Program-made: the position numbers and the translations under genes
IMG/VR virus record: IMGVR_UViG_3300009181_000043
Coordinates: 35,123 to 99,122 of that record
Strand: one strand, 5' to 3'
Source: a virus
DNA length: 64,000 nucleotides
Shown: positions 1-64,000 of the stretch, in pieces
How positions within the stretch are numbered: the first letter of the stretch is position 1
How the letters are laid out: every line of letters begins with the position of its first letter
The notes under the pieces: generated by a model
Database searches by the model: none
What the model saw: only the letters and a program-made list of their open reading frames with translations
Told to the model about the DNA's origin: nothing

Positions 1-1431
1 GCATGGATTAATAAGGCCGGATGGCTTGCAGCTTCACCTCAGGCTTCACAAGAATGGTACAATCCAATTGTGCAATCCAAGATGTTTTTGTTGAATGACG
101 TTACCATTTGGAATCCTTTTAATACCAAACACTTTATGTGGTTGGATGCTGGTATCACCAACAGTGTATACGAAAAATACTTCACAGACAACCGAGCACT
201 GGATAAGATTGCGCCATATCTAGAACAATTCTTGTTCTTAAGCTATCCATATGAAGCCAACTCGGAGATCCACGGATTTGATTTTGATGCTATCAATAGA
301 TACAGTGGTAAGAAGGTAACTTACGTTTGTAGAGGTGGATTGTTTGGTGGTACCAGAGATTCTATCAATCAAGCAAATGCAACCTACTATTCTCTTTTAG
401 ATAGAACGTTGAGCGACGGATACATGGGTACAGAAGAAAGTGTATTTACCATCATGTCATATTTGGAACCCGAGAAGTATAGACGCTACTCTCTGGATTC
501 AAATGGTTTGATTGTGAAGTTTGCACAAGCACTACTGGACAATAAAGTTGAGCTTGAGCCTGTTCCCAAAGACACAAACACATACACTCCCAGAAAGTTT
601 GTTAATCCCGACAAGTTGAAGTTGTCGGTGTATATGTTGACATTTAATTTTCCACATCAACTTGAACACACCATACAAACATGGTTACAACATCCTAAGT
701 GGATCACCAATACTAAAAACATTCTTATTGATAATTCCACAAATGAGGATGCTAGAATTGCCAATGCTAAACTCTGCAAAAAGTACAACTTTGAGCACAT
801 CATTAATAACAAAAATGATGGTATCAATGGTGGTAGATTAAAAGCAGCACAACACTTTCAAGAATCCGACAGTGATTATTATGTGTTTTTGGAAGATGAC
901 ATGGGTTTACATCCGCCGGGTCACAATTTTTGTCGCAACGGATTCAGAACTTATGTTCCCGATTTATACGATAAAGTGTTAAAAATAATCGGCGGTGATG
1001 TGGATGTAGACTTTTTGAAATTCTCGTATACCGAGGTGTATATGGACAACAATATTCAAGTTTCTTGGTATAACGTACCCAAGGTGGTGCGAGCGGAGGT
1101 TTGGCCAAATTATACCAAATTGCCTGTGTCTGGTCTTGATCCTAACTGCCCACGCACCAAGTTTGATACCATAGAGGTTGTGGATGGATTGAGTTATATC
1201 AAAGGTGACGTGTATTATGCAAACTGGCCAATGATTGTGGGTAAAAGTGGCAATAAAAAGATGTTTTTGGACACTACATGGGCATATCCATATGAACAAA
1301 CTTGGATGAGTCACATGTTCCAAGAAACAAAAAAAGGTAACTTGAAACCGGCTGTTCTACTAGCAAGTCCTATCCACCATAACAGAATTGCTTATTATAA
1401 GCCAGAAGAAAGAAAAGAAAATGCGGGGTAA
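1..1431 (+). CDS. Glycosyltransferase, two-domain (5' end outside window)
   Basis: The reading frame is open from base 1, so the start lies upstream; the GTG at 70 is only the first in-window start. The first part carries a GGLFGG motif (about 330-350) followed by a region rich in aromatic and acidic residues, resembling HtrL/WlaTC-type glycosyltransferases. The second part, from about base 610, looks like a GT-A fold glycosyltransferase of family 2: a beta-strand LSVYMLTFN, then NILIDNST, and an acidic EDDM motif near base 895 that fits the metal-binding DxD position. The likely role is transfer of sugars to phage DNA, a virion protein or the host surface. It lies directly upstream of a propeller protein that may be an adhesin. 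Domain assignment is by motif only. Confidence 0.6.
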   Translation, partial: AWINKAGWLAASPQASQEWYNPIVQSKMFLLNDVTIWNPFNTKHFMWLDAGITNSVYEKYFTDNRALDKIAPYLEQFLFLSYPYEANSEIHGFDFDAINRYSGKKVTYVCRGGLFGGTRDSINQANATYYSLLDRTLSDGYMGTEESVFTIMSYLEPEKYRRYSLDSNGLIVKFAQALLDNKVELEPVPKDTNTYTPRKFVNPDKLKLSVYMLTFNFPHQLEHTIQTWLQHPKWITNTKNILIDNSTNEDARIANAKLCKKYNFEHIINNKNDGINGGRLKAAQHFQESDSDYYVFLEDDMGLHPPGHNFCRNGFRTYVPDLYDKVLKIIGGDVDVDFLKFSYTEVYMDNNIQVSWYNVPKVVRAEVWPNYTKLPVSGLDPNCPRTKFDTIEVVDGLSYIKGDVYYANWPMIVGKSGNKKMFLDTTWAYPYEQTWMSHMFQETKKGNLKPAVLLASPIHHNRIAYYKPEERKENAG

Positions 1432-1459
1432 TTCTATCATACAAAACCAATTGATCGTA

Positions 1460-1467
1460 TATTTATA
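1460..1467 (+). promoter_or_regulatory. Late-promoter-like TATTTATA
   Basis: Exact TATTTATA, 5 nt before the ATG at 1473; no Shine-Dalgarno between them. One of a family of about twenty such sites. Confidence 0.6.
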
Positions 1468-1472
1468 GTAGA

Positions 1473-3893
1473 ATGTCAAATGCGCTGAACATCTATAACG
1501 AGAATTTTGGATATCAAGTTGTCACCAATGGAACATATGTGGCGATTGGTAATCCAAACTCAAAACCATACAGCTGTCAAGAGGGGTTTATCCGCATTGG
1601 TGAAGTGTTGGTATATCAAAAAAACCGATTTCAGTCCAACTACTCATTTGCAAAAACATATCGTAGACAGGCGTCGGCACCAACTGTTATAACCCAAACT
1701 AGTTATGGTAAAGCACTGGCTATGTGTGATGATTGGTTGGCTGTGGCAGATACCGCATATAGTCAAAGTACCAGTGGAACACCAACATCGGGTTGTGGAG
1801 TAGACATTTATAGACTGTACAATACATCCCCAACCGCAAGTTGTGACACAGATCCGGCGTCATGGACGTTAGATTCAACTCCAGCATATTCAATAACATA
1901 TACAGGCAATGTGTCTGATAAATTTGGTCAAGCTGTTGCGATCTCTGACAATTTTATGGTTGTTGGTGTCCCAGGTCACAACAGTGATCTGGGTAAAATA
2001 ATGATTTATCGTTACGATGGTGCATCTGGATTTGTTTATTATAAAACTGTGGTGTGTCCCGATGTTGGTCAAAAATTGTTTGGTGCTGCTGTTTCTATAG
2101 ATAAACTTTCTGAAAATAGAATTGCTGTGGGAACTCTCACAACCACACAAAGTCGAGTTTATGTATATGATTTAACCAACGATGCAAATGTGAGTGTTAC
2201 TTTGCGTCAACGGTTGGAACAAAACACAGCATCAAAATGGTTGCAGACAGGTGGTGATAATACGATTTCATTTTATCCATCTGGAAGCAACGCTCAAACA
2301 CATACTAGATATGGTTCTTCAGTGGCAATTTCCAATGATATTTTGATTGTTGGTGCTCCCAATGATTTGATTTACTATGAATACAGTGGTTCCGCACTGG
2401 TACGTCAACGGGGTGCTGCGTATGTGTACTATACACCATCTGGTTCTGGACAATATATACTTGAACAGAAATTGTATGGTGATGGCAACACGTTCAAAGA
2501 CAATCTGTTTGGATATAGCATTGATGTGGATGATAAGTACATATTGATTGGATCACCAAAACCTTATTTTCCATTTTCAAGTGTGTATTTGTCGGCGTCT
2601 GTTGATCGATATAATTTGAATTTCGACGATGATGATTTTGGAGCAAGCACTTACAACGGTCAAACACTTTTGTATCGTTGGACAACCAACCAATGCTCTG
2701 GATCAACTATATTGAATTTGGCTACCACCGCTCCAATTTCATATCGAAAACGCATAGGTGAGTGCTTTACTGCATTTGGAGAGTCGGTTGCACTATCCAA
2801 CGACAACATTGTGATTGGAGCACCAGCACCGTTGGATGATGATTTGTATTTACAAACGCCGTTGCTGACTGAGCAAAGTGATACTCCAACAACAGATTGC
2901 TCGACTGAGATTGCCGACATCTGGGAACTTGCAATGGAGGATTCAATTTGTGATTGTTCCGGTAATGAAATAAACGGTGGTGGAGGTGGAATCGTTTATG
3001 TTGTCGAGCAGCCCATTGTGGATGTATTTGGTAAAGCGTTTATTTACAACTTTTCTGATCTACAAAAGGACGCCAAGGTCGGAAATGTGTTCTATAACAA
3101 CGATAAGTTCATTGTCAACAATACTGGTAGCGTACTACGTGATTTATTGCGTGACCCAACCAATACTTTGAATGATTATATCTACGGATCATATCAAAGC
3201 CAAATAACGTTGAACGAAAAGCAGTTTATTTGCACAATTGAACCAGGCGAGTTTAATGTCAGCACAAATCCAACCGCAATCACTGGATCTGCGTTTGATT
3301 ATGCTATTTCAAACGACGAACAGTTCAACTTTACGGATCTAGATCTGATTCTTAGATATATTAATTCTAAATTGACCACCAATCGTAGTGAATATTGGTG
3401 GGATGTTTTGGTAGAGGGCGATATACAACAAAGTCAATTCACATTCTTTACGTCGTCGATGTACAACTACACACAAAGTAAATTGACACCCGAGTTAAAG
3501 TGTGTACTCAACAGTAAGAATTTTGATATTAATAACGATGGTATTGTTGATTATTCCGATGCATACATGCTCTGGAATTACTATATTGAGAATCTAGAGA
3601 TTGTTAATTATAAACAGTACATTTCTCCAACGTCAAGACGCAACAACTACGATGATATTATCAAGTTTTTGGATACTAAAACCGGCAAAGGTTTTGGCAA
3701 TAAAATTAAAAATGAGTTCTTTGCTTATCACATCAGCGCATCTTTGGACCCAACTGGTTCCTATCTTGCTCCGTATATTACCGATGTAGGTTTGTATGCG
3801 GGCGCAGATTTGGTGGCTATTGGTAAAATTGCAAGTCCGATTAAAAATAACGGACAAATTCCAATCAATATTGTGGTGAAATGGGATACCTAA
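1473..3893 (+). CDS. FG-GAP-like seven-bladed beta-propeller protein with EF-hand/dockerin-like motif
   Basis: 806 aa, unusually regular. Seven repeats of the form F/YGxxVAxxxxxxxVGxP start near residues 12, 78, 151, 203, 281, 346 and 435, the pattern of FG-GAP/integrin-type propeller blades. A calcium-loop-like DINNDGIVDYSDA motif at about residue 685 resembles a dockerin or EF-hand. Such propellers usually bind sugars or proteins, so a tail-associated receptor-binding or decorating role is plausible; the window shows no direct proof that it is in the virion. Late expression is suggested by the motif 5 nt upstream. There is no signal peptide. The neighbouring glycosyltransferase may be functionally linked. 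Confidence 0.6.
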   Translation: MSNALNIYNENFGYQVVTNGTYVAIGNPNSKPYSCQEGFIRIGEVLVYQKNRFQSNYSFAKTYRRQASAPTVITQTSYGKALAMCDDWLAVADTAYSQSTSGTPTSGCGVDIYRLYNTSPTASCDTDPASWTLDSTPAYSITYTGNVSDKFGQAVAISDNFMVVGVPGHNSDLGKIMIYRYDGASGFVYYKTVVCPDVGQKLFGAAVSIDKLSENRIAVGTLTTTQSRVYVYDLTNDANVSVTLRQRLEQNTASKWLQTGGDNTISFYPSGSNAQTHTRYGSSVAISNDILIVGAPNDLIYYEYSGSALVRQRGAAYVYYTPSGSGQYILEQKLYGDGNTFKDNLFGYSIDVDDKYILIGSPKPYFPFSSVYLSASVDRYNLNFDDDDFGASTYNGQTLLYRWTTNQCSGSTILNLATTAPISYRKRIGECFTAFGESVALSNDNIVIGAPAPLDDDLYLQTPLLTEQSDTPTTDCSTEIADIWELAMEDSICDCSGNEINGGGGGIVYVVEQPIVDVFGKAFIYNFSDLQKDAKVGNVFYNNDKFIVNNTGSVLRDLLRDPTNTLNDYIYGSYQSQITLNEKQFICTIEPGEFNVSTNPTAITGSAFDYAISNDEQFNFTDLDLILRYINSKLTTNRSEYWWDVLVEGDIQQSQFTFFTSSMYNYTQSKLTPELKCVLNSKNFDINNDGIVDYSDAYMLWNYYIENLEIVNYKQYISPTSRRNNYDDIIKFLDTKTGKGFGNKIKNEFFAYHISASLDPTGSYLAPYITDVGLYAGADLVAIGKIASPIKNNGQIPINIVVKWDT

Positions 3894-3896
3894 CCC

Positions 3897-3904
3897 TATT
3901 TATT
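3897..3904 (+). promoter_or_regulatory. Late-promoter-like TATTTATT
   Basis: One-base variant of the recurrent motif, 20 nt before the ATG at 3925. Confidence 0.45.
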
Positions 3905-3924
3905 ATAAAGAATACTAGAAACAT

Positions 3925-4410
3925 ATGGCAACCCAATCTGATAGCAAAGTGATTGATCGTGAGTCAACAAACAGAAGTTTGGCTGACAGATATTTATCGG
4001 GTCAAGCAGCGGGTGGTGCATACCAACCAGTTCAAAAGAACGTAAAATCCCAAGGAACCAATGAATTGGCAGTGCAGAACAGCATTGTTGATGCCAAGTA
4101 TACTTCCACCAAGGGTTTCAAGTTGGGTACCAACACTGGTACTGAAAACTTTAACACTACTGCTTTGAATTATAGCGATAACATCAATGGTGGTGTGCGT
4201 ACCGATGGTGTTGATAAAATCGCAACCAATTGGAATGGTGCAGGAAGCAAAGCTGCTTTGTATACAACCACAGCCGGAGGATTCCAAACCAAAGCAGCAG
4301 TGGGACAATCACAATTTAATGATGCTCAAGGACTACAGTCCAAGCAACAATCCCTTTATATGAAGGGGTTCAATAACCAAAAATACAGTAACGGTAAGTT
4401 TACTCGCTAA
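3925..4410 (+). CDS. Unknown late protein, 161 aa
   Basis: Not recognised. The protein is rich in Asn, Gly, Ser, Thr and Gln, with no hydrophobic segment and no cysteine-rich motif. A low-complexity, polar composition of this kind is common in small virion or tail-accessory proteins. It is preceded by a late-type motif and follows the propeller gene by 31 nt, so it probably belongs to the late transcription group. The downstream resolvase gene starts 19 nt after its stop. Confidence 0.55.
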   Translation: MATQSDSKVIDRESTNRSLADRYLSGQAAGGAYQPVQKNVKSQGTNELAVQNSIVDAKYTSTKGFKLGTNTGTENFNTTALNYSDNINGGVRTDGVDKIATNWNGAGSKAALYTTTAGGFQTKAAVGQSQFNDAQGLQSKQQSLYMKGFNNQKYSNGKFTR

Positions 4411-4429
4411 ACTCACTATGTATTAGGTA

Positions 4430-4942
4430 ATGGTTATACTAGGGTTAGATTCGTCCACATCAGTAACAGGTTGGGCATTTAGAGAGGATAAAAAGATCCT
4501 CTCTGCTGGTTTTGTTGACACCAAAAAATTCGATACAACCAAGGAAAAGACGCAACACGTTATTTCCGTTTTACAAAAAGATCCAAACATGAAGAATGTG
4601 GATCATGTTAACTTGGAGGCAGCACTCAGTGGGTTTGCCGGTGGATTTACGTCACAACAGGTCATTATAACACTAGCACGACACAATGCGGTGTTTGCCT
4701 ACATAATGGAAGAACACTTAAAGAAGAAGGTAAATCTTTTGAGTGTGACCACAATGCGTAAGCATCTGTTTGGTAAGTGTCGTATCAAGGGCATCAAACC
4801 CAAGGAATTTGTAAAACAACAGTTGGAGTCGTTGATGCCAGATGTAATACAGTTCGCCGTATTGAATAAAAAAAACAAGTGGGACGAGCGGAATAGTGAT
4901 ATGTACGATGCTGTGGTATGCGCCATGTACGACGCAAATTAA
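4430..4942 (+). CDS. RuvC-like Holliday junction resolvase
   Basis: 170 aa with RNase H-fold/RuvC signatures in the right order and spacing: D7 in GLDSST, E63 in NLEAAL, and D157/D160 in the C-terminal SDMYDAVV. E. coli RuvC uses D7, E66, D138 and D141, so the catalytic set looks intact. The expected role is cutting four-way and branched DNA during recombination-driven replication and before packaging, the job done in T4 by the unrelated endonuclease VII (gp49). It sits immediately upstream of the primase and the Mre11-Rad50 fusion, consistent with a replication/recombination module. Confidence 0.85.
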   Translation: MVILGLDSSTSVTGWAFREDKKILSAGFVDTKKFDTTKEKTQHVISVLQKDPNMKNVDHVNLEAALSGFAGGFTSQQVIITLARHNAVFAYIMEEHLKKKVNLLSVTTMRKHLFGKCRIKGIKPKEFVKQQLESLMPDVIQFAVLNKKNKWDERNSDMYDAVVCAMYDAN

Positions 4943-4985
4943 AAAATTGCAACTCGTAAGATGTGGTGTATGCTACTGTAGACGT

Positions 4986-5906
4986 ATGGTTGAAACATCG
5001 GTACTAGATATACTTACAAAGTTGTTTAAGCATCGCCCACATATTCAGAAGGGCGGTGAAGAACTCATGTTTTTCTGTCCAAGTTGCAACCACTACAAGC
5101 GTAAACTAAATATTAATACCAATAGTGGTTATTATCACTGTTGGGTGTGTAATTTTAGTGGCAAAAGTTACAAGAGCTTGTTGAGCAAGATCAAGGCACC
5201 ATCAGAATTCTACGAAGTTCTGTGCAAAATCAAGGTGTCCAAGACTCAAAACCATAACGAAGTCAAAAAGTTGTTTTTGCCTTATGAATTCAAGCCGTTG
5301 TATAAACCATCACCCGAAGTAGCGTATAAACACGCTGTGTCGTATTGTGTGAGTCGTGGACTCACGGTGTATGACATGATTAGATACAACATCGGGTATT
5401 GTACTGAGGGGCAGTTCCAGAACCGCATTGTGGTACCATCGTATAATGCCACAGGCGAATTGAATTTTTATTGTGGTCGTGACTATTACAATAGTAAAAT
5501 AAAGTATCGGCTGTGTGAGTCAACAAAAGACATTGTTGGGTTTGAGATGCTGACAGATTTTACCAAACCTATCACGTTGGTAGAGGGTGTATTTGATGCA
5601 TTTTCAGTAAAGTATAATGCTGTACCATTGTTTGGGAAAACACTCAGCAGCAAACTTAAAATAAAGTTGATGACCCAAAAACCTCCCCGAGTTAATGTGT
5701 TGTTGGATAATGATGCCATCAAAAGTAGTCTTGAGATATGCACCTTTCTGATTCAGAATCAGATTGATGCGTACTTAGTTTTATTGGACGGTAAAGATCC
5801 CAATGAAATTGGACATACAAAGACATGGCAAAACATTGATGCTAGTGTTAAGATGGATGAAACAACGTTGTTTAAGATGAAAATGAAACTGAAGCACAAT
5901 CTATGA
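4986..5906 (+). CDS. DNA primase with zinc finger and TOPRIM domain (gp61-like)
   Basis: 306 aa from the ATG at 4986. An upstream in-frame ATG at 4896 would overlap the resolvase gene and add a sequence unlike primases, so 4986 is preferred. The N-terminal zinc ribbon has CPSC at residues 31-34 and CWVC at 52-55. The TOPRIM fold follows, with VEGVFDAFS (catalytic Glu, about residue 199) and LLDNDA (about 240). It makes RNA primers for lagging-strand synthesis with the gp41 helicase encoded at 59242. T4 gp61 is 342 aa. The stop overlaps the next start (ATGATAG), indicating translational coupling. Confidence 0.88.
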   Translation: MVETSVLDILTKLFKHRPHIQKGGEELMFFCPSCNHYKRKLNINTNSGYYHCWVCNFSGKSYKSLLSKIKAPSEFYEVLCKIKVSKTQNHNEVKKLFLPYEFKPLYKPSPEVAYKHAVSYCVSRGLTVYDMIRYNIGYCTEGQFQNRIVVPSYNATGELNFYCGRDYYNSKIKYRLCESTKDIVGFEMLTDFTKPITLVEGVFDAFSVKYNAVPLFGKTLSSKLKIKLMTQKPPRVNVLLDNDAIKSSLEICTFLIQNQIDAYLVLLDGKDPNEIGHTKTWQNIDASVKMDETTLFKMKMKLKHNL

Positions 5907-8900
5907 TAGTTCTAAAAAATACAGATACGAAATTTGACTTTGCGGTTCAAGTCTCGGATATTCATATCAGACTCACCAAACGCCATGACGAATATACAAG
6001 TGTATTTGATAGATTCTATGGTTTCTTGGACAAGCTTGGTAAAAATGCCAGTGCTATTTGTGTTGTGACCGGAGATGTGTTTCACAATAAAAGCGATCTA
6101 AGTCCAGAGTGTGTTCATATTGGTATTGATTTTCTCAAAAATTGTGCCAACAGAATGCCCACGATTTTGATCGCAGGTAATCATGATGCTACGTTGGCAA
6201 ACAAAAGTAGATTGGATTGTTTGACGCCAATCGTTCAAGGACTGAATCATCCAAATCTATATTATCTCAAGTCCAGCGACGTTTTCCGCTACGAAAATAT
6301 TCTTTTCAACCATTTTAGTGTATTTGATGAACCAGATAAATACATCAAGTATGACAGCATTCCGCCCAAATATCGACACGAAACTGAACACCACGTTGCG
6401 TTGTTTCATGGTCCAGTTAACAACGCAGTAACCGACGTAGGATATACTGTTAGTAATCGTGCCATCACCAACGAATTGTTTGATGGTCATCAGATTGTGA
6501 TGTTGGGCGATATTCACAAGCATCAAATTTTGCAAGAATATGATGATGCAAACGGCAAACCCGTAGTTGTATATGCCGGTAGCATGATTCAACAGAATCA
6601 TGGCGAAGACCTCAAGGGGCATGGGTTTTTGTTGTGGGATTTGAAGCGTAAGATGTTCAAGCATTATGAACTAGCCAACGATTATGGCTTCTACACGGTA
6701 GAAATCAATAAGGGAAAGTTACTTACTGACATCAAGGATCTGCCTAAAAAGGCACGTATTCGCACCAAGTGTTTTGAATCTATTCCGTCGCAGGTCAAAG
6801 ATGTGATGGCTGAACTCAAGCAAAAGTGTGAAATACTTGAATCCACATTTATTCGCGTGGATGAATTCGATACCAACAACAGCAAAGTTACACATCTCCT
6901 TGATATCCATAATATTTTCAACGTAGATTATCAGAATAAGTTGATTGAGGATAGTCTGACTGGCAAGAAAGTTGATGCCGCCTTGATTGAAAAAGTCAAG
7001 ATACTCAACAAAACCATCAATACCCAAATCCCAAAGGATAAAACCCCCAAGAACATTCGTTGGAAACCCAAGACTTTTGAGTTTGACAACATGTTTAGTT
7101 ACGGTGAAGGCAATTTTATTGATTTTACTCAACTACGGGGAACTATTGGTTTGTTTGCTCCAAATGCCAGCGGTAAGAGTAGCATCATGGATGCATTGGC
7201 ATTTTGTGTCTTTGATAAATTCAGCAAAGGCTACAAAGCGGGACATGTGTTAAATACACAAAAAATGACTTTCAAGTGTAAATTTAACTTTGAGGTTAGT
7301 GGTGTTGATTACTTTATTGAACGTGAGGGTAAAGCTGATAAAAAGGGTAACGTAAAGGTTGAAGTTAAATTCTATAAGCTTGAAAATGGAAATGAAGTTC
7401 CATTGAACGGAGAAGCTCGTAGAAGTACCAATGATATCATTCGTGATTATGTGGGTACATACGACGATTTTATTCTTACCGTATTGAGTATTCAAAACAG
7501 CAAGACAGGTTCATTTGTGGATCTTGGACAAACCGAGCGTAAGGATTTGTTGTGCCAATTTATGGGTCTCAATGTATTTGATCAATTGTATAATATTGCC
7601 AATGAGAACTTCAAGGAAACCAATACTCTGTTGAAGAGTGTCAGCAAGGATCAGCTAGACGCAGATCTTGTTAATATATCTGGTAGTATTGATATTAACC
7701 AATCAAACATCACATCTTTTAATTCTGAGTTGACAGTACTGGAACAAACGAAGGATGAGCACAACAACAATCTTTTGCAACTGAGCAAGAATATTGTTAA
7801 GCTAGATTCGGTTAAGTATGTTGATATCGTCGGATTGGAAAAAAACAAGATTGACTATGAAGAAAAAGTTGGTAAGTTTCAATCGGACATCGTTGACAAC
7901 AAGACCAAAATGGAGTCAATTGAATTGCAACTTTCACAGTTGAGTTCTTCTTTGAAATTGTGTGAGAACATTGAGACCACCTATCAAGAATATAAGGATG
8001 TCAAGAAACTTGAGGAAAGCAAACAGCATCAGATTGACAGACTAAAGGTTGTCATAAAGAGCAAGGTTGATAAGCTCAAGAAACTTGAGGAACACAAGTA
8101 TGACCCTAACTGCGAATACTGTATCAATAACGTGTTCGTAAAAGATGCTATTGCTACAAAACAAGATCTCGAAAATGAAAAGATCAATGCCGCCATTATC
8201 ATAGGCGAATACAACACATTAAAAGCCAAGGTCGAGGCGTTTGGCGATATAGAAACCACATATCAGACCTGTCAGAGTGGGAATAATGAGAAAATTAAAT
8301 TGGAAAAACGTCGGGAGATTATAAACACATCAATACTCCGAGATGAAAATTATTTGATAACATTACAAAACACGTTGAAAGCCACAGTTGATGCAATTGA
8401 TAATTTCTATAAAAATAAGGATACTATTGAGAACAACCAAATGTTGTTGAATCAGATTGACGAACACAAGGCTATTATCAAGGATATTGAATCTGAAATT
8501 AAGTCTGTGAATTCAAAATTGTTCACGGCGTCAACCGAAAAGGGTAAGTTGGAACTTCAATACAAGAATACTACCGAGCAATTGAATAAGGTCAAAGAGT
8601 TGGAGGTATCATACGAAGCATACAAACTATATACTGCTGTTATTAGCCGTGACGGTATTCCATATGAAGTTATCACCAAAACTTTGCCGGAAATTGAAAA
8701 AGAGGTCAACAATATTTTGAGCCAAATCGTTGAATTCACAGTAACTCTTACAACCGATGGCAAAAACATCATGAGCAACATTGTTTATGATGATAAGCGT
8801 TGGCCGTTGGAGATGGCTAGTGGAATGGAAAAGTTTGTGAGCGGGTTGGCTATTCGTGTAGCATTGATCAACATTAGTAATCTACCAAGACCCAATATTA

Positions 8901-9091
8901 TTTGCATTGACGAGGGATGGGGGACGTTAGATCAATCAAACATAGCATCTGTTGGTAACTTATTTACATATCTAAAACATCAATTTGATTTCATTTGGAT
9001 CATTTCACATTTAGATTCTATAAAAGACTCAGTTGACGTTTTGCTAGAGATTACGAAGGAGAATGGTTTCTCTAAAATTGTTTATAAATGA
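5903..9091 (+). CDS. Mre11-Rad50 (gp47-gp46) single-chain fusion nuclease/ATPase
   Basis: 1062 aa in one uninterrupted frame. Residues 1-340 are an SbcD/Mre11 metallophosphoesterase: D19/H21 in SDIHIR, GDVFHN (57-62), GNHD (92-95), HG near 170 and GDIHKH near 202. From about residue 395 it becomes SbcC/Rad50: Walker A APNASGKSS (about 420), long coiled coils, a zinc hook CEYC (737-740), an ABC-signature-like ASGMEKF and Walker B ICIDEGWG (about 1000). T4 encodes these as two proteins, gp47 (339 aa) and gp46 (560 aa). The role is end resection and degradation of host DNA during recombination-dependent replication. Confidence 0.92.
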   Translation: MIVLKNTDTKFDFAVQVSDIHIRLTKRHDEYTSVFDRFYGFLDKLGKNASAICVVTGDVFHNKSDLSPECVHIGIDFLKNCANRMPTILIAGNHDATLANKSRLDCLTPIVQGLNHPNLYYLKSSDVFRYENILFNHFSVFDEPDKYIKYDSIPPKYRHETEHHVALFHGPVNNAVTDVGYTVSNRAITNELFDGHQIVMLGDIHKHQILQEYDDANGKPVVVYAGSMIQQNHGEDLKGHGFLLWDLKRKMFKHYELANDYGFYTVEINKGKLLTDIKDLPKKARIRTKCFESIPSQVKDVMAELKQKCEILESTFIRVDEFDTNNSKVTHLLDIHNIFNVDYQNKLIEDSLTGKKVDAALIEKVKILNKTINTQIPKDKTPKNIRWKPKTFEFDNMFSYGEGNFIDFTQLRGTIGLFAPNASGKSSIMDALAFCVFDKFSKGYKAGHVLNTQKMTFKCKFNFEVSGVDYFIEREGKADKKGNVKVEVKFYKLENGNEVPLNGEARRSTNDIIRDYVGTYDDFILTVLSIQNSKTGSFVDLGQTERKDLLCQFMGLNVFDQLYNIANENFKETNTLLKSVSKDQLDADLVNISGSIDINQSNITSFNSELTVLEQTKDEHNNNLLQLSKNIVKLDSVKYVDIVGLEKNKIDYEEKVGKFQSDIVDNKTKMESIELQLSQLSSSLKLCENIETTYQEYKDVKKLEESKQHQIDRLKVVIKSKVDKLKKLEEHKYDPNCEYCINNVFVKDAIATKQDLENEKINAAIIIGEYNTLKAKVEAFGDIETTYQTCQSGNNEKIKLEKRREIINTSILRDENYLITLQNTLKATVDAIDNFYKNKDTIENNQMLLNQIDEHKAIIKDIESEIKSVNSKLFTASTEKGKLELQYKNTTEQLNKVKELEVSYEAYKLYTAVISRDGIPYEVITKTLPEIEKEVNNILSQIVEFTVTLTTDGKNIMSNIVYDDKRWPLEMASGMEKFVSGLAIRVALINISNLPRPNIICIDEGWGTLDQSNIASVGNLFTYLKHQFDFIWIISHLDSIKDSVDVLLEITKENGFSKIVYK

Positions 9092-9198
9092 TTAGAGTTC
9101 TTGAAGACAAAAAAAGAAAATGGGTATAGTAAGATAGATTTTCGGTAAGAAAAAATACAAGTTGATATAAATAGTTCACGGTTCCACTTTTTTGGCAA

Positions 9199-9206
9199 TA
9201 TTTATA
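9199..9206 (+). promoter_or_regulatory. Late-promoter-like TATTTATA with leader and Shine-Dalgarno
   Basis: Exact motif 53 nt before the sheath ATG. Unlike the 4-nt-gap sites, this gene has a Shine-Dalgarno (AAAGGA, 9244-9249). A TATAAATA in the T4 orientation lies at 9165-9172. The intergenic stretch 9092-9259 holds no convincing gene. Confidence 0.55.
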
Positions 9207-9259
9207 AAGTAAACATAACTATCCAAAGTTAGGGTTAACACTGAAAGGAATATAAACAT

Positions 9260-12200
9260 ATGCCAATACAAGAAGGTGGACGTTGGAGTCCAGAACAATC
9301 AATAGTATCTCCCGGCGTTTTTACCCGAGAGATTGATCAATCGGGCCTCGCCCAAGGCGTGGCCAACATCGGTGGTGCTATCGTGGCACCATTTGCAGAC
9401 GGTCCTGCATTTTTTCCAAGAATCGTCACCGACGTTGCAACATTAGAACAGGTGTTCGGTGTTGCTGACGGCGTTTATTACGGACCATACACCACCAAGG
9501 AATACTTGATTCAACAAGGCGTCGTAACAGTCGTTCGTGTTGGTGGTTTGACTGGTTATTGGCAAAAGAATCCGCTGGTGGTTTATGCACAACCCGGCGC
9601 TTGGGCACGCAGCAGCGATATTGGTGCATTGACAACAGCATCGTTCATGTATTTGAACAGTGACAACTATACTGCAAATATTCAATACGTTCACTCAAGT
9701 TCAGCATGGGTAATCCCTGCCGCTGGTACATCCGGTATTCCTACAGGCCCTGAGTCTGGTATCAGCGCAAGTATTAGTTTGACTACCAAGGCACAAGTAG
9801 TAAGTTTCCTTGGATCTTACTCATATTTGGCAAATATCAATAATTTGTCAGCATCGTTGTCAACAGCATTGACTGCAAGAAAATTGGTAAGTATTACTAC
9901 CCTTAATGCATATGCCGCATTTAGCGCATCGGTTGTGGCAGGTAGCGGCAAGGTCGCCAAAAATGGTGGATCTTCTGATTATGCTCTGGCTGCGTTCGAC
10001 GTGGAAAAATTCATTCCAAAAGGTGGTTTCTATGTGTCGGGGTCTGGTTTAGCTCAAGAAACTCGATCATTGAATTCAACACTCAATGGTGTGTGTACTG
10101 GTAACAATGCCGTTCGTAGTTGGCCCGCTAACTCTGGTTCGTATTTGACAGCATCAATCACAGTTTCGGATGGTCAAGTAACTTGGCCATTTGTGTTTAT
10201 TCTGTCAGCATATCCATCGGTCGCAAACACCACGGGATATACTTTCAATAAACTAGCAGGATCTATTAAGAATCTATTTGCGCCGGTAGTTGCGTATGAT
10301 AATTCGTTTGTAAAGTTTAGTGGTAGCATCAGTGCTCGCTTTGGTGCTGCTGCACTGACCAGCAATTATCCAGCAAATTATGCTGGTACTGGGTATTTGA
10401 GTGGTAGCCAACTATACGGTGGCAAGCAATTGAGTCTGGGAACTGTTGGTACTACCAATCGATTGGTTAGAAAATTCACAGCCCAAGGGCCTGGAAACAC
10501 CAACTACAGTGGGTTTTTCTATATGTCATCAAGTGCTCAAGGTCAAAACACCGATGAAGCAACTCAAATTGCAACAGCAATCAACGAAAGCTCTGAAACT
10601 GTGTTTCGGTTGAGTTCTTCTAAGTTGAATATGGGTAGCACCACATCAGACATTACTTTGGCATATGACAAAGACACATTTGATGCAACCAGCACACTGA
10701 TTGTTCACAGCGCAAGTTTCGCAAGTGTACGTAGTGCCGCTACTTGCGGCGCAGCACTTCGCTTCTTGGGTATTGTATCAGGTGCATACGGTCCATACGA
10801 TGGTACATTCGTAGCCGATGCTAATGGAAGCGCAGATCCATGTAATCCTGCTGGTGACGGTCGTAAGAACATGGTGTTGGGTGTGTTGGCTAATACCCAA
10901 AATGCTTCAACTCAATTCGACAACAACTATGCGGTATATGGATTTGTGGACTCAACCGTGGCTCAATTGACAAGCTCTGTATATCCTTACAAGGGCAACA
11001 TCAATCCTACCGAAAACCAATATCAATTGGCTTTGCGTTACAACTTCACCGATCCGGATGGTAACACCACAGATGGTACATATGGTTACTATGGTTTCAG
11101 CTTGAATGAGTCTGACAACAACTACATCAAGGATGTGTTTGGTGCCGATCCTACGGTTGGTAATCCATCAAAGCAAATCGCTGGACAGAAGGTAGAAGCA
11201 GCATACACCTACGTTTTGTTTGAAGACAGCATTCAACGTTTCTTGGCAGAAAAGACTCGTTCAACAGCTGAGGGTGGTGGTTGGAAATTGCAAGTGGCAA
11301 CCGCGCCTTCGTCTGGATTCAGCGTTGGTGAATCTATGAAATTCGTAGATCAATATTCATACGATCCAAACAGTGGTGATTCACAATTCGCAATCAGCAA
11401 TGCATCAACACCTTGGATCTACAGTCAACAAATTGCTCCATTCAAGGGTAGTTCAGATGCATCTGCACACCCAGTCAAGTTCAAGTTGTTTAAGGTTCAT
11501 ACCTTGAGCGATGGTACATTGAGTAACCAAAAGTACAAGATCGAAATCAGCAACGTCAAGTTGGCTGGTACAGTTCCAGGTAGCAACTATGGTACGTTTA
11601 CACTCGCAGTTCGCTCATATAGCGATACTGATAAGCGTCCTAAGTATTTGGAAATCTACCAAAACTTGAACCTTGACCCAGACAGCGCAAACTTCGTGGC
11701 TCGCCGCATCGGTGACCGTTACGCATATATTACCTTCTCAGGTAAGATTGTGGAATACGGAACTTATGTAAACTTGAGCCGTAACATTCGTATTGAAATG
11801 ACAGACACTGCTTACCCAGAGAGTATCGTTCCTTACGGATTTGAATCATATAGTAGCCCAGTCGATAGTACGTTGAGTACCTTCTTGCCAGCAGTTCGCT
11901 ACAGCAAGGCTTCTATCTACGGTCTTGGACCCGGTAAGTATCCATCGGGTACTGTGTTTGGTGAAGTTCCAGAGGCAAGTGAAGAAATTGCATATCTGTA
12001 TCCTACCGCATCGTTTGGTGTTGGTGTAGATATTGATACCAAGCAATGGTTCAAGCCGCTGCCATACTACGGTGGTAATGATCAAAACGGTGACAACATC
12101 GACTTTGATCTTGAAGCCAAGGTTTGGGGAACTGAAAACGCTCACTATTATGCTCAAGGTGTGGCCGCAAGCACGGGTTCACTCCTAGATCCCGCATTGA

Positions 12201-13252
12201 GTGGTAGTATTCCAAGCACCTACGATCCAGTAAACGAATCAACCTACGTCAGACTGCGTAAGTTCGTAGTTGGTTTCCAAGGTGGTTTCGATGGTCAATG
12301 GCCTGCAATTCCAATCAATGTTGGAAGCGACATCACCGCCGGTAACACTCAAGGTCTTGATTGTACCTCAATCAAGAGCCCTGGTAGTATCGGATACAAG
12401 CAATGTATTGCTGCTCTGAGTAACTCTGACGAGTGGGATATTAACTTGATTGCTCTACCAGGCATCTTCTGTGAACAACACAGCTATGTTACTAACTTGA
12501 CAATTGACATGTGTACACAACGTGGTGATTGTTTCTACATCATGGATAACGTGGTGTTCCCAGCAAGTAACCAAAGCGTTGGATTGATTGATGCTGCTAT
12601 CAACAGCGTCGCAACAATCGACAGCAACTATGTTGCTACTTACTATCCTTGGATCAAGATTCTTGATACCAACTTGAACAAGGTAATCAGTGTACCTCCA
12701 TCAGTGGTGTTACCTTCAATCTATGCAGCAAACGACAATTCTGCTGCTGAATGGTATGCTCCAGCAGGTTTGAACCGTGGTGGTATTCCACAAGCAGTTC
12801 AAGTACTTGATCGTTTGACTCATCAAGAGCGTGATCAATTGTATGAAGGTCGTGTTAACCCAATCGCAGCATTCCCAGGACAAGGCATTGTAGTTTGGGG
12901 TCAAAAGACTCTACAAATTGCTCCAAGTGCATTGGATCGTGTGAATGTTCGCCGCTTGTTGATCAACTTGAAGAAGTTTATCGCAAGCTCAAGCAACTAC
13001 TTGGTGTTTGAACAAAACGTTGCAGCAACACGCAATCGCTTCTTGGCAATTGTTAACCCATACTTGGAGAGTGTACAACAACGTAACGGTATCTATGCTT
13101 ATCAAGTTAAGATGGATGCAGCTAACAACACTCCAGACTTGATCGATAGAAATATTCTATACGGTCAGATCTATATTCAACCAACTCGTACAGCAGAATT
13201 CATTATGTTGGACTTCAACATCATGCCGACTGGTGCGACTTTCTCAGCTTAA
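9260..13252 (+). CDS. Tail sheath protein (gp18-like), double length
   Basis: 1330 aa against 659 aa for T4 gp18. The N-terminus (SPGVFTREID, then a TLEQVFG-type segment and VRVGG) and the C-terminus (VWGQKTL, NVRRLLINLKKFI, FEQN, then RNILYGQIYIQPTRTAEFI) are typical of contractile sheath proteins. Roughly 800 residues between them are Ser/Gly/Thr/Ala rich and probably form extra domains on the outside of the tail. The protein polymerises around the tail tube and contracts at infection. A leader with AAAGGA gives it a strong conventional start, and a clear terminator follows the gene, both fitting a highly expressed structural gene. Confidence 0.93.
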   Translation: MPIQEGGRWSPEQSIVSPGVFTREIDQSGLAQGVANIGGAIVAPFADGPAFFPRIVTDVATLEQVFGVADGVYYGPYTTKEYLIQQGVVTVVRVGGLTGYWQKNPLVVYAQPGAWARSSDIGALTTASFMYLNSDNYTANIQYVHSSSAWVIPAAGTSGIPTGPESGISASISLTTKAQVVSFLGSYSYLANINNLSASLSTALTARKLVSITTLNAYAAFSASVVAGSGKVAKNGGSSDYALAAFDVEKFIPKGGFYVSGSGLAQETRSLNSTLNGVCTGNNAVRSWPANSGSYLTASITVSDGQVTWPFVFILSAYPSVANTTGYTFNKLAGSIKNLFAPVVAYDNSFVKFSGSISARFGAAALTSNYPANYAGTGYLSGSQLYGGKQLSLGTVGTTNRLVRKFTAQGPGNTNYSGFFYMSSSAQGQNTDEATQIATAINESSETVFRLSSSKLNMGSTTSDITLAYDKDTFDATSTLIVHSASFASVRSAATCGAALRFLGIVSGAYGPYDGTFVADANGSADPCNPAGDGRKNMVLGVLANTQNASTQFDNNYAVYGFVDSTVAQLTSSVYPYKGNINPTENQYQLALRYNFTDPDGNTTDGTYGYYGFSLNESDNNYIKDVFGADPTVGNPSKQIAGQKVEAAYTYVLFEDSIQRFLAEKTRSTAEGGGWKLQVATAPSSGFSVGESMKFVDQYSYDPNSGDSQFAISNASTPWIYSQQIAPFKGSSDASAHPVKFKLFKVHTLSDGTLSNQKYKIEISNVKLAGTVPGSNYGTFTLAVRSYSDTDKRPKYLEIYQNLNLDPDSANFVARRIGDRYAYITFSGKIVEYGTYVNLSRNIRIEMTDTAYPESIVPYGFESYSSPVDSTLSTFLPAVRYSKASIYGLGPGKYPSGTVFGEVPEASEEIAYLYPTASFGVGVDIDTKQWFKPLPYYGGNDQNGDNIDFDLEAKVWGTENAHYYAQGVAASTGSLLDPALSGSIPSTYDPVNESTYVRLRKFVVGFQGGFDGQWPAIPINVGSDITAGNTQGLDCTSIKSPGSIGYKQCIAALSNSDEWDINLIALPGIFCEQHSYVTNLTIDMCTQRGDCFYIMDNVVFPASNQSVGLIDAAINSVATIDSNYVATYYPWIKILDTNLNKVISVPPSVVLPSIYAANDNSAAEWYAPAGLNRGGIPQAVQVLDRLTHQERDQLYEGRVNPIAAFPGQGIVVWGQKTLQIAPSALDRVNVRRLLINLKKFIASSSNYLVFEQNVAATRNRFLAIVNPYLESVQQRNGIYAYQVKMDAANNTPDLIDRNILYGQIYIQPTRTAEFIMLDFNIMPTGATFSA

Positions 13253-13270
13253 TACTGAGTTAGCTTAAAC

Positions 13271-13302
13271 AAAACCCCGCCCCTAAAAAGGCGGGGTTTT
13301 TT
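13271..13302 (+). terminator. Rho-independent terminator after tail sheath
   Basis: Perfect 11-bp stem (13271-13281 with 13290-13300), small loop, then a T run. Its core strongly resembles the terminator at 14909-14936 on the other side of the homing endonuclease. Confidence 0.9.
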
Positions 13303-13359
13303 CTTTTATATTTTTGAAGTGTATGTTAATATGTATCTATTAGATAAGGAGTATTGTAT

Positions 13360-14865
13360 ATGACTGAACGAGGTAAAAAAATAAGAGACGCATTTTTCAA
13401 AAAGTATGGTGTTTATCATCCATCTCAACTGCCTGAAGTTAAAGCTAAAATAAAGCAAAAACGAGAAAGTGGTGCGTATGACAACATGGTGAAAAAGATG
13501 AAGGACACTCTCAAAGAAAAATATGGAGATGAAAACTATAACAATGTAGAGAAGGGAAAACGCACCAAATTGGCGAAGTATGGGGATGAAAACTATAATA
13601 ACCGAGATAAAATGACGCGGACCAACAATCAGAAATATGGAATGAATGTTTCGCCCAACACTCTTAAAAGAACTCAAGAACGTGCATCCAATGGAGATAT
13701 TGGCTTCAAATCTGATCAATTTAAGCAGTATCTCAAAGATAATAATATAGAGAATGTGTCTCAATTGACGGACGTTAAAGAAAAAAAGAGACAAGAGATG
13801 ATCAATCGTATGGTTACAAACATTTTTGAGGGTGGTCGCCTTAATAAGATTGTATTACCGATTTTTCAACGAGACGAATATACAGGATGTGATTATGATA
13901 AGATGTATAAGTTTAAGTGTTGTAAATGCAACAATGAATTTCAAGATAATTTATACTCGGGAAATATTCCACGGTGTTTGAATTGTTATCCTCACAATAG
14001 GTTTAAGTCATCAATAGAAACTGAGATCTTGGATTTCTTACAGTCACATAACATAGAAACAAAACACCATAATAGATCTATATTAAATGGAGACGAAATT
14101 GATATATACGTACCATCCCTTAATTTTGCAATTGAATGTGATGGTGTTTATTGGCACAGTGAAATTGCTGGCGGCAAGAACAAACAGTATCATCTTAGCA
14201 AAACATTGAGGTGTAATCAACAAAATATTCAATTGATGCATATATGGGATTGGGAATGGCGTTGTAAAAATTCTATAATTAAAAGTATTTTGCTTAATAA
14301 GATGGGTAAGTCTACAAAAATTTATGCACGAAAATGTGTTGTTAAAGAAGTATCAAATGAAGATAAATCAAATTTTTTGGAAGACAATCATATACAGGGA
14401 GACGATACGTCATCAATACGATTGGGGTTATATCATAACAACGCATTGGTTTCTATAATGACATTTGTCAAATCCAGATACGATAAAAAATATCAATACG
14501 AACTGTCTAGATATTGCAATTTATTGAACACAAATATCGTGGGAGGATCGTCTAAACTATTTACACATTTTATTAAAAATTATGATGCAAATTCAGTTGT
14601 GACTTACAGCGATAAACGTTTATTTACAGGAAAAGTTTATGCGGGGTTGGGTATGCGGGTGTTGAAAGATACTCCGTGTGGTTATCATTATTTTCATAAA
14701 AATAACGGCGTTCCAATAAACAGAACTCATTTTCAAAAACACAAGCTTGATAAAACCTTGGAAAAATTTGATTGTGATTTGAGCGAGTGGCAGAATATGC
14801 AAATAAATGGTTATGATCGTATCTGGGACTGTGGTCACTTCAAGTACGAATGGCTGAGAATGTAA
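13360..14865 (+). CDS. Free-standing homing endonuclease, Vsr/PD-(D/E)xK-like with KYG repeats
   Basis: 501 aa from the ATG at 13360, chosen because AAGGAG (13346-13351) lies 8 nt upstream; a TTG at 13354 is less likely. The N-terminal third has repeated KYG motifs (KYGVYHPSQ, KYGDENYNN twice, KYGMNVSPN), like the NUMOD/DUF723 DNA-binding modules of phage endonucleases. A two-knuckle zinc motif (CCKC and CLNC) follows. The nuclease core has EIDIYVPSLNFAIECDGVYWH from about residue 247, resembling Vsr-type homing enzymes. The gene is more AT-rich than its neighbours, has its own ribosome-binding site and is bounded by terminators, all signs of a mobile element. Confidence 0.82.
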   Translation: MTERGKKIRDAFFKKYGVYHPSQLPEVKAKIKQKRESGAYDNMVKKMKDTLKEKYGDENYNNVEKGKRTKLAKYGDENYNNRDKMTRTNNQKYGMNVSPNTLKRTQERASNGDIGFKSDQFKQYLKDNNIENVSQLTDVKEKKRQEMINRMVTNIFEGGRLNKIVLPIFQRDEYTGCDYDKMYKFKCCKCNNEFQDNLYSGNIPRCLNCYPHNRFKSSIETEILDFLQSHNIETKHHNRSILNGDEIDIYVPSLNFAIECDGVYWHSEIAGGKNKQYHLSKTLRCNQQNIQLMHIWDWEWRCKNSIIKSILLNKMGKSTKIYARKCVVKEVSNEDKSNFLEDNHIQGDDTSSIRLGLYHNNALVSIMTFVKSRYDKKYQYELSRYCNLLNTNIVGGSSKLFTHFIKNYDANSVVTYSDKRLFTGKVYAGLGMRVLKDTPCGYHYFHKNNGVPINRTHFQKHKLDKTLEKFDCDLSEWQNMQINGYDRIWDCGHFKYEWLRM

Positions 14866-14908
14866 TCTTTGGAGTTTAATCGTATTAATATATTAATCTT
14901 GACCACAC

Positions 14909-14936
14909 CCCGCACCTAAAAAGGTGCGGGTTTTTT
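14909..14936 (+). terminator. Rho-independent terminator after homing endonuclease
   Basis: 8-bp GC-rich stem (CCCGCACC, 14909-14916, with GGTGCGGG, 14923-14930), TAAAAA in the turn, then six T. Shares the loop and the flanking CCCCGC core with the terminator at 13271. Confidence 0.9.
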
Positions 14937-14947
14937 GTTTTTCCATA

Positions 14948-14955
14948 TATTTATA
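14948..14955 (+). promoter_or_regulatory. Late-promoter-like TATTTATA
   Basis: Exact motif, 4 nt before the ATG at 14960; no Shine-Dalgarno. Confidence 0.6.
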
Positions 14956-14959
14956 GATA

Positions 14960-15994
14960 ATGATCAAATTAAATATTCTCCTAAATGAAGTATTGAGTGA
15001 AGGTGGAGCGGGTGGTCACATGGACCATCCTTTTGACTTTGCTAGCAATGGCAAACAACTTGTCAATGTATTTGTAAAAACAATTGATACATTGAAAAAG
15101 GGTACCGGAAGTGTAAAAATTGATGGTGTCAATGCCAGCATTCGTTTAGCCAATGGACAATTTGTAATGGATCGTGGTAGTGCTAAACCGTTTGATGTGC
15201 AGGGTATGCGACCATCCGATTTGGCAAAACGGTTTGAACCTGGACATGGATTCATAAAGATTGGTAGTAAGGTTATCAACATTTTTGACGATGCAATTCC
15301 AAGTACACAATCAGAACTGCAACAACTTGGTCTATTGAATAATCCAAATATTCTATTGAATGTGGAATATGTTGAGGGGCAGACAAATGTTGTGGGATAT
15401 GGAGACATTGGAAACTTTTTAGCAATTCACGGACTCAAAGAAATCAAACCAAAAACCTTTGGTAAAACTGGACAAGTAAAAAGTCGTGTGGCAGTGGAAA
15501 TTTCTTATGATAAAGATGTGATGCAAAGTTACATCAATAAGTTGAATATTGTTGCCAAGAAATATGGTTTCAAAGTATTGGGTAGTGTTGGCACAACATT
15601 CAAATCGGAGCCTAGTTTGTCAAAACCACTGAATGAAAAGATTACACTGTATCCAGACGGTCAACCAGTAACAAAGAGTCTCAACGATTGGTTGAAAGCT
15701 GTTAAGATCGAAACTCCACTAATTACCCGTGAGCAGTTTATTGCGGCCAGAAAGAGCAAAAATATTGGTAAAGATTTTGTTGGTCAAGATATTAAAAAGA
15801 TTATCAACGATACTGTTGTGTATATTGCCACAATCAAATTGGGTGATGAAATTTTGAAAAATGCCACCAGTGAGATTGGTGATTTAGAAAAACACGAAGG
15901 TATTGTGATTCGTGATCCGAGCATTTATAGTAAACCATATAAAATAACTGGTAGCTTCATTATTAATGGACTTCAGAGTGGTTTTAGCAAATAA
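14960..15994 (+). CDS. RNA/DNA ligase-like nucleotidyltransferase with capsid-tag-like N-terminus
   Basis: 344 aa. It carries the covalent nucleotidyltransferase motifs in order: motif I KIDG (K53, the predicted AMP-lysine), MDRG near 70-73, a motif III-like NVEY (E136), motif IV HEGIVIRD (about 312-319) and a motif V-like PYKITGSF (K about 328). This order matches RNA ligases and related ATP-dependent ligases. The N-terminus MIKLNILLNE has an L-x-E site at residues 8-10 and matches the start of four other proteins in the window, suggesting capsid targeting and prohead-protease cleavage. It is expressed from its own late-type motif between the homing endonuclease and the terminase operon. Whether RNA or DNA is the substrate is not decided by sequence. 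Confidence 0.75.
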   Translation: MIKLNILLNEVLSEGGAGGHMDHPFDFASNGKQLVNVFVKTIDTLKKGTGSVKIDGVNASIRLANGQFVMDRGSAKPFDVQGMRPSDLAKRFEPGHGFIKIGSKVINIFDDAIPSTQSELQQLGLLNNPNILLNVEYVEGQTNVVGYGDIGNFLAIHGLKEIKPKTFGKTGQVKSRVAVEISYDKDVMQSYINKLNIVAKKYGFKVLGSVGTTFKSEPSLSKPLNEKITLYPDGQPVTKSLNDWLKAVKIETPLITREQFIAARKSKNIGKDFVGQDIKKIINDTVVYIATIKLGDEILKNATSEIGDLEKHEGIVIRDPSIYSKPYKITGSFIINGLQSGFSK

Positions 15995-16015
15995 AACTGT
16001 TTTAGCAAATAAAAC
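15981..16015 (+). repeat. 17-bp direct repeat across the ligase stop codon
   Basis: GTTTTAGCAAATAAAAC occurs at 15981-15997 and 15999-16015, period 18. The first copy contains the ligase stop codon. It looks like a replication-slippage duplication. Confidence 0.8.
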
Positions 16016-16032
16016 AAATACGTATTGGTGTT

Positions 16033-16677
16033 ATGAAAAGAGCGCAAAATAAAAGTAATCTCGAAATCATTAAAGACTATGTTGAGGGAAATAGACCATT
16101 TGTTCAAGTTGGTTATGATGTAAACCTGACAGACTCACAGCGTAGAGAAGGTGATCAGTGGGAAGATGGTCAAGGTAAGAAGTGGGTAATGAAAGATGGA
16201 CGCAGGCGACGAGTTCCAAAGGTTGCCAGATTTATCAATGAACAACGTTGTAAAGATTGTAATATGGATGTTCGTTGGGGCAATTATTTGGACGATCAAG
16301 TTTGGCCAAAAACACATTTTTGCTATGATTGTTTTATAAACAATGAAACTCGCATGAAACTTGATGGTACTTGGGAATATTTTGACAGGGCCCGAGATTT
16401 GCGCAATGAACGTAGTATTACAAGTGACTACAAAAAGAAATTTGATGAAACACTAAAGTGGTGTAATGACCACGAAAATAAGCCTCTGGAGTTTATCAAC
16501 GAAGATGGTAGCATTGAAAAATGGGAGGGTGTTGGTAGTGATATTGAAAAAATCCGTGCGGATGTATCCAAAGATCTAGAGTTTATAAATGCGAGATTGG
16601 CGGAAATAGACGGTATTATAGCGGATTGTGAGGCAAAATATGAGTCAGCAAAACTACAGAGATCTAATAAAGGCTGA
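16033..16677 (+). CDS. Unknown zinc-ribbon protein upstream of terminase (possible small terminase position)
   Basis: 214 aa. A CxxC pair (CKDC) and a second CxxC (CYDC) about 35 residues later suggest a zinc ribbon in the middle. The N-terminal half is basic and aromatic (WEDGQGKKW, GRRRRVPK) and the C-terminal 60 residues look like a coiled coil. It overlaps the large terminase start by 38 nt, the position normally taken by the small terminase (gp16) in T4-like phages. Small terminases usually lack zinc ribbons, so that role is positional inference only. A DNA- or RNA-binding role is reasonable. Confidence 0.55.
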   Translation: MKRAQNKSNLEIIKDYVEGNRPFVQVGYDVNLTDSQRREGDQWEDGQGKKWVMKDGRRRRVPKVARFINEQRCKDCNMDVRWGNYLDDQVWPKTHFCYDCFINNETRMKLDGTWEYFDRARDLRNERSITSDYKKKFDETLKWCNDHENKPLEFINEDGSIEKWEGVGSDIEKIRADVSKDLEFINARLAEIDGIIADCEAKYESAKLQRSNKG

Positions 16678-18244
16678 GTACAAGCGTTGCTTGGAAGATC
16701 CTGTATACTTCATGAAGAAGTATGTAAAAATTCAACATCCAATGCGTGGTACTGTTGGTTTTGATTTATATCCTTTCCAAGAAAAAGCACTGGCTGATCT
16801 GGTGAAATTCGACCTCAACATTGTGTTGAAAAGTCGTCAAATGGGTATTTCTACTCTAACAGCAGCATACAGTGTGTGGCTGATGACATTTTTTAGCGAT
16901 AAGAATATTCTGATCATCAGTATCACTCAAGAGACTGCCAAAGAAATTGTTACCAAGGTTCGTTTTGCAAATGATAATCTTCCGGCTTGGCTAAAAGTTG
17001 CATGTGTGGAAGACAACCGTTTGAGTTTGCGTCTCAAGAATGGATCAGCAATCAAAGCAGTTTCAAGTGCTGGTACTGCTGGTCGTTCAGCAGCACTGTC
17101 GCTGTTGATCATAGACGAAGCAGCATTCATTGATAACATCGAAGAGATTTGGTTGTCCGCACAATATACGCTATCAACCGGTGGTCGTGCAATTGTTTTG
17201 TCAACCCCAAATGGTGTTGGTAACTTTTTTCATAAAACTTGGGTTGCGTCCGAGGCAGGTGAAAATGAATTCAATACCATTAATCTGCCGTGGCATTTAC
17301 ATCCAGAGCGTGATCAAGCATGGCGAGATAAACAAACAGAATTGTCTGGTATAAAAGGTGCCGCACAAGAATGTGATTGTTCATTTGCTACATCTGGTAA
17401 TCAGGTTATTCATATGGACATTATTGAGTTTTATAACAAAACTCATGTGCGAGATCCTATTGAAAAGCGTGGCAGTGGTTTGGATATGTGGATCTGGGAA
17501 CGTCCAGATTATTCCAAAAACTATATGGTTGTGGCAGACTGTGCTCGTGGTGATGGTGCTGACTATAGTACATTCCATGTATTGGATGTGGAATCATTGG
17601 AACAAGTAGCTGAGTACAAGGGGCAACTCAGTACCAAGGATTTTGGAAATTTGTTGGTGACTGTTGCGACCGAGTATAATAATGCTTTGTTGGTAATTGA
17701 AAACAACAACGTTGGTTGGGCATCACTGCAACAGGTTATTGATAGAAATTACGATAATCTTTTTTATAGTAGTTCCGATCTGAAGGTGGTTGATATTGAA
17801 AGAACATACTCAAATAAAATCAATGGTGCTGAGAAAAAAGCGGTGCCTGGATTTACCACCACCAATATAAATCGTCAGTTGATCATCAATAAGATGGAAA
17901 GTTTTTTCCGTGAACGTCATATTGTGATTCATAGCTCACGTTTATATGAGGAACTAAGAGTATTCATTTGGAATGGTGCTAAAGCAGAGGCAATGAAGGG
18001 ATACAATGACGATTTGGTATTGGCGTTGGGCATTGGCTTGTGGGTTCGAGACACGGCATTAAAGATACAAGCTGAACAAATTGCTCATACCAGAACTATG
18101 TTATCGGGTATCAGTAAAGTCAGCGGTACATCTATCGGTCCGACCAATTCAACCAAGGTCATACAGTCTCCACAAGAAACGTGGAAATTTGATACTGGTG
18201 TCGCACACACAGGTAAAAAAGAATCATTAACTTGGTTGTTGTAA
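16640..18244 (+). CDS. Terminase large subunit (gp17-like)
   Basis: 534 aa from the ATG at 16640; a GTG at 16628 in the same frame is possible. The ATPase domain has Walker A SRQMGIST (about 65-72) and Walker B LLIIDEAAF (about 156-164). The C-terminal RNase H-like nuclease has VVADCARG (about 297), VIENNN (about 352) and NDDLVLALG (about 457), supplying the three acidic positions. It pumps DNA into the prohead through the portal encoded next and cuts concatemers. T4 gp17 is 610 aa. It begins inside the upstream gene and is followed by the portal gene after 19 nt. Confidence 0.95.
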   Translation: MSQQNYRDLIKAEYKRCLEDPVYFMKKYVKIQHPMRGTVGFDLYPFQEKALADLVKFDLNIVLKSRQMGISTLTAAYSVWLMTFFSDKNILIISITQETAKEIVTKVRFANDNLPAWLKVACVEDNRLSLRLKNGSAIKAVSSAGTAGRSAALSLLIIDEAAFIDNIEEIWLSAQYTLSTGGRAIVLSTPNGVGNFFHKTWVASEAGENEFNTINLPWHLHPERDQAWRDKQTELSGIKGAAQECDCSFATSGNQVIHMDIIEFYNKTHVRDPIEKRGSGLDMWIWERPDYSKNYMVVADCARGDGADYSTFHVLDVESLEQVAEYKGQLSTKDFGNLLVTVATEYNNALLVIENNNVGWASLQQVIDRNYDNLFYSSSDLKVVDIERTYSNKINGAEKKAVPGFTTTNINRQLIINKMESFFRERHIVIHSSRLYEELRVFIWNGAKAEAMKGYNDDLVLALGIGLWVRDTALKIQAEQIAHTRTMLSGISKVSGTSIGPTNSTKVIQSPQETWKFDTGVAHTGKKESLTWLL

Positions 18245-18263
18245 TACTTATACATAAGAATCT

Positions 18264-20153
18264 ATGGATGAAAAATCATTTCAGGAGCTAAAGAACCGAT
18301 CGCTATACGCCAGACTCAAACGTTTATTTAGTAACGATGTTATAGTTAGAAATGTTGGCGGCAAAAAGCTAAAGGTCATTGACACCGATGAAATTTTTTA
18401 CGCATCGGATCGCAACTCGTTGCGTGACCGTTTCAATCGACTTCGTTCAACATCGTATAATCAATATACAAGAGATTTTAATCTCAGTTATCAAAGCAGT
18501 CGTGTAGAACTATTTCGTGATTATGACACAATGGATATGGATCCAATTCTAGCCAGTGCATTGGACATTTATGCTGATGAATGTACCACTAGAAATGAGA
18601 TGGGAGATATAATCACAGTTCGTAGCAGCAACGACGATATCAAGAGCATATTAAACAATTTGTTCTATGACATCCTCAACATTGAATTCAACCTTTGGAG
18701 TTGGACTCGTAGTATGGTCAAGTATGGTGATTTTTATTTGAGAATGCACATCAGTCCAGAGTACGGTGTATACATGGTTGAACCACTCAGCAGTTATTAT
18801 GTAACTCGTATTGAGAATGCGCATTTGACCAACAGAAATTTCGTTAAGTTCCAAGTCAATCTACCATACGGAAATAAGATCGAAGATCTTGAGAACTATC
18901 AAATGGCACACTTTCGTTTGTTGAACGATAGTAATTTTTTACCGTATGGGAAATCAATGTTGGAAGGTGCTCGGCGTGTTTGGAAACAGTTGAGTTTGAT
19001 GGAAGACGCAATGTTGATCCATCGTATTATGAGAGCACCTGAAAAGCGTATTTTCAAGGTTGACATCGGTAACATTCCTCCAAATGAAGTTGATAACCAC
19101 ATGGAGCGGATTGTTACACAAATGAAGAAGACACCGTATTTGGATCAAGCAACGGGTGATTACAATTTGCGTTTCAATCTTCAAAACATGGCGGAGGACT
19201 TTTTCTTGCCAGTTCGTGGCAGTGATAGTGGTACTGATATTAGTAATTTACCAGGTCTTGAGTGGACAGGTACAGACGACATCGAGTATTTGCGCAACAA
19301 GATGATGGCTGCTCTCAAGATTCCCAAGGCATTCTTGGGATATGACGAAACTTTGAGCGGTAAAGCAACTTTGGCTGCGGAAGATATTCGATTTGCACGT
19401 ACCATTGAGCGTGTGCAACGTATTATTGTTAGTGAATTGAATAAAATTGCGGTGGTACATTTGTATTCACAAGGATATAAAGACGAATCTCTTGTAGATT
19501 TTAGTTTGGAACTGACCAACCCATCCACAATCTTTGAAAAGGAAAAGATTGATGTTTGGAAGAGCAAGGTTGAGGTCAGTAAGGACATGCAAGAAAACAA
19601 ACTATTCAGCAAAAAGTGGATTTATGAAAATGTGTTTGGTATGAGTGAACAGGATATGATTGTTCTTCAAAAACAACTTGTTGATGATGCTAAGGGTAAT
19701 TATCGCTTCAAGCAAATTGAAGAAGAGGGCAATGACCCTGCATTGCAATTCCTTAAGACCAAAGGTGATGAAAATGAAGGTGGTGCTGGAGAAGCTGGTG
19801 GAGAAGCTGGTGGAGAAGCTGGTGGAGAAGCTGGTGGTGAAGCTGGTGGTGAAGCTGGTGGTACGCCAGCAGGCGGTGCTGAACCTGCTCCTAAATTGAC
19901 TGAAAAGAAGCGTGATCAGACTGGTAGAAAGAATGCTAGAAAGTATCCATTCGGTGAAGATCCTTTGGGTACTTTGGAATTAAATTCTAGCAACGATCTG
20001 AGTCCTACTCACAAGTATAAGAATAACTCACCCATATCTTTGGAATCTTTGGTATCGTTAGATACATTACTCATGGGTTCTGAGAAGACTAAACAAGTAC
20101 TAAGAGAAGGTAAAAGTGTATCGTTTATGGATGAAACAAATATTAAAGAGTAA
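18264..20153 (+). CDS. Portal protein (gp20-like) with EAGG repeat tail
   Basis: 629 aa against 524 for T4 gp20. Characteristic segments include MDMDPILASALDIYADE near residue 90, a conserved SMLEGARRVWKQL helix, and LRNKMMAALKIPKAFLGYDE followed by LSGKATLAAEDIRFARTIERVQ. The portal is the dodecameric ring through which DNA enters and leaves the head and the nucleation point for prohead assembly. The C-terminal 130 residues are unusual, with a perfect EAGG tandem repeat (bases about 19791-19862) followed by a polar tail. The repeat is probably a flexible surface segment. Confidence 0.95.
   Translation: MDEKSFQELKNRSLYARLKRLFSNDVIVRNVGGKKLKVIDTDEIFYASDRNSLRDRFNRLRSTSYNQYTRDFNLSYQSSRVELFRDYDTMDMDPILASALDIYADECTTRNEMGDIITVRSSNDDIKSILNNLFYDILNIEFNLWSWTRSMVKYGDFYLRMHISPEYGVYMVEPLSSYYVTRIENAHLTNRNFVKFQVNLPYGNKIEDLENYQMAHFRLLNDSNFLPYGKSMLEGARRVWKQLSLMEDAMLIHRIMRAPEKRIFKVDIGNIPPNEVDNHMERIVTQMKKTPYLDQATGDYNLRFNLQNMAEDFFLPVRGSDSGTDISNLPGLEWTGTDDIEYLRNKMMAALKIPKAFLGYDETLSGKATLAAEDIRFARTIERVQRIIVSELNKIAVVHLYSQGYKDESLVDFSLELTNPSTIFEKEKIDVWKSKVEVSKDMQENKLFSKKWIYENVFGMSEQDMIVLQKQLVDDAKGNYRFKQIEEEGNDPALQFLKTKGDENEGGAGEAGGEAGGEAGGEAGGEAGGEAGGTPAGGAEPAPKLTEKKRDQTGRKNARKYPFGEDPLGTLELNSSNDLSPTHKYKNNSPISLESLVSLDTLLMGSEKTKQVLREGKSVSFMDETNIKE
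19791..19862 (+). repeat. 12-bp tandem repeat in portal gene (EAGG units)
   Basis: About six near-identical copies of a 12-bp unit of the form GAAGCTGGTGGN, in frame, encoding EAGG repeats. Near-identity at DNA level indicates recent expansion. Confidence 0.9.
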
Positions 20154-20185
20154 CACAATTCGTGAACATTTTGCAAAGTGAAACA

Positions 20186-20193
20186 TATTTATA
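20186..20193 (+). promoter_or_regulatory. Late-promoter-like TATTTATA
   Basis: Exact motif 14 nt before the ATG at 20208. A closer ATG at 20199 stops after five codons. Confidence 0.5.
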
Positions 20194-20207
20194 TTTAATG
20201 GAACTAT

Positions 20208-21074
20208 ATGCGTAAGAAAGCTAAACATTCTAAGTTTAAGAACAGTGGCGTATTATTTGAGCTACTCACACGCCAAATTACCGCCGATATCTTGGCTGGG
20301 CGAGACGAATCCTTTACGAAGAATTTGATGTTCAAGTACTTCAACGAAGGTACTGCTTTGGGCAAAGAATTTCAACTATACAACTTTTTGGTCAACCAGT
20401 CTTCTAAAAATACTGAGTCGGCTGATCGTATAATTGGTGTGGTTCTTCAAACACGCTCTAAGTTGAACGAGCGTGATCTAAATAGCCAAAAGTATAATTT
20501 GATCAAAGAGATTAAGGATAAATTTGATATCGATGAATTTTTGAAAAATAAAATTCCAAACTACAAATTGTATGCGAGTGTATACAAACTGTTTGAGAGC
20601 CAAAGTTCCGACGAGGCAAATATTGGAGTTGAAGACGTTGTTGAGGCTAGAGAATTTGTAATTGAGAATTTAACAAAAGAGAAGAAAACCGACTCTCAGG
20701 CATTGGATGTATATAGTTCACAACCGGCCGACGTTAAGTTGCTCGCATATAAGTTTTTGATTGAGAATTTTAACAAAAAATACTCAGCACTGTTGCCTGC
20801 TCAAAAAACTTTGCTCAAGGAGTATATCACAAATGTGTCCAACACCAACAAGTTTACTGAATTTGTCAATGATGAATACAAGCGAGTTTCTGATGCTTTG
20901 AAGGAACGTTCCATTCTTGTCAAAAGCAACATCATCAAGATCAAGCTCAATGAAACTGTTACTCAACTTTCAAATAAGACAATAACCGGTGTTGTTAAAG
21001 AAAATCAATTGGGTAGCTTATTAAGCGCATACGAATTGATTGATGAGTTGAACAAATTAGCCAATGAAAACTAA
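20208..21074 (+). CDS. Unknown head-region protein, 288 aa
   Basis: Not recognised by family. It is highly charged and helical throughout (many Lys, Glu, Asn and Leu), with a basic N-terminus and no membrane segment or cysteine motif. It lies between portal and prohead protease, the place of the prohead core genes 67 and 68 in T4, though it is much longer than those. It has its own late-type motif and overlaps the next gene by 11 nt. A role in the head core or in initiating assembly is a positional inference. Confidence 0.6.
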   Translation: MRKKAKHSKFKNSGVLFELLTRQITADILAGRDESFTKNLMFKYFNEGTALGKEFQLYNFLVNQSSKNTESADRIIGVVLQTRSKLNERDLNSQKYNLIKEIKDKFDIDEFLKNKIPNYKLYASVYKLFESQSSDEANIGVEDVVEAREFVIENLTKEKKTDSQALDVYSSQPADVKLLAYKFLIENFNKKYSALLPAQKTLLKEYITNVSNTNKFTEFVNDEYKRVSDALKERSILVKSNIIKIKLNETVTQLSNKTITGVVKENQLGSLLSAYELIDELNKLANEN

Positions 21075-22209
21075 ACTAAACGAATCTGGTGATCCATTTA
21101 GAGATATTGTCAAGCAGTACGCTAAAATGTACCGTGACAGTGAACTTGCTCGTATTGACAAAGAACAATACTCAAAATGGCTACAAGTTCATGCCGATAA
21201 AATGAGCCCTGCGACCAGAGCATCTATTGAAAAAAAAGTACAATCGGCAATCAACGGTAAAAACGAAGCTTCGACAAGTAGTGGTGCTGGTCCAGTATCC
21301 ACACCATTTGCATTTAGTCGCCGGGGACCTGGTAATGTAAAAGCAGCAACTCAGTTGGGTTTCAAGTTGGCAAAACCAGTTGCTCATTCCAAGGATTTAT
21401 CGTTGGAGAATCAGATGTATAGCGAACCAGCATATATTACTCCAGCACAAAATATTGAACCAGTTGATACGTGGGCAGATGCTAATGGGTTGGTTCAACA
21501 CGGAGATCCAGAGTTAGATCCCGGTCTTGCCGGCCATCGCCAAGGTGCGTTGCCAATGTCAGAAGCTGGGAAAAAGATTGATCAAGTAGCTAAAATGCTT
21601 GAGGGGTTGAGTGGTATTCGTTATCGCAGACGTTTTAATGAAGCAGATGCCGCCGCTCAAGCAACGGTGTCAGCACCAGCACCAGCACCGACGGCACAAC
21701 CAAAAACATCGGCGGCACCCAATGTACAAGTTCAAAGTTATAGTTTACAACCCGATTTTAGCGAGTTTGATACAAAGTTAAAGGATAGCACCGAGGCACT
21801 CAAAACCGGTCTTCAAAAGAAGATTCAAGATCAAATTTTGAACAAAAAAATTGTGGTTAGGGCAAGCAAGGGATATAAACAACCAGAGTCCGATTACACT
21901 CTCAATGTTACTGGTGTAAATATTGATTATTACTACGACCGTTATGTAATTATTATTGTTGGTCGTGAAGAGAGTAAGCAAAAAACAGCTAAATTCTTTA
22001 TCAAGCCTGGATTCAAGCTTAAAATCTTGGGTTCTGCCGATGTAAAACCCAAAGACAGATATCAAATTGCCAAGTCTCAAGCATTGGTTGATCCCAACAA
22101 ACAAGCTTCTGCAACACCTAGCAATACGGTGACCAGCAAGGAACCACCCGAGGTTTCTGCCGAGACAAAACCAGAAGATAAAGGTGGCACACAACCGCCA
22201 CCAGTATAA
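21064..22209 (+). CDS. Unknown head-region protein with early L-x-E site, 381 aa
   Basis: Not recognised. The N-terminus MKTKLNESGD places an L-x-E (LNE, residues 5-7) near the start, as expected for prohead-protease substrates. A helical first 60 residues is followed by a long Ala/Pro/Ser/Thr-rich linker with APAPAPTA, then a compact domain (about 225-335) with alternating hydrophobic strands such as YDRYVIIIVGREE, and a Pro-rich tail. The start overlaps the upstream stop by 11 nt and the prohead protease follows after 3 nt. The composition and position suggest a head-core or packaged protein. Confidence 0.6.
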   Translation: MKTKLNESGDPFRDIVKQYAKMYRDSELARIDKEQYSKWLQVHADKMSPATRASIEKKVQSAINGKNEASTSSGAGPVSTPFAFSRRGPGNVKAATQLGFKLAKPVAHSKDLSLENQMYSEPAYITPAQNIEPVDTWADANGLVQHGDPELDPGLAGHRQGALPMSEAGKKIDQVAKMLEGLSGIRYRRRFNEADAAAQATVSAPAPAPTAQPKTSAAPNVQVQSYSLQPDFSEFDTKLKDSTEALKTGLQKKIQDQILNKKIVVRASKGYKQPESDYTLNVTGVNIDYYYDRYVIIIVGREESKQKTAKFFIKPGFKLKILGSADVKPKDRYQIAKSQALVDPNKQASATPSNTVTSKEPPEVSAETKPEDKGGTQPPPV

Positions 22210-22212
22210 ATT

Positions 22213-22824
22213 ATGAACACATTATTGATTGATGTATTACCGTTTGAGTTTAAGATTAAGAAGGCTTCGCTCACCGAAAGTTTGAGCGATGGAAAGCTTC
22301 TTGTCACGGGCACATTACAACGTGCCGAAGCAAAGAATCAAAACGGTAGAATTTACCCAAAAGGAATTTTGGAACGTGAAGCAACAAAGTACATGGACAA
22401 CTTTGTTAAACAACGACGTGCAATGGGTGAATTGGATCATCCAGAGAGCAGCGTCGTTAACCTCAAAAACGTTAGTCACAACATTGTTGATATGGGTTGG
22501 GACGGTGACGATCTTGTTGGTACTGTGGAAATTCTTCCTACTCCAAGTGGCAACATTCTCAAGGATCTGCTCAAGGCAGGTATTTTGTTGGGAATCAGTA
22601 GTCGTGGATTGGGTAGTGTCAAAAAAGACATGCGAGAAGGAGCCGATGTTGTACAAGACGACTTTGACTTGATTGCATTTGATTTTGTTAGTAATCCAAG
22701 TACTCAAGGAGCATTTATGTATCCTGCTGGTAAAATCACTGAAAGTGTAAATCAGTCCAGCACCATCATCAATCCTTACCAAAATATTGATAGAATTATT
22801 CGTGATATCATCTCCGAATTATAA
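22213..22824 (+). CDS. Prohead core protease (gp21-like)
   Basis: 203 aa (T4 gp21 is 212). The serine protease signatures are present: the catalytic His in MGELDHPESS and the Ser in GISSRGLGS, with NGRIYP near the N-terminus, as in the herpes-assemblin-like protease family. It cleaves head proteins after L/I-x-E once the prohead is complete. It carries such a site itself (SLTE, ending at about residue 22), consistent with self-processing. Several window proteins with early L-x-E sites are candidate substrates. It begins 3 nt after the upstream stop. Confidence 0.94.
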   Translation: MNTLLIDVLPFEFKIKKASLTESLSDGKLLVTGTLQRAEAKNQNGRIYPKGILEREATKYMDNFVKQRRAMGELDHPESSVVNLKNVSHNIVDMGWDGDDLVGTVEILPTPSGNILKDLLKAGILLGISSRGLGSVKKDMREGADVVQDDFDLIAFDFVSNPSTQGAFMYPAGKITESVNQSSTIINPYQNIDRIIRDIISEL

Positions 22825-22833
22825 TTTGAAACC

Positions 22834-22841
22834 TATTTATA
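22834..22841 (+). promoter_or_regulatory. Late-promoter-like TATTTATA
   Basis: Exact motif, 4 nt before the ATG at 22846; no Shine-Dalgarno. Confidence 0.6.
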
Positions 22842-22845
22842 GCAT

Positions 22846-23301
22846 ATGATCAAGCTAAAACACCTAGTAGAAAATTCAACCGAGACGGCATATGCTCCCT
22901 TGAGCAAGGAGGAAAAGATTAAGTTGCGTGAAACTATCAAGTCTTACAACGAATATCGTAAGAGCTTGAAGGCATCGGTTGTGTACGAGACCGCTAACAA
23001 GATTATGGAAGCTGTGAATCTTGCCGAGCGTTATGCCATCAAGGAATGTAATGAATGGATGGAAGCCAAGATGGTTGAGCGTGATATGAAGGATGTCAAG
23101 AAGATGGCTCAAAAGTTGTATGAAGAAGCACACAAAATCAAGAGTGTGGAGCAACAACTTGAAATGTTGTATGAAGAAATTGGTTTGAAATTGGAGCGTT
23201 ATTTTGAAATTGCAGACCCTATTGAGGTTCAACAAGGTACTGCAACTCCTACTTCACAACCTGCTGCGCCAGCACCAATGAAGAGTGTGGAAAGTAAGTA
23301 A
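22846..23301 (+). CDS. Coiled-coil head-region protein with capsid-tag-like N-terminus
   Basis: 151 aa. The N-terminus MIKLKHLVEN has L-x-E at residues 7-9 and matches the tag-like start of the ligase, the nucleotidyltransferases and the protein at 29194. The rest is a long charged helix, probably coiled coil, with a short Pro/Ala/Thr tail. Its place between protease and scaffold resembles that of T4 core or internal proteins, so a packaged internal or core protein is the best guess. The stop codon directly abuts the stop of the convergent minus-strand gene, with no base between them. Confidence 0.65.
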   Translation: MIKLKHLVENSTETAYAPLSKEEKIKLRETIKSYNEYRKSLKASVVYETANKIMEAVNLAERYAIKECNEWMEAKMVERDMKDVKKMAQKLYEEAHKIKSVEQQLEMLYEEIGLKLERYFEIADPIEVQQGTATPTSQPAAPAPMKSVESK

Positions 23302-23697
23302 TTACTTCAACCCTTTTAACTTGGGATCTGATGGTACCGATTCAATAAAGGACAGCAGCTTTTCAAAACTCTCGAAGACGTAACGACGGTGTGTCTCAAG
23401 GACATAACCGTCTTCGTCTTTGTATATCTTAACTGGTACCAATTGGTCCAACATTTCGAGCGTAGGAACTTCGATCTCACTCACCATATCAGTGTCGTTG
23501 TCGATCTTGAATCCCATGTCACCCAACGTGTCAATTTCATGAAAGTTCCAACCACTTGGATGATCAATATCAATCAGCTTGAATTTATCTGATTCTACTG
23601 GCGCATCACCGTAAGCACGGTTGAGGAAATTTCCCAATTTGATTTGGGAGTAATGATTGTGATAATTTTTAGAGTCCATATGAATTGATTCGGTCAA
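23302..23697 (-). CDS. Unknown minus-strand protein, 131 aa
   Basis: Not recognised. Acidic, soluble, no cysteines of note. Two starts are possible: ATG at 23697, or an internal ATG at 23679 (MDSKNY) that reduces overlap with the upstream minus-strand gene from 29 to 11 nt. It is probably co-transcribed with the gene at 23669-24262. The pair interrupts the otherwise plus-strand head operon. Confidence 0.6.
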   Translation of the reverse strand: MTESIHMDSKNYHNHYSQIKLGNFLNRAYGDAPVESDKFKLIDIDHPSGWNFHEIDTLGDMGFKIDNDTDMVSEIEVPTLEMLDQLVPVKIYKDEDGYVLETHRRYVFESFEKLLSFIESVPSDPKLKGLK

Positions 23698-24262
23698 TAA
23701 AGTCGGCTAGTATCTTGCCCTTTTGCGCATCTGGTTGGTTAAAGATGGTACTTAAAGTGTAAACGATCTTGGGTTTGTCACTGTTCTGACTTGCCCCACG
23801 AATTTCTACAAAGCAAGCATAATTGTACATCCCGCTGTTTTGATTATTTTTCAACTTCTTGAAGACATAACTTTTGGTGGTTTCATTACTGAATACTTCT
23901 GCACTCAACTCGTTGCTGCTTTTCTTGTGAACAAAGTTGACTTTACCAAATCCACCAAATCCATTTTGTTTGTTTTGAAAAGTAAGCAATTCTTGTTTAT
24001 CAAATGGCACGCCTATATTTTCGTTCAGTAATTGATCAAAACTTTTACCTTCTACTTCTCGCATTTTGCTAACACTGTACTCTGCTTCTTTGAGTCTATT
24101 CACAATTTCTTTTACTTTTGTGAAGTCTCTCGCAGCTTTGGTACTAATGTCGTGTGCCGTTTTTCTCAGATTGGCTGAGACTTTTTTGGGCGACACATCA
24201 CCTTTTTGGACTGCTCTTACGAGTCTAAAGTATCGTGCTTGTTTTTCCGATTTTGCTGGCAT
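23669..24262 (-). CDS. Minus-strand protein with DUF3008-like N-terminus, 197 aa
   Basis: The first 45 residues (MPAKSEKQARYFRLVRAVQ, then KGDVSPKKVS) resemble the small DUF3008 domain, typically starting PAKSKAQQ-R and found in phage and bacterial proteins of unknown function. A LLNE occurs near residue 80, a possible L-x-E cleavage site. The C-terminal half looks like a compact alpha/beta domain. The gene reads from a late-type motif 5 nt upstream on the minus strand, so it is likely expressed late. Confidence 0.6.
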   Translation of the reverse strand: MPAKSEKQARYFRLVRAVQKGDVSPKKVSANLRKTAHDISTKAARDFTKVKEIVNRLKEAEYSVSKMREVEGKSFDQLLNENIGVPFDKQELLTFQNKQNGFGGFGKVNFVHKKSSNELSAEVFSNETTKSYVFKKLKNNQNSGMYNYACFVEIRGASQNSDKPKIVYTLSTIFNQPDAQKGKILADFIDRINSYGL

Positions 24263-24267
24263 ACATC

Positions 24268-24275
24268 TATAAATA
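24268..24275 (-). promoter_or_regulatory. Late-promoter-like TATTTATA on minus strand
   Basis: TATTTATA read on the minus strand, 5 nt upstream of the ATG at 24262. It shows that the motif follows gene orientation. Confidence 0.6.
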
Positions 24276-24308
24276 GCAAAAAATTTATGATTTTCTCTTT
24301 TTTAGTTA

Positions 24309-24316
24309 TATTTATT
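24309..24316 (+). promoter_or_regulatory. Late-promoter-like TATTTATT
   Basis: Variant motif 94 nt before the scaffold ATG. The scaffold gene itself has a Shine-Dalgarno (AGGAAAGG, 24394-24401). A TATAAATA at 24402-24409 overlaps the ribosome-binding spacer. Confidence 0.35.
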
Positions 24317-24410
24317 ATGAAATGCGTCAATGTCTTTGATGCCACACTAACATAATCTTCTTTGGAGTTCTCCAATAACTTCACCATTAAATTAGGAAAG
24401 GTATAAATAT

Positions 24411-25523
24411 ATGAGCGATCTATTGAAAGAAAGCATCGCAGACGCAAAGGCTGTTCGTGAAACAGCAATAGCCAATGCAAAAACCTTCCTTGAGGAAAAC
24501 TTCGCAAAAAGCATGAAAGAGATGTTTGCGGAAAAGCTCAAGGAAGAATCAGAAGAAACCGCAGCAGCAGAAACTGAGGAAGGCAAGATCGAAGAGAAGC
24601 TTGCAACCTCAAAGATTGGTGGCGAAAAGGGTAATGAAGCTTCAAAGCAACATCCTGTCAAGCCATCCACTTCTGCAAACAAAAACACCGAACCATCTGG
24701 TAAGCAAGAATTTGATGCCACCATGGAAGAGGGAACCGAGATCACCAGTGAAGAATTGGATGAGATCCTCGCAGAGCTTGAAACCGAAGGCGCAGCCCAA
24801 GGTCAACAAGTTGTTGCTGAGGAAGAAGGTTGTGAAACCGACTCAACAGCACATCATGGTGGTTCTGACGATTCGGATGATTTGAATCTCGACGAATTGC
24901 TCGCAGAGTTGGACGAGGAAGGTCAAGCAGCACCAGTTGCTCCTGCCGCACTTGATCCAGCAATCGCAGCACAACCTCCAGTTGCTCCAGTTGCTCCAGT
25001 AGCACCTGTTGCTCCAGTAGCAGGTCAGATTCCATCACCATCAGAGGGTGAAGATTGTGATGACTGCGACACCGACATCAGTTCCGAAGAGATGGCGGAA
25101 GCACTTGTTGCCTTGAGTGAAGAAAATGAAGCATTGAAGGTACAAGTTGAAGAAGCAATGAACACCGTTAAGTACATGAAAGATGTGCTTGCGGAAACCA
25201 ATTTGTTGAATGCTAAGTTGCTTTACACCAACAAGCTATTCAAGGGTAAGAATTTGACCGAAGCGCAAAAGCACAAGGTCATTAGCACATTTGACCTCAC
25301 CAGAACACTGCGTGAGATCAAGTTGGCTTATACAGTTTTGGCCGAATCATTTAATGCCGGTGGATCAGTTGCCAAGAAAAAGACCAATGCAACTGTCTCA
25401 ACTATCACCGAAGGTTTGGCAAGCAAACCAGTATCATCAACAAAGCCTGCATCTACCATTGTAGAACCGCTGGCTGATCAGATGGCTTCAAGATTCCAAC
25501 TGCTCGCAGGAATCACGAAGTAA
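24411..25523 (+). CDS. Prohead scaffold/core protein (gp22-like)
   Basis: 370 aa, directly upstream of the major capsid gene. It is very acidic and helical, with long Glu/Ala-rich stretches, a PVAPVAPVAPVA repeat near residue 195 and a C-terminal coiled coil. The N-terminus MSDLLKESIADAK contains L-x-E (LKE). Composition, place and size fit the major scaffold, which fills the prohead and is digested by gp21. T4 gp22 is 269 aa. A good Shine-Dalgarno suggests high expression. Sequence similarity of scaffolds is weak, so the call rests mostly on context and composition. Confidence 0.8.
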   Translation: MSDLLKESIADAKAVRETAIANAKTFLEENFAKSMKEMFAEKLKEESEETAAAETEEGKIEEKLATSKIGGEKGNEASKQHPVKPSTSANKNTEPSGKQEFDATMEEGTEITSEELDEILAELETEGAAQGQQVVAEEEGCETDSTAHHGGSDDSDDLNLDELLAELDEEGQAAPVAPAALDPAIAAQPPVAPVAPVAPVAPVAGQIPSPSEGEDCDDCDTDISSEEMAEALVALSEENEALKVQVEEAMNTVKYMKDVLAETNLLNAKLLYTNKLFKGKNLTEAQKHKVISTFDLTRTLREIKLAYTVLAESFNAGGSVAKKKTNATVSTITEGLASKPVSSTKPASTIVEPLADQMASRFQLLAGITK

Positions 25524-25571
25524 AATTAGTTTGCGAGTAAGTAAACAAACCAAAAGATAGGAAACAATTAT

Positions 25572-27317
25572 ATGGATATTAAAGGTCTATTGACTAACAA
25601 TATGAATCCACAGGCTAAGCTGATGGCTGAAACCCGTGGTCTACAAGGCAAGTGGGAAAAGACAGGTCTGCTCGAAGGCACCAAGGGTGTTGAGAAGGCA
25701 CACATGTCCATCCTCTTGGAAAATCAAGCAAAGCAATTGCTCGACGAAGCAACCACGACTGGTACTAGTACCAGTTCTGAACAATGGGCTGGCGTAGCTC
25801 TTCCATTGGTTCGCCGTGTGTTTGCGGAGATCGCTGCTAAGGAGTTCGTCAGTGTTCAACCAATGAACCTCCCAAGCGGTCTGATCTTCTATCTCGACTT
25901 CAAGTATGGTTCTGGTAACCACTTGGGTCACACCGCTGGCGAAAGCCTTTTTGGTGGTAACAATAAGAAGCTAGGTTCAACCGACGCAGCAGTGAATGGT
26001 TTGTACGGTCAAGGTCGCTATGCGTACTCTGAGCGTACCGTAACTAGCTCTGCATTCAGTGCTGGTTATGCAACCGTTACAACCGCAAGTTGGAACGATT
26101 TGCAATTCGATTCAGCGTTTAGCTCATCAGTCAATAGTACCGGAAAAGTTGTTGGTACCTACAAGATCACATTCAACATCGACGACAACACTCAATCAAA
26201 CACCGCCGCCGCCACTGGTTACGCATGGAATGTTGATTTGAATGCTGTTCGTTCATTCCAGGCTTCATTGGCCAATACCGGATTGACCATGTTGAATACA
26301 TATGCAACCGCAACCAACACTGGTAGCATTGCAAATCCATACTACCAAATCAACTTGTTCACCACGCAGGCCGCTGGAGTCTTAGTGGCGTCACCAAGTA
26401 CATTGCGCTTGAATTACACGCTTCAACCTACGGATAATCTTCGTGGTGACTTTGAAGCTGGTAAGACAGCCGGTGAAGGTTCTGGCAACAGTTCCGCAAC
26501 CGCAACACAATCAATTGATACCGACATTGGTATTCCTGAAGTCAACCTTGAGTTGAAGAGCGAACCAATCGTTGCTAAGACTCGTAAGTTGAAGGCAGTC
26601 TGGACACCAGAATTGGCACAAGACTTGAATGCATACCACTCAATCGATGCAGAAGCAGAATTGACTGCGTTGTTGAGCGAGTATGTGTCAATGGAAATCG
26701 ACTTGGAAATCCTCGACATGTTAAACGAGTCTGTGACCGGTACAACAACCGAGGCATGGAGTGCTCAAATCGGTACCGAGTTCACCAAGAGTCTGAACAA
26801 TCAAACTGATGTTGCTACGTTCACCCGTGTGACGAACGCATCAGCAAACCGTACCGCATACGTCAAGTCAACCTGGTTCCAAACCCTTGGTAACAAGATC
26901 CAAAAGGTCAGTAACAAGATTCACCAGTTGACATTGCGTGGTGGTGCTAACTTCTTGGTGTGCTCACCAGATGTTGCAACTATTCTGGAGTCAATCCCAG
27001 GGTACGTTGTCAGCACTGATGGTGACCAAGCTAAGTTCGCAATGGGTGTGAGTCGTGTTGGTAGCTTCGCAAGTCGCTTCCAAGTCTACAAGAACCCATA
27101 CATGACCGATAACGTCATTCTGCTTGGTTTCCGTGGAAGCAACTTCCTCGAAACCGGTGCTGTGTACGCTCCATACATCCCACTCATCCAGACCCCATTG
27201 GTCTATGATCCAGTGAACTTCACCCCACGTCGTGGTGTGATGACCCGCTACGCTAAGAAGGTAGTCCGTCCGGAGTTCTACGGTAAAGTCTTGATCGCCG
27301 ATCTCGACACCGTATAA
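25572..27317 (+). CDS. Major capsid protein (gp23-like)
   Basis: 581 aa (T4 gp23 is 521). Typical features are an N-terminal pro-region ending in LLDEATTT (L-x-E followed by A), then WAGVALPLVRRVFAEI and VQPMNLPSGLIFYLDFKYG, and a C-terminal YAPYIPLIQTP followed by FTPRRGVMTRYAKK. Cleavage after the LDE near residue 60 by the gp21-like protease is predicted. It forms the hexamers of the head. A Shine-Dalgarno (AGGAAAC) precedes it and a strong terminator follows. Confidence 0.96.
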   Translation: MDIKGLLTNNMNPQAKLMAETRGLQGKWEKTGLLEGTKGVEKAHMSILLENQAKQLLDEATTTGTSTSSEQWAGVALPLVRRVFAEIAAKEFVSVQPMNLPSGLIFYLDFKYGSGNHLGHTAGESLFGGNNKKLGSTDAAVNGLYGQGRYAYSERTVTSSAFSAGYATVTTASWNDLQFDSAFSSSVNSTGKVVGTYKITFNIDDNTQSNTAAATGYAWNVDLNAVRSFQASLANTGLTMLNTYATATNTGSIANPYYQINLFTTQAAGVLVASPSTLRLNYTLQPTDNLRGDFEAGKTAGEGSGNSSATATQSIDTDIGIPEVNLELKSEPIVAKTRKLKAVWTPELAQDLNAYHSIDAEAELTALLSEYVSMEIDLEILDMLNESVTGTTTEAWSAQIGTEFTKSLNNQTDVATFTRVTNASANRTAYVKSTWFQTLGNKIQKVSNKIHQLTLRGGANFLVCSPDVATILESIPGYVVSTDGDQAKFAMGVSRVGSFASRFQVYKNPYMTDNVILLGFRGSNFLETGAVYAPYIPLIQTPLVYDPVNFTPRRGVMTRYAKKVVRPEFYGKVLIADLDTV

Positions 27318-27343
27318 TTTGGATTAGTCTAAATTAGACAACA

Positions 27344-27377
27344 AACCCACCAGTCGAAAGGCTGGTGGGTTTTTTAT
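27344..27377 (+). terminator. Rho-independent terminator after major capsid gene
   Basis: CCCACCAG (27346-27353) pairs with CTGGTGGG (27362-27369); the turn can form a GAAA tetraloop (27356-27359). TTTTTT follows on the plus strand. It may also act weakly on the convergent minus-strand gene ending at 27379. Confidence 0.9.
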
Positions 27378-27378
27378 T

Positions 27379-28155
27379 TTAGAAGAACGACGTTGAAGTT
27401 TCAACATTGTGTTCTGTAACAACTTCCTTGAATATGGTTCCTTTGATGTATGGCAACACTTTGTGTTTCAATGATTTCACAAGCTTTTTATTTTCAATCT
27501 TGCCACAAATGAACTTAACGTAACGATGTTTACCACTTTCACGTTTGCGCCAAAAGGTTTTGCCTATACGTTCTTTTAGTTTATCGACGTTGTGTGTTTT
27601 CCATCGGCTATACACACTGCGACTGTGAATCCAGTTATAGTTTGGTGGGCCTTCGAGACTAACGCTGTAATTGGGCATCAATGCTATATCAACGTAATTG
27701 TCACCTTGATACATAAACCCAGTGGCTTGGTAAATTGTACCACGATGTCCTTCTTCGCTATCGGCATACGTCAGAATACATTTGACTTTTGGATAATCCT
27801 TGTTGAGCAGCCGAAAGCTTTCGGCCAATGCATAACTTTCTATGTTTTTACCATACCCGTCAGCAATCCAAAGTCTGGTCAATTCAAACACATGGTCATT
27901 GGTCAATAATTCACTGATGCTTTTACTTGCACAGCGACCCACTGCGTTACCATATACCAATACACCTATGAGTTTGTTGTTGAATCCACCAAAGAATGTG
28001 CTTTCTATATAGTCTTTATAATATACACCATACGCCACTGTGCAACTTGTCCACTTGTGGCTATAATGATTTTTTTCAATCATTGTACGTGCGACCGATT
28101 TGTTTATCGGTTGTAGATGTATCAACGAAGTATCACAATATTGTGCATCACTCAT
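27379..28155 (-). CDS. Mom-like GNAT-fold protein (putative DNA-modification acyltransferase-like)
   Basis: 258 aa. The middle reads like phage Mom and related GNAT proteins: MIEKNHYSHKW early on, GVLVYGNAVGR, then ELTRLWIADGYGKN followed by SYALAESFRLL, and YADSEEGHRGTIYQATGF. Phage Mu Mom converts adenine to a carbamoylmethyl-type base that blocks restriction enzymes. A similar anti-restriction role is possible here but not shown; some phage members are annotated only as acetyltransferases. The C-terminal 60 residues are basic, which suits DNA contact. It is on the minus strand, downstream of the lipoprotein gene by 38 nt and convergent with the capsid gene. Confidence 0.7.
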   Translation of the reverse strand: MSDAQYCDTSLIHLQPINKSVARTMIEKNHYSHKWTSCTVAYGVYYKDYIESTFFGGFNNKLIGVLVYGNAVGRCASKSISELLTNDHVFELTRLWIADGYGKNIESYALAESFRLLNKDYPKVKCILTYADSEEGHRGTIYQATGFMYQGDNYVDIALMPNYSVSLEGPPNYNWIHSRSVYSRWKTHNVDKLKERIGKTFWRKRESGKHRYVKFICGKIENKKLVKSLKHKVLPYIKGTIFKEVVTEHNVETSTSFF

Positions 28156-28193
28156 ACCATTATTGTATGGTGGTATTTAACAAAGTCAATTAT

Positions 28194-29144
28194 TTATTTC
28201 TTCCAACGCAACATCTTTTTGAGTTCTTTAATCAAATCCTTATCAGATTGATCTAGTTCTTTATCAAAATGTTGCAACAAATCATCGATGGTAATTGATT
28301 TATCATCCTTGGCCATAGTCTGAATTTCTTCGATGTTGTCGATGAGTTTTGACAGTGTGGTTTTGTATTTTTCCAATTCTACAGACGGTGAAAACCCACT
28401 AAAGTTAAGTGATTTTGGAGCAACGCCTTTAATTATATTTACGACGATGGCACCAACAATATTGAATACCGAGAACACCGCAGCGGCGATTGGGTTGGTA
28501 GCAGCAAGCAAGCGTAGTACCAAAAAGATTACTCCAAATATTAAAATACCAACAATACAGCTTGTTACAAATCGTTTGATACCATAAAATACAGCACCCA
28601 ACCCAAAATATTTGTTAACGTTATCGATGATCACTTTATTATCATCTGCGGATTCTGCTTGCTTTTTTGCGGTAGTGGCGAGTTCACCAATCTTCTTGTT
28701 TAGATTGACATCCAAATCATCACTCTTTTTTTGCACAGATAAAATTTCAGCATCTTTTTGTTGCAGCAGTTTAGTACCACGTTCACGTTCTTTTGCTATT
28801 TCACTGTTCAACAGATCCACCATTGATTTAATTTTTGCCAATTCATCTACCTTTGGCGAGCCAGCAATACTGATTACTCGTTGATTGATTTCTTTGGCTG
28901 TGGTTACTTCGTGTGTAACGTTAGTTGCTGGGACTTTGCTCAAACTATAGTCTACACCCTGTGCCATTGTGGCAATTTCCGACATTTTTTTGTCAGAATT
29001 GTCCGCTATCTTATTTTTAGCGACCACAACAGCATCGGCTTTGCCTTGCATTGCCTTTTGATTGTCATTTTTATTGTCTGGAATTATGGTGCCACATCCG
29101 GCCAACATAACCATACAAATTAGGGTCGTAAACATCTTTTTCAT
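28194..29144 (-). CDS. Lipoprotein with periplasmic coiled coil and mid-protein membrane segments
   Basis: 316 aa. The N-terminus is a clear lipoprotein signal: KK, a hydrophobic stretch and the lipobox LAGC with C17 as the lipidated residue; Gly at +2 gives no inner-membrane retention signal. Then come about 170 charged, helical residues, a strongly hydrophobic region at about 190-240 long enough for two membrane helices, and a soluble helical C-terminus of about 75 residues. If the lipid is in the outer membrane and the helices in the inner membrane, the protein would bridge the envelope, as unimolecular spanins do. Superinfection exclusion is the main alternative. It is read from a late-type motif 7 nt upstream. 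Confidence 0.7.
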   Translation of the reverse strand: MKKMFTTLICMVMLAGCGTIIPDNKNDNQKAMQGKADAVVVAKNKIADNSDKKMSEIATMAQGVDYSLSKVPATNVTHEVTTAKEINQRVISIAGSPKVDELAKIKSMVDLLNSEIAKERERGTKLLQQKDAEILSVQKKSDDLDVNLNKKIGELATTAKKQAESADDNKVIIDNVNKYFGLGAVFYGIKRFVTSCIVGILIFGVIFLVLRLLAATNPIAAAVFSVFNIVGAIVVNIIKGVAPKSLNFSGFSPSVELEKYKTTLSKLIDNIEEIQTMAKDDKSITIDDLLQHFDKELDQSDKDLIKELKKMLRWKK

Positions 29145-29151
29145 ATCACAA

Positions 29152-29159
29152 TATAAATA
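29152..29159 (-). promoter_or_regulatory. Late-promoter-like TATTTATA on minus strand
   Basis: Read on the minus strand, 7 nt before the lipoprotein ATG at 29144. It is back to back with the plus-strand site at 29182. Confidence 0.55.
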
Positions 29160-29181
29160 TCACCTTTTTATACGCAAAAAC

Positions 29182-29189
29182 TATTTATG
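29182..29189 (+). promoter_or_regulatory. Late-promoter-like TATTTATG
   Basis: One-base variant, 4 nt before the ATG at 29194. It appears to drive the whole coupled operon 29194-33901. Confidence 0.55.
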
Positions 29190-29193
29190 TAGT

Positions 29194-29796
29194 ATGATTA
29201 AATTCAATGACCTTATTGAGAACGACACGCTGTGCCCAATGAAGTTGGTACAAGATCCAATTGTCAGTTCTAATTTGAAATATCACATCACAAACGGTAT
29301 ACCTTTATGTGAAAACATCTTTAGAACTTACAGTGAGTCTTACTTTGAGTTGCTAGAAGAAGTTCGCATACTATATATTAGCAACGGAATCGAGTTATGT
29401 GACGTGGATGCCGAACTAGTGGAGAGTGACCTTGGTAAAAAGGAATTGTTTGAAGGGCGAGAAGTTTATTTGGATGCTCCAATTGAGGTAGAAGAAGATT
29501 TGATCATGGAATTGAAGCATAGAGGTCGCACTGTGCATTTGAATCGCCCATTTCGTACTCCTGGGCAATCTAAAAAATATGCAGTGTATGTGAAATCAAA
29601 AACTGGCAAAGTGAAAAAGGTTACTTTCGGAGACCCAAATCTGAAAGTTAAAGGTAGTAGTGCAGCACGTCGCAAGAGTTTTGCTGCTCGGCACAAATGT
29701 AGTCAAAAGAAGGATCGCACAACCGCTGGTTATTGGAGTTGTAGAAGTCACAGAATCAAGAGCCTTGGAAACAAAGGCAAGGGACGTTACTGGTAA
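29194..29796 (+). CDS. Tag-bearing protein with C-terminal basic phage domain, 200 aa
   Basis: The start at 29194 is chosen over an upstream in-frame ATG at 29062 because it follows the late-type motif by 4 nt and gives MIKFNDLIEN, the tag-like N-terminus with L-x-E at residues 7-9. The C-terminal 80 residues (KKYAVYVKSKTGKVKKVTFG, then ARRKSFAARHKCSQKK, YWSCRSH) form a very basic, Cys/His-containing domain that I recognise as widespread in marine T4-like phage proteins of unknown function. A nucleic-acid-binding packaged protein is plausible. It heads the operon of RNA-processing enzymes. Confidence 0.7.
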   Translation: MIKFNDLIENDTLCPMKLVQDPIVSSNLKYHITNGIPLCENIFRTYSESYFELLEEVRILYISNGIELCDVDAELVESDLGKKELFEGREVYLDAPIEVEEDLIMELKHRGRTVHLNRPFRTPGQSKKYAVYVKSKTGKVKKVTFGDPNLKVKGSSAARRKSFAARHKCSQKKDRTTAGYWSCRSHRIKSLGNKGKGRYW

Positions 29797-29857
29797 AATC
29801 AAATTATTTGACAATATGTTAATAAACGAAAATAGACATGTAGAAAAAGGGTGCTTA

Positions 29858-30331
29858 ATGGCGTATGTTGATCCTACTTATGGACCCCGCATTGCGGCAA
29901 CAGGCCAGCGCATTATTCCACCACAAAGCGTATATACCGATCCAGATGATCCCACATATGGATATGATACTGAGCCACATGTTACTTTGAAATATGGCTT
30001 TGAACCAGACTTGACAAGATCGGCTGTTGCTAGTATACTTAGTGATGTAAAGCCATTTATTTGTAGAATCAGAGCACTAAACCAGTTTCTGAATGAAAAG
30101 TATGATGTAGTTAAATTCGAAATAGAAAAACATCCTATATTGACAAAACTACGCAGTCGGTGCGACATGTATCCAAACACTGATAGTTACCCAGACTACA
30201 ATCCCCACATGACACTTGCGTATGTCAAAAAGGGAACATTTCCACATATTCGTGAAGGATTGAATATTGCCGTACCAATTACACGATTCAAATACAGCGG
30301 TCCTAATGGCAAATATTTTATTAACTTATGA
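29858..30331 (+). CDS. 2H phosphoesterase / 2'-5' RNA ligase-like protein
   Basis: 157 aa from the ATG at 29858, which has AAAAAGG upstream; an in-frame ATG at 29816 would add 14 residues. The two hallmark motifs of the 2H superfamily are present: HVTLKYG (H41) and HMTLAYV (H117), each with the central H-x-T. Members open or form 2',3'-cyclic phosphates and 2'-5' linkages at RNA ends. This suggests RNA end healing next to the CCA-type nucleotidyltransferase. The stop overlaps the next start (ATGA). Confidence 0.8.
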   Translation: MAYVDPTYGPRIAATGQRIIPPQSVYTDPDDPTYGYDTEPHVTLKYGFEPDLTRSAVASILSDVKPFICRIRALNQFLNEKYDVVKFEIEKHPILTKLRSRCDMYPNTDSYPDYNPHMTLAYVKKGTFPHIREGLNIAVPITRFKYSGPNGKYFINL

Positions 30332-31770
30332 TTACTTTCAAAAATTTATTGGTGGAAGGTGCAAAAGAAAATGCTGCGTTGGACTACTTGCAAAAGCTGG
30401 TTCAGAGTGGTCCTTTCAAGGGGCGGGTATATCTGGCTGGCGGAGCGGTTCGTGATATGCAACTTGGTAAAGATCCAAAAGATCTTGACGTGGTTGTAAC
30501 TGGCGGACTTGATGCTGGTATGGAGTTTGCAAAATGGGCAACTCAAACCATGAATAACTATAGTAATGGTAGCAATCCAGTGTTATTTCCAACATATGGT
30601 ACTGCCAAGTTTACTCTTAAAGGTATTAAGCACAACGGCTTTGATCTGAGCGATATTGATATCGAAGCTGTGGCAACTCGTAAAGAGAAGTACACAACGG
30701 GTAGTCGTAAACCAGAGGTCAGTGCAGGCGATCTGGAGGACGATGTACACCGCCGTGATTTCACGGTCAATAGTTTGCTCAAGGATTTGACCACTGGCGA
30801 AATTTTGGATTTGACCGGAAAAGGCAAAGAGGACATTCGTAGGGGTATTATTCAGACTCCTTTGAATCCCGATGTCATCTTCACAGAAGATCCATTGCGT
30901 ATGCTGCGTGCTGTTCGCTTTACCATGAAATATGGTTGGGAATTACCAATGTTCATGATCAGAGCGTTGAAGCGCAATGCTGCTCAGTTGCAGAACATTA
31001 GTGCCGAGCGTACCCGTGATGAGCTTGATAAAATGCTTGTGACGGGTAGCCCAGACCGTGCAATCAAGTTGTTGCGAATCACTGGACTGTTGAATTACAT
31101 CATTCCAGAGTTCAAGACTGCTTACAAAATGACGCAGAACGTACACCATAAACGAGATGTGTTTGGTCACACCTTGGATGTGATGAAAGGTACCGACCCA
31201 GTGTTGTTGCAGCGTTTGATGGCATTGTTTCACGATATTGGCAAGACAGTTACTCGTAGTGTTACTCCCACGGGCGTACATTTCTATGGACATGAAGATG
31301 TTGGTGCTGATATGACCCGAGACATCATGCGCCGGTTGAAGTACCCAAATGAGCTTATTGATGCTGTTGTGTCTGGTGTAGCTAACCACATGAAACTAAA
31401 GCATGGTGGCGATGATGCTGTGAAATTGAGTGACAAGACGTTGCGTAAGTTTAAGATTGCGTTGGGAGACAAGCTTGAAGACGTGTTGAATGTTATTCAC
31501 GCTGACAACACGGCTCATAGCGAGGCAAGTAGTATGCCCAATCAGATTGTGAATGTTCGCAACCGATTGAAAGGATTGGAGGCTTCAACTCCCAGCGAAC
31601 CAAAACTACCCATCACTGGAAAAGATTTGATTGATATGGGCGTCAAACCGGGTCCAATTTTTAGCAAAATTCTTGCTGCTGTTACTGAAAAATGGTATGA
31701 GAATCCCAATATAACAACACAACAGGCTTTGCATATTGCCAAGTCTATTGTAAACTCACAACCAAAATGA
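30328..31770 (+). CDS. CCA-adding/poly(A) polymerase-type nucleotidyltransferase with HD domain
   Basis: 480 aa, apparently complete. The head domain has GGAVRD (38-43) and the catalytic DLDV (D52, D54), then RRDFTVNSLL (about 142) and EDPLRMLRAVRF, followed by ERTRDELDKML. An HD phosphohydrolase domain follows, with HDIGK near 302, as in bacterial CCA enzymes with 2',3'-cyclic phosphatase activity. The expected reaction is repair or synthesis of tRNA 3'-CCA ends. The N-terminus MITFKNLLVE is tag-like, with L-x-E at 8-10 and about 20 residues ahead of the catalytic fold. It overlaps its neighbours on both sides by ATGA. Confidence 0.85.
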   Translation: MITFKNLLVEGAKENAALDYLQKLVQSGPFKGRVYLAGGAVRDMQLGKDPKDLDVVVTGGLDAGMEFAKWATQTMNNYSNGSNPVLFPTYGTAKFTLKGIKHNGFDLSDIDIEAVATRKEKYTTGSRKPEVSAGDLEDDVHRRDFTVNSLLKDLTTGEILDLTGKGKEDIRRGIIQTPLNPDVIFTEDPLRMLRAVRFTMKYGWELPMFMIRALKRNAAQLQNISAERTRDELDKMLVTGSPDRAIKLLRITGLLNYIIPEFKTAYKMTQNVHHKRDVFGHTLDVMKGTDPVLLQRLMALFHDIGKTVTRSVTPTGVHFYGHEDVGADMTRDIMRRLKYPNELIDAVVSGVANHMKLKHGGDDAVKLSDKTLRKFKIALGDKLEDVLNVIHADNTAHSEASSMPNQIVNVRNRLKGLEASTPSEPKLPITGKDLIDMGVKPGPIFSKILAAVTEKWYENPNITTQQALHIAKSIVNSQPK

Positions 31771-32786
31771 TTAAACTTACAGACATACTACAACAAAGTG
31801 TGATCAAACTCACCGAAGGTGGTAAGCTTTTTGGTAGTAGAGCACAACGTGTGGCTACTGCTGAAATGAATGCTATTTTTGATGAGCTTAAAAAACGACT
31901 GGGTAGTCGGTTTGAAAAGTTTCAGTTGAGCAAAGCTTTGCCATCCAAGGCAGACCATGGTGATATTGATATTGTCATTAGTGGCAACTCTGATGTCAAG
32001 AAAGCGTTGTTTACTTACTTGGGGCCATTGATCAAAGACTATAGTAAGAATGGCGATATCTATAGTGTGTTGTATAGCAGCGAAACTGGCAAGACTGTTC
32101 ATGTAGACTTTTTGTATGCTTCTGCTGATGACTATGATGCTCAATATGACTATTTGAGCTACAACGACTTCAGTGGTATTCTGGGTGTGTTTGCTCGCAG
32201 ATTGCGTTTCAAGTATGGAACTGATGGTTTCTTCAAAATCTATGAAGACAAGCGGGGACAATATCATTATATTCTGTTGACCAAGAATCTGCGTGACGGA
32301 CTCAAAATGTTGGGCTATGCACCAATTCTATCAAAGTTTGATGACATCAAAACACTCGACGACATTGTTGAATTTATTAGCTACACCGATTTATTTGATA
32401 GCTCATATTTTGAAGGTGTGGGTCATAACAACAGTGATCGCAAGCGTATGCGAGCAGGCCGTCCTAGTGCTCAAGAACTCAAAGCCAAGCTGATTGCGTT
32501 GAACAAACGCAGAACTCAACCAGACGACGAACATTACGTCAAAACACTGTTTCCAGACAAGTATGCTGACTTGGTAAAGAAACAAGCCGAGATTGAAGCT
32601 TTTGCTCCTGTGAAGGGCAAATATGGTGGCGATTGGATTCTACAAATCTTTCCACAAATCAAACCTGGCCCAGCTCTTGGAAAAATCAAGTTGTTTTGGA
32701 CTCAGAAATATGGTGATAAACTCGATAATGTTTCTGATGATGAACTCCGTAACGTGACCGCTGAGTTTTTGAAAACACTAAAATGA
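31767..32786 (+). CDS. Second Pol-beta-type nucleotidyltransferase with tag-like N-terminus
   Basis: 339 aa. The catalytic GDIDIVISG (D66, D68) and a third acidic strand VHVDFLY (about 112) identify a Pol-beta superfamily nucleotidyltransferase. The N-terminus MIKLTDILQQ is tag-like and is followed by L-x-E (LTE, 15-17). The C-terminal region (PGPALGKIKL, then DELRNVTAEFL) resembles the tail of CCA-type enzymes, so this may be a paralogue of the preceding gene. No HD domain is seen. The substrate is unknown; RNA ends are the contextual guess. ATGA overlaps occur with both neighbours. Confidence 0.72.
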   Translation: MIKLTDILQQSVIKLTEGGKLFGSRAQRVATAEMNAIFDELKKRLGSRFEKFQLSKALPSKADHGDIDIVISGNSDVKKALFTYLGPLIKDYSKNGDIYSVLYSSETGKTVHVDFLYASADDYDAQYDYLSYNDFSGILGVFARRLRFKYGTDGFFKIYEDKRGQYHYILLTKNLRDGLKMLGYAPILSKFDDIKTLDDIVEFISYTDLFDSSYFEGVGHNNSDRKRMRAGRPSAQELKAKLIALNKRRTQPDDEHYVKTLFPDKYADLVKKQAEIEAFAPVKGKYGGDWILQIFPQIKPGPALGKIKLFWTQKYGDKLDNVSDDELRNVTAEFLKTLK

Positions 32787-33076
32787 AGCCTTATAGTGAG
32801 GTAAAATTAGATAAAAATCAATACATTAGATCATTTAGCTCCAAGGTGAAAACCGAGGAGCTTGAATGGCATTTGGACCGAGAAGATAGAGTTATTGATG
32901 TTTTGGAAAACGATGGTGGTTGGATGATACAATTAGACAATAAGTTACCTTCTTTACTCAAGGAAACGATATTTATACCTAAAGAAACTTATCACCGTGT
33001 TATAAAGGGCACAGGAGGGTTAGTAGTAAGAATCACCAAATTGTATGAATCCAACAGTACAAAACACACTGGCTAA
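32783..33076 (+). CDS. Small cupin-like phage protein, 97 aa
   Basis: A small beta-rich protein with HLDREDRVIDVLE early and IPKETYHRVIKG late, the kind of spacing seen in single-domain cupins; I recall similar small ORFs in marine T4-like phages without known function. It starts within the stop of the nucleotidyltransferase gene (ATGA), so its expression is coupled. Nothing else indicates a function. Confidence 0.6.
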   Translation: MKPYSEVKLDKNQYIRSFSSKVKTEELEWHLDREDRVIDVLENDGGWMIQLDNKLPSLLKETIFIPKETYHRVIKGTGGLVVRITKLYESNSTKHTG

Positions 33077-33182
33077 AATTCTTAAAGTAAAAAAGCTAAA
33101 AGAAGAAAAGCAACGTAAAGAGGCGTTGGCAAAGTTGCCGCCTGTTTCAGAGTACAAACTTCTGGCATCGTTATTACTATGA
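33045..33182 (+). CDS. Small basic ORF, 45 aa, coupling two operon genes
   Basis: ATG at 33045, TGA at 33180-33182. It starts 32 nt before the end of the upstream gene in another frame and its stop overlaps the next ATG (ATGA at 33179). The peptide is helical and Lys/Glu-rich (KILKVKKLKEEKQRKEALAK). Without it there would be a 102-nt gap in an otherwise gapless operon, which supports it as a real gene. Function unknown. Confidence 0.55.
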   Translation: MNPTVQNTLAKILKVKKLKEEKQRKEALAKLPPVSEYKLLASLLL

Positions 33183-33901
33183 GTAAAAAATTAAGAGTCT
33201 TTGATTTTGACGATACGCTTTTTCATACATCTGGCAAAGTGATTGTTGCACATGCGGATGGTTCTACTGATCAGTTTACACCCGCACAGTATGCAGTTTA
33301 TGAACCACGATCTGGTGACAAGTTTGATTTTTCTCAGTTTGTATCGGTTGTAGATCCAAAAGTTATTCGTCCGGTCGCCAAGAGATTCTATAAAATTGTG
33401 AATGCTGGTGATGATGGTCGTTTGACTGTAATTTTAACAGCCCGAGGTCCAGATAGTGTGCCTCATATACAAAATATACTTCAAAAATATTTTCGTGTAA
33501 ATATTCCAATTATTGCGGTGAATAGTAGCAATCCACAGACCAAGGCAGATTGGATTAAAAATAAAATTGATGCTGGCTTTGACGATGTGTTTTTTGTGGA
33601 TGACAGTCCCAAGAACATCAAGGCTGTGTATGTCGCAGTAAAAGATCTGCCAATCAAATACAAAATTGTTGATTTGTCAGGACCACGCAGATTCCAGGCC
33701 GACAACAGGCCAGGTCAGAGTCAACCCATCACTGAGATTAAAACTGGAGATATTTTGAGAGAATTCAATGGAAAACGTCTAGAAAATATCAGAGTTGCGT
33801 TTAATGATCGGGGTGATGTTGATTTGTTGGAGTTGTATTTTGAAGATAGTTACAAAGCATTAGTTATTGATGGTGAACACTTGGATGCTAGAATAGTTTA
33901 G
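33179..33901 (+). CDS. HAD-superfamily phosphatase with C-terminal extension
   Basis: 240 aa. All HAD motifs are visible: motif I DFDDTL (D9, D11), motif II ILTARG (T about 88), a Lys in TKADWIK and motif IV VFFVDDSPKN (about 139-148). The layout resembles phage HAD phosphatases related to the 3'-phosphatase half of polynucleotide kinase, but no kinase domain is attached. A separate region of about 50 residues after the HAD fold is unassigned. Being last in the operon with a 2H phosphoesterase and nucleotidyltransferases, removal of 2'- or 3'-phosphates from RNA ends is a reasonable guess. Confidence 0.72.
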   Translation: MSKKLRVFDFDDTLFHTSGKVIVAHADGSTDQFTPAQYAVYEPRSGDKFDFSQFVSVVDPKVIRPVAKRFYKIVNAGDDGRLTVILTARGPDSVPHIQNILQKYFRVNIPIIAVNSSNPQTKADWIKNKIDAGFDDVFFVDDSPKNIKAVYVAVKDLPIKYKIVDLSGPRRFQADNRPGQSQPITEIKTGDILREFNGKRLENIRVAFNDRGDVDLLELYFEDSYKALVIDGEHLDARIV

Positions 33902-33929
33902 AAATTGGCACTAATATCGAACCGCACGA

Positions 33930-33937
33930 TATTTATA
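33930..33937 (+). promoter_or_regulatory. Late-promoter-like TATTTATA
   Basis: Exact motif, 4 nt before the ATG at 33942; no Shine-Dalgarno. Confidence 0.6.
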
Positions 33938-33941
33938 TTTA

Positions 33942-35180
33942 ATGAGTGCTAAATTAGACCAAGACAGGGTGCGCTGGCCGGGCAGCGGTAGTATCGTGAA
34001 CTTAGCATCTGTGCCGTTCGGATATTATTTGGGCGAACGTTGTACCGGTGGCGAGACCACATTTGAGAACGATTGTAGTGGTAGTGCCATGTGGGCGGCA
34101 AAACGGTTGGGGTATCCGATAGTAGATATCGAAATGATCGATGTTAATTTTTATGCTTGCTTTGAAGAATCTGTTTTGGAGTATAACCGTGTGGTCAATG
34201 AGTTCAATATTGTTAACAACATGGTTAACGTGCAGGGTCTTCCACAAGATAAATATAAAAATCTCACGGGTCTTGCAGTCAAAGGTACAGGTTTACCATT
34301 TGTTGTACAACTCAGCAAGCAATATGGATCTGAAGCCCTTTTGGGTGGTGAAGTGCAACTGAAGCGTTGTTCTATACCAACTAGTTCCAGTATGAGCAGT
34401 TCTTATGGTGGTGGTAAGGGAACTCAACAAGTATACGATTTGAATAAGTTGATTGGTCGTGACGTTGAACATTTAAGTAGTTCTCGTATTGAAGTCAGAC
34501 GTGTATTCCACTATAGAGCACCAGCAGTGGCTCGTATTTATGATCCGTTCAGCATGACAGGTATGAGCTACAGCAACGTGTTGGGAGAATTAGGATTCGG
34601 TGGCTATAGTCCTGCTACACAATTTTTGATGACGCCTATCTTTGAGGACTTGGAACGTATTCAAGCTATTGACTTCAACGACATGGTTCGTAAGAGCGCA
34701 TTTGGGTTTGAAATTTATGGCAACAATTTGTTGAGAATTTTTCCAATTCCCAACTATGATTTCAAGATCTATATTGAGTACTACGTTGAGAGCGACAATG
34801 ACATTACTAATTTTACTAGTGGTAGCAGATATCAATATATCAGCGATCCAAGCGATGTGCCATATGAATATTGCACATATTGTAAGATAAATCAACCCGG
34901 TAAGCAGTGGATTAAAAAATATTTTCTGGCGTTGTGTAAAGAAACTTTGGGTCGTATTCTTCAGAAATATACTCAGATACCAATTCCCGGCGATAGTGTT
35001 ACCATGGATGGTGCTGAACTGCGTGCCGAGGCCAAGGACGAAATGTCCAATCTTCTTGAGAAATTACGAGAGATGTTGGACAAATCATTGCGTGTCAATC
35101 AGTTAGAAAATAAAGACAAAGAAACTGAGGCAATGCATAAAATGTTGTCAAGAGTTCCCCTTAAAATTTATATAGGCTAA
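33942..35180 (+). CDS. Neck/connector protein, probably gp13-like
   Basis: 412 aa. An early segment LGYPIVDIEM followed by FEESVLEYNRVV is typical of head-completion or neck proteins of marine T4-like phages. The later RKSAFGFEIYGNNLLRIFP and a charged helical C-terminus agree. It is followed after 3 nt by a better-recognised gp14-like gene, the T4 order 13-14. It would join the filled head to the tail. T4 gp13 is 309 aa, so this one is larger. Confidence 0.55.
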   Translation: MSAKLDQDRVRWPGSGSIVNLASVPFGYYLGERCTGGETTFENDCSGSAMWAAKRLGYPIVDIEMIDVNFYACFEESVLEYNRVVNEFNIVNNMVNVQGLPQDKYKNLTGLAVKGTGLPFVVQLSKQYGSEALLGGEVQLKRCSIPTSSSMSSSYGGGKGTQQVYDLNKLIGRDVEHLSSSRIEVRRVFHYRAPAVARIYDPFSMTGMSYSNVLGELGFGGYSPATQFLMTPIFEDLERIQAIDFNDMVRKSAFGFEIYGNNLLRIFPIPNYDFKIYIEYYVESDNDITNFTSGSRYQYISDPSDVPYEYCTYCKINQPGKQWIKKYFLALCKETLGRILQKYTQIPIPGDSVTMDGAELRAEAKDEMSNLLEKLREMLDKSLRVNQLENKDKETEAMHKMLSRVPLKIYIG

Positions 35181-35183
35181 TTT

Positions 35184-35750
35184 ATGGCAGCACCAACAAC
35201 CAAACAGTACCCCAAGAATTTGTTCCCCGAGTATTGGACAAATGGTCGTAAAGACATTGGTATTTATAGCTCAAACTATTCACCGGGTCGATTCTTTTCA
35301 CGGCGTGATATGAATCTTTTGGGATCAATCAATTCTGAATTATTTGGTGACATTGTTGAAAATGTTATTCAGTTGTTCAAAATTGCGTCGGCCGAGACCA
35401 AAGTTAACATTTATGGTGAGTCTAGCTCCGATACTGGCAAAACTTTTTATCCAGGTATTGATATGACTGCGTTGATTCAACGAGAGGATATAACTGGCGA
35501 TGATAATGGTGGTTTTGGTCCAGACCGAAATCAAAGTGTGGTTTATAAATTTCGTGAGCGTGATTGTATCACAACAGGATTCTTTCCCGAGATTGGCGAT
35601 GTTGTGTTGTATAATGAAAGATTCTATGAAGTTGATAATGTGATTCAAGAACAATTTTTGGGTGGCCACCCCGACAAGTCTTGGAGCTTTATTTGCAATA
35701 CTCACTATAGCAGACTAAGCAAACTAAACGTAGTGGAAAGACAATCATAA
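35184..35750 (+). CDS. Neck protein (gp14-like)
   Basis: 188 aa (T4 gp14 is 256). Characteristic pieces are VNIYGES followed by KTFYPGIDMTALI, GFGPDRNQSVVYKFRERD, then FFPEIGDVVLYNERFYEVDN and QEQFLGGHPDKSW, ending with ICNTHYSRLS. In T4 gp13 and gp14 form the neck ring that closes the packaged head. It sits 3 nt after the gp13-like gene and 3 nt before the next, so the three genes form a unit. Confidence 0.72.
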   Translation: MAAPTTKQYPKNLFPEYWTNGRKDIGIYSSNYSPGRFFSRRDMNLLGSINSELFGDIVENVIQLFKIASAETKVNIYGESSSDTGKTFYPGIDMTALIQREDITGDDNGGFGPDRNQSVVYKFRERDCITTGFFPEIGDVVLYNERFYEVDNVIQEQFLGGHPDKSWSFICNTHYSRLSKLNVVERQS

Positions 35751-35753
35751 TTT

Positions 35754-37211
35754 ATGTCATGGAAAGGTAATCCAACTTCTAAGCAGCAAGACGGATTGGG
35801 CATCAATCCTGCTCCAAATATCCGACAAGAAACTTCAAATTTGTCGGACATTCGCAGTTCTGAGGTTCAGTCACAAGATACGGGTCTTGTTATTTCTGGT
35901 CGTATACGACAACTTCCTTCGGACCATAGTACAACGATTCCTTTGGTTGGACCATACAACAAAGAATTTGCAGTTCGTAGAGACAATGATAAGACTGAGA
36001 ATTTTTCTGTTAGTCTTCTCGATGTCGATACCACCATCATCAACCACATGTCAAGCCGCCTTGATTTGAACGTCATGGATAATGGTGATTTGATCAAGGT
36101 TCCAATTTTGTATGCAAGCCCCGAGCGTTGGAATTCTGTAAAACGTGATGGTTATTTGCGAGATAATCAAGGAAAAATACTGTTGCCCGCAATACTCATA
36201 AAAAGAACCACGGTAAGTAACAACAAAGACTTGATGACGTTGAATCGATATTTGTCGTATCAAGTTGTCACCCAATTTGATGAAAAAAATAAATATGACA
36301 AGTTTAACATATTAAATTTTGGTAATCCATTCAAAAATAAACCAACCAAGCAAATTTTCAATGTTACGTTACCAGACCATGTATTGATAACATACGAATG
36401 TATGTTGTGGACGGATTATGTGGATCAGAACAACAAGTTGTTGGAAAAAATCAATTTTGGCACACATGATTATTGGGGTGTAGGTGACTTTAGATTCAGA
36501 ACCAGAATTGATGATTATACGAACACCGTTGAGTTGGGTGCTGGCGAAGATAGAAATGTAAAGACCACATTTAATTTGACGGTCAATGCATATCTTTTAC
36601 CAAAGACTCTGGATGGTGTAAAATCTACAACCTTCAAAACATTTACTGTTAGAAAAATTATTGTGAGTGACAGACTCGTCGATAGTGACCAAATGGCTAC
36701 TTTGCAAAAAAATCAAAATCCGTTGGGACCATATTCTTATTTGAAAGACGTGGGGGTTCTGTATCGGACCGGTGATGGATCGTCTGTTCCTGATCTTAAG
36801 TTGGATCCTGTTGTTGTTAAAATTCCTTTTCACCCAGCACCAAAAACCTCATCCGATTACGGCGAGAGTGGTTGGTTGGCATACGATGGTAATTACATAT
36901 ATGTTTATCACAATCATTCGGGATGGCTGCGTAAACCAATTCCAGTTTTTGACTACGATGCCGATGCAGGCCGTTATATCAGTGGATATGATTGCAACAA
37001 CCAACCTATTTACACAAATAGTGTGCGACCGATCAACACGGCGTTTCGTGTGTTTCAAAGATTTCCTGACAAGTTTTATCATCAAGTTCCATACCAATCG
37101 TCGGATTATGGCCAAGATGGTTGGATCAGCTACGACGGAAACTATTTTTACATATATTCAGTTGGAGAATGGCACAGAATACCAATTAGTCTGATTAATG
37201 AGTCGTTTTAA
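35754..37211 (+). CDS. Virion protein with two C-terminal SSDYG/YDGNY repeats
   Basis: 485 aa. The first 320 residues resemble a structural protein found next to neck genes in marine T4-like phages, possibly in the position of T4 gp15, but I cannot assign it. The C-terminus holds two copies of a module SSDYGxxGWxxYDGNYxYxY followed by W-x-R-x-PI (about residues 365-395 and 450-480). Comparable YLYVCVATNTWKR-type modules occur in many phage tail and fibre proteins and probably form small beta-structures for binding. It starts 3 nt after the gp14-like gene. Confidence 0.6.
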   Translation: MSWKGNPTSKQQDGLGINPAPNIRQETSNLSDIRSSEVQSQDTGLVISGRIRQLPSDHSTTIPLVGPYNKEFAVRRDNDKTENFSVSLLDVDTTIINHMSSRLDLNVMDNGDLIKVPILYASPERWNSVKRDGYLRDNQGKILLPAILIKRTTVSNNKDLMTLNRYLSYQVVTQFDEKNKYDKFNILNFGNPFKNKPTKQIFNVTLPDHVLITYECMLWTDYVDQNNKLLEKINFGTHDYWGVGDFRFRTRIDDYTNTVELGAGEDRNVKTTFNLTVNAYLLPKTLDGVKSTTFKTFTVRKIIVSDRLVDSDQMATLQKNQNPLGPYSYLKDVGVLYRTGDGSSVPDLKLDPVVVKIPFHPAPKTSSDYGESGWLAYDGNYIYVYHNHSGWLRKPIPVFDYDADAGRYISGYDCNNQPIYTNSVRPINTAFRVFQRFPDKFYHQVPYQSSDYGQDGWISYDGNYFYIYSVGEWHRIPISLINESF

Positions 37212-37235
37212 TTTTGTGTAAGTAAAACTAGTTTC

Positions 37236-37243
37236 TATTTATA
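37236..37243 (+). promoter_or_regulatory. Late-promoter-like TATTTATA
   Basis: Exact motif, 11 nt before the ATG at 37255. Confidence 0.5.
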
Positions 37244-37254
37244 TTGGATCAACT

Positions 37255-38631
37255 ATGATTTTTGCAGAAAACGATTTATTACTAAGTCGGCGCAGTTCAG
37301 GTTCATTTAGTGAGCAGGTCATACGACCACAAACTGCGTCGGTTTTTTCGTTTGATGAAAACCTGCGTCCATATGCAGTTCCATCAGCGTCTTTGAATGT
37401 GGGTTATGCTACCCACGCTCTGAGTGCGTCATATGCTCCTGGTAGTAGTGCCGTAAAGGATCTTGTTCTAGTTACTAACGGTACAGCAACCACGATCAAT
37501 AAAGGTCAAGTGGTCCGTGTTATTGGTAGCACTGGTAGTCCAAATGTTGTAGTTGATTTGGCTGTATCCATGATTCATATCTTGGGTACCGATATTAGAA
37601 GTGATGTTTTGGGCGTTGCGGCAGAGTCTATAGGCAGTGGGTCTGTTGGTCATGTGATGTTGAGTGGGTATTTGGATGGTATCAATACCAACACTGGTTA
37701 TAGTGACGGCGATGTTATCTATCTCAGCGCAACAATTTCTGGTTCATTCACAAACATACGCCCACACGCTCCAGTGGACGTTGTAAAAATTGGGTATGTT
37801 ACCACAGTTAATAGTACAAATGGTGCAATTTTTGTCAATCTAAAACAACCAGTTACGCTGGATGAAATCAGCAACATCAGTAGTAGTGCATCTCCAAAAA
37901 ATGGTGCATTCATGGTGTATGACTCTATTAATGGTGTTTGGGTAGACAAGAGTAGTGGATTAATATTGAGTGGTAGTTTGAGCGGTAGCAACGTTGATGC
38001 TGGCACTTTGATGGCTGGTACTGCTGTTGTTGAGGATCAACTCACAACGCTCAATGCTACTGTCAATAACGATTTGGATGTTCTTAACGACGTTATTGTT
38101 GGTAGAGATTTGCATGTTGAGCGGCAGATAATTGCTAGTGGTAGTGCCGCACCATTCAAAGTTATTAGCAAAGTTGATGGTACCGCCGTATTCTATATTA
38201 CTGGAAGTCGTATCGGTGTCAACGACAAAATGGACCCTGCGTTCAATTTTGAAATTAATGGTAGCTTTGCTGCGACCACAAAGTCATTCGTTATTGATCA
38301 CCAAGAGTTGCCCGGAAAACGTTTGGTTCACGCAACTTTAGAAGGTCCAGAACATGCTGTATTTGTGCGTGGTCGAAGCAATAATATGGTGATTGAATTC
38401 CCAGACTATTGGACGTGGTTGATTGATGAAAACACAGTTACTGTACATCTTACCGCAATTGGATCTCCCGATACCTATTATGTGGAAAAAGTTGAGGGTA
38501 ACAAAGCTTATATTGCTGTAGATCGTAAGACCAGCTTTTTCAAAAAGATGTTTACACAACCAAAAGTAGATTTCTACTATATGGTTAACGCCGAGCGTAA
38601 GGACGTAGATAAGCTACAAACTATAATTTAA
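37255..38631 (+). CDS. Tail fibre/appendage protein
   Basis: 458 aa, rich in Ser, Gly, Val, Thr and Asn. The middle has repeated short beta-like segments ending with GSSSA-type spacers, as in fibres. The C-terminal domain (KSFVIDHQELPGKRLVHATL, then EGPEHAVFVRGR and a TVHLTAIG segment) is the kind of beta-rich tip that precedes or replaces intramolecular chaperones in phage fibres. No catalytic S74 Ser-Lys pair is evident. It likely forms a trimeric head or tail fibre. The host receptor cannot be inferred. Confidence 0.7.
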   Translation: MIFAENDLLLSRRSSGSFSEQVIRPQTASVFSFDENLRPYAVPSASLNVGYATHALSASYAPGSSAVKDLVLVTNGTATTINKGQVVRVIGSTGSPNVVVDLAVSMIHILGTDIRSDVLGVAAESIGSGSVGHVMLSGYLDGINTNTGYSDGDVIYLSATISGSFTNIRPHAPVDVVKIGYVTTVNSTNGAIFVNLKQPVTLDEISNISSSASPKNGAFMVYDSINGVWVDKSSGLILSGSLSGSNVDAGTLMAGTAVVEDQLTTLNATVNNDLDVLNDVIVGRDLHVERQIIASGSAAPFKVISKVDGTAVFYITGSRIGVNDKMDPAFNFEINGSFAATTKSFVIDHQELPGKRLVHATLEGPEHAVFVRGRSNNMVIEFPDYWTWLIDENTVTVHLTAIGSPDTYYVEKVEGNKAYIAVDRKTSFFKKMFTQPKVDFYYMVNAERKDVDKLQTII

Positions 38632-38633
38632 TA

Positions 38634-38659
38634 AAAAAAGAGCCAGTGCAAATCTGGCT
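38634..38659 (-). terminator. Hairpin oriented as a minus-strand terminator
   Basis: AGCCAG (38641-38646) pairs with CTGGCT (38654-38659). On the minus strand it is followed by seven T. No minus-strand gene lies nearby, so it could stop antisense transcription. On the plus strand there is no T run. Confidence 0.4.
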
Positions 38660-38660
38660 G

Positions 38661-38668
38661 TATTTATA
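38661..38668 (+). promoter_or_regulatory. Late-promoter-like TATTTATA
   Basis: Exact motif, 4 nt before the ATG at 38673; no Shine-Dalgarno. It fixes the start of that gene. Confidence 0.6.
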
Positions 38669-38672
38669 TCAT

Positions 38673-38954
38673 ATGAGCGACAACGTTATAAAATTCACAG
38701 AACTGGAAATGCAAGACATTGCAAAGCTTCAAGCAAACTATCAACAAAAGATTTTTGAGCTTGGACAACTAGAACTTGCAAAGGTGGAACTTGAGCAGCA
38801 ACAATCTGATTTGACAGACAGCCGCAACAAGCTGTTTGAGGAGTGGAAGCGAATTCAAGCACAAGAAAATTCATTGCTCAAGCAGCTTAGTGATAAGTAT
38901 GGTGATGGCACTCTCAGTCTGAAAGATGGAACTTTTAAGCCTATTGCGAAATAA
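38673..38954 (+). CDS. Small coiled-coil protein, 93 aa
   Basis: The start at 38673 (MSDNVIKFTE) is chosen because a late-type motif ends 4 nt before it; an upstream in-frame ATG at 38646 would read through the hairpin and the motif. The protein is almost entirely a charged heptad-rich helix (about residues 15-70), suggesting a coiled coil, then a short polar tail. Function unknown. Confidence 0.65.
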   Translation: MSDNVIKFTELEMQDIAKLQANYQQKIFELGQLELAKVELEQQQSDLTDSRNKLFEEWKRIQAQENSLLKQLSDKYGDGTLSLKDGTFKPIAK

Positions 38955-38960
38955 TTCACA

Positions 38961-38968
38961 TATTTATA
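38961..38968 (+). promoter_or_regulatory. Late-promoter-like TATTTATA before a GTG start
   Basis: Exact motif ending 4 nt before the GTG at 38973. The ATG at 38971 would be followed at once by TGA. Confidence 0.6.
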
Positions 38969-38972
38969 TTAT

Positions 38973-39185
38973 GTGAAAGTTAGGCTACAACAATACAACG
39001 AGTCAGTTTATTACGAATCTCTGTTTGTCGATCCTGGGTTGGATGGCATCAGAGATTTTTTTGCTTGGTTTGCCAAAAATTATCAGACTGGCAAAATAAA
39101 ATTAGATATAAGTGTGGGTCTAAGCATAAAATATCTTGACATACCGGCTAAACAAAGTATAAGCTACGCCAGTGCTTGGTTGTAG
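38973..39185 (+). CDS. Unknown small protein with GTG start, 70 aa
   Basis: MKVRLQQYNESVYYESLFVD is followed by a short alpha/beta-like sequence without known motifs. GTG at 38973 is used because the overlapping ATG at 38971 is followed directly by TGA, and because the late motif has its usual 4-nt spacing to the GTG. Function unknown. Confidence 0.55.
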   Translation: MKVRLQQYNESVYYESLFVDPGLDGIRDFFAWFAKNYQTGKIKLDISVGLSIKYLDIPAKQSISYASAWL

Positions 39186-39194
39186 TGCTTGGTT
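39171..39194 (+). repeat. 11-bp direct repeat across a stop codon
   Basis: AGTGCTTGGTT at 39171-39181 and 39184-39194. The stop TAG lies between and within the copies, and short AGCTTAGT repeats follow. Confidence 0.75.
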
Positions 39195-39243
39195 AAGCTT
39201 AGTAGCTTAGTAGCTCAGTGAGTAGTTCAATTACTAACCTGAT

Positions 39244-39561
39244 ATGAGTCAAAGAAAACCAAGAAGAAAGAGCAGGAAGAAGCAAACCAAGCAGGAACAG
39301 GCCCTGGTTATAGAAACCCATCTTAAGCAGCTTATACCTATATTTTTCAGAAGTCTTACAGATGCCAGTGGATACTGCTACAATCCAGCAGGTAAAACTC
39401 CAAAGATACTGATAGAAAAGAATCTACTACCCCGTAGAATGTTGAATGTGGTAATTGAAGAAGTGACGCACGCTTTCTTTTATGATCTACCAGAATACAA
39501 GGTAAGAAAATTCAGTGCTCAATTAGGCCGAGTTATCTACAGTCTATTTCTCAAGAAGTGA
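39244..39561 (+). CDS. Small basic protein, 105 aa
   Basis: The first 20 residues are extremely basic (RKPRRKSRKK). A helical body follows, with VVIEEVTHAFFYDLP and VRKFSAQLGRVIY. It may bind nucleic acid through the tail, but no family is recognised. It lies 58 nt after the preceding gene, in a region of short repeats, and has no late-type motif directly upstream. Confidence 0.55.
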   Translation: MSQRKPRRKSRKKQTKQEQALVIETHLKQLIPIFFRSLTDASGYCYNPAGKTPKILIEKNLLPRRMLNVVIEEVTHAFFYDLPEYKVRKFSAQLGRVIYSLFLKK

Positions 39562-39562
39562 A

Positions 39563-39570
39563 TATTTATT
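39563..39570 (+). promoter_or_regulatory. Late-promoter-like TATTTATT
   Basis: One-base variant, 4 nt before the ATG at 39575. Confidence 0.55.
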
Positions 39571-39574
39571 AGAA

Positions 39575-40738
39575 ATGATACAAAGCAAGTATAAAATTTA
39601 CCTAGACATGGATGGTGTAATTGTGGACTGGGTAAAACAATTTGAAAACTATAGCGGTGGCATGTCACCAGAAGCATATGTATCGTCGCATGGTGGTGAG
39701 AATCGTTATGAACTGGTACATCAAAACAGCCCAGCATTTTATGCTACGGCACCATGGATGCGTGATGGCAGAGTGTTGTACCACTTTGTGTCACAATTCC
39801 CCACAGAAATTTTGAGTCACTCAACCGATCTGGAAAGTACCGATGGTAAGAAACAATGGTTAGAATCAAATGGTATCAAGCTAAAAACTAATCTGGTTCC
39901 CAACAGAGACGACAAAACTAAATTTGCTGGACCAGATGCTATCATGATCGACGACCGGCCGGACGTAATTGATAATTTCACAAAAGCGGGTGGTCAAGGA
40001 ATTTTGCATATCAACGCAACAGATACTATCAATAAACTCAAAGAAATTTTGGGCGTCAAAGAACAGCACAGAATCTACAACAGTATTTTGAATCCCGAAA
40101 TTTTTGAGGGTGAGATTCTGAAACCAGAAGTACATGATATGTTGCTAAAGGTAGCAACTGAGTTCTACAAGAACACAGAATTGACAGCACCAATTGAAGA
40201 CATATACTTTCTGGGTAGCAGTGCTGGATACAACTGGACTCCAACAAGTGACATGGATTTGCATGTTTTGATCGATTTCAAGTTGGTTGATCCAAATAAA
40301 GAGTTGGTAAAAAAGTTGGTGGATGGATATAAAAATAAATGGAATGAAGACCATGATATTCATTATAATGAACATCCGGTTGAAGTGTATATTCAAGATG
40401 TTGATGACGTAAATCGTAGTCAAGCGGTGTATAGTGTGCTCAACAACCACTGGGTCAAGAAACCACAACATGAAAATATTCAGATTGATAAACCAGCAAT
40501 TAAAACCAAATACAAACAACTTGTTCAACAAATTGACAACACAATTACCAGTAAAAATTTGAATGATCTCAAAGATACAGTTAAACGCTTATACAACATG
40601 CGTGAGGCTGGTTTGAGCACAGGTGGTGAATACAGTACCGAGAATATTGTGTTCAAATTATTGAGATCCAGTGGATATATCAGTAAATTAAGAGCCAACA
40701 TAAATTATTTAACTGATACCGATCTTAATAAAGTATAA
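39575..40738 (+). CDS. HAD phosphatase fused to Pol-beta nucleotidyltransferase
   Basis: 387 aa, two domains. Residues 1-165 are a HAD hydrolase with DMDGVIVDW (D11, D13) and IDDRPD (about 124), close to 5'(3')-nucleotidase-type HADs. From about residue 185 there is a minimal nucleotidyltransferase: GSSAGYNWTPTSDMDLHV (G214, S215, D226, D228) and a later acidic strand VEVYIQDVDD. The fusion pairs end dephosphorylation or nucleotide hydrolysis with nucleotidyl transfer. Three Pol-beta-type enzymes are now visible in the window (30328, 31767 and this one). Late expression is expected from the motif 4 nt upstream. Confidence 0.75.
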   Translation: MIQSKYKIYLDMDGVIVDWVKQFENYSGGMSPEAYVSSHGGENRYELVHQNSPAFYATAPWMRDGRVLYHFVSQFPTEILSHSTDLESTDGKKQWLESNGIKLKTNLVPNRDDKTKFAGPDAIMIDDRPDVIDNFTKAGGQGILHINATDTINKLKEILGVKEQHRIYNSILNPEIFEGEILKPEVHDMLLKVATEFYKNTELTAPIEDIYFLGSSAGYNWTPTSDMDLHVLIDFKLVDPNKELVKKLVDGYKNKWNEDHDIHYNEHPVEVYIQDVDDVNRSQAVYSVLNNHWVKKPQHENIQIDKPAIKTKYKQLVQQIDNTITSKNLNDLKDTVKRLYNMREAGLSTGGEYSTENIVFKLLRSSGYISKLRANINYLTDTDLNKV

Positions 40739-40767
40739 AAAAAGTAACAAAAGACAATTGACACTCA

Positions 40768-40775
40768 TATTTATA
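40768..40775 (+). promoter_or_regulatory. Late-promoter-like TATTTATA with leader and Shine-Dalgarno
   Basis: Exact motif 24 nt before the ATG at 40800. AAAGGA (40786-40791) serves as ribosome-binding site in the leader. Confidence 0.55.
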
Positions 40776-40799
40776 TCTAGGACATAAAGGAAAAATACT

Positions 40800-41291
40800 A
40801 TGGCAGAACTACTAAATCCATCAGAAATCTTCTACACGGCTTTTGAGCCAAAGGTACAAAACCGTTTCATTTTATATTGTGACGGTATTCCATCATTCAT
40901 CATCAAGAAAGCATCTCGCCCAAAGCTGACTCAAGCAGCCAAGGAACTTGATCATATCAACATCAGAACCTTTTACAAGGGTAAGAGTATCTGGGGCACA
41001 ATTTCACTGGAACTATACGATCCAATCGTTCCATCCGGAGCACAAGCAGTTATGGAGTGGGTACGTCTTCACCACGAATCTGTAACGGGTCGTGACGGTT
41101 ACCAAGACTTCTACAAAAAGGATTTGACCATCAATGTATTGGGTCCAGTAGGCGATAAGGTTGAGGAATGGACTCTCAAGGGTTCCTTCATCACCGAAGC
41201 AACATTCAATGATTTGGACTGGAGCAACGACGGTGAAGCCATGAAAATTAATCTGACCGTTCAGCCGGATTATTGCATCCTTCAATATTAA
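40800..41291 (+). CDS. Tail tube protein (gp19-like)
   Basis: 163 aa, the same length as T4 gp19. The N-terminal NRFILYCDGIPSFIIKKASR, the middle strand TFYKGKSIWGTISLELYDPI, and the C-terminal WTLKGSFITEATFNDLDWSN followed by MKINLTVQPDYCILQY match T4-type tube proteins. It forms the hexameric rings inside the sheath. A leader with AAAGGA upstream and a terminator downstream indicate strong, isolated expression. Confidence 0.93.
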   Translation: MAELLNPSEIFYTAFEPKVQNRFILYCDGIPSFIIKKASRPKLTQAAKELDHINIRTFYKGKSIWGTISLELYDPIVPSGAQAVMEWVRLHHESVTGRDGYQDFYKKDLTINVLGPVGDKVEEWTLKGSFITEATFNDLDWSNDGEAMKINLTVQPDYCILQY

Positions 41292-41313
41292 GTATTCACC
41301 CACATATGTCCTC

Positions 41314-41346
41314 AAACCTCTGCATAATACGCAGAGGTTTTTTATT
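41314..41346 (+). terminator. Rho-independent terminator after tail tube
   Basis: Perfect 10-bp stem (41314-41323 with 41331-41340), 7-nt loop, then T run. Confidence 0.92.
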
Positions 41347-41401
41347 TACACCCGCACTTGTCAAAAATTTGCGAAAGTGGTGATACATCACAAATTAAAA
41401 C

Positions 41402-41409
41402 TATTTATA
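41402..41409 (+). promoter_or_regulatory. Late-promoter-like TATTTATA
   Basis: Exact motif, 4 nt before the ATG at 41414; no Shine-Dalgarno. Confidence 0.6.
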
Positions 41410-41413
41410 TGGT

Positions 41414-42211
41414 ATGAATAATAAAGTAACAGTTCTTTTGCCGGGCGGATTCAAACCACCTCATGCTGGTCATTTGGGCCTAGCCAACAAATTTGCTAGT
41501 CGAGCCGATGTCGAACAGGTGATTGTAATGGTTGGTCCGAGCGAACGAGATGGCGTCAACCGACAACAAAGCATTGCCATCTGGAATCTGTTGCCAACAA
41601 ACCCCAAAGTAAAAATCGTGCCTGTCAACGATGACAGTCCAATGAATGCAGCATTTGGGTATGTGTTTAATTTACCCAAGGACAGCACCGAGACTGTGGC
41701 GTTGGGAGCCAGTGCTAAAAGTGCTGAAGATGCCAAGCGAAGCAAGATATTTTCAGCTGCTGTGCAACGCTACAAAACCAAACCAACCAAAGATGGTGTT
41801 ACTGCACCCACTGGTGTTAATGTAATTGAAATGACGGATGATGCTCCCAGCAACTATGTGGGAAGAATTGATGGTAAAAATGGTCAAAGTATCAGTGCTA
41901 GTACGTTGCGTCAAGACCTGGGTAATGGTGATTTTAAGAATTTTCAAACAAACTATCCCGGTATCAAAACTGGTGTGGTCAAGAGTATCTACGGAATTTT
42001 AACAAAAAAGAAACCATCTATGGACGAATCAAAAAAATCAAAATACAAAGAAATTGTTAAACAAATGATCCAAGAAGATCAAAGTGAGTTTATAAATGCA
42101 CTGGTAGGCCCAGACAAAGACTTTCAGACTGCTCTTGATAAAATCAACAAACGTGCCACGCTCTTGACAAAAACAGCACAAGATGCGGCAAGCAAGACAA
42201 TTCCGAAATAA
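41414..42211 (+). CDS. NMN adenylyltransferase/cytidylyltransferase-like protein
   Basis: 265 aa. The nucleotidyltransferase alpha/beta phosphodiesterase signature GGFKPPHAGH (11-20, HxGH) and the later SISASTLR (about 159-166) identify this fold, which includes NadR/NadM NMN adenylyltransferases and cytidylyltransferases. NAD synthesis or salvage is the common role in large phages; the exact substrate cannot be read from sequence. The C-terminal 65 residues are a charged helical extension. It is read from a late-type motif after the tube terminator. Confidence 0.72.
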   Translation: MNNKVTVLLPGGFKPPHAGHLGLANKFASRADVEQVIVMVGPSERDGVNRQQSIAIWNLLPTNPKVKIVPVNDDSPMNAAFGYVFNLPKDSTETVALGASAKSAEDAKRSKIFSAAVQRYKTKPTKDGVTAPTGVNVIEMTDDAPSNYVGRIDGKNGQSISASTLRQDLGNGDFKNFQTNYPGIKTGVVKSIYGILTKKKPSMDESKKSKYKEIVKQMIQEDQSEFINALVGPDKDFQTALDKINKRATLLTKTAQDAASKTIPK

Positions 42212-42253
42212 AACAATCCAAAAGTTGGTGGGTGAGTCTATATATGTTATATT

Positions 42254-43060
42254 ATGAGTGACGAAATTGTTCTACAACGCACAGCGGCAGTACCAAAGGC
42301 ATCAACGTTTCCTACTGAGATAATCGATCTTCCAAGTAAAGGTCATTTTTATCCGGCCGGAAGCCCTCTTAGCAGTGGCAGAATCGAACTTAAGTTGATG
42401 ACAGCCAAAGAGGAAGATATTCTTATTAGTCCAAATCTTCTCAAGAAGGGATTGGCTATCGACAAGTTGTTGGAATCACTGATTATTGATAAAAATATTA
42501 AAATTGGTGATTTGTTGCTGGGCGACAAGAACGCATTGATTTTTGCTGTGCGTCGTTTGGCGTATGGTGACGCATATGGACCAGTAGAAATTCAGTGCCC
42601 CAAGTGTACTGCCAAGTCCAAGGAAACTATTGATTTATCACAACTTAAAGAAAAGGAGTTTGATGAAACTCAGTATGAACCCGGCACCAATGTATTTGAA
42701 TTTGTTTTGCCCACAAATAAGGCAACTGTGCAGTTCAAGTTGCTCACTGACGCCGACGAAAAGATTATTGAAAAGGATAATGCTGCATTGGGCAAACTCA
42801 ACAAAGTATCATCCAGTGAAATCACAACTCGTCTAAAGCGACAGATTTTGAGTGTCAATGGTGAAACGGATCCTGTAAAAGTCAAAGGTTTTGTTGACAA
42901 TATGCCAAGTCGTGACAGTCTTGCTCTGCGTCAGCATATTCGCAGCATCACACCAGACATTGATGCCAACTTTAATTTTACCTGTGCCGACTGTGGTCAA
43001 GAAGAAAAGGTAGGTGTACCAATGACGGTACAGTTCTTTTGGCCTGACGCTGGAGTATAA
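42254..43060 (+). CDS. T4 baseplate/tail-assembly family protein (gp26-like)
   Basis: 268 aa. Typical pieces are FPTEIIDLPSKGHFYPAGSP, then LMTAKEEDILISPNLLKKG and FAVRRLAYGDAYG. A zinc ribbon is formed by CPKC (about 115) and CADC (about 244). In other T4-like phages this family is called baseplate hub subunit gp26 or T4 baseplate protein. It precedes the tape measure gene, the place of tail assembly chaperones in other tailed phages. Its last 12 codons overlap a conserved-looking frame (to 43265) that lacks a start, with a TTTTGGC slip candidate at 43037-43043. Confidence 0.6.
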   Translation: MSDEIVLQRTAAVPKASTFPTEIIDLPSKGHFYPAGSPLSSGRIELKLMTAKEEDILISPNLLKKGLAIDKLLESLIIDKNIKIGDLLLGDKNALIFAVRRLAYGDAYGPVEIQCPKCTAKSKETIDLSQLKEKEFDETQYEPGTNVFEFVLPTNKATVQFKLLTDADEKIIEKDNAALGKLNKVSSSEITTRLKRQILSVNGETDPVKVKGFVDNMPSRDSLALRQHIRSITPDIDANFNFTCADCGQEEKVGVPMTVQFFWPDAGV

Positions 43061-43265
43061 ACTACATATTCAGCAAGTTATATTTGACCTTTGCTATCAT
43101 GGCAACGGCGGATTTTTTCCATCCGAAGTATACAGTTTACCTGTGTACCTTCGGAATTTTTATTACAAAAAATTGATAGAAGCCAAGGAAAATGAGGCAG
43201 CGTCACAAAAACAGTCTTCAAGTCAACCAAAGTCGGGTAAAATAGATAGACCTAGTTTCAGATAA
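43041..43265 (+). CDS. Start-less downstream frame of tail-assembly gene (candidate +1 frameshift extension, gp51-like)
   Basis: This frame is open from 43026 to the TAA at 43263-43265. It encodes GLTLEYKLHIQQVIFDLCYH, then GNGGFFPSEVYSLPVYLRNF and YYKKLIEAKE, followed by a polar tail. The YGNGGF-x-VY-x-LPVYLRNFY pattern looks like a real small T4-like baseplate-assembly protein (possibly gp51). No ATG, GTG or TTG occurs before 43143, by which point the conserved part is mostly past. A +1 slip on TTTT (43037-43040) in the preceding gene would join both frames as ...VQFF-GLTLEY.... A rare start such as CTG at 43050 or a sequencing error remain alternatives. Confidence 0.6.
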   Translation, partial: GLTLEYKLHIQQVIFDLCYHGNGGFFPSEVYSLPVYLRNFYYKKLIEAKENEAASQKQSSSQPKSGKIDRPSFR

Positions 43266-43270
43266 CTAGA

Positions 43271-43278
43271 TATTTATT
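43271..43278 (+). promoter_or_regulatory. Late-promoter-like TATTTATT
   Basis: Variant motif 17 nt before the ATG at 43296, with ATAAGGA (43285-43291) as a possible Shine-Dalgarno. Confidence 0.45.
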
Positions 43279-43295
43279 AGTATAATAAGGACTAT

Positions 43296-45920
43296 ATGGC
43301 CGACTCGTATAAAAAAGAACTTGATGATCTTACTGCATCAGCGCAGCGAGAATTTAATAATATTCAAAAATCTGCGGCAAAATCTTTGGAGGAGTTGAGA
43401 AAAAAGACACAATCATATGCGTCATCGTGGAGTGAAGTTGGTAAAAAAATTACAGATTCACTTAGTCCTATTGCCAGTATCAATCGCAAAATCTCTGAGT
43501 TAGAAATTGAAAAAAGCAAGAGTGAACAGACATCGGAGCTACACCAGCGCACAATTGAAAATCTTAAGCAGAAGGAATTGGCAATTACAGCTACCGATGC
43601 AAGACAGGTTGAATTACAGGCACTTTCTCAATCTGGATTGACGAAATCCCAAGAGCGGGAACTCAACCTTCTTGAAAAAAATAGTCAACAGCGGCAAACC
43701 GGCCTCACGGCGATCCGGGACGCCGCCAAGGCAGAAGGAGAAAAGTTGGCGAAGGTCGCCGCACAAACTGCGCTCCTCAAAGCGCAAATTGACACCCAAC
43801 AAAAAAATGCGGCGATTTTGTCGTTCATAAAAGACACATTTAGTAAGATTTATCAGATGGCCGGTGATTATGATAAATTTTTGAGTGATCAAGCAAAAAT
43901 TCTTGGTGTCAGCAAAGACACAATCGATGCTCAATATCAATCGATTCAAAAAAACAACACGGCAACCGACTACAATTTGGCATCCAATCGTCAAATTGTT
44001 GAGGCACAAACCAAGTTGGTACAAAGCTATGCAATTACTGGCCAGGCAGCAGAGTCGATTGCAACAAGCATTGCGCAAACAGCCAAGTCAACTGGTTTAA
44101 CTGTTGATGAAGCAAGCAAACTTAACGAAACACTTGCTGAAATTGGTGGTACATCGTTGGACGCTCAGAAAAACATGGCGGGTTTTGCTATTCAAGCTGC
44201 TAAAGCTTATGGTGTTCCGCTCAATGTGTTGTTGAAAGACGTAATGAATTCTAGCAGTTCTGTGCGATTGATTTTTAAGGGTAACACCGAAGAGTTGATC
44301 AAACAAGCTGCTGAAGCAAGAAAGATCGGAACTAGTTTGGATGCTGCTGCAAAATCAGCCGAGGCATTGTTGGATTTTGAAAGTTCTATTGGTGCCGAGC
44401 TAAAAGCAAGCGCATTGCTTGGTCAAAGTTTGAACTTCAACGAATCTCGTAGATTGGCATTTGCTGGAGATTTGATTGGTGCGGAAAAAGCATTGCAACT
44501 TGAAATTGAAAAGGTTGGTGATCTTGATAAATTAAATTATAATCAACGCAAGGCACTGTCTCAAGCAACTGGTAAACCAATTGAAGAACTACAAAAGATT
44601 GAGACACAAAAGAAAAATCAATTGGAGATTGAAAAGCGATTTCCGCAAGAAGCCGCCAAGTTGCGAAAATTGCAAGAAGAGCTAAACACGATGCAAAAGA
44701 AAAGCAAAGAAGATCGTGACGCTGAGTACAAGAAAATGTTGGATCAACAAAAAGTTGAAGCAGAAAGCGCACTTCTGAATCAGGCCAAGGTAAAGGCAAT
44801 GGATCGTATCGGTCAAGTTCTAAAACCAATTTATGAAAAGATCAACCAGATCCAAGCTGCATTTTACGAATTCGTCGCAGGCCTGGACAAAGGTTGGATC
44901 ATAGGGGGTCTCATATTAACCACATTCGTTGGGATTGGTATTGCAGTTGGCGGCGCAGCCCTCCAGATTTATCTGTTGGGTAAATTTGGTGGTAAAGCAG
45001 CAGAACTTTTGGGAGGAGGTGTAGGCAAGGGCTTGATGCGTCTGTCTGCCGGAGTTCGTACTCTTGGTAAATCTCTTCAAACATTTCCAGTTGGAAAGCT
45101 TATTGGTATAGCAGCAGCACTTGCTATAGTATCTTTGGCAGCTATTGGATTTGCAACCGCATTTCAAATGATGCGAGAAGTAACCTTTGGTGATGCCGCA
45201 TTGCTTGTTGGCTCGTTGACCGCCATAAGTCTTGTATTATTTGTTATGGCCAACGCGGTAACCGCTGCGGCACCTGGGTTTGGAATATTGATAGGTGTTA
45301 TGCTAGGAGTGGCTCTCGCTGCTGTGGGAGTTGGATATGCCATATCGCTGACAACTCCTGCAATCACCGCCGTAGGTGCAGCACTAACAGCTTCGGTACC
45401 AGTATTTGCAACGATGCTTAGTATTTTTATGGCACTACCTGTGGTGGTGCTGAGTGTGGCAGCAGCATTGATTGGACTAGCATTGGCGAGTCCAGGATTG
45501 CTTGGTGCTGCGATCGGTATTGGTGCTGTAGGTGCTGCTATGGTTGCGTTGGGCGTCACACTAGCATTGTTTCCAACCAGTGAGCTAACACGCATTACAA
45601 CTCAATTGGTGGCCCTTAGTGAAGCAGCAGCTGGTATTGGTGTTGCCGCAGCATCGTTGAAGCAATTGTCTGGAATTGAGCTACCAAAAATTGATATTGG
45701 TGGATTAGCAGCAGTTAGTCTGCTGGGTGGCGGCGGCAAAAAAGAAGAAAACAGTGAAATTAAAGCTGGTTTGGAAGCTCTTGGTGCAAAATTTGATGCG
45801 TTGACCAACATGATGGCCAGCGGCGGCATTGTGGTCAATTTAGATGGTACCAAAGTCAACAACGCTTTGGCACGAAGTGCATCAACAAGAGGTGCATACG
45901 GCCAAGCAACAATCGCTTGA
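43296..45920 (+). CDS. Tail tape measure protein
   Basis: 874 aa. The first 500 residues are long charged and Gln/Ala-rich helices; from about residue 510 to 780 there are successive hydrophobic stretches (for example GLILTTFVGIGIAVGGAAL, and a series of Ala/Val/Leu-rich segments), then a short polar end. This helix-then-hydrophobic layout is the mark of tape measure proteins, which fix tail length and later enter the host envelope. T4 gp29 is 590 aa; at about 0.15 nm per residue this one predicts a tail near 130 nm. It follows the tail-assembly-type gene with its candidate frameshift. Confidence 0.85.
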   Translation: MADSYKKELDDLTASAQREFNNIQKSAAKSLEELRKKTQSYASSWSEVGKKITDSLSPIASINRKISELEIEKSKSEQTSELHQRTIENLKQKELAITATDARQVELQALSQSGLTKSQERELNLLEKNSQQRQTGLTAIRDAAKAEGEKLAKVAAQTALLKAQIDTQQKNAAILSFIKDTFSKIYQMAGDYDKFLSDQAKILGVSKDTIDAQYQSIQKNNTATDYNLASNRQIVEAQTKLVQSYAITGQAAESIATSIAQTAKSTGLTVDEASKLNETLAEIGGTSLDAQKNMAGFAIQAAKAYGVPLNVLLKDVMNSSSSVRLIFKGNTEELIKQAAEARKIGTSLDAAAKSAEALLDFESSIGAELKASALLGQSLNFNESRRLAFAGDLIGAEKALQLEIEKVGDLDKLNYNQRKALSQATGKPIEELQKIETQKKNQLEIEKRFPQEAAKLRKLQEELNTMQKKSKEDRDAEYKKMLDQQKVEAESALLNQAKVKAMDRIGQVLKPIYEKINQIQAAFYEFVAGLDKGWIIGGLILTTFVGIGIAVGGAALQIYLLGKFGGKAAELLGGGVGKGLMRLSAGVRTLGKSLQTFPVGKLIGIAAALAIVSLAAIGFATAFQMMREVTFGDAALLVGSLTAISLVLFVMANAVTAAAPGFGILIGVMLGVALAAVGVGYAISLTTPAITAVGAALTASVPVFATMLSIFMALPVVVLSVAAALIGLALASPGLLGAAIGIGAVGAAMVALGVTLALFPTSELTRITTQLVALSEAAAGIGVAAASLKQLSGIELPKIDIGGLAAVSLLGGGGKKEENSEIKAGLEALGAKFDALTNMMASGGIVVNLDGTKVNNALARSASTRGAYGQATIA

Positions 45921-45926
45921 TAACCC

Positions 45927-45934
45927 TATTTATA
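45927..45934 (+). promoter_or_regulatory. Late-promoter-like TATTTATA
   Basis: Exact motif, 4 nt before the ATG at 45939; no Shine-Dalgarno. Confidence 0.6.
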
Positions 45935-45938
45935 TACA

Positions 45939-48443
45939 ATGGCAAATAGCAATACATTCGTTGACGGGTTCACATCAGGCGGTGAACAAGTTACCACACT
46001 ATCGCAAGTGCAAGGTGCTGGTCTTACTATACCATCTGGTGATTTTATCAATGTTCGTGCTCCTGGCAAACTAGAAATGCTTTTCAATAGCAACGGCAAT
46101 GCAGCCAAGCTATATAGCATCAATAAACCAGATGATGTGGGTTTGGCAGATGCGTTGAAGCGTCGCTATGACTACAAAAATCCAAATCAAGGTCAAGCCA
46201 GTCGAGTTACGAGTATGGTTGGGTTTGCTGCACAAGACGCCAATTTGGTCAGAAAGTTTTTGGGATCTGGACCGGGTACTCGTTTTATAACCAAACAATT
46301 GGTGCTACAAGGATTTCAAGCATTTGATGAAACCAAAGTTTATAATCCAGCATCACCATTGATTGCTGCTATTAAACCCGCTTCATTTGGTGTATTGGAT
46401 AGACCAACACGACACGTAGACACCAGCAACATTATTGGTGGTATTATCAACGGAGTTGGTCTGGGTAGTGTAGTATCCACCATCGGAGCATTGGCTGGTG
46501 GCGCACCAGCACAACCACCACCACCACGCTCATCTGTTGCAAGCACAGCAAGCAATGGTTTGGGTCTCAGCACACTCACCAGTTTTATAGGTGGTGGTGA
46601 TCGAACCAGCGAGGTTGTGACACCAATTGCCCGTGGTGATGTAAAAGACTTGTTGCGTGGACAAACGGCAACCAATGCGTACAACGCACCACGTTATGCT
46701 CGACTTGTAAATAATTCAGGCGGCGGATTTTTCAGCAGATTGGTTGGTTCTGTGGGATCATTTTTTCAAAACAATACGGTTGTTGGAGGTATTCTACCAC
46801 CAAAGCAACCTTGGGCATCAAAGTATCGTGCCGATGAAGAAACATACGATCTGATGTTGAATGCTGGTAAATTGTTTGATCCAAATGCAACGGGTATTGG
46901 TGGTGGTGGAATCATGAGCGGGTTGTTGAATTCAATTGGATTTGGAAAAAAGGCCAATTATTCACAAAAAGTAAACCAGCGTTTTTATGCAACCAGCAAA
47001 AATGTACCAGACTATAACCGATTGGTTATTGTTGGTAATTCATACCAATCAAGTGCGAAATCTGTAACAACAAATGCAACAGATAAAGTGGGTATGTACG
47101 CAGGAGCAGTACCATTCACAGCCAACAATATCACCACGGATTCGATTAGCAGCAACGTTAAAAAGAACTCATTACGATATGGTGATGTTGTGGTATCCAA
47201 TCTTAATGAAGAACGTAGCGATCAGCTTCTAAACTACAAAACGCTAACCAAAAATCTAAAAGATTTCAAAGATCAATTTGCGACAGGAGTGGATGAACGG
47301 GTGCGAAAGATAGAACTTGATCTAAATAATGTTATCACAGCTATTGGCGGAGCAATCCCAGAAAAATACCAGATTCTTGATGAGAATACCAAGTACATAA
47401 AACCACTACAATTTGCCAGGTTCAATACTGTTAATGTTGGTGCTGCTCAAGTTGCGGAGATTGGTGACAATAAAGATCAAAATTATGTTGCTAAATTTCG
47501 CCAACCCGGCAATAAAATGCCGACTCGTTTGGGTAAGGACGCCAAAGCCGATAGATTTATTCGTCCAACCAACAATGTGGATTATGTAAATTCACTGGAA
47601 GTATTGTTGCCAGATCAATTTGATGCACTGTATACACAGCAGGCCAATGGTTATGGCCCTGATATCATCAAATTTTACTTTTATGATATTGTCAACAAAA
47701 AGTATATACCGTTCAATGCCACAATAAAAAGTTTGAGTGACAACAACGCTGCGGAGTGGGAAACTGTTGAGTATTTGGGCCGCCCAGATAAATTAAAATA
47801 CTACAAAGGGTTCACTCGTAGTGTCAGCTTTAATTTTACAGTCAATGCACACAGTATCAAGGAACTGATGCCAATGTGGAATCGAATCAACTATTTGACT
47901 GGTTTAACTCGACCAGCAAATTATACAAATCAAGCAGCAGGTGGATTCATGGTCTCACCAATGGTACAACTAACACTGGGCGATTTTTACAAAAATCATA
48001 ACGTTACAATCAACAGTTGCAACGTAACAATTCCAGAAGATGCAAGTTGGGAAACCATACCCGAGGAGAAAAATACCACGGATGGTTGGTATTATGGACC
48101 CAACGGTGCAATCAAGTGGGATTATGATACTACAATGTTGCATAGTATAGACACAAATGGTGTGATTGAAAATCGTGGTAATTCAAAAGGAAGGGTAGCA
48201 CAATTTCCAAGAACAGCAGAAATTCAGATTGAAATGAGTGTGTTGGAAAAAGATCGTCCAAAAACGGGTCGTGGCATCTGGGGTGATGCTCCAGTTCCAG
48301 TCGTGGATGGCGTTGACGTTATTGGGACTGTTGATAACAACGGAGCGGTCACATATAATCTCAAAAATAATTTTTCTACGTATATACGATATGACAATGA
48401 TATAGCATCATTTGCACAATATAGTAAGGGGCAACAACCATGA
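45939..48443 (+). CDS. Baseplate/tail-tube-cap protein (gp48/gp54-like C-terminus)
   Basis: 834 aa. The C-terminal third contains IIKFYFYDIVNKKYIPFNAT, then AEWETVEYLGRPDKLKYYKG and FNFTVNAHSIKELMPMWNRI followed by NYLTGLTRPA, which resembles the tube-initiator proteins gp48/gp54 of T4-like baseplates. The N-terminal two thirds is Gly/Ser/Asn-rich with a PPPP stretch near residue 190, probably extra domains. T4 gp48 is 364 aa. The stop overlaps the next start (ATGA), linking it to the LysM-like wedge gene. Confidence 0.55.
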   Translation: MANSNTFVDGFTSGGEQVTTLSQVQGAGLTIPSGDFINVRAPGKLEMLFNSNGNAAKLYSINKPDDVGLADALKRRYDYKNPNQGQASRVTSMVGFAAQDANLVRKFLGSGPGTRFITKQLVLQGFQAFDETKVYNPASPLIAAIKPASFGVLDRPTRHVDTSNIIGGIINGVGLGSVVSTIGALAGGAPAQPPPPRSSVASTASNGLGLSTLTSFIGGGDRTSEVVTPIARGDVKDLLRGQTATNAYNAPRYARLVNNSGGGFFSRLVGSVGSFFQNNTVVGGILPPKQPWASKYRADEETYDLMLNAGKLFDPNATGIGGGGIMSGLLNSIGFGKKANYSQKVNQRFYATSKNVPDYNRLVIVGNSYQSSAKSVTTNATDKVGMYAGAVPFTANNITTDSISSNVKKNSLRYGDVVVSNLNEERSDQLLNYKTLTKNLKDFKDQFATGVDERVRKIELDLNNVITAIGGAIPEKYQILDENTKYIKPLQFARFNTVNVGAAQVAEIGDNKDQNYVAKFRQPGNKMPTRLGKDAKADRFIRPTNNVDYVNSLEVLLPDQFDALYTQQANGYGPDIIKFYFYDIVNKKYIPFNATIKSLSDNNAAEWETVEYLGRPDKLKYYKGFTRSVSFNFTVNAHSIKELMPMWNRINYLTGLTRPANYTNQAAGGFMVSPMVQLTLGDFYKNHNVTINSCNVTIPEDASWETIPEEKNTTDGWYYGPNGAIKWDYDTTMLHSIDTNGVIENRGNSKGRVAQFPRTAEIQIEMSVLEKDRPKTGRGIWGDAPVPVVDGVDVIGTVDNNGAVTYNLKNNFSTYIRYDNDIASFAQYSKGQQP

Positions 48444-48733
48444 GATATCAATATACGCCGATCAATAATAGATACGATGGTAGCAAGGTCTATAGAACCA
48501 CATATTATCCTGTGATTCCTAATGATCCATCCGACACATATATTATTGCCAGCGAGCAACAATATCTTGACAGTTTGGCAAAAAAGTATTATGGTGATGA
48601 ACAGTATTGGTGGGTTATCGCAAATGCAAACAATTTTGGCAATGGACGATTGTCTATACCAGTTGGCAAGCAATTGCGTATTCCAGGTAATTTACCAGTA
48701 ATCATGCAACTTTTGAGAACGTTAAATGCGTAA
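48440..48733 (+). CDS. LysM-like baseplate protein (gp53-like)
   Basis: 97 aa. The segment QYLDSLAKKYYGDEQYWWVI followed by ANNFGNGRLSIPVGKQLRIP is a LysM-like fold seen in gp53/gpX-type tail proteins, which bind within the baseplate or at peptidoglycan. T4 gp53 is 196 aa, so this is a short form. It is translationally coupled to the preceding gene by ATGA and followed 3 nt later by the large hub-type gene. Confidence 0.7.
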   Translation: MRYQYTPINNRYDGSKVYRTTYYPVIPNDPSDTYIIASEQQYLDSLAKKYYGDEQYWWVIANANNFGNGRLSIPVGKQLRIPGNLPVIMQLLRTLNA

Positions 48734-48736
48734 GTT

Positions 48737-51700
48737 ATGGCAACACCAAAAACAGATTTAAGTAACACCCCAAGCTGGGCAACACCTCGCACAGGCGAGA
48801 TTCGTGAAGAAATTCGTTGGTGGGAAGCCCAAAATATTCCGTGGCAAATTGTGCGAGAATTGCGTCGCAGAAGCAGCAATGTAAATCATGGTCAGTATGC
48901 AACTGTGAATGTTGTGACTGATTTCAAAAATCAACATGAAAAATACAGAGGACCACTTACTCCTTGGGTACGAGCATTTTCAAATGGAACCGGCAACGTC
49001 GTAAATCAAACAATACCAACCAGCACATATTTGTACAAGAATGGACAACTACCTGCGTATAGGGGATTTTTGTTGCAAGGTGGTGACGGATTTGATAATG
49101 CTTATGGTTACAAGCGTCAAGGAAATGTGTTGGTGGAAGACAAAGCAATCATTGGATATCAATCCGATGGTGCTCCACATTACATAGACCCCAAGTATAG
49201 AACTGCATATTCGTATAATAATCAAGACAACAATCCCCAATTTCCTCAAAATTCAGCGGTACCTTCAGTTTTGCCGCCGCCTGGTATTACGTCTGTACAA
49301 GTCAGAACCAACAAGGATATGATGAGCACAGCAACCATTCAGTGGAAATGTTATGGTCTGGCCCAACTGGAATACATGATGCCATTTTGGCTGAGTCCCA
49401 AAATCAATGTATTTTTGGAGTTTGGTTGGAATTTATACAACAATGCGTCGTTGTTGGAGTTGAATAATGAGAATAAATGTTACGAGTTGATACTGCGACC
49501 AGAACTGGCATTGGAGCAGTATTACAACAGTTTTGGTAATTATGGATTAATAACGGGCATCATTAGTAAATATAATTTCAGTACAGATGACGGGTTTGTA
49601 TACACATGTAATACCGATATTATCAGTCGTCAGGCCATGTATTCTGGTTTTCGTGTGGATAATCCAACGGTCACTGACAACCAAGATGGTACCACCACAG
49701 AATATGTAGATTTCAAAGAATGTTTAACCACATATTTACCATTTATCAAGCAAGTTGTTGAAAATCGTGCCAACTACATGGATTACATCATCAAAAATGC
49801 TGATAAACTACTCGCAACAAATAAAAAGGGTGCCAAGGATAAACAAAAGAGTGCTCAATTAGCAACAATGTTGCGTGTGCAACCAGATAATAAAGATCCG
49901 CTCAACATATTTTACAATGGTAAACCCGAGAATCGAATTTTTATGGGTAGGTATGAGAGTGTGTATGGAAACCGTAAGTTACCAATAGCAGGCCAAACTG
50001 CTGGTCAAATGGATGCCGCCCGAGCGAGCCAAAATTTTGCCGGTGGTCTGGGTGGTGCGTATATACAACCACAGACATATACACAAACTCCTAGCATCAG
50101 TGGTGTTATCAAATATGGCTCCACCACGTCGGCCAAGTGGGCTGGCCGTGAAATTATTTCATTTGCCGACAAGGATACTGACTTTGATTTTGTGGAAGAT
50201 GGCAACGACGAGGTTTGGTTCCAGATGGATTTTGTATTTGAATTACTCAATTTATTTTGTTCCGAGAAGACAACCAAGAACAACAAAATTGATATTTCGG
50301 ATTTTATTGTTAGTGCGCACCCAAATTTAATTTCGTGTGATCGAGATGTGTTGATCCCAAATTCTATTGCTCCCAAAATCAATATGGGGCGACAGCCTCG
50401 GACTGCAACCGAGACTCGCCCAGGCCAAGACGGTTATTTAGATAGCGTGGATGCAACATCCAACCCGTTCTTGACACAATACTATGCTAGTGACTATACG
50501 CTTGCCATCGCCGCCGGAGAGACAGCGGAAAAATCCACAACAAACAGTGCAGTAAATAATGTTGATTCTGGTATTTGGCGAGCAGCAAGAAAGGCAAGAA
50601 CCACATTCAAGACTCTCGGCTCACCCCGTGATGATTTAGATAGTTTGATCAACAAGCTGTACTATCAAATTAGTGGTCCAGACGTAGGTACAGCAGCATT
50701 TCCTTTCAAGGAAAAGAAAGTAATAGGTACCCGAACCTATCAAGCATATTACCACGGATATTTCAAACATATATACATCAGCAAAAGCAAACTAATTGAG
50801 ATTGGTAAAGATGGATCAATTAAAACCTTGCAGCAGATGGTCAACAAGATTCTGAATGTAATCAACGAATCGGTAGACAATTTTTGGAAGTTTGAAGTAG
50901 TGGAAAATCCACAAGGTGGTATGGCGATCATTGATAAAAATTTAATTATGCCACAAGGTACCAATCTTTATCAATTTGATATTGGTTCAACCAGTGGTGT
51001 GATCAAAAAGTTTAGTTTTGATGTAAACATGACCAACGAACAAGTCAATCAAGTATTGTATGGTAGTGGTCAAAATGCTGCTAATATTGCAAATGAAGTC
51101 ACCAAGGTCGCCGGTGATCCGGCGACCACACTTGATCAAAAACGAATCAAGATTACTCAAATAGGTTGCGGAATTCCGGCGATTGCATTCACAGACAGAT
51201 TTGAATCTCGTCAGTTGCGGGACACGATTGCTAAAAAATTGGAACAACTTGACAAGGAGGAAAAGCTCGCACAAAACAAACCAAATGCTACTACATCGCC
51301 CCCACAAGATAACGATAGGGTACCCCACGGTCCAATCGTTGATAAAAATGAAGCGATTCGTCAATTACAAACGCATGGTAAACAAAGTGATGATGTGTTG
51401 GTTATGCGTATTCGGGCAAAAACCGCCAACGAAGATATTTATGCACCGATTGAAGAAAGTAGTTATAAAACACAAATACTAGGAATTTCTAATCCGTTTT
51501 CTGGAACAGTTAAAACGTCATCCGCACTATTTGGTTGGGTATATTTGAATTTACCCGGCAGCATGAAAGGTAAACTACGTGAAATGTTGGATGATGGTGA
51601 TACCAAAAACAACACGGCCCGTTATGCTGGACCAGCGGATAACTTTACACTATCATTGACACTTGATGGTATTATGGGTTTTCGTATGTTCCAACACTTT

Positions 51701-51856
51701 TCGGTTTCCAATTTACCAAAACCATATGTGCCGGGTAATGTAATATTTATGGTCACCGAAGTTGAGCATCAACTCAATGCTGGTAAGTGGGAAACTGTGG
51801 TAACCGCACTGTTGAAACCAGCCAATGATAGGTTGTTCAATTATATACCTATATGA
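48737..51856 (+). CDS. Large baseplate hub-type protein
   Basis: 1039 aa. A conserved-looking segment PGITSVQVRTNKDMMSTATI, then QWKCYGLAQLEYMMPFWLSP and INVFLEFGWNLYN lies near residues 180-240. The C-terminus (FSVSNLPKPYVPGNVIFMVT, then EVEHQLNAGKWETVVTALLK) resembles the end of gp27-type hub proteins. No lysozyme domain is apparent. The likely role is in the central baseplate through which DNA passes. It ends with an ATGA overlap to the next gene. Assignment is from pattern memory and context. Confidence 0.5.
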   Translation: MATPKTDLSNTPSWATPRTGEIREEIRWWEAQNIPWQIVRELRRRSSNVNHGQYATVNVVTDFKNQHEKYRGPLTPWVRAFSNGTGNVVNQTIPTSTYLYKNGQLPAYRGFLLQGGDGFDNAYGYKRQGNVLVEDKAIIGYQSDGAPHYIDPKYRTAYSYNNQDNNPQFPQNSAVPSVLPPPGITSVQVRTNKDMMSTATIQWKCYGLAQLEYMMPFWLSPKINVFLEFGWNLYNNASLLELNNENKCYELILRPELALEQYYNSFGNYGLITGIISKYNFSTDDGFVYTCNTDIISRQAMYSGFRVDNPTVTDNQDGTTTEYVDFKECLTTYLPFIKQVVENRANYMDYIIKNADKLLATNKKGAKDKQKSAQLATMLRVQPDNKDPLNIFYNGKPENRIFMGRYESVYGNRKLPIAGQTAGQMDAARASQNFAGGLGGAYIQPQTYTQTPSISGVIKYGSTTSAKWAGREIISFADKDTDFDFVEDGNDEVWFQMDFVFELLNLFCSEKTTKNNKIDISDFIVSAHPNLISCDRDVLIPNSIAPKINMGRQPRTATETRPGQDGYLDSVDATSNPFLTQYYASDYTLAIAAGETAEKSTTNSAVNNVDSGIWRAARKARTTFKTLGSPRDDLDSLINKLYYQISGPDVGTAAFPFKEKKVIGTRTYQAYYHGYFKHIYISKSKLIEIGKDGSIKTLQQMVNKILNVINESVDNFWKFEVVENPQGGMAIIDKNLIMPQGTNLYQFDIGSTSGVIKKFSFDVNMTNEQVNQVLYGSGQNAANIANEVTKVAGDPATTLDQKRIKITQIGCGIPAIAFTDRFESRQLRDTIAKKLEQLDKEEKLAQNKPNATTSPPQDNDRVPHGPIVDKNEAIRQLQTHGKQSDDVLVMRIRAKTANEDIYAPIEESSYKTQILGISNPFSGTVKTSSALFGWVYLNLPGSMKGKLREMLDDGDTKNNTARYAGPADNFTLSLTLDGIMGFRMFQHFSVSNLPKPYVPGNVIFMVTEVEHQLNAGKWETVVTALLKPANDRLFNYIPI

Positions 51857-52239
51857 TATTAGATACCGATTTAACTTTGAAAAATCGTCTGGGGTTGGAC
51901 AATTTTAACTTTATGATACCTGCTACGTATTTTCCTACACCAAATAAGAACAATTACGATGATGGTTCATTTGTTCGGTATTTTATCAACAAACGCAACC
52001 AAAATCAAATCATTGAAACAAATGCCAGAGACTACTCTGCTACAAATGATTGGTTTTTTATCAAGGGCGAATTAACTTGGCAACTTACGGGTGTGCGCAA
52101 TAACCAGTACAATGGTAAGATGTTGGTGGAGCCTGGTGTTGAAGAATACAACATTATTCAGATCAACAATCTCAAAAAAACAATGCCTGGCATTGAGAAT
52201 ATATTAACCAACCCAGTACAGTTTTGGCAAGGTTATTAA
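51853..52239 (+). CDS. Unknown baseplate-region protein, 128 aa
   Basis: Not recognised. A mixed polar and aromatic sequence with no metal motif or membrane segment. It is coupled to the hub-type gene by ATGA, so it is probably made in similar amounts and part of the baseplate. Its stop is followed by a 39-nt gap containing a hairpin before the polymerase-like gene. Confidence 0.55.
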   Translation: MILDTDLTLKNRLGLDNFNFMIPATYFPTPNKNNYDDGSFVRYFINKRNQNQIIETNARDYSATNDWFFIKGELTWQLTGVRNNQYNGKMLVEPGVEEYNIIQINNLKKTMPGIENILTNPVQFWQGY

Positions 52240-52259
52240 CAAAGTTGACTTTCGCAGAA

Positions 52260-52278
52260 ATTCTGATACACTCAGAAT
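52260..52278 (+). promoter_or_regulatory. Hairpin abutting a GTG start
   Basis: ATTCTGA (52260-52266) pairs with TCAGAAT (52272-52278), loop TACAC. The stem ends at the base before the GTG start at 52279, so it could limit ribosome access. Confidence 0.5.
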
Positions 52279-53565
52279 GTGCAGGAACAGTCTAAAATTT
52301 ACATCAAGTTGATTTTGCGAGATGGATATGTGCATCCATCGCAAGACACTCCTATTGCTGCGTTTCTCTACAACTACAATACACAGACCAGAGAATACTA
52401 TAATTTCGCACATCCCGATGTAATCAGCAATAGTACATTCAAACAGTTCAAACAACTGATTGTGAATAAAAAGGTGTATGTTCGCAACAAAAAACGCAAT
52501 CGATATCATCTTAATGATATTGATCTTTACGATGTGAACCTGTTTCCATTTCTAAAAAGTGGAGATATTATTGAAACGTCGGATCATCTTTTCACATCAC
52601 ATTTGCGCATGACGCATCACAAGATCAAAGATACAAACATTATTGTGCCGTATGCAATTCACCAAAATGAATTTGACGATGAAATTTTTGTGGTAAAAGA
52701 TTTTGATTCTGAGAAGACTGATAGTTACTGTTACAAATTTTTCAACAACATTGTTAGTGATACATTGTTTGAGGTAGAAAAGAATGGACTTCAAATTGAT
52801 ACCAAGATATTCACAACACACTTTGATGCCAAGGTTCGCAACAACATGGTGTACAGTGAGTACAACATTTACAATCCAACTGGTCGGCCCAGCAACCGAT
52901 TCGACAATGTAAACTATGTGGCTCTCAACAAAGAAGATGGATGTCGAGCTAGTTTTGTATCACGATATACCAATGGAAAATTGTTGTTGGTAGACTTCAC
53001 TGGGTTTCATCCATATATTGTTGCCAATTTGACTGGCTACAAAGTGCCTGACAACGAAACTGTGTATGAGCACTTGGCAAAACAATACTATGGTGTTGAT
53101 GTGGTCAGCAAGGAACTATTGGGTAAATCCAAGAAACTCACAATGGTCAATCTGTATGGTCAAATATCCAAACAATACATACAAATACCTTATTTTACAC
53201 AGACCGAAGAATTGAAGGAAAAATACTGGACAACGTTTATAGAAAAGGGATATGTAAAAACTCCGATTTATAAGCGCAAGATCACCGCAAACCATATCTC
53301 GGATCCCAATAAAAATAAGCTATTTGCATACATAATTCAGGCCACCGAAACTGAATATGGTCTCAATAGTTTGAGTAATTGCCTCAAGTATGTATTTGGT
53401 AAACCAATCACTCCGATTTTCTATATCTACGATAGTGTGGTGTTTGACATAGCCGATACCGTGAACCAAGCCGAAATCGACGAGTTGGTGAATATTATCA
53501 AGAATAGACGATTCAAGGTCAAGGTATATATGGGAAATAATTACAATGATTTGGCATTAGTCTGA
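52279..53565 (+). CDS. Divergent family A DNA polymerase-like protein
   Basis: 428 aa, GTG start. The C-terminal half follows the order of Pol I motifs: PTGRPSNRFDNVNYVAL (compare TGRLSS...NLQNIP), motif A VDFTGFHPYIVANLTG (catalytic Asp kept, Glu of DYSQIE replaced by His), motif B GKSKKLTMVNLYG (Lys and YG kept), and motif C FYIYDSVVFDI (Asp kept, HDE changed to YDS). No 3'-5' exonuclease domain is seen; the N-terminal 170 residues are unassigned. T4-like phages normally replicate with a family B polymerase, and this gene sits among baseplate genes, so its role is unclear. A repurposed or weakly active enzyme is possible. Confidence 0.65.
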   Translation: MQEQSKIYIKLILRDGYVHPSQDTPIAAFLYNYNTQTREYYNFAHPDVISNSTFKQFKQLIVNKKVYVRNKKRNRYHLNDIDLYDVNLFPFLKSGDIIETSDHLFTSHLRMTHHKIKDTNIIVPYAIHQNEFDDEIFVVKDFDSEKTDSYCYKFFNNIVSDTLFEVEKNGLQIDTKIFTTHFDAKVRNNMVYSEYNIYNPTGRPSNRFDNVNYVALNKEDGCRASFVSRYTNGKLLLVDFTGFHPYIVANLTGYKVPDNETVYEHLAKQYYGVDVVSKELLGKSKKLTMVNLYGQISKQYIQIPYFTQTEELKEKYWTTFIEKGYVKTPIYKRKITANHISDPNKNKLFAYIIQATETEYGLNSLSNCLKYVFGKPITPIFYIYDSVVFDIADTVNQAEIDELVNIIKNRRFKVKVYMGNNYNDLALV

Positions 53566-53574
53566 AGTCAAACA

Positions 53575-53582
53575 TATTTATA
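53575..53582 (+). promoter_or_regulatory. Late-promoter-like TATTTATA
   Basis: Exact motif, 4 nt before the ATG at 53587, which favours that start over the TTG at 53584. Confidence 0.6.
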
Positions 53583-53586
53583 ATTG

Positions 53587-55482
53587 ATGAAATTCGAATC
53601 AATTATAAACGACGTTTGTTGTGACGATAGAATCAAGGATGGTACTCTGCGCCTTGAAAACCCAGAACACGTATTTGTTTTGCAAGAATACTTGGAAAAA
53701 GCTGGTTACAACATCAATGAAATTGTAGCCAAGACTGCCAAGTTATTTATTGAAGGTAGATTCCCAGACCGTCAAGCTTATAATAAAGATGGTATTCTGG
53801 TAACATTTCCAAGCAAAGAATATCGTACCCGAGCCGTAGATAAAGGAACTCACTTTGCAGAAAATCCCAAGAAGAATGCTGGTACTTTATATTCACCATC
53901 TGATACTGGAGATTTATCAACATCTGATGTTTCGACAGATTCAACCAATACTGATGCCACACCCAAGAAAAAATCTGACACAGTATCTCTTGACCAAGAG
54001 TTGAATAAAAAGGTGGCTGGCGATGTTGATGTTGATAATCGTAGCACCAAGGATAAAGTGCAAGATGCTGAGGCTGTACAAAGTATTTTAACTACCGCTG
54101 CTCCACTGGTAAATTACAGTGTGGATGAAGCAAAAAAATTTGGATTCTACAACAAAGGATTTGATTGGTATGATTGCGATGGAAATCTACTAGGTGAGCA
54201 AATCTATGATGACTTATCGGGTCAAGTGATGATTCAGGCTGAACGCACTACAACCAACGAAACAAAACCCGCTCCGGCCGGCAAATTCAAATCAATAGAC
54301 CTTGAAAACTTCTTAGCATACGAAATTAATAGCTATGCCAAAACAAAGAAGTTTGTTACCCAGAACGCAACTGCACAAATTTTAGCCAAAAGCTTGGTTG
54401 ATAAGTATAAAATAAAAGATTGCATAAACCTTGGAAAAACAGGCTGCAAAATTACAAATCCTTTGTTTGCTCAAATCAAAGAAACATCAAAAACAGATCT
54501 TGTTCTGATTGGTAATACAAAAATGCGTGCAAGTTTGAAAGAAAACGGCGCACAAGGTTGCAGCGCACAAAACCGTGAGGTCAACGCCATCATTACCACG
54601 GTTTTGCAAGAAACCGGAGAAAGCCAGCAAACGATGGAAAGCGTGAGTTCGTTTATCATGGATGGTATCAAACAAAAGTTCTATGTACCTTTGCAAGACG
54701 AAGTTAAAAGTAAGCTACAAAAAAGTCTTACAAAGGTTATAAATGGTAAAAGCATCGATTCAATCAAAAAAGATATTGCGTCTGTGGAGTCAATCATCAA
54801 GACCAATAAAGATTATGTCATCAACGGAGAAATCCCACTGGACATGACAATGGTGTTGGCCAAGATCAATGAAGTGTTTAACCAACCAGAAAAGCGTTAT
54901 ATGTTTATCGAAGAAATGCTCACTGGCAAGAGAAGGTTTAGATCTGGTGCCAAGTTGGGTGGAGGTGCGGGTGATGTACAGTGTGTTGCGGACCATATGA
55001 TGACTTGGAATCGTGAAGGTAACTATCATCTATACACGGTTCAAGACTTCATCGACAACAATCAAAACAACATCACGTTTAGATTTTCAAATCGTGGCGG
55101 CGACCGAGGCATGGCTGTTCGTAGCGATTTTGCGAACATGTTCAACGAATCTATTCTGGACGAAGGCTTGTTTGACATGCTCAAACAAGCTGGAGCATCA
55201 ATCACAAAGTTCTTTTCGGATATTACCACACAAATTTCTTCTTTGTATGGTGAAGCAAAAGCCTATTTCACAAAAGTTTATGAATCGATCAAATCTGGAC
55301 TTGAAAGCATCTATGAAGCCATTCTGAAGTTTGGTCGATTCTTGAAAGAAATTATCAAGGCCGGCTGGGCAACATTTGCAGACTGGGTGGGTATCGAAAG
55401 TGAGGCAACTGGCACTTGGAACAATCTAATGCCAACATCATCGTCATCGGTTTCTGAGCCAGATGTAATTTCACAAGTATGA
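53587..55482 (+). CDS. Unknown large late protein with amphipathic C-terminus, 631 aa
   Basis: Starts MKFESIINDV. The N-terminal part is acidic and the region 95-180 is Asp/Ser/Thr/Lys-rich and probably disordered. The segment FIEEMLTGKRRFRSG followed by VADHMMTWNREGNYHLYTVQ recalls a domain of large hypothetical proteins of T4-like phages whose function is unknown. The last 100 residues (from about ILDEGLFDML) form amphipathic helices with aromatic residues, as in membrane-active or ejected proteins. There is no classical membrane helix. The late motif suggests a virion component. The stop overlaps the next start (ATGA). Confidence 0.6.
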   Translation: MKFESIINDVCCDDRIKDGTLRLENPEHVFVLQEYLEKAGYNINEIVAKTAKLFIEGRFPDRQAYNKDGILVTFPSKEYRTRAVDKGTHFAENPKKNAGTLYSPSDTGDLSTSDVSTDSTNTDATPKKKSDTVSLDQELNKKVAGDVDVDNRSTKDKVQDAEAVQSILTTAAPLVNYSVDEAKKFGFYNKGFDWYDCDGNLLGEQIYDDLSGQVMIQAERTTTNETKPAPAGKFKSIDLENFLAYEINSYAKTKKFVTQNATAQILAKSLVDKYKIKDCINLGKTGCKITNPLFAQIKETSKTDLVLIGNTKMRASLKENGAQGCSAQNREVNAIITTVLQETGESQQTMESVSSFIMDGIKQKFYVPLQDEVKSKLQKSLTKVINGKSIDSIKKDIASVESIIKTNKDYVINGEIPLDMTMVLAKINEVFNQPEKRYMFIEEMLTGKRRFRSGAKLGGGAGDVQCVADHMMTWNREGNYHLYTVQDFIDNNQNNITFRFSNRGGDRGMAVRSDFANMFNESILDEGLFDMLKQAGASITKFFSDITTQISSLYGEAKAYFTKVYESIKSGLESIYEAILKFGRFLKEIIKAGWATFADWVGIESEATGTWNNLMPTSSSSVSEPDVISQV

Positions 55483-55877
55483 TTCCTCAAAAACAACTTC
55501 TTTGCACATTTTCGACCAGTGATAAATACCTTGATGTTGTCAAAGCAATCGCCGGGGTGTATGAACTGCCCGACAAGAAAATGTTTTTGTTTGTCAATGA
55601 AAAAAATATACGAGAAATTTATTTGACGTTCAACGTGGTCAAAAATCCAGATAGCAAAGTCAAATACCCCAACACCATCAGTGTTCACAGAAAAAAGCAA
55701 ACCAATACGTTGTACACTCTCAACGCCATGAATAGGTTGATTGAGGATGAGAACAATGGTGTGTTTGATAAGAGTTACCAATTAAATTGGGATTTATATA
55801 AAAACAGTATTATACTGACTTCAGATCCTGGTGTGAAAATAGTATCGTTGCGACTGTTTTCTATACTGCCCATTTGA
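55479..55877 (+). CDS. Conserved T4-like hypothetical protein, 132 aa
   Basis: I recognise the pattern (an FSTSDKYLDVV-type start, TISVHRKKQTNTLYTLNAMN, then LNWDLYKNSIILT near the end) from marine T4-like phages, where it has no assigned function. Small alpha/beta protein without signal or metal motif. It is coupled by ATGA to the preceding gene and lies directly before the gp32 control region. Confidence 0.6.
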   Translation: MIPQKQLLCTFSTSDKYLDVVKAIAGVYELPDKKMFLFVNEKNIREIYLTFNVVKNPDSKVKYPNTISVHRKKQTNTLYTLNAMNRLIEDENNGVFDKSYQLNWDLYKNSIILTSDPGVKIVSLRLFSILPI

Positions 55878-55881
55878 TACT

Positions 55882-55889
55882 TATTTATA
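55882..55889 (+). promoter_or_regulatory. Late-promoter-like TATTTATA upstream of gp32 leader
   Basis: Exact motif, 109 nt before the gp32 ATG at 55999. This leaves an RNA leader of about 100 nt that could fold as described in the next entry. Confidence 0.5.
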
Positions 55890-55917
55890 GCTTGACCGCA
55901 CAGCTACTTAGGTGTAG

Positions 55918-56000
55918 AGTGTATCAAGTTAGTTACACTTCCGAGCTTGAGTGAGCTTGGACACTTAACTAATTAACCAGTAAACTAATTAACTAATTAT
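55918..56000 (+). promoter_or_regulatory. Candidate gp32 autoregulatory leader (hairpin/pseudoknot plus A/U-rich repeats)
   Basis: AGTGTA (55918-55923) pairs with TACACT (55934-55939); the loop TCAAG (55924-55928) can pair with CTTGA (55946-55950), giving a pseudoknot-like fold. Downstream are three copies of AACTAATTAA or AACTAATTAT (55967, 55983, 55991), the last running into the start codon. No Shine-Dalgarno is present. In T4, gp32 represses its own mRNA by binding a leader pseudoknot and then an unstructured A/U-rich stretch. The layout here is analogous; function is inferred. Confidence 0.5.
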
Positions 56001-56865
56001 GGCATTAAATATTGCACAATTGAAGAGTCGCTTGAACTCACTTTCAAGCCAAAATACCAACAAGAAGTCTGATCTTATTTGGAAACCAAAGCCAGGTAAG
56101 CAAGTTGTACGTATCGTTCCCTACAAATACAATCCCGAAAATCCATTCATCGAACTCAAGTTCCATTATAACATCAATGGCAAGACTTATTTGAGTCCCG
56201 ATAGTTTTGGTCGTCCAGATCCTATTGTTGAATTTGCAAACCGTTTGAAGAAGACGGGATCGAAGGAAGATTGGTTGATGGGTCGTAAGATGGAACCCAA
56301 GATGCGCACATTTGCTCCCATCATCGTTCGTGGTGAAGAGAGCGAAGGTGTGAAGTTCTGGGGATTCGGAAAGCAAGTTTACCAAGAAATTGGTGCGCTG
56401 ATCCTCGACGGTGAATTTGGTGATATTACTGACGTGGCAAACGGCCGGGACATCACAGTTGAATTCAAGACGGCAGAAGAGTCTGGTAAGAGTTTCCCAA
56501 TCACTACTATTCGTCCCCGTGGTACATCAACCACAGCAGTTGATCCGTCAAAGGCTGAGTTGGTGGAAAGCCTCAAGAATCAGACCAACATCTTGGACTT
56601 GTTCCCAGAGTTGAGCTATGATGAACTCAAGGATGTTATGGACAAGTGGCTGAACCCTGAGACCGGTGAAACCGAAGCTGTGCCTGTGGTTGTAGCCGAT
56701 GATGATGTTGATGTTGATGTTGCACCAGTGGCAACGGTCAAGCCAACAGTCAAGCCATCTGCTCCGGTCACTGTTCCTAAGACTGCATCCCCAAGTGCAG
56801 CAAAGTCAAAGGCCGGTGCTTCTACTGACGTAGAAAAGGCATTTGATGATTTGTTCAACTCCTAA
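55999..56865 (+). CDS. Single-stranded DNA-binding protein (gp32-like)
   Basis: 288 aa (T4 gp32 is 301). The N-terminal segment LIWKPKPGKQVVRIVPYKYN and following FIELKFHYNINGKTYLSP match the OB-fold core. The C-terminus has an acidic DDDVDVDV patch, a Pro/Ala/Lys linker and a final EKAFDDLFNS, the acidic tail that recruits replication partners. It coats ssDNA in replication and recombination together with UvsX and gp41 encoded downstream. The unusual A/U-rich start region without Shine-Dalgarno suggests autoregulation. Confidence 0.9.
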   Translation: MALNIAQLKSRLNSLSSQNTNKKSDLIWKPKPGKQVVRIVPYKYNPENPFIELKFHYNINGKTYLSPDSFGRPDPIVEFANRLKKTGSKEDWLMGRKMEPKMRTFAPIIVRGEESEGVKFWGFGKQVYQEIGALILDGEFGDITDVANGRDITVEFKTAEESGKSFPITTIRPRGTSTTAVDPSKAELVESLKNQTNILDLFPELSYDELKDVMDKWLNPETGETEAVPVVVADDDVDVDVAPVATVKPTVKPSAPVTVPKTASPSAAKSKAGASTDVEKAFDDLFNS

Positions 56866-56879
56866 ATCCAAATAAAAAT

Positions 56880-56909
56880 AGCTGGCGGAGTTTTTATGCT
56901 CCGCCAGCT
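56880..56909 (-). terminator. Strong hairpin between gp32 and uvsX, oriented as a minus-strand terminator
   Basis: 11-bp perfect stem (56880-56890 with 56899-56909). On the plus strand no T run follows; on the minus strand ATTTTTATTT follows. It may protect the gp32 mRNA 3' end or stop antisense transcripts. Confidence 0.5.
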
Positions 56910-56923
56910 GTCTACATATAGTT

Positions 56924-58069
56924 ATGGCAAAAAAATCAAACAACGGCGGAGCGTCTTCCGATAAAGACGACCTAATTGATCTGCTTCAAAGTGAGCTTAA
57001 CAAAGCCAATAAAGATGGTGGAAAGATTGCGTACAGGTTGGACGAACAAGATAGTCCAGCAGATGTTACGGATTGGATCAGTACTGGTTCATCTATGTTG
57101 GATCTTGCTATTAGTAATCGACCACATGGTGGTTTACCGGTGGGAAAAATGGTGGAATTCAACGGACTCGAAGGAACAGGAAAATCTTTGTTGGCAGCAC
57201 ACGTTGTTGCCGATACGCAAAAAAAGAAAGGACTTGCGGTAGTTATTGATACCGAAAATGCAGCCGCTCCCGATTTCTGGAAGAGTTTGGGTGTTGATCT
57301 ATCTAAGTTATTGTATGTTCAATGTGAAACCGTTGAAGATATTTTTGATCAGATGGAGCGTATGATTGCAATTGTCAGAAAAAGCAACAAGGATCGTATT
57401 CTTACAATCATTGTTGACTCTGTGGCAGCAGCATCAACCAAGGCAGAACAAGAAAGTGAGCACGGCAAGGATGGTTATGCAACGGGTAAGAGCATCATTA
57501 TTAGTAAGGCGATGCGCAAGATTACAACCATGCTTGGTAAACAGAAAGTACTTATTGTGTACACCAATCAACTACGGCAGAACTTGAAAGCAATGGCGTT
57601 TAGTGATCCGTATATAGTAAGTGGTGGTAAAGCTCTTGCGTATCACTGTAGCGTTCGTGTTCGGTTGAACAATGCAGGCAAACTCAAAAAAGGTGATGAA
57701 GTCATTGGAAATGAGTGCAAAGCTGTGGTTGTAAAAAACAGAATGGGTCCACCACAGAGAATCACAAATTTCGATATCTATTTTGATAGCGGAATTGCAG
57801 ATTATAGCAGTTGGATAAAAGTGCTAAAGGATAATAATATTCTCAAGCAAGGTGGTGCGTATTACACGTATGTTAAAAATGATGGCACAGATTGGAAGTT
57901 TCAAGCAAAAGATTTCATATCAACACTGCGAAACGACAACGCTCTCAAGGAAGAAGTCTACTTGAAGATTTGTGATGCTGTTATTATGAAATACAAAGAT
58001 CCAAACAGCAAGATTGTTGAAGATGTTGAATTGTCAACTGACGATGTGTCGGGATTAGAAGAACCGTAA
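56924..58069 (+). CDS. uvsX: UvsX RecA-like recombinase
   Basis: 381 aa (T4 UvsX is 391). RecA-fold motifs: Walker A GLEGTGKS (about 82-89), Walker B ILTIIVDSVAAAS, and the ssDNA-loop region VLIVYTNQLRQNL followed by SGGKALAYHCSVRVRL. The acidic C-terminus is typical. It forms the filament for strand invasion in recombination-dependent replication, working with gp32. It begins 58 nt after the gp32 stop, across the hairpin, and is followed by rnh after 6 nt. Confidence 0.93.
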   Translation: MAKKSNNGGASSDKDDLIDLLQSELNKANKDGGKIAYRLDEQDSPADVTDWISTGSSMLDLAISNRPHGGLPVGKMVEFNGLEGTGKSLLAAHVVADTQKKKGLAVVIDTENAAAPDFWKSLGVDLSKLLYVQCETVEDIFDQMERMIAIVRKSNKDRILTIIVDSVAAASTKAEQESEHGKDGYATGKSIIISKAMRKITTMLGKQKVLIVYTNQLRQNLKAMAFSDPYIVSGGKALAYHCSVRVRLNNAGKLKKGDEVIGNECKAVVVKNRMGPPQRITNFDIYFDSGIADYSSWIKVLKDNNILKQGGAYYTYVKNDGTDWKFQAKDFISTLRNDNALKEEVYLKICDAVIMKYKDPNSKIVEDVELSTDDVSGLEEP

Positions 58070-58075
58070 ACCATC

Positions 58076-59143
58076 ATGAGCGGTTTCACTTCCAATGAAA
58101 AAAAACGATTGTTCTCTTTGTTTGAGAACGTCAAGGAAGAGATCGGAGTTAACGGACTTCAAAAAACCGTTAACTCCGATGTTCTGCTGATTGATGGCTT
58201 GAATACTTTTATTCGATCTTTCATGGCAATTCCGTCGATGAATGCTGACGGTTTGCATACCGGCGGGATCGCAGGTTTTCTAAAAAGTGTGGGTTACGCA
58301 ATTAAGTTGCTTAATCCAACAAGAGTCATTGTTGTGTTTGATGGCAACGGTGGCTCGCAAAAACGTCGCAAGATTTATCCAGACTACAAAAAGGGTCGTA
58401 AGACTCGTATTCGGTTCAACAGAACATATGATGAAATGACCAGTTCTGACATTGAACAGAAAAACATCAGATTGGAACTTTTGCGGTTGATCAATTATTT
58501 GGAGGTTTTGCCGTTGACCACAATGGCAATCGATAATATTGAAGCCGATGATACCATTGCGTATCTATCAGAACAAACATTCAAGGACAGCAATGTATTC
58601 ATTATGTCATCCGACAAGGATTTCTTGCAACTGGCAAGTGACAAGGTGAAATTGTGGAGTCCTACCAAGAAAAAGCTTTTCGGCTGCAAGGAAATTGTGG
58701 ACGAGTATGGAATTAGTTGCGGCAACTTCATATATTACAGAGTAATGGAAGGTGATGCCAGCGACAATATTCCGGGTATTGAAGGAGCGGGAGCCAAGCG
58801 AATTCTACAAGCATTCCCGTTTCTTGCTGACGAACGAGTCACTTCTTTGCAGGAAATCTACAACTACGCAGAGAATAATAAAGGTAAATACAAACTCTAC
58901 GAGCGAGTATTGGAAAACAAACTCACGATGGAACGTAACTATGAATTGATGCAGTTGAAAGATACTCAAATTCAAAGTTTCACACAACTTCGCATCGAAG
59001 AGATCATGCAAAAACCCACACCTCGCATCAACAAACTGGCATTCAGTAAATTGATCAATGAGGATAAAATGTGGAATAACCTACCGAATTACAACGTCTG
59101 GCTCAGCGAGACGTGGGGCAAGGTTAACAGCTTCGTGCTGTAA
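58076..59143 (+). CDS. rnh: RNase H / 5'-3' flap nuclease (T4 Rnh-like)
   Basis: 355 aa (T4 RNase H is 305). FEN-family motifs: LLIDGLNTFIRSFMA (about 37-51), VVFDGNGGSQKRRKIYPDYK, then NIEADDTIAYL, MSSDKDFLQL and VMEGDASDNIPGIEGAGAKR (helix-hairpin-helix). It removes RNA primers and flaps from lagging-strand fragments. The N-terminal 35 residues before the first motif are extra, and the DNA there contains a 14-bp perfect inverted repeat. It sits in the gp32-uvsX-rnh-helicase replication cluster. Confidence 0.9.
   Translation: MSGFTSNEKKRLFSLFENVKEEIGVNGLQKTVNSDVLLIDGLNTFIRSFMAIPSMNADGLHTGGIAGFLKSVGYAIKLLNPTRVIVVFDGNGGSQKRRKIYPDYKKGRKTRIRFNRTYDEMTSSDIEQKNIRLELLRLINYLEVLPLTTMAIDNIEADDTIAYLSEQTFKDSNVFIMSSDKDFLQLASDKVKLWSPTKKKLFGCKEIVDEYGISCGNFIYYRVMEGDASDNIPGIEGAGAKRILQAFPFLADERVTSLQEIYNYAENNKGKYKLYERVLENKLTMERNYELMQLKDTQIQSFTQLRIEEIMQKPTPRINKLAFSKLINEDKMWNNLPNYNVWLSETWGKVNSFVL
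58142..58180 (+). repeat. 14-bp perfect inverted repeat inside rnh
   Basis: ATCGGAGTTAACGG (58142-58155) and CCGTTAACTCCGAT (58167-58180) with an 11-nt A-rich loop. It would form a very stable hairpin within the first 35 codons of the mRNA. Confidence 0.9.
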
Positions 59144-59241
59144 TTGTAAATTGTAAATTCAAACTTCATATACGTTGCACACAGCAAGCCTGTGGTGTAC
59201 AGTAACTAACATACGGTAACACAAGAACAAAAACAAAGAAA

Positions 59242-60630
59242 ATGAACGATACGCACATCATCGATAACTTAAAGAAATTTGGAAATGAATTCCAGATCAA
59301 ATGCATCTCCGGCTTAGTCAGTGACCGACCATTTATTGAACGTCTAGCAGACCTCGTTGAACCAGACTTTTTTGAAACCGATGCACACAAGTGGATTGTG
59401 AAAGAGAGTATTAAGTATTTCAACGAATACCGCGATCTACCAACACTGAATGTTTTCAAGGTAAAAATGGATACCTTGACAAATGATGTGTTGAAGCAAA
59501 GCATTGTCAACAACCTCAAAGTTGTTTATATGAAGATGAATGATGGTGATCTTACATTCATCAAAGAGCAATTCCTTGAATTCTGTAAGAATCAGAAGCT
59601 CAAAATGGCAATCAGCGAAAGTATGGATTTGCTTGTCACGGGTGAATATGAAAAGATCAAGAGCAAAGTTGACGAAGCTTTGAAGGCTGGTATGGAGCGT
59701 AATCTGGGACATGCTTATGATGAAGATGTTGATAAGCGCATGTCTGTTATGGCTCGTAACGCAATCAAAACTAATTGGGAAGTTATTGATAACTTGATGG
59801 ATGGTGGACTTGGGCCGGGTGAACTTGGCATTATCACAGCGTGTGCGGGCAGTGGTAAATCGTGGGTTCTCAGCAAGATTGGTGCTGAAGCCATGAAGCA
59901 AGGCAAGAACGTTCTCCATTTCACTTTGGAATTGAATGAAAACTACGTGGGTCTGCGTTACGATGCTTGTTTCACTGGTATTGATTTCCAAAATATTCGC
60001 AACAATGTTGATATTGTCAAGCAGAAAATTGGCGAAGTTTCTGGTAAATTGAAGATCAAGTATTTTCCAATCAAGACCGTATCTGCAAACAGCCTCAAGA
60101 ATCATTGTGAGCGGATTCAAACACTGGGCACAAAAATTGATTTGATTATTGTTGATTATGCTGATATTTTGAGACCAATGCACAGTGAGCGCAACAGCAA
60201 CAGTTACAGTGAAGCTGGTGGCATTTATGAAGAACTGCGTGGTGTTGCTGGTGAATTGCAAGTTCCTATTTGGAGTGCATCTCAAAGCAATCGTGCGGCA
60301 ATGGACGAAGACATTATTCAAGCCAACAACATTGCTGATAGCTATCGTAAAATTATGACCGCCGATTTTGTTATGAGCTTGAGCCGTAAGGTGCAAGATA
60401 AGGTAGCTAACACAGCACGATTCCATATTATTAAGAATCGTTTTGGACCTGATGGTTTGACGTTCCCAAGCAAAATGAATGCTGGCTGTGGTCACATTGA
60501 AATTTTTGCAGAAAATAGCCGAGAAGGTGTTGCTCTTCAAAATGAAATGATGAATGGTGAAAACCAAGTCAAGAGTGTATTGAAGAATAAGTGGAACGCA
60601 CATAGCAGTTCCGAGGATGCTGACGAATAA
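59242..60630 (+). CDS. Replicative DNA helicase (gp41-like, DnaB family)
   Basis: 462 aa (T4 gp41 is 475). The RecA-type core has Walker A ACAGSGKS (about 201-208), Walker B LIIVDYADIL (about 301-310), and motif H4-like QVPIWSASQSNRAA. The C-terminal GPDGLTFPSK region is typical. It unwinds DNA at the fork and partners with the primase at 4986. The start follows the rnh stop by 98 nt, a gap without a clear gene. Confidence 0.93.
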   Translation: MNDTHIIDNLKKFGNEFQIKCISGLVSDRPFIERLADLVEPDFFETDAHKWIVKESIKYFNEYRDLPTLNVFKVKMDTLTNDVLKQSIVNNLKVVYMKMNDGDLTFIKEQFLEFCKNQKLKMAISESMDLLVTGEYEKIKSKVDEALKAGMERNLGHAYDEDVDKRMSVMARNAIKTNWEVIDNLMDGGLGPGELGIITACAGSGKSWVLSKIGAEAMKQGKNVLHFTLELNENYVGLRYDACFTGIDFQNIRNNVDIVKQKIGEVSGKLKIKYFPIKTVSANSLKNHCERIQTLGTKIDLIIVDYADILRPMHSERNSNSYSEAGGIYEELRGVAGELQVPIWSASQSNRAAMDEDIIQANNIADSYRKIMTADFVMSLSRKVQDKVANTARFHIIKNRFGPDGLTFPSKMNAGCGHIEIFAENSREGVALQNEMMNGENQVKSVLKNKWNAHSSSEDADE

Positions 60631-60635
60631 TGCAT

Positions 60636-60712
60636 AGTCTGGCGATGCTAAAAGTTTAATAAAAAAATTAAAAAAACTGCTGATTAAACATCAACATCGC
60701 CAGACTCAGCAG
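60636..60712 (+). promoter_or_regulatory. Interleaved inverted repeats upstream of nrdA (pseudoknot or switch candidate)
   Basis: Stem A: AGTCTGGCGATG (60636-60647) with CATCGCCAGACT (60695-60706), 12 bp perfect. Stem B: CTGCTGA (60677-60683, inside the loop of A) with TCAGCAG (60706-60712, just after A). The two interleave, giving an H-type pseudoknot topology, or would compete for one base. The connecting loop is A-rich. The structure ends 28 nt before the nrdA start and has no T run. Confidence 0.55.
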
Positions 60713-60740
60713 ATAGTTATTTACCACCATCGAATAGATT

Positions 60741-63035
60741 ATGAACAAAGAAATTTTTATCAAAAAACGCAGCGGAAAAGTTGAAAAGTTTAATGCAGAC
60801 AAAATCAACAAGATTCTGCAATGGGCTACAGAAGATATAAAAGGTGTAAGTTTTGAAGAAGTTGCTATGAATGCCCATCTGTCATTTTTTGATGGTATGA
60901 GCAGCAAGAATATTCACACAATGCTCACTGAGGCAGCATCCAATCTTATCAGTGAGGAAAAATCCAACTATCAATTTGTAGCAGCACGATTGTTGAACTA
61001 TCAGTTGCGCAAGGAAGTTTGGGGTGGTAAGAATCCTCCAAAGCTATATGATCTTGTCAAGGATAACATATCTCACTTGGTGTATGATGATGCAATTCTG
61101 AATTGGTATACTAAACAAGAGTTTGATAAACTTGATGAATATCTTAAGCATGATCGTGATTTGAATTTTGCGTATGCTGGTATCAAACAACTATGTGACA
61201 AATATCTTGTACAAAATCGTAGCACCAAGAAAATCTATGAAACTCCACAGTTTGCATACATGTTGATTGCTATGACCTTCTTTAAGGATTATAAGGAGCA
61301 CCGCCTTGAATATGTGAAGCGAGCATACAACTACTTTAGTAAACATAAAATCAATCTACCCACGCCAATCATGGCGGGTGTACGAACAGCAATGAAAAGT
61401 TATGCTTCATGCTCTCTTTTCACTGTGGACGACACACTACACAGTATATTTGCTAACAACAGTGCGGTAGGATTCGCAACCGCAAGTAGGTATGGTATTG
61501 GACTCAATTTGAGCCGTCTACGTGCCACTAACGCACCCATTCGTAATGGTGAAGTGATTCATACAGGTCCTATTCCATTTGCCAAAGCATTTGAGTCAAC
61601 CGTGAAGTGTTGTCACCAGAATGGTATTCGTGGTGGAAGTGCAACTGTAAACTTTGCATGGTTCCATTACGATATCATGGACATTCTGGTGTTAAAGAAC
61701 AACGCTGGTACTGATGACAACCGAGTTCGTAAGTTGGACTACTGTGTTGGATTAGATAAACTAATCTTTGAACGTTTTTTGAAGAATCAAGATGTAACAT
61801 TATTTAGTTATCATGAATGCCCATCGTTGTGGAATACTTTCGGATTGGAAGGATTCAAGGAAAAGTATGAGAAGGCTGAAGCCAATAAAAATCTCAAATT
61901 TAAGAAAAAAATACCTGCCCGTGAATTGATTGGTCTTCTTGCCAAGGAACGTCTGGAAACAGGCCGCATCTATACGATGTTTGTGGATCACGCAAATGAA
62001 CATGGAAGCTGGCTTGACCAAGTGGATACGAGTAACCTGTGCCTAGAAGTCAACCATCCTTTGATTCCTATTAGTGATGTTAATGATCCAAATGGTGAAA
62101 TTGGCGTTTGTATTCTTGCGGCAGTGAATTGGCTCGAAATTGCATCTGAACAAGAAATGGAGAGTGTTTGTGATATTATTGTCAGAATGCTTGATTCTTT
62201 GATTGAACACCAAAATTACTTTGTTCCAGCCGCCGAGAATTTTGCCAAGAAACGTCGCAGTCTTGGTGTTGGTGTTTCCAACTTGGCTGCTCTTCTTGCC
62301 AAGGAGGGTTTGAAGTATTGGGATCCCAAGGCTCCCAACTTTGTTGCCAAGTGGATGGAAATGATGAGTTTCTATTTGATCAAGGCTAGTGTTGAAATGG
62401 CAAAAGAACTTGGTAAGTGTGAGAAGTTTGATAGAACCAAGTTTAGTCAAGGTATTCTTCCAATTGATACTTATAAGAAAGACGTTGATGAATTCATCAC
62501 TGAACCTCTACATATGGATTGGGAAGGCCTGCGTAGCGACATCAAGCAGCACGGTATGCGGCACAGTACATTGACAGCGTGTATGCCGGTGGAATCGAGC
62601 AGCGTTATACAGAGTAGTACCAATGGTATTGAACCTCCACGTAGTGCCATCAGTTTCAAGGGAAGCAAAAGCAATATTTTACCAGTGGTAATTCCCAACA
62701 TTGATAAATATAAGAACAATTATACTTTTGCATTTGATATGCCAAGTAACGAAGGTTATCTAAAGGTTGCAGCGGCAATTCAAAAGTTTACTGATATGAG
62801 CATCAGTACAAATACATACTATATTCCATCTCGCTATGAAAAGAATGCGGTACCTGTAGAGACTGTGATCAAAGACATGCTTTTGGCCTATAAGTACGGA
62901 CTCAAGAATTTGTACTATGCAAACACTGATGATGGTGATAAGCAAAGTGCGATGGAACAAAAAGCAGTTGTGGAAAAACTACAACCAAAGCTGGAGCAAG
63001 AAAGTGGTTGTGAAAGTGGTGCCTGTGCCCTATAA
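60741..63035 (+). CDS. nrdA: Class I ribonucleotide reductase, large subunit
   Basis: 764 aa (T4 NrdA is 754). It has an N-terminal ATP-cone-like region (FIKKRSGKVEKFNADKINKI) and a catalytic barrel with C224, N432, C434, E436 and C457 in the expected contexts (YASCSLF, SNLCLEV, IGVCILAAVN), plus MPVESSSVIQSSTNGIEPPR. The C-terminal CESGAC (757-762) supplies the redox cysteine pair. It reduces ribonucleotides to deoxyribonucleotides with NrdB, encoded next, to feed phage DNA synthesis. Confidence 0.95.
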   Translation: MNKEIFIKKRSGKVEKFNADKINKILQWATEDIKGVSFEEVAMNAHLSFFDGMSSKNIHTMLTEAASNLISEEKSNYQFVAARLLNYQLRKEVWGGKNPPKLYDLVKDNISHLVYDDAILNWYTKQEFDKLDEYLKHDRDLNFAYAGIKQLCDKYLVQNRSTKKIYETPQFAYMLIAMTFFKDYKEHRLEYVKRAYNYFSKHKINLPTPIMAGVRTAMKSYASCSLFTVDDTLHSIFANNSAVGFATASRYGIGLNLSRLRATNAPIRNGEVIHTGPIPFAKAFESTVKCCHQNGIRGGSATVNFAWFHYDIMDILVLKNNAGTDDNRVRKLDYCVGLDKLIFERFLKNQDVTLFSYHECPSLWNTFGLEGFKEKYEKAEANKNLKFKKKIPARELIGLLAKERLETGRIYTMFVDHANEHGSWLDQVDTSNLCLEVNHPLIPISDVNDPNGEIGVCILAAVNWLEIASEQEMESVCDIIVRMLDSLIEHQNYFVPAAENFAKKRRSLGVGVSNLAALLAKEGLKYWDPKAPNFVAKWMEMMSFYLIKASVEMAKELGKCEKFDRTKFSQGILPIDTYKKDVDEFITEPLHMDWEGLRSDIKQHGMRHSTLTACMPVESSSVIQSSTNGIEPPRSAISFKGSKSNILPVVIPNIDKYKNNYTFAFDMPSNEGYLKVAAAIQKFTDMSISTNTYYIPSRYEKNAVPVETVIKDMLLAYKYGLKNLYYANTDDGDKQSAMEQKAVVEKLQPKLEQESGCESGACAL

Positions 63036-63046
63036 TAAAAAATAAC

Positions 63047-64000
63047 ATGAAAACTGTACTGAACAAATCCAATATTGATGTAAATAAGAATCCTATGTTC
63101 CTAGGAGAGGATCTGTCTCTGCAAAGGTATGATCGCCAAAAGTATCCTAAGTTCTACGATTTGTATGACCAACAGTTGAACTTCTTTTGGAGACCACAGG
63201 AAGTTACGTTGGTCAAGGATATTACAGATTACAAGAATCTATCAGACGAAGAACGTTTTGTATTTGATAGTAATCTTAAGTTTCAGACCGTAGTTGACAG
63301 TATGTTGAGTCGTAGTATTCATCAAATGATGCAACACGTTACAAATCCAGAATTGGAAATTTGTATGAATACTTGGAGTTTCTTTGAAACCATTCATAGT
63401 AATTCATACACATATATTCTTCAAAACGTGTATCCTGATGCCACCAAGTTCTTTGATAGCATTCTTGAAGATAAGGAGATTGTCAAGCGAGCCAAAGCAA
63501 TCAGTGAAAAATATGACGCTTTGCTTGCAAATGATAAAGACGACATTCGTCAACAAATTTTTGACGCATTGATAGCAACTCAGATCACTGAGGGCTTGAT
63601 ATTTTATGTAAGTTTTGCGTGCAGTTTCTATTTTGGATATCGTGGTAAGATGGAGGGTAACAGTAAAATCATCAAGTTCATCAGCCGTGATGAAAACCTA
63701 CACGTAGCCATCACACAAAATATTCTTAAACATCTTACAGACAATAAGGACGAGGGATTCCAAGATATTATCAAAAAGAGTGAAGACAAGGTATACGAGG
63801 CGTATAGAATTGCCGTGGAAGCTGAAAAGGATTGGGCGGATTATCTATTCAGCAAGGGCAGTCTTGTGGGATTAACAGCAGAAAGTCTCAAAGCATATGT
63901 TGAGTGGCTTGCCAACAACCGTTTGACAAGTATGGGATACAAGAAATTGTACCCAAATGCCAAAATAAATCCATTGGCTGGATGGTTGGATAGTTATTAC
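63047..64000 (+). CDS. nrdB: Class I ribonucleotide reductase, small subunit (3' end outside window)
   Basis: 318 codons are open from the ATG at 63047 to the window end, so the stop lies beyond it. MKTVLNKSNIDVNKNPMFLG starts the protein. Diiron-site segments are visible: FFWRPQEVTLVKD, WSFFETIHSNSYTYIL, FACSFYFG preceded by EGLIFYVS, and ISRDENLHVAIT. The NPLAGWLDSYY at the end of the window is the usual late segment. It provides the tyrosyl radical for NrdA, whose gene ends 11 nt upstream. Confidence 0.94.
   Translation, partial: MKTVLNKSNIDVNKNPMFLGEDLSLQRYDRQKYPKFYDLYDQQLNFFWRPQEVTLVKDITDYKNLSDEERFVFDSNLKFQTVVDSMLSRSIHQMMQHVTNPELEICMNTWSFFETIHSNSYTYILQNVYPDATKFFDSILEDKEIVKRAKAISEKYDALLANDKDDIRQQIFDALIATQITEGLIFYVSFACSFYFGYRGKMEGNSKIIKFISRDENLHVAITQNILKHLTDNKDEGFQDIIKKSEDKVYEAYRIAVEAEKDWADYLFSKGSLVGLTAESLKAYVEWLANNRLTSMGYKKLYPNAKINPLAGWLDSYY

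Follow-up and report, generated by a model that had tools for sequence, protein, structure and literature searches.

Why should a phage express late a set of genes that looks suited to undoing a host defense? The question arises from a 64,000-nucleotide stretch of viral DNA (hereafter the window; positions 35,123 to 99,122 of IMG/VR record IMGVR_UViG_3300009181_000043), in which a first-pass annotation had described an RNA end-repair kit and had found a late promoter unexpected for counter-defense unless the proteins are packaged. That aside now gains support: four proteins encoded in the window begin with a tag resembling the capsid-targeting sequence of T4 internal proteins, and it is because key enzymes of the set bear this tag that their late expression finds an answer.

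The source record comprises 99,122 bases and is probably a fragment, since a related record, whose ligase-like protein is 81% identical to the one described below, spans 303,564 bases. Pfam searches of the window identified a gp21-type prohead protease (22213-22824; Peptidase_S77, 7e-31), gp20, a major capsid protein of the gp23 type (25572-27317; Gp23, 4e-74) and a T4-type terminase, a combination that marks the virus as a T4-type phage; all features given coordinates here lie on the plus strand unless stated otherwise. By analogy with T4, the capsid protein is presumed to mature by cleavage at LLDE↓A, near residue 59 (arrows denote cut or cut-like sites). A gp21-type protease is also found in the related genomes G001, G007 and G008-G010 and in phage Mel-JY01.

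All of the operon genes that had been annotated between 29194 and 33901 are present there in the list of open reading frames. Their description as one transcription unit joined by overlaps holds from the 2H phosphoesterase gene (29816) to the end of the HAD phosphatase gene (33901), where every junction overlaps, mostly through a 4-nt ATGA, but not for the first gene (29194-29796), from which the 2H gene is separated by 19 nt. A late-promoter-like motif, TATTTAT, stands at 29182-29188, 5 nt before the start codon of the first gene, and recurs at equal spacing before at least six other late genes (14960, 22846, 33942, 39575, 41414 and 45939). The late promoter called earlier is retained on the strength of this motif, but not of TATAAATA at 29152, which lies upstream of a divergent minus-strand gene starting at 29144 and belongs to that gene.

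The enzymes attributed to the operon are likewise all present, and their catalytic motifs, as read from the translations, are intact. The product of the first gene matches PHROG 7595 (7e-16). The 2H phosphoesterase (29816-30331, its start codon corrected to the ATG at 29816; Pfam 2_5_RNA_ligase2, 8e-12) has both of its HxT motifs, HVT and HMT; identity with the anti-CBASS protein Acb1 was rejected, the Pfam Acb1 match reaching 21.8 bits against a cut-off of 27 and covering only 20 residues. The next gene (30328-31770) encodes a CCA-type tRNA nucleotidyltransferase with an HD domain, assigned through Pfam (PolyA_pol, 8e-21; the RNA-binding domain PolyA_pol_RNAbd, 4e-16; HD, 6e-9), PHROG and NCBIfam (CCA nucleotidyltransferase, 5e-68, yet under the equivalog cut-off). 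Alignment with relatives indicates that it retains GGxxRD, DxD, RRD, EDxxR and the HD residues; it thus has the motifs of class II CCA-adding enzymes together with an RNA-binding domain, and CCA addition itself is predicted. A second nucleotidyltransferase, of the Pol-beta type (31767-32786), has its catalytic acids in GDIDIV and VHVDF, which are invariant across nine relatives. Its sole PHROG match is family 24943, labeled 'DNA polymerase' (2e-9); it has no Pfam match, a search of its sequence against the PDB gave nothing useful, and comparison of its C-terminus with that of the CCA enzyme aligned 52 columns with a probability of 21%. Two small proteins follow, one of 97 residues (32783-33076), untagged and with no confident family in Pfam or PHROG, and one of 45 residues (33045-33182) that is present in near relatives. 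The operon closes with a HAD phosphatase (33179-33901), which matches the phosphatase part of a PHROG polynucleotide kinase family (8e-7) and has DDT, LTARG and DDSPKN motifs. Further downstream, the HAD-nucleotidyltransferase fusion noted earlier at 39575 (39575-40738) was confirmed by PHROG searches, its two parts matching a deoxyribonucleotidase-like family (2e-19) and a nucleotidyltransferase family (1e-39).

The RNA-ligase-like gene that had been placed at 14960 encodes a protein of 344 residues (14960-15994), here called LIG, whose identity is borne out in part. The motifs KIDGVN, EYVEG and HEGIVxRD and residue K328 are conserved in 22 relatives (motif I being KxDGxN, motif III E136 and motif IV EGIVxR); K53, D55, G56 and E136 are invariant across the alignment, and EGIV and K328 are invariant within the near clade. 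By its sequence, LIG has motifs I, III, IV and V of the covalent nucleotidyltransferase (ligase) superfamily, and catalytic residues are lost neither here nor in the CCA and Pol-beta alignments. No match was found, however, to Pfam, to PHROG or, by sequence search, to the PDB, and membership in the Pfam RNA_ligase family was rejected because nothing in the 99-kb record reached its profile (PF09414). A predicted model of LIG (pLDDT 76, with residues 1-19 at low confidence; a second model, based on a wider alignment, reached only 66) found its best PDB fold match, a weak one, in T4 Rnl2 (E 2.3e-3, probability 0.92, TM 0.27-0.29). Among the ligase matches, T4 Rnl2, Rnl1, an archaeal RNA ligase and an editing ligase lead, at E values of 2e-3 to 2e-2 and low TM, with DNA ligases ranking below them. 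The modeled fold thus resembles RNA ligases only weakly, and we name the protein ligase-like. Across most of 80 loci, the LIG gene is found upstream of the terminase as a core gene.

LIG, the CCA enzyme, the Pol-beta protein and the product of the first operon gene all start with a common tag of 9-17 residues, MIK(L/F)xx(I/L)Lx...(L/I)xE↓G/N. It reads MIKLNILLNEVLSE↓GG in LIG (14960-15001), MITFKNLLVE↓G in the CCA enzyme (30328-30357), MIKLTDILQQSVIKLTE↓GG in the Pol-beta protein (31767-31817) and MIKFNDLIE↓N in the first operon gene product, a homolog of which, in L008, starts MIKLKDILNE. The same tag (MIKLKHLVE↓N) begins a candidate head-core protein (22846-23301) encoded between the protease and the scaffold/capsid genes. 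In T4, the capsid-targeting sequence is an N-terminal propeptide of 10-19 residues that steers internal proteins to the core of the prohead; targeting depends mainly on residues 4 and 7 and processing on residues 8 and 10, and gp21 cuts after the Glu (PMC9026906). The CCA enzyme (F4, L7, L8, E10) and LIG (L4, L7, L8, E10) fit these positions, and LIG, the CCA enzyme and the Pol-beta protein have propeptides of the T4 type; the tag of the first operon gene product is 9 residues long. The HAD phosphatase and the HAD-nucleotidyltransferase fusion are untagged. The 2H protein has a possible leader of 5 residues, MLINE↓N, of a form, M(L/I)(L/I)xE↓NRH, that is found in five lineages. A longer 2H tag in the window was rejected: an in-frame GTG upstream would yield MKLLENMLLxE in L099 and L111, but in L006 and L100 stop codons lie upstream, which leaves the 5-residue leader as the only general form.

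Two profiles gauge how specific the tag is. The first, built from the LIG, CCA and Pol-beta tags and applied with a threshold of 5 to open reading frame starts in the fetched loci, exceeded that threshold at 41 of 719 other starts (many of them mutual homologs, amounting by our count to about 25 independent families) and at none of 1,963 internal methionines. The second was trained solely on unrelated tagged proteins from other phages. It scored LIG at 14.9, Pol-beta at 12.7, the CCA enzyme at 11.0, the first operon gene product at 8.5 and the head-core candidate at 7.6, above all 39 other window genes (the next of the 44 scoring 2.9), with the 1,963 internal-methionine peptides peaking at about 8-9. 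This second test is partly circular, because its training families were themselves found by tag similarity; the first is less so.

From these observations we propose that LIG, the CCA enzyme, the Pol-beta protein and the first operon gene product would be synthesized late, drawn into the prohead core by way of the N-terminal capsid-targeting sequence, freed by the gp21-type protease cutting after (L/I)xE, and ejected with the DNA into the next host, as T4 IPI and Alt are, where the enzymes would act before phage genes are expressed. Their likely target would be host RNA ends, above all those of tRNAs cleaved by defense ribonucleases: the HD, 2H and HAD phosphoesterases would remove 2',3'-cyclic or 3' phosphates, the nucleotidyltransferases would restore missing 3' nucleotides, CCA among them, and the sealing step would fall to LIG. 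The untagged 2H and HAD proteins perhaps act only late, or may stand outside the packaged set. Taken separately, packaging of the tagged set appears very probable and RNA ends are probably its main substrate; for the two together, judged from sequence, we estimate a probability of roughly 0.55. RNA-end repair is a plausible theme for the gene set, and the kit proposed earlier survives in that the enzyme set fits, but not in every member, given the 5-residue 2H leader, the two untagged HAD proteins and the weak identity of LIG.

An unlikely but live alternative is that the tagged proteins, though packaged and ejected, are a mixed cargo for host takeover and do not form a coordinated RNA-repair pathway; LIG and a HIGH-type nucleotidyltransferase may then function in the chemistry of NAD or other nucleotides, and the CCA and Pol-beta enzymes may modify or disable host RNAs. 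The regular partner of LIG is a nucleotidyltransferase of the HIGH type (NMNAT/cytidylyltransferase-like), to which it is fused in Mel-JY01 and in marine phages, some of whose fusions also carry a P-loop kinase domain, and which is the neighboring gene in a 462-kb phage; this recurrent pairing recalls NadR-type NAD salvage and keeps a NAD-related role in play. In the window, such a protein, untagged, is encoded at 41414-42211 (Pfam CTP_transf_like, 0.0013). The cargo of relatives is also varied, with the same tag borne by ADP-ribosyltransferases (ART-PolyVal, 1.3e-27 and 1.3e-13), a DnaJ-domain protein, a NUDIX hydrolase (first-profile score 4.3, just under 5) and a protein with a weak FMN-reductase match. 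T4 Alt, a packaged ADP-ribosyltransferase, offers a parallel to the first of these. RNA repair would thus be one of several cargo functions, and injected polyvalent proteins are known to combine activities (PMC5512222). Against a mixed cargo, three of the four tagged non-core proteins in the window are, by motif, of nucleic-acid-end enzyme types, LIG has the motif I form KxDGxN with RNA ligases as its top ligase-like structure matches, and the same enzyme types are grouped as RNA repair in jumbo phages (PMC7824862).

It is distinctly less probable that the operon is an ordinary late one for RNA repair or tRNA maintenance, with unpackaged products whose common N-termini are a translation-initiation or other sorting signal. 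The late promoter-like motif and the lack of a clear tag on the 2H, HAD and fusion proteins would suit such an operon, but the pattern of conservation would not. Among 33 distinct LIG alleles, [IL]xE↓GG is invariant, the hydrophobic residues and the Glu show little or no variation even though codons change synonymously, and position P2, just ahead of the final Glu, can be Q, R, K, S, T or N; this indicates selection on the protein rather than on a DNA initiation motif, and the conserved residues (4, 7, 8, 10 and 14) lie too far into the gene and are too protein-like to serve initiation. Tags of Pol-beta relatives range from 10 to 20 residues, the tagged proteins ending them in xxE↓GGKLFG. We rejected the possibility that phage CCA enzymes generally carry the tag, since those of Lak-A2, phiN3, Slickus01 and Tunturi_5 are without it. 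Nor do the second RNA ligases and 5'-kinases of related genomes carry it, and these controls argue against a general N-terminal bias.

The cut-like boundary, moreover, persists where it is no longer N-terminal. Of 51 further sequences, mainly long polyproteins, 45 have [LIVFM]xE↓G immediately before the LIG domain; many of these polyproteins are 770-1,642 residues long, with unrelated linkers upstream of the boundary, and the remaining six sequences lack the Glu (one is a truncated contig). Similarly, MLNE↓A precedes the CCA domain within a 1,233-residue fusion protein of a 735-kb phage. Because the sequence right after the LIG site, GGxxGHMxHPFD, is conserved too, some of the conservation at the boundary could have a catalytic cause. 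The presence of the same tag on the head-core candidate beside the protease is a further point against an unpackaged operon. That the packaged set instead repairs or protects ends and nicks of the incoming phage DNA is very improbable: delivery together with the DNA would suit such a role, covalent ligase and Pol-beta folds serve DNA as well, and DNA ligases do appear in the LIG structure search, but they rank under RNA ligases there, the KxDGxN of LIG is RNA-ligase-like, the CCA enzyme has an RNA-binding domain, and 2H enzymes work on 2',3'-cyclic RNA ends.

A search for the same gene set in relatives gave a divided result for the packaged RNA-repair reading: the intact operon is confined to near relatives and is broken up elsewhere, though gene pairs recur. 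The Pol-beta gene has a 2H gene nearby in the window clade and in L006, L007, L099, L100, L103, L104 and L120, and a CCA gene nearby in L006, L007, L101 and L130; in L124, L126, L132 and others, neither was present in the fetched flanks. The linkage therefore varies among lineages, and the complete set is not a fixed operon. The earlier observation that no 5'-kinase is visible in the window extends to the whole 99-kb fragment, where an AAA_33 search found none, but related genomes have untagged 5'-kinase candidates and second RNA ligases elsewhere, as in G001, with a kinase and a ligase at other genome sites. A tentative reading, which we hold at somewhat less than even odds, is that some large T4-type phages have two layers of RNA repair, one packaged and ejected and the other consisting of an untagged ligase and kinase that are produced after infection. 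The packaged layer would comprise the ligase-like, CCA, Pol-beta and sometimes 2H enzymes and would mend tRNA before phage gene expression; in marine relatives it would be a single polyprotein of kinase, HIGH nucleotidyltransferase and ligase, which the prohead protease would cut before the ligase domain. The Microcystis phage Mel-JY01 is a cultured relative with a tagged protein, encoded at 11243-13162 of its genome, that joins the HIGH nucleotidyltransferase and ligase domains; no virion proteomics paper for it or for PA5oct was found in the open-access literature.

The packaged set proposed here resembles several known systems and is identical to none. As with T4 IPI-III and Alt, unrelated late proteins share a hydrophobic N-terminal tag ending in (L/I)xE alongside a gp21-type protease, with an ADP-ribosyltransferase among the tagged proteins of relatives; here, however, the tag is MIKLxxILxE, the cargo is CCA-type, Pol-beta and ligase-like, and packaging is predicted from the genes. 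T-even internal proteins form a diverse counter-defense set that shares only the capsid-targeting sequence (PMC3012670). With T4 Pnkp/Rnl1 the window shares phosphatase and ligase steps and the likely goal of mending RNA cut by defenses, but its ligase-like protein is of another family, CCA and Pol-beta enzymes are added, and the genes are late and in part tagged; the defining combination of that pathway, a 5'-kinase linked to a phosphatase together with Rnl1, was not found in the 99-kb fragment. The jumbo-phage RNA repair repertoire of Iyer and colleagues includes the same enzyme classes (RNA ligases, 2H, HAD, RlaP Pol-beta and CCA), in passages that leave packaging unmentioned, whereas here some of the kit is capsid-tagged (PMC7824862); its Pol-beta member is RlaP, a family of which the Pol-beta protein of the window is at most a candidate member. 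Polyvalent phage proteins are multi-domain proteins predicted to be packaged and injected, some with 2H and nucleotidyltransferase domains, although 2H versions were not seen with RNA ligases (PMC5512222); here, by contrast, the proteins are separate, short and tagged, or are polyproteins in which what looks like a prohead-protease site precedes the ligase domain.

Both the enzyme kit (PMC7824862) and packaged counter-defense proteins (PMC9026906, PMC3012670, PMC5512222) are already known, and what is new, if packaging is confirmed, is their combination; the open-access literature searched yielded no description of CCA, Pol-beta or ligase enzymes targeted to the capsid. Host ribonuclease defenses include Cas12a3, which cuts tRNA tails (PMC12851939). 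Anticodon nucleases and Cas12a3 stop translation early, an arrest that is hard to reverse for a phage whose repair genes must first be translated; repair enzymes packaged beforehand would, if they exist as proposed, solve this problem of timing. The tag, in turn, provides a sequence handle by which injected cargo may be predicted across uncultured T4-type phages.

Examination of the loci surrounding LIG, the ligase-like covalent nucleotidyltransferase encoded at 14960-15994, showed that the gene immediately before it in L018, L024, L026, L032 and other loci belongs to a second conserved family bearing a short capsid-targeting-like N-terminal tag (MISLSDLLLEAKLPxSEQDMD...). This gene order recurs in many relatives, and the upstream protein gives a weak match to FMN-reductase (0.005); the family is absent directly upstream of LIG in the window. 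A candidate HNH/homing-type endonuclease ORF (13354-14865), judged from its translation alone, lies between the 9260 gene and LIG. N-terminal tags also occur on giant late proteins of 1,100-1,640 amino acids encoded by L160, L203, L210, L226 and similar marine loci, in which Zeta/AAA_33 kinase, HIGH nucleotidyltransferase and ligase-like domains, varying by locus, are adjoined by an apparent protease site.

The 303-kb near relative G001 encodes two further RNA-ligase matches (one at 5.9e-24, the other weak, at 2.3e-4) and one P-loop kinase, at 101928-102410, 148935-149363 and 151921-152334; these extra genes carry no tag where inspected (L239, L246), and the CCA gene is missing from G001. Upstream of the window, the source record itself holds a full-length phage tmRNA (G000:C1:757-1144, or L014:757-1144; Rfam RF00023, 122.8 bits) whose tag peptide was read by ARAGORN as AEENVVSYDFSYENVGAVAA; it is a ribosome-rescue RNA carried by the same phage. 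Within the head-gene block sits a minus-strand Mom-family gene (27379-28155; Pfam Mom, 3.6e-43), whose product may possibly modify DNA bases.

The motif TATTTAT occurs 27 times on the plus strand of the window versus 9 on the minus strand. At a fixed spacing of 5-6 nt, sense-strand copies precede the start codons of the 29194 gene (29182-29188) and of the genes at 1473, 14960, 22846, 33942, 39575, 41414, 45939 and, on the minus strand, 24262. This pattern suggests that late transcripts of this phage are leaderless, and that TATTTAT represents the T4 late motif in inverted form.

Follow-up and report, generated by a model that had tools for sequence, protein, structure and literature searches.

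A two-form tail assembly chaperone probably made by +1 frameshifting at a conserved phenylalanine codon in a group of T4-like phages

The stretch of 64,000 nucleotides analysed here (the window) is part of a virus record of 99,122 bases that may be incomplete. In it, a tail gene and the start-less open frame that overlaps its end very probably encode a tail assembly chaperone in two forms, the longer of which (TAC-NC) would be produced by a +1 slip of Phe-tRNA on a TTT codon followed by T or C (TTT-Y). When the relatives are considered together, we are inclined on balance to go further and to suggest that homologous T4-like tail chaperone genes have switched the direction of their shift at the same Phe-Phe pair, with -1 used by cyanophages and +1 by a large lineage, mostly uncultured and associated with Bacteroidota; that the base before the Phe pair helps to set the direction; and that TTT-Y followed by TGG-CCT is a previously undescribed +1 cassette that acts without a Shine-Dalgarno sequence.

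Organisation of the region

The gene 42254-43060 ends in VQFFWPDAGV*, and its last 35 bases are overlapped by a second frame that lies +1 relative to it (Table 1). This frame opens with CGG at 43026, directly after the stop TGA 43023-43025, runs for 79 codons and contains FGLTLEYKLHIQQVIFDLCYHGNGGFFPSEVYSLPVYLRNFYYKKL in its translation, its first ATG, GTG or TTG being GTG 43143. The preliminary description of this DNA had recorded the frame, its lack of a start before 43143, its overlap with the upstream gene and the sequence TTT TGG C at 43037-43043, and all these coordinates proved correct. The length of the open frame was rejected as evidence, because chance stop-to-stop frames in the other frames of the same stretch reach 77-87 codons; it is conservation and not length that places the frame above chance. 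The site pattern TTYYTTTGGCCT is found once in the window, at this very site, where 0.05 occurrences are expected.

The gene that follows is likely to encode the tape measure protein, as suggested by its position and by its similarity (26% over about 300 aa, 6e-11) to the 'tail tape measure' of Flavobacterium phage immuto; no convincing match to this protein was found in PHROG or Pfam. The location that had been claimed for the second frame, just before the tape measure gene, therefore holds. Between the tail tube gene and the chaperone gene lies a cytidyltransferase-like gene (41414-42211), which gave weak matches to PHROG 395 and Pfam CTP_transf_like, and further upstream the gene 39575-40738 joins a 5'-nucleotidase-like part (PHROG 2643, residues 3-158) to a conserved part (PHROG 36119, residues 168-382). 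No tRNA genes were found in the window.

Table 1. Features of the chaperone region of the window, and in-frame fusions found in other loci
Feature	Coordinates	Strand	Remarks
Tail tube protein	40800..41291	+	PHROG 4542, 1.2e-24
TAC-N, putative T4 gp26-type tail assembly chaperone, 268 aa	42254..43060	+	PF12322, PHROG 150; stop TAA 43058-43060
Start-less open frame	43026..43265	+	+1 relative to 42254
Shift cassette TTC TTT TGG CCT	43034..43045	+	Consensus in relatives TTT TTT TGG CCT
Most likely slip site: TTT in the P site followed by TGG; the tRNA would re-pair at +1 on TTT and GGC would follow	43037..43043	+	Only in-frame TTT-Y of the window's cassette
TAC-C, presumably read after the slip (GGC onward)	43041..43265	+	Stop TAA 43263-43265; predicted fusion TAC-NC 336 aa
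Frame-0 stop TAA	43058..43060	+	Lies within the +1 coding of E-Y-K (GAG TAT AAA)
Likely tape measure protein, 874 aa, presumed chaperone client	43296..45920	+	Position; similarity to immuto protein
TAC-N fused in frame to TAC-C, chromosomal	L228 961-2103; L229 1357-2121; L230 1324-2088		

The upstream gene

The product of gene 42254-43060 matches Pfam family PF12322 (T4 gp26/gp51 family) with 59.5 bits, the cut-off being 24.5, and PHROG 150 'baseplate hub' with 1.1e-17; T4 gp26 and T4 gp51 both match PF12322. Judged by these profiles it belongs to the tail assembly chaperones of the T4 gp26 type (TAC-N), with a presumed chaperone function. In annotations its relatives carry the label 'baseplate hub'. 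In the structure prediction (pLDDT 90) the fold extends as far as the Phe-Phe pair, and the tail WPDAGV has low confidence. The two top PDB neighbours of the model are weak: YqbN (3klu) has Z 5.6 with 83 aligned at 3.8 A, and 2ob9, the tail assembly chaperone of HK97, has Z 5.0 with 85 aligned at 6.4 A. Z values of this size are by themselves no proof of likeness, and a Foldseek search with the same model gave E 1.8.

The shift site in relatives

Two scans of viral contigs gave at least 112 loci, or 113 with that of the record itself, and 95 of these were distinct at the junction (94 relatives and our own). Two scans, one of viral contigs and one with an upstream pattern, kept the best 80 of at least 600 matches, which biases the sample to close relatives, and some of the patterns used lay at the junction (PMTVQFFW; FGLTLEYK, HIQQVIFD) and so favour relatives in which the site is conserved. 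This bias is partly offset by a set of 31 proteins less than 60% identical and by later scans with patterns away from the junction. One of these used an alignment, with a pattern well upstream of the junction, and the other covered bacterial genome contigs; together they added 25 distinct junctions, 24 of which conserve the arrangement.

Among the matches listed, 119 of the 120 distinct loci (our own included) have an upstream gene that ends at a near-invariant 12-mer of the TTTYTTTGGCCT type, with a start-poor +1 frame next to it. The sole exception is L213, where the site reads TTC TTC TGG and the second domain is encoded in the other frame, either through an assembly error or as a real variant; this locus was left out of the counts over 119 loci given below, in which our own locus is included. 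The cassette reads TTTTTTTGGCCT in 94 loci, TTTCTTTGGCCT in 12 and TTCTTTTGGCCT, the type of the window, in 3, while the other 10 are divided among seven rarer forms. The conservation of the slip site for which the preliminary description had looked to the relatives is thus present, in the form of this 12-mer. Its choice of TTT TGG C as the point of slippage fits the cassette of the window but does not describe the family: TTT-TGG at 43037 is the version of the window and a minority form (TTC TTT TGG in 3 of the 119), whereas the element held by the relatives is a TTT then T or C, which stands in either of two neighbouring codons and was found in frame within the last 12 codons of the upstream gene in every one of the 95 distinct loci.

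In the 31 proteins less than 60% identical, the Pro codon (CCT) ranks first and the Phe codon (TTT) second for synonymous conservation among 140 scorable columns; the Pro codon is always CCT, and the second Phe codon is TTT wherever it encodes Phe. A slip at the CCT codon itself was considered and rejected, for L031 has GTT and L070 has CCA whereas TTT-Y persists, and RM378, SP-15 and GXN1 are likewise without CCT at that place. Eight of ten public or annotated phage regions are +1, although RM378 and BRock were assigned by open frame and TTT-Y site only, homology of their second frames to TAC-C not being detectable. As for stimulatory signals, 4-mers that resemble a Shine-Dalgarno sequence precede the site in 22 of the 95 loci and precede 152 of 924 control Phe codons, which is not convincing for such a stimulator, and the search for a conserved downstream RNA structure gave weak folding only (mean z -0.9, 40 loci).

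The eleven loci from genome contigs all belong to metagenome bins. Seven of them bear Bacteroidota labels (Flavobacteriales, Flavobacteriaceae, Winogradskyella, Saprospiraceae, Sphingobacteriales), and the remainder are labelled 'bacterium' (two), Alphaproteobacteria (one) and Woesearchaeota (one). These labels, and the fact that phage immuto infects Flavobacterium, hint at Bacteroidota hosts for the +1 lineage, although Mel-JY01 infects a cyanobacterium.

The second frame

In 67 pairs, the substitutions past the frame-0 stop number 794/427/1850 at the first, second and third codon positions of the +1 frame, most of them thus at the third, and the omega-like ratio of this frame is 0.079. The +1 frame is under strong purifying selection, and both frames are under coding selection. 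In the 111 loci that remain when the 8 of 119 with incomplete +1 frames are excluded from the length and start counts, reading after the site continues for 61-106 codons (median 75) in the +1 frame, compared with a median of 2 codons in the -1 frame.

A +1-frame stop is placed three codons or fewer before the site in 71 of the 119 loci, and 62 of these 71 have no ATG, GTG or TTG between that stop and the residues F-G-L. In an alignment of 35 TAC-C sequences, F-G-L, P and R are invariant, and it is with F-G-L, at the very point of the slip, that conservation of the protein starts. Five of the 111 complete frames are devoid of ATG, GTG and TTG from stop to stop, and an ATG within 12 codons after the slip is present in 9 of 111, at scattered positions. 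The absence of starts that had been expected of the relatives is therefore true in part, 62 of the 111 having none within 30 codons after the slip and 49 having one; since start codons occur in the +1 frames of many relatives, reinitiation may serve in some of them. The preliminary description had also named a normal ATG for the second frame in a relative as an observation that would count against a shift. None was seen at this place in near relatives, but in the far S-PM2 and LR756511 an ATG of the -1 frame stands at the stop. Taken together, the sparse starts, the nearby +1 stop and the conservation that sets in at F-G-L indicate that ribosomes most likely arrive from the upstream frame, and that the second frame would be reached from the first only.

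Against cyanophage gp51 the profile of TAC-C scores 40.2 (E 1.1e-7), where 50 column shuffles reach no more than 20.2, and cyanophage gp51 in turn scores 49.6 (E 4e-10) against the C-terminus of T4 gp51, where the shuffles reach no more than 17.3. The direct comparison of TAC-C with T4 gp51 was not significant (0.13, within the shuffles), significance being reached solely via the cyanophages. By profile comparison, then, TAC-C is a homologue of the gp51 of cyanophages and, by way of that protein, of the T4 gp51 C-terminus. The same profile matches the second frames of SP-15 and LIS04 (2e-7) and of GXN1 (3e-5). The model of TAC-C consists of three helices (pLDDT 86) and found no match in a fold search. 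The TAC-C of the window matched 0 families in PHROG and Pfam; among the 35 TAC-C sequences one matches phrog_634 'baseplate hub assembly catalyst' (3.3e-4) and two match DUF6760 (0.002), a family found in 0 of 5 genomes of genome-contig loci in which it was sought.

In three of the 296 genomes searched with PF12322 (L228-L230), TAC-N and TAC-C are fused in frame at the same Phe-Phe (E 1.9e-4, score 23.6; 50 shuffles reach 15.4 at most). Judged from their translations, which include sheath-like and tube-like frames upstream, these are bacterial contractile-injection-type loci. Such a fusion is another solution beside frameshifting and separate genes.

Public annotations treat the second domain in different ways. 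In immuto (L114 4836-4946) and SP-15 (L120 4755-4874) it is given as a very small 'hypothetical protein' that begins at an internal start, in Mel-JY01 (L115 4749-4985) as a separate gene that begins with a TTG inside the overlap, and in LIS04 (L122) it is omitted.

Direction of the shift

The -1 set of cyanophages comprises L231-L310 (59 distinct loci) and L136. In all 59 distinct S-PM2-like loci NNT TTT TTC precedes the final sense codon of the homologous gene, and the -1 frame, at T_TTT_TTC, provides the long second frame. The second frame has no start codon until at least 40 bases past the stop in 13 of these 59 loci and has one near the stop in 38, so that frameshifting and reinitiation may both work there. 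Atu_ph07 also has TTTTTTC with a -1 frame. In LR756511 (L118, about 4769-4790) the second domain lies in another (-1) frame, with an ATG that overlaps the stop (TAATG), an arrangement that resembles coupled translation.

A T before the cassette, as found in cyanophages, is present in 1 of the 119 loci of the +1 lineage, where 40.3 are expected from codon usage. In the set below 60% identity it is present in 0 of 31 against 11.5 expected (P 2e-8), a P that is post hoc because the comparison was conceived after the column profile had been viewed, and that comes from loci which share ancestry and are not independent. No such bias is seen at the other Phe codons of the same genes, 97 of 335 being preceded by T (expected 107). 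T is also avoided at the 14 TTT-CTT sites (0, expected 5.5); as no classical heptamer is possible at these, the cause may exceed heptamer avoidance. In the tree the -1 and the +1 groups part with a support of 83 on long branches, but LR756511 is placed unresolved among the +1 rows and the tree therefore does not show one single switch.

Proposed mechanism and alternative explanations

When the upstream gene is decoded normally, the short form, TAC-N, would result. A presumed fraction of the ribosomes would slip by +1 at TTC-TTT-TGG-CCT, when the P site holds Phe-tRNA on TTT and the A site holds TGG, presumably a slow Trp codon; the tRNA would re-pair on TTT and GGC would be read next. The analogy with prfB suggests that TGG acts here as a slow Trp codon in the place of the TGA of that gene. 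The slipped ribosomes would continue to TAC-NC, in which a C-terminal helical domain encoded in the +1 frame only is added. On the model of lambda gpG/gpGT, the short form may be plentiful and the long form scarce, and together they may coat the tape measure protein and recruit the tail tube subunits. The candidate +1 frameshift of the preliminary description is supported in this by the conserved site, the conserved +1 frame with few or no starts, the homology to gp51 and the in-frame fusions found elsewhere. In T4 the two forms are separate genes, and frameshifting is therefore not universal in the family.

A -2 slip would also lead into the frame of TAC-C and give the same fusion, longer by one residue; phage Mu is said to use a -2 shift. 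The poly-T sites TTTTTTTGG, with which 95 of the 119 loci begin (94 TTTTTTTGGCCT and variants), would allow the Phe-tRNA to re-pair two bases back, and in LIS04 (TTT TTT AGT) it would re-pair better at -2 if the second codon slips, although the first TTT there has T next to it and fits +1. Elsewhere the -2 slip meets with difficulties, for in the window (TTC TTT TGG), GXN1 (TTC TTT CGT) and BRock (CTG TTT CGC) it leads to a mid-codon mismatch on TCT or TGT; at the window's own site the Phe-tRNA would land on TCT, whereas +1 gives TTT or TTC. All the sites are compatible with a +1 slip that carries the Phe-tRNA from TTT to TTT or TTC, and in-frame TTT-Y is the one element common to all 95 loci tested. 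We therefore regard the -2 slip as improbable. Slippage of the RNA polymerase on the T run would supply an edited mRNA and no ribosomal shift would be needed. Most sites do have runs of seven T (94 of 119 are TTTTTTTGGCCT), but the run of the window is of four T (CTTTTGG) and the 12 loci with TTTCTTTGGCCT have runs of three, so that we give this explanation very little weight, less than either the -2 slip or reinitiation.

TAC-C might instead be a separate protein, made by reinitiation or from a non-AUG start such as CTG 43050 or ATT 43068 after the upstream TAA. An internal AUU start is reportedly used in T4 gene 26, a GGAG at 43052-43055 stands 12 bases 5' of ATT 43068, and the ATG at the stop in the own second frames of the distant S-PM2 and LR756511 points the same way. 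Yet the conservation of the +1 frame starts at the invariant F-G-L of the 35 sequences, upstream of both CTG 43050 and ATT 43068, and often just after a +1 stop (1-3 codons before F-G-L in 71 of 119); the near-invariant TTT and CCT codons would be left unexplained, and L228-L230 are fused in frame at the same junction. A separate protein thus seems to us quite unlikely, rather more so than a -2 slip. Last, the window comes from a single consensus genome, in which a sequencing error or a decayed gene could imitate a broken frame, but the same break and site recur in 119 distinct loci from many metagenomes (among the matches listed) and selection acts on both frames, which makes this the least credible explanation, with a chance close to nil. 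The +1 slip of Phe-tRNA on TTT-Y remains the reading that we prefer.

Significance

Frameshifted T4-like chaperones are already known, and what we infer to be new here is the opposite direction of the shift and the slip site. At the level of titles and abstract openings, in a literature whose subscription papers are largely beyond reach, we found no +1 shift in genes of the gp26/gp51 type, nor any report of the TTT-Y/TGG-CCT cassette or of its mirror relation to the -1 site of cyanophages.

A widespread T4-like group thus appears to shift by +1 at a near-invariant 12-base cassette, and its cyanophage relatives by -1 at the homologous place. With this natural +1/-1 pair one can test what determines in which direction ribosomes slip at a Phe-Phe run, and also by what route a lineage that shifts by -1 can come to shift by +1, to have separate genes (T4) or to carry an in-frame fusion (contractile-injection-type loci). 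There is a practical side as well: public annotations truncate the second domain or lack it (immuto, SP-15, LIS04) and label the first 'baseplate hub'.

Comparison with known systems

Frameshifting in tail chaperone genes is textbook knowledge and has mostly been described as -1, with T4 long the exception. Vladimirov, Gautam and Davidson reportedly described in 2022 conserved frameshifting in several T4-like groups, T4 itself having the separate genes 26 and 51. According to the accessible parts of PMC10885494 and PMC12846349, T4-like chaperones of the gp26/gp51 type, some of them frameshifted, were published in 2022, and the second of these sources describes the T4-like signals as poly-T -1 sites. 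The window resembles T4 gp26/gp51 in that its N-domain matches PF12322 and TAC-C appears related to the gp51 C-terminus via the cyanophage profile. Unlike the -1 poly-T sites of T4-like phages, it would shift by +1 at TTT-Y with TGG CCT, within a mostly uncultured clade, and unlike the separate genes of T4 it has a single match in its own record (which may be incomplete), the second frame overlapping the first. With the cyanophages of the S-PM2 type it shares a homologous TAC-C and the same Phe-Phe at the junction, but its site has neither T_TTT_TTC nor the -1 frame.

Among known +1 shifts, those of Listeria phage PSA had been cited in the preliminary description as a parallel. PSA does use +1, but as far as the accessible part of PMC5009743 tells, it does so in cps (capsid) and tsh (tail-shaft), on a proline CCC codon with a stop or pseudoknot, and not in a chaperone gene. 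The likeness is thus limited to a +1 programmed shift in phage structural genes, the genes being different and the window having no CCC slip next to a stop or pseudoknot. The nearest chaperone case given in that part of the review is the archaeal myovirus HSTV-2, whose tail chaperone shift is called 'very likely +1' (PMC5009743), and to which the window may be likened by this description. A +1 slip at CUU_U and UUU is discussed, in the accessible part of PMC10885494, for the context of E. coli prfB (RF2). With prfB (CTT TGA C) the window has in common a P-site UUU or CUU followed by UG and a purine, and the +1 direction; it differs in having the sense codon TGG in place of the stop and in the absence of a conserved Shine-Dalgarno stimulator.

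A parallel in organisation is offered by lambda gpG/gpGT, where a short protein and a version of it lengthened by frameshifting are described as encoded immediately ahead of the tape measure gene (PMC5009743, in part; Levin 1993; Xu 2004). As in lambda, two overlapping frames lie directly upstream of the tape measure gene, an order also found in immuto, SP-15 and LIS04; a conserved slippery site stands at the end of the first frame; and the second frame, which is under coding selection, would by comparison be reached from the first. The product like G/GT that had been supposed for this T4-like group is in agreement with the paired frames, the conserved site and the coding selection, with the difference that lambda shifts by -1 at a canonical heptamer and the window would shift by +1.
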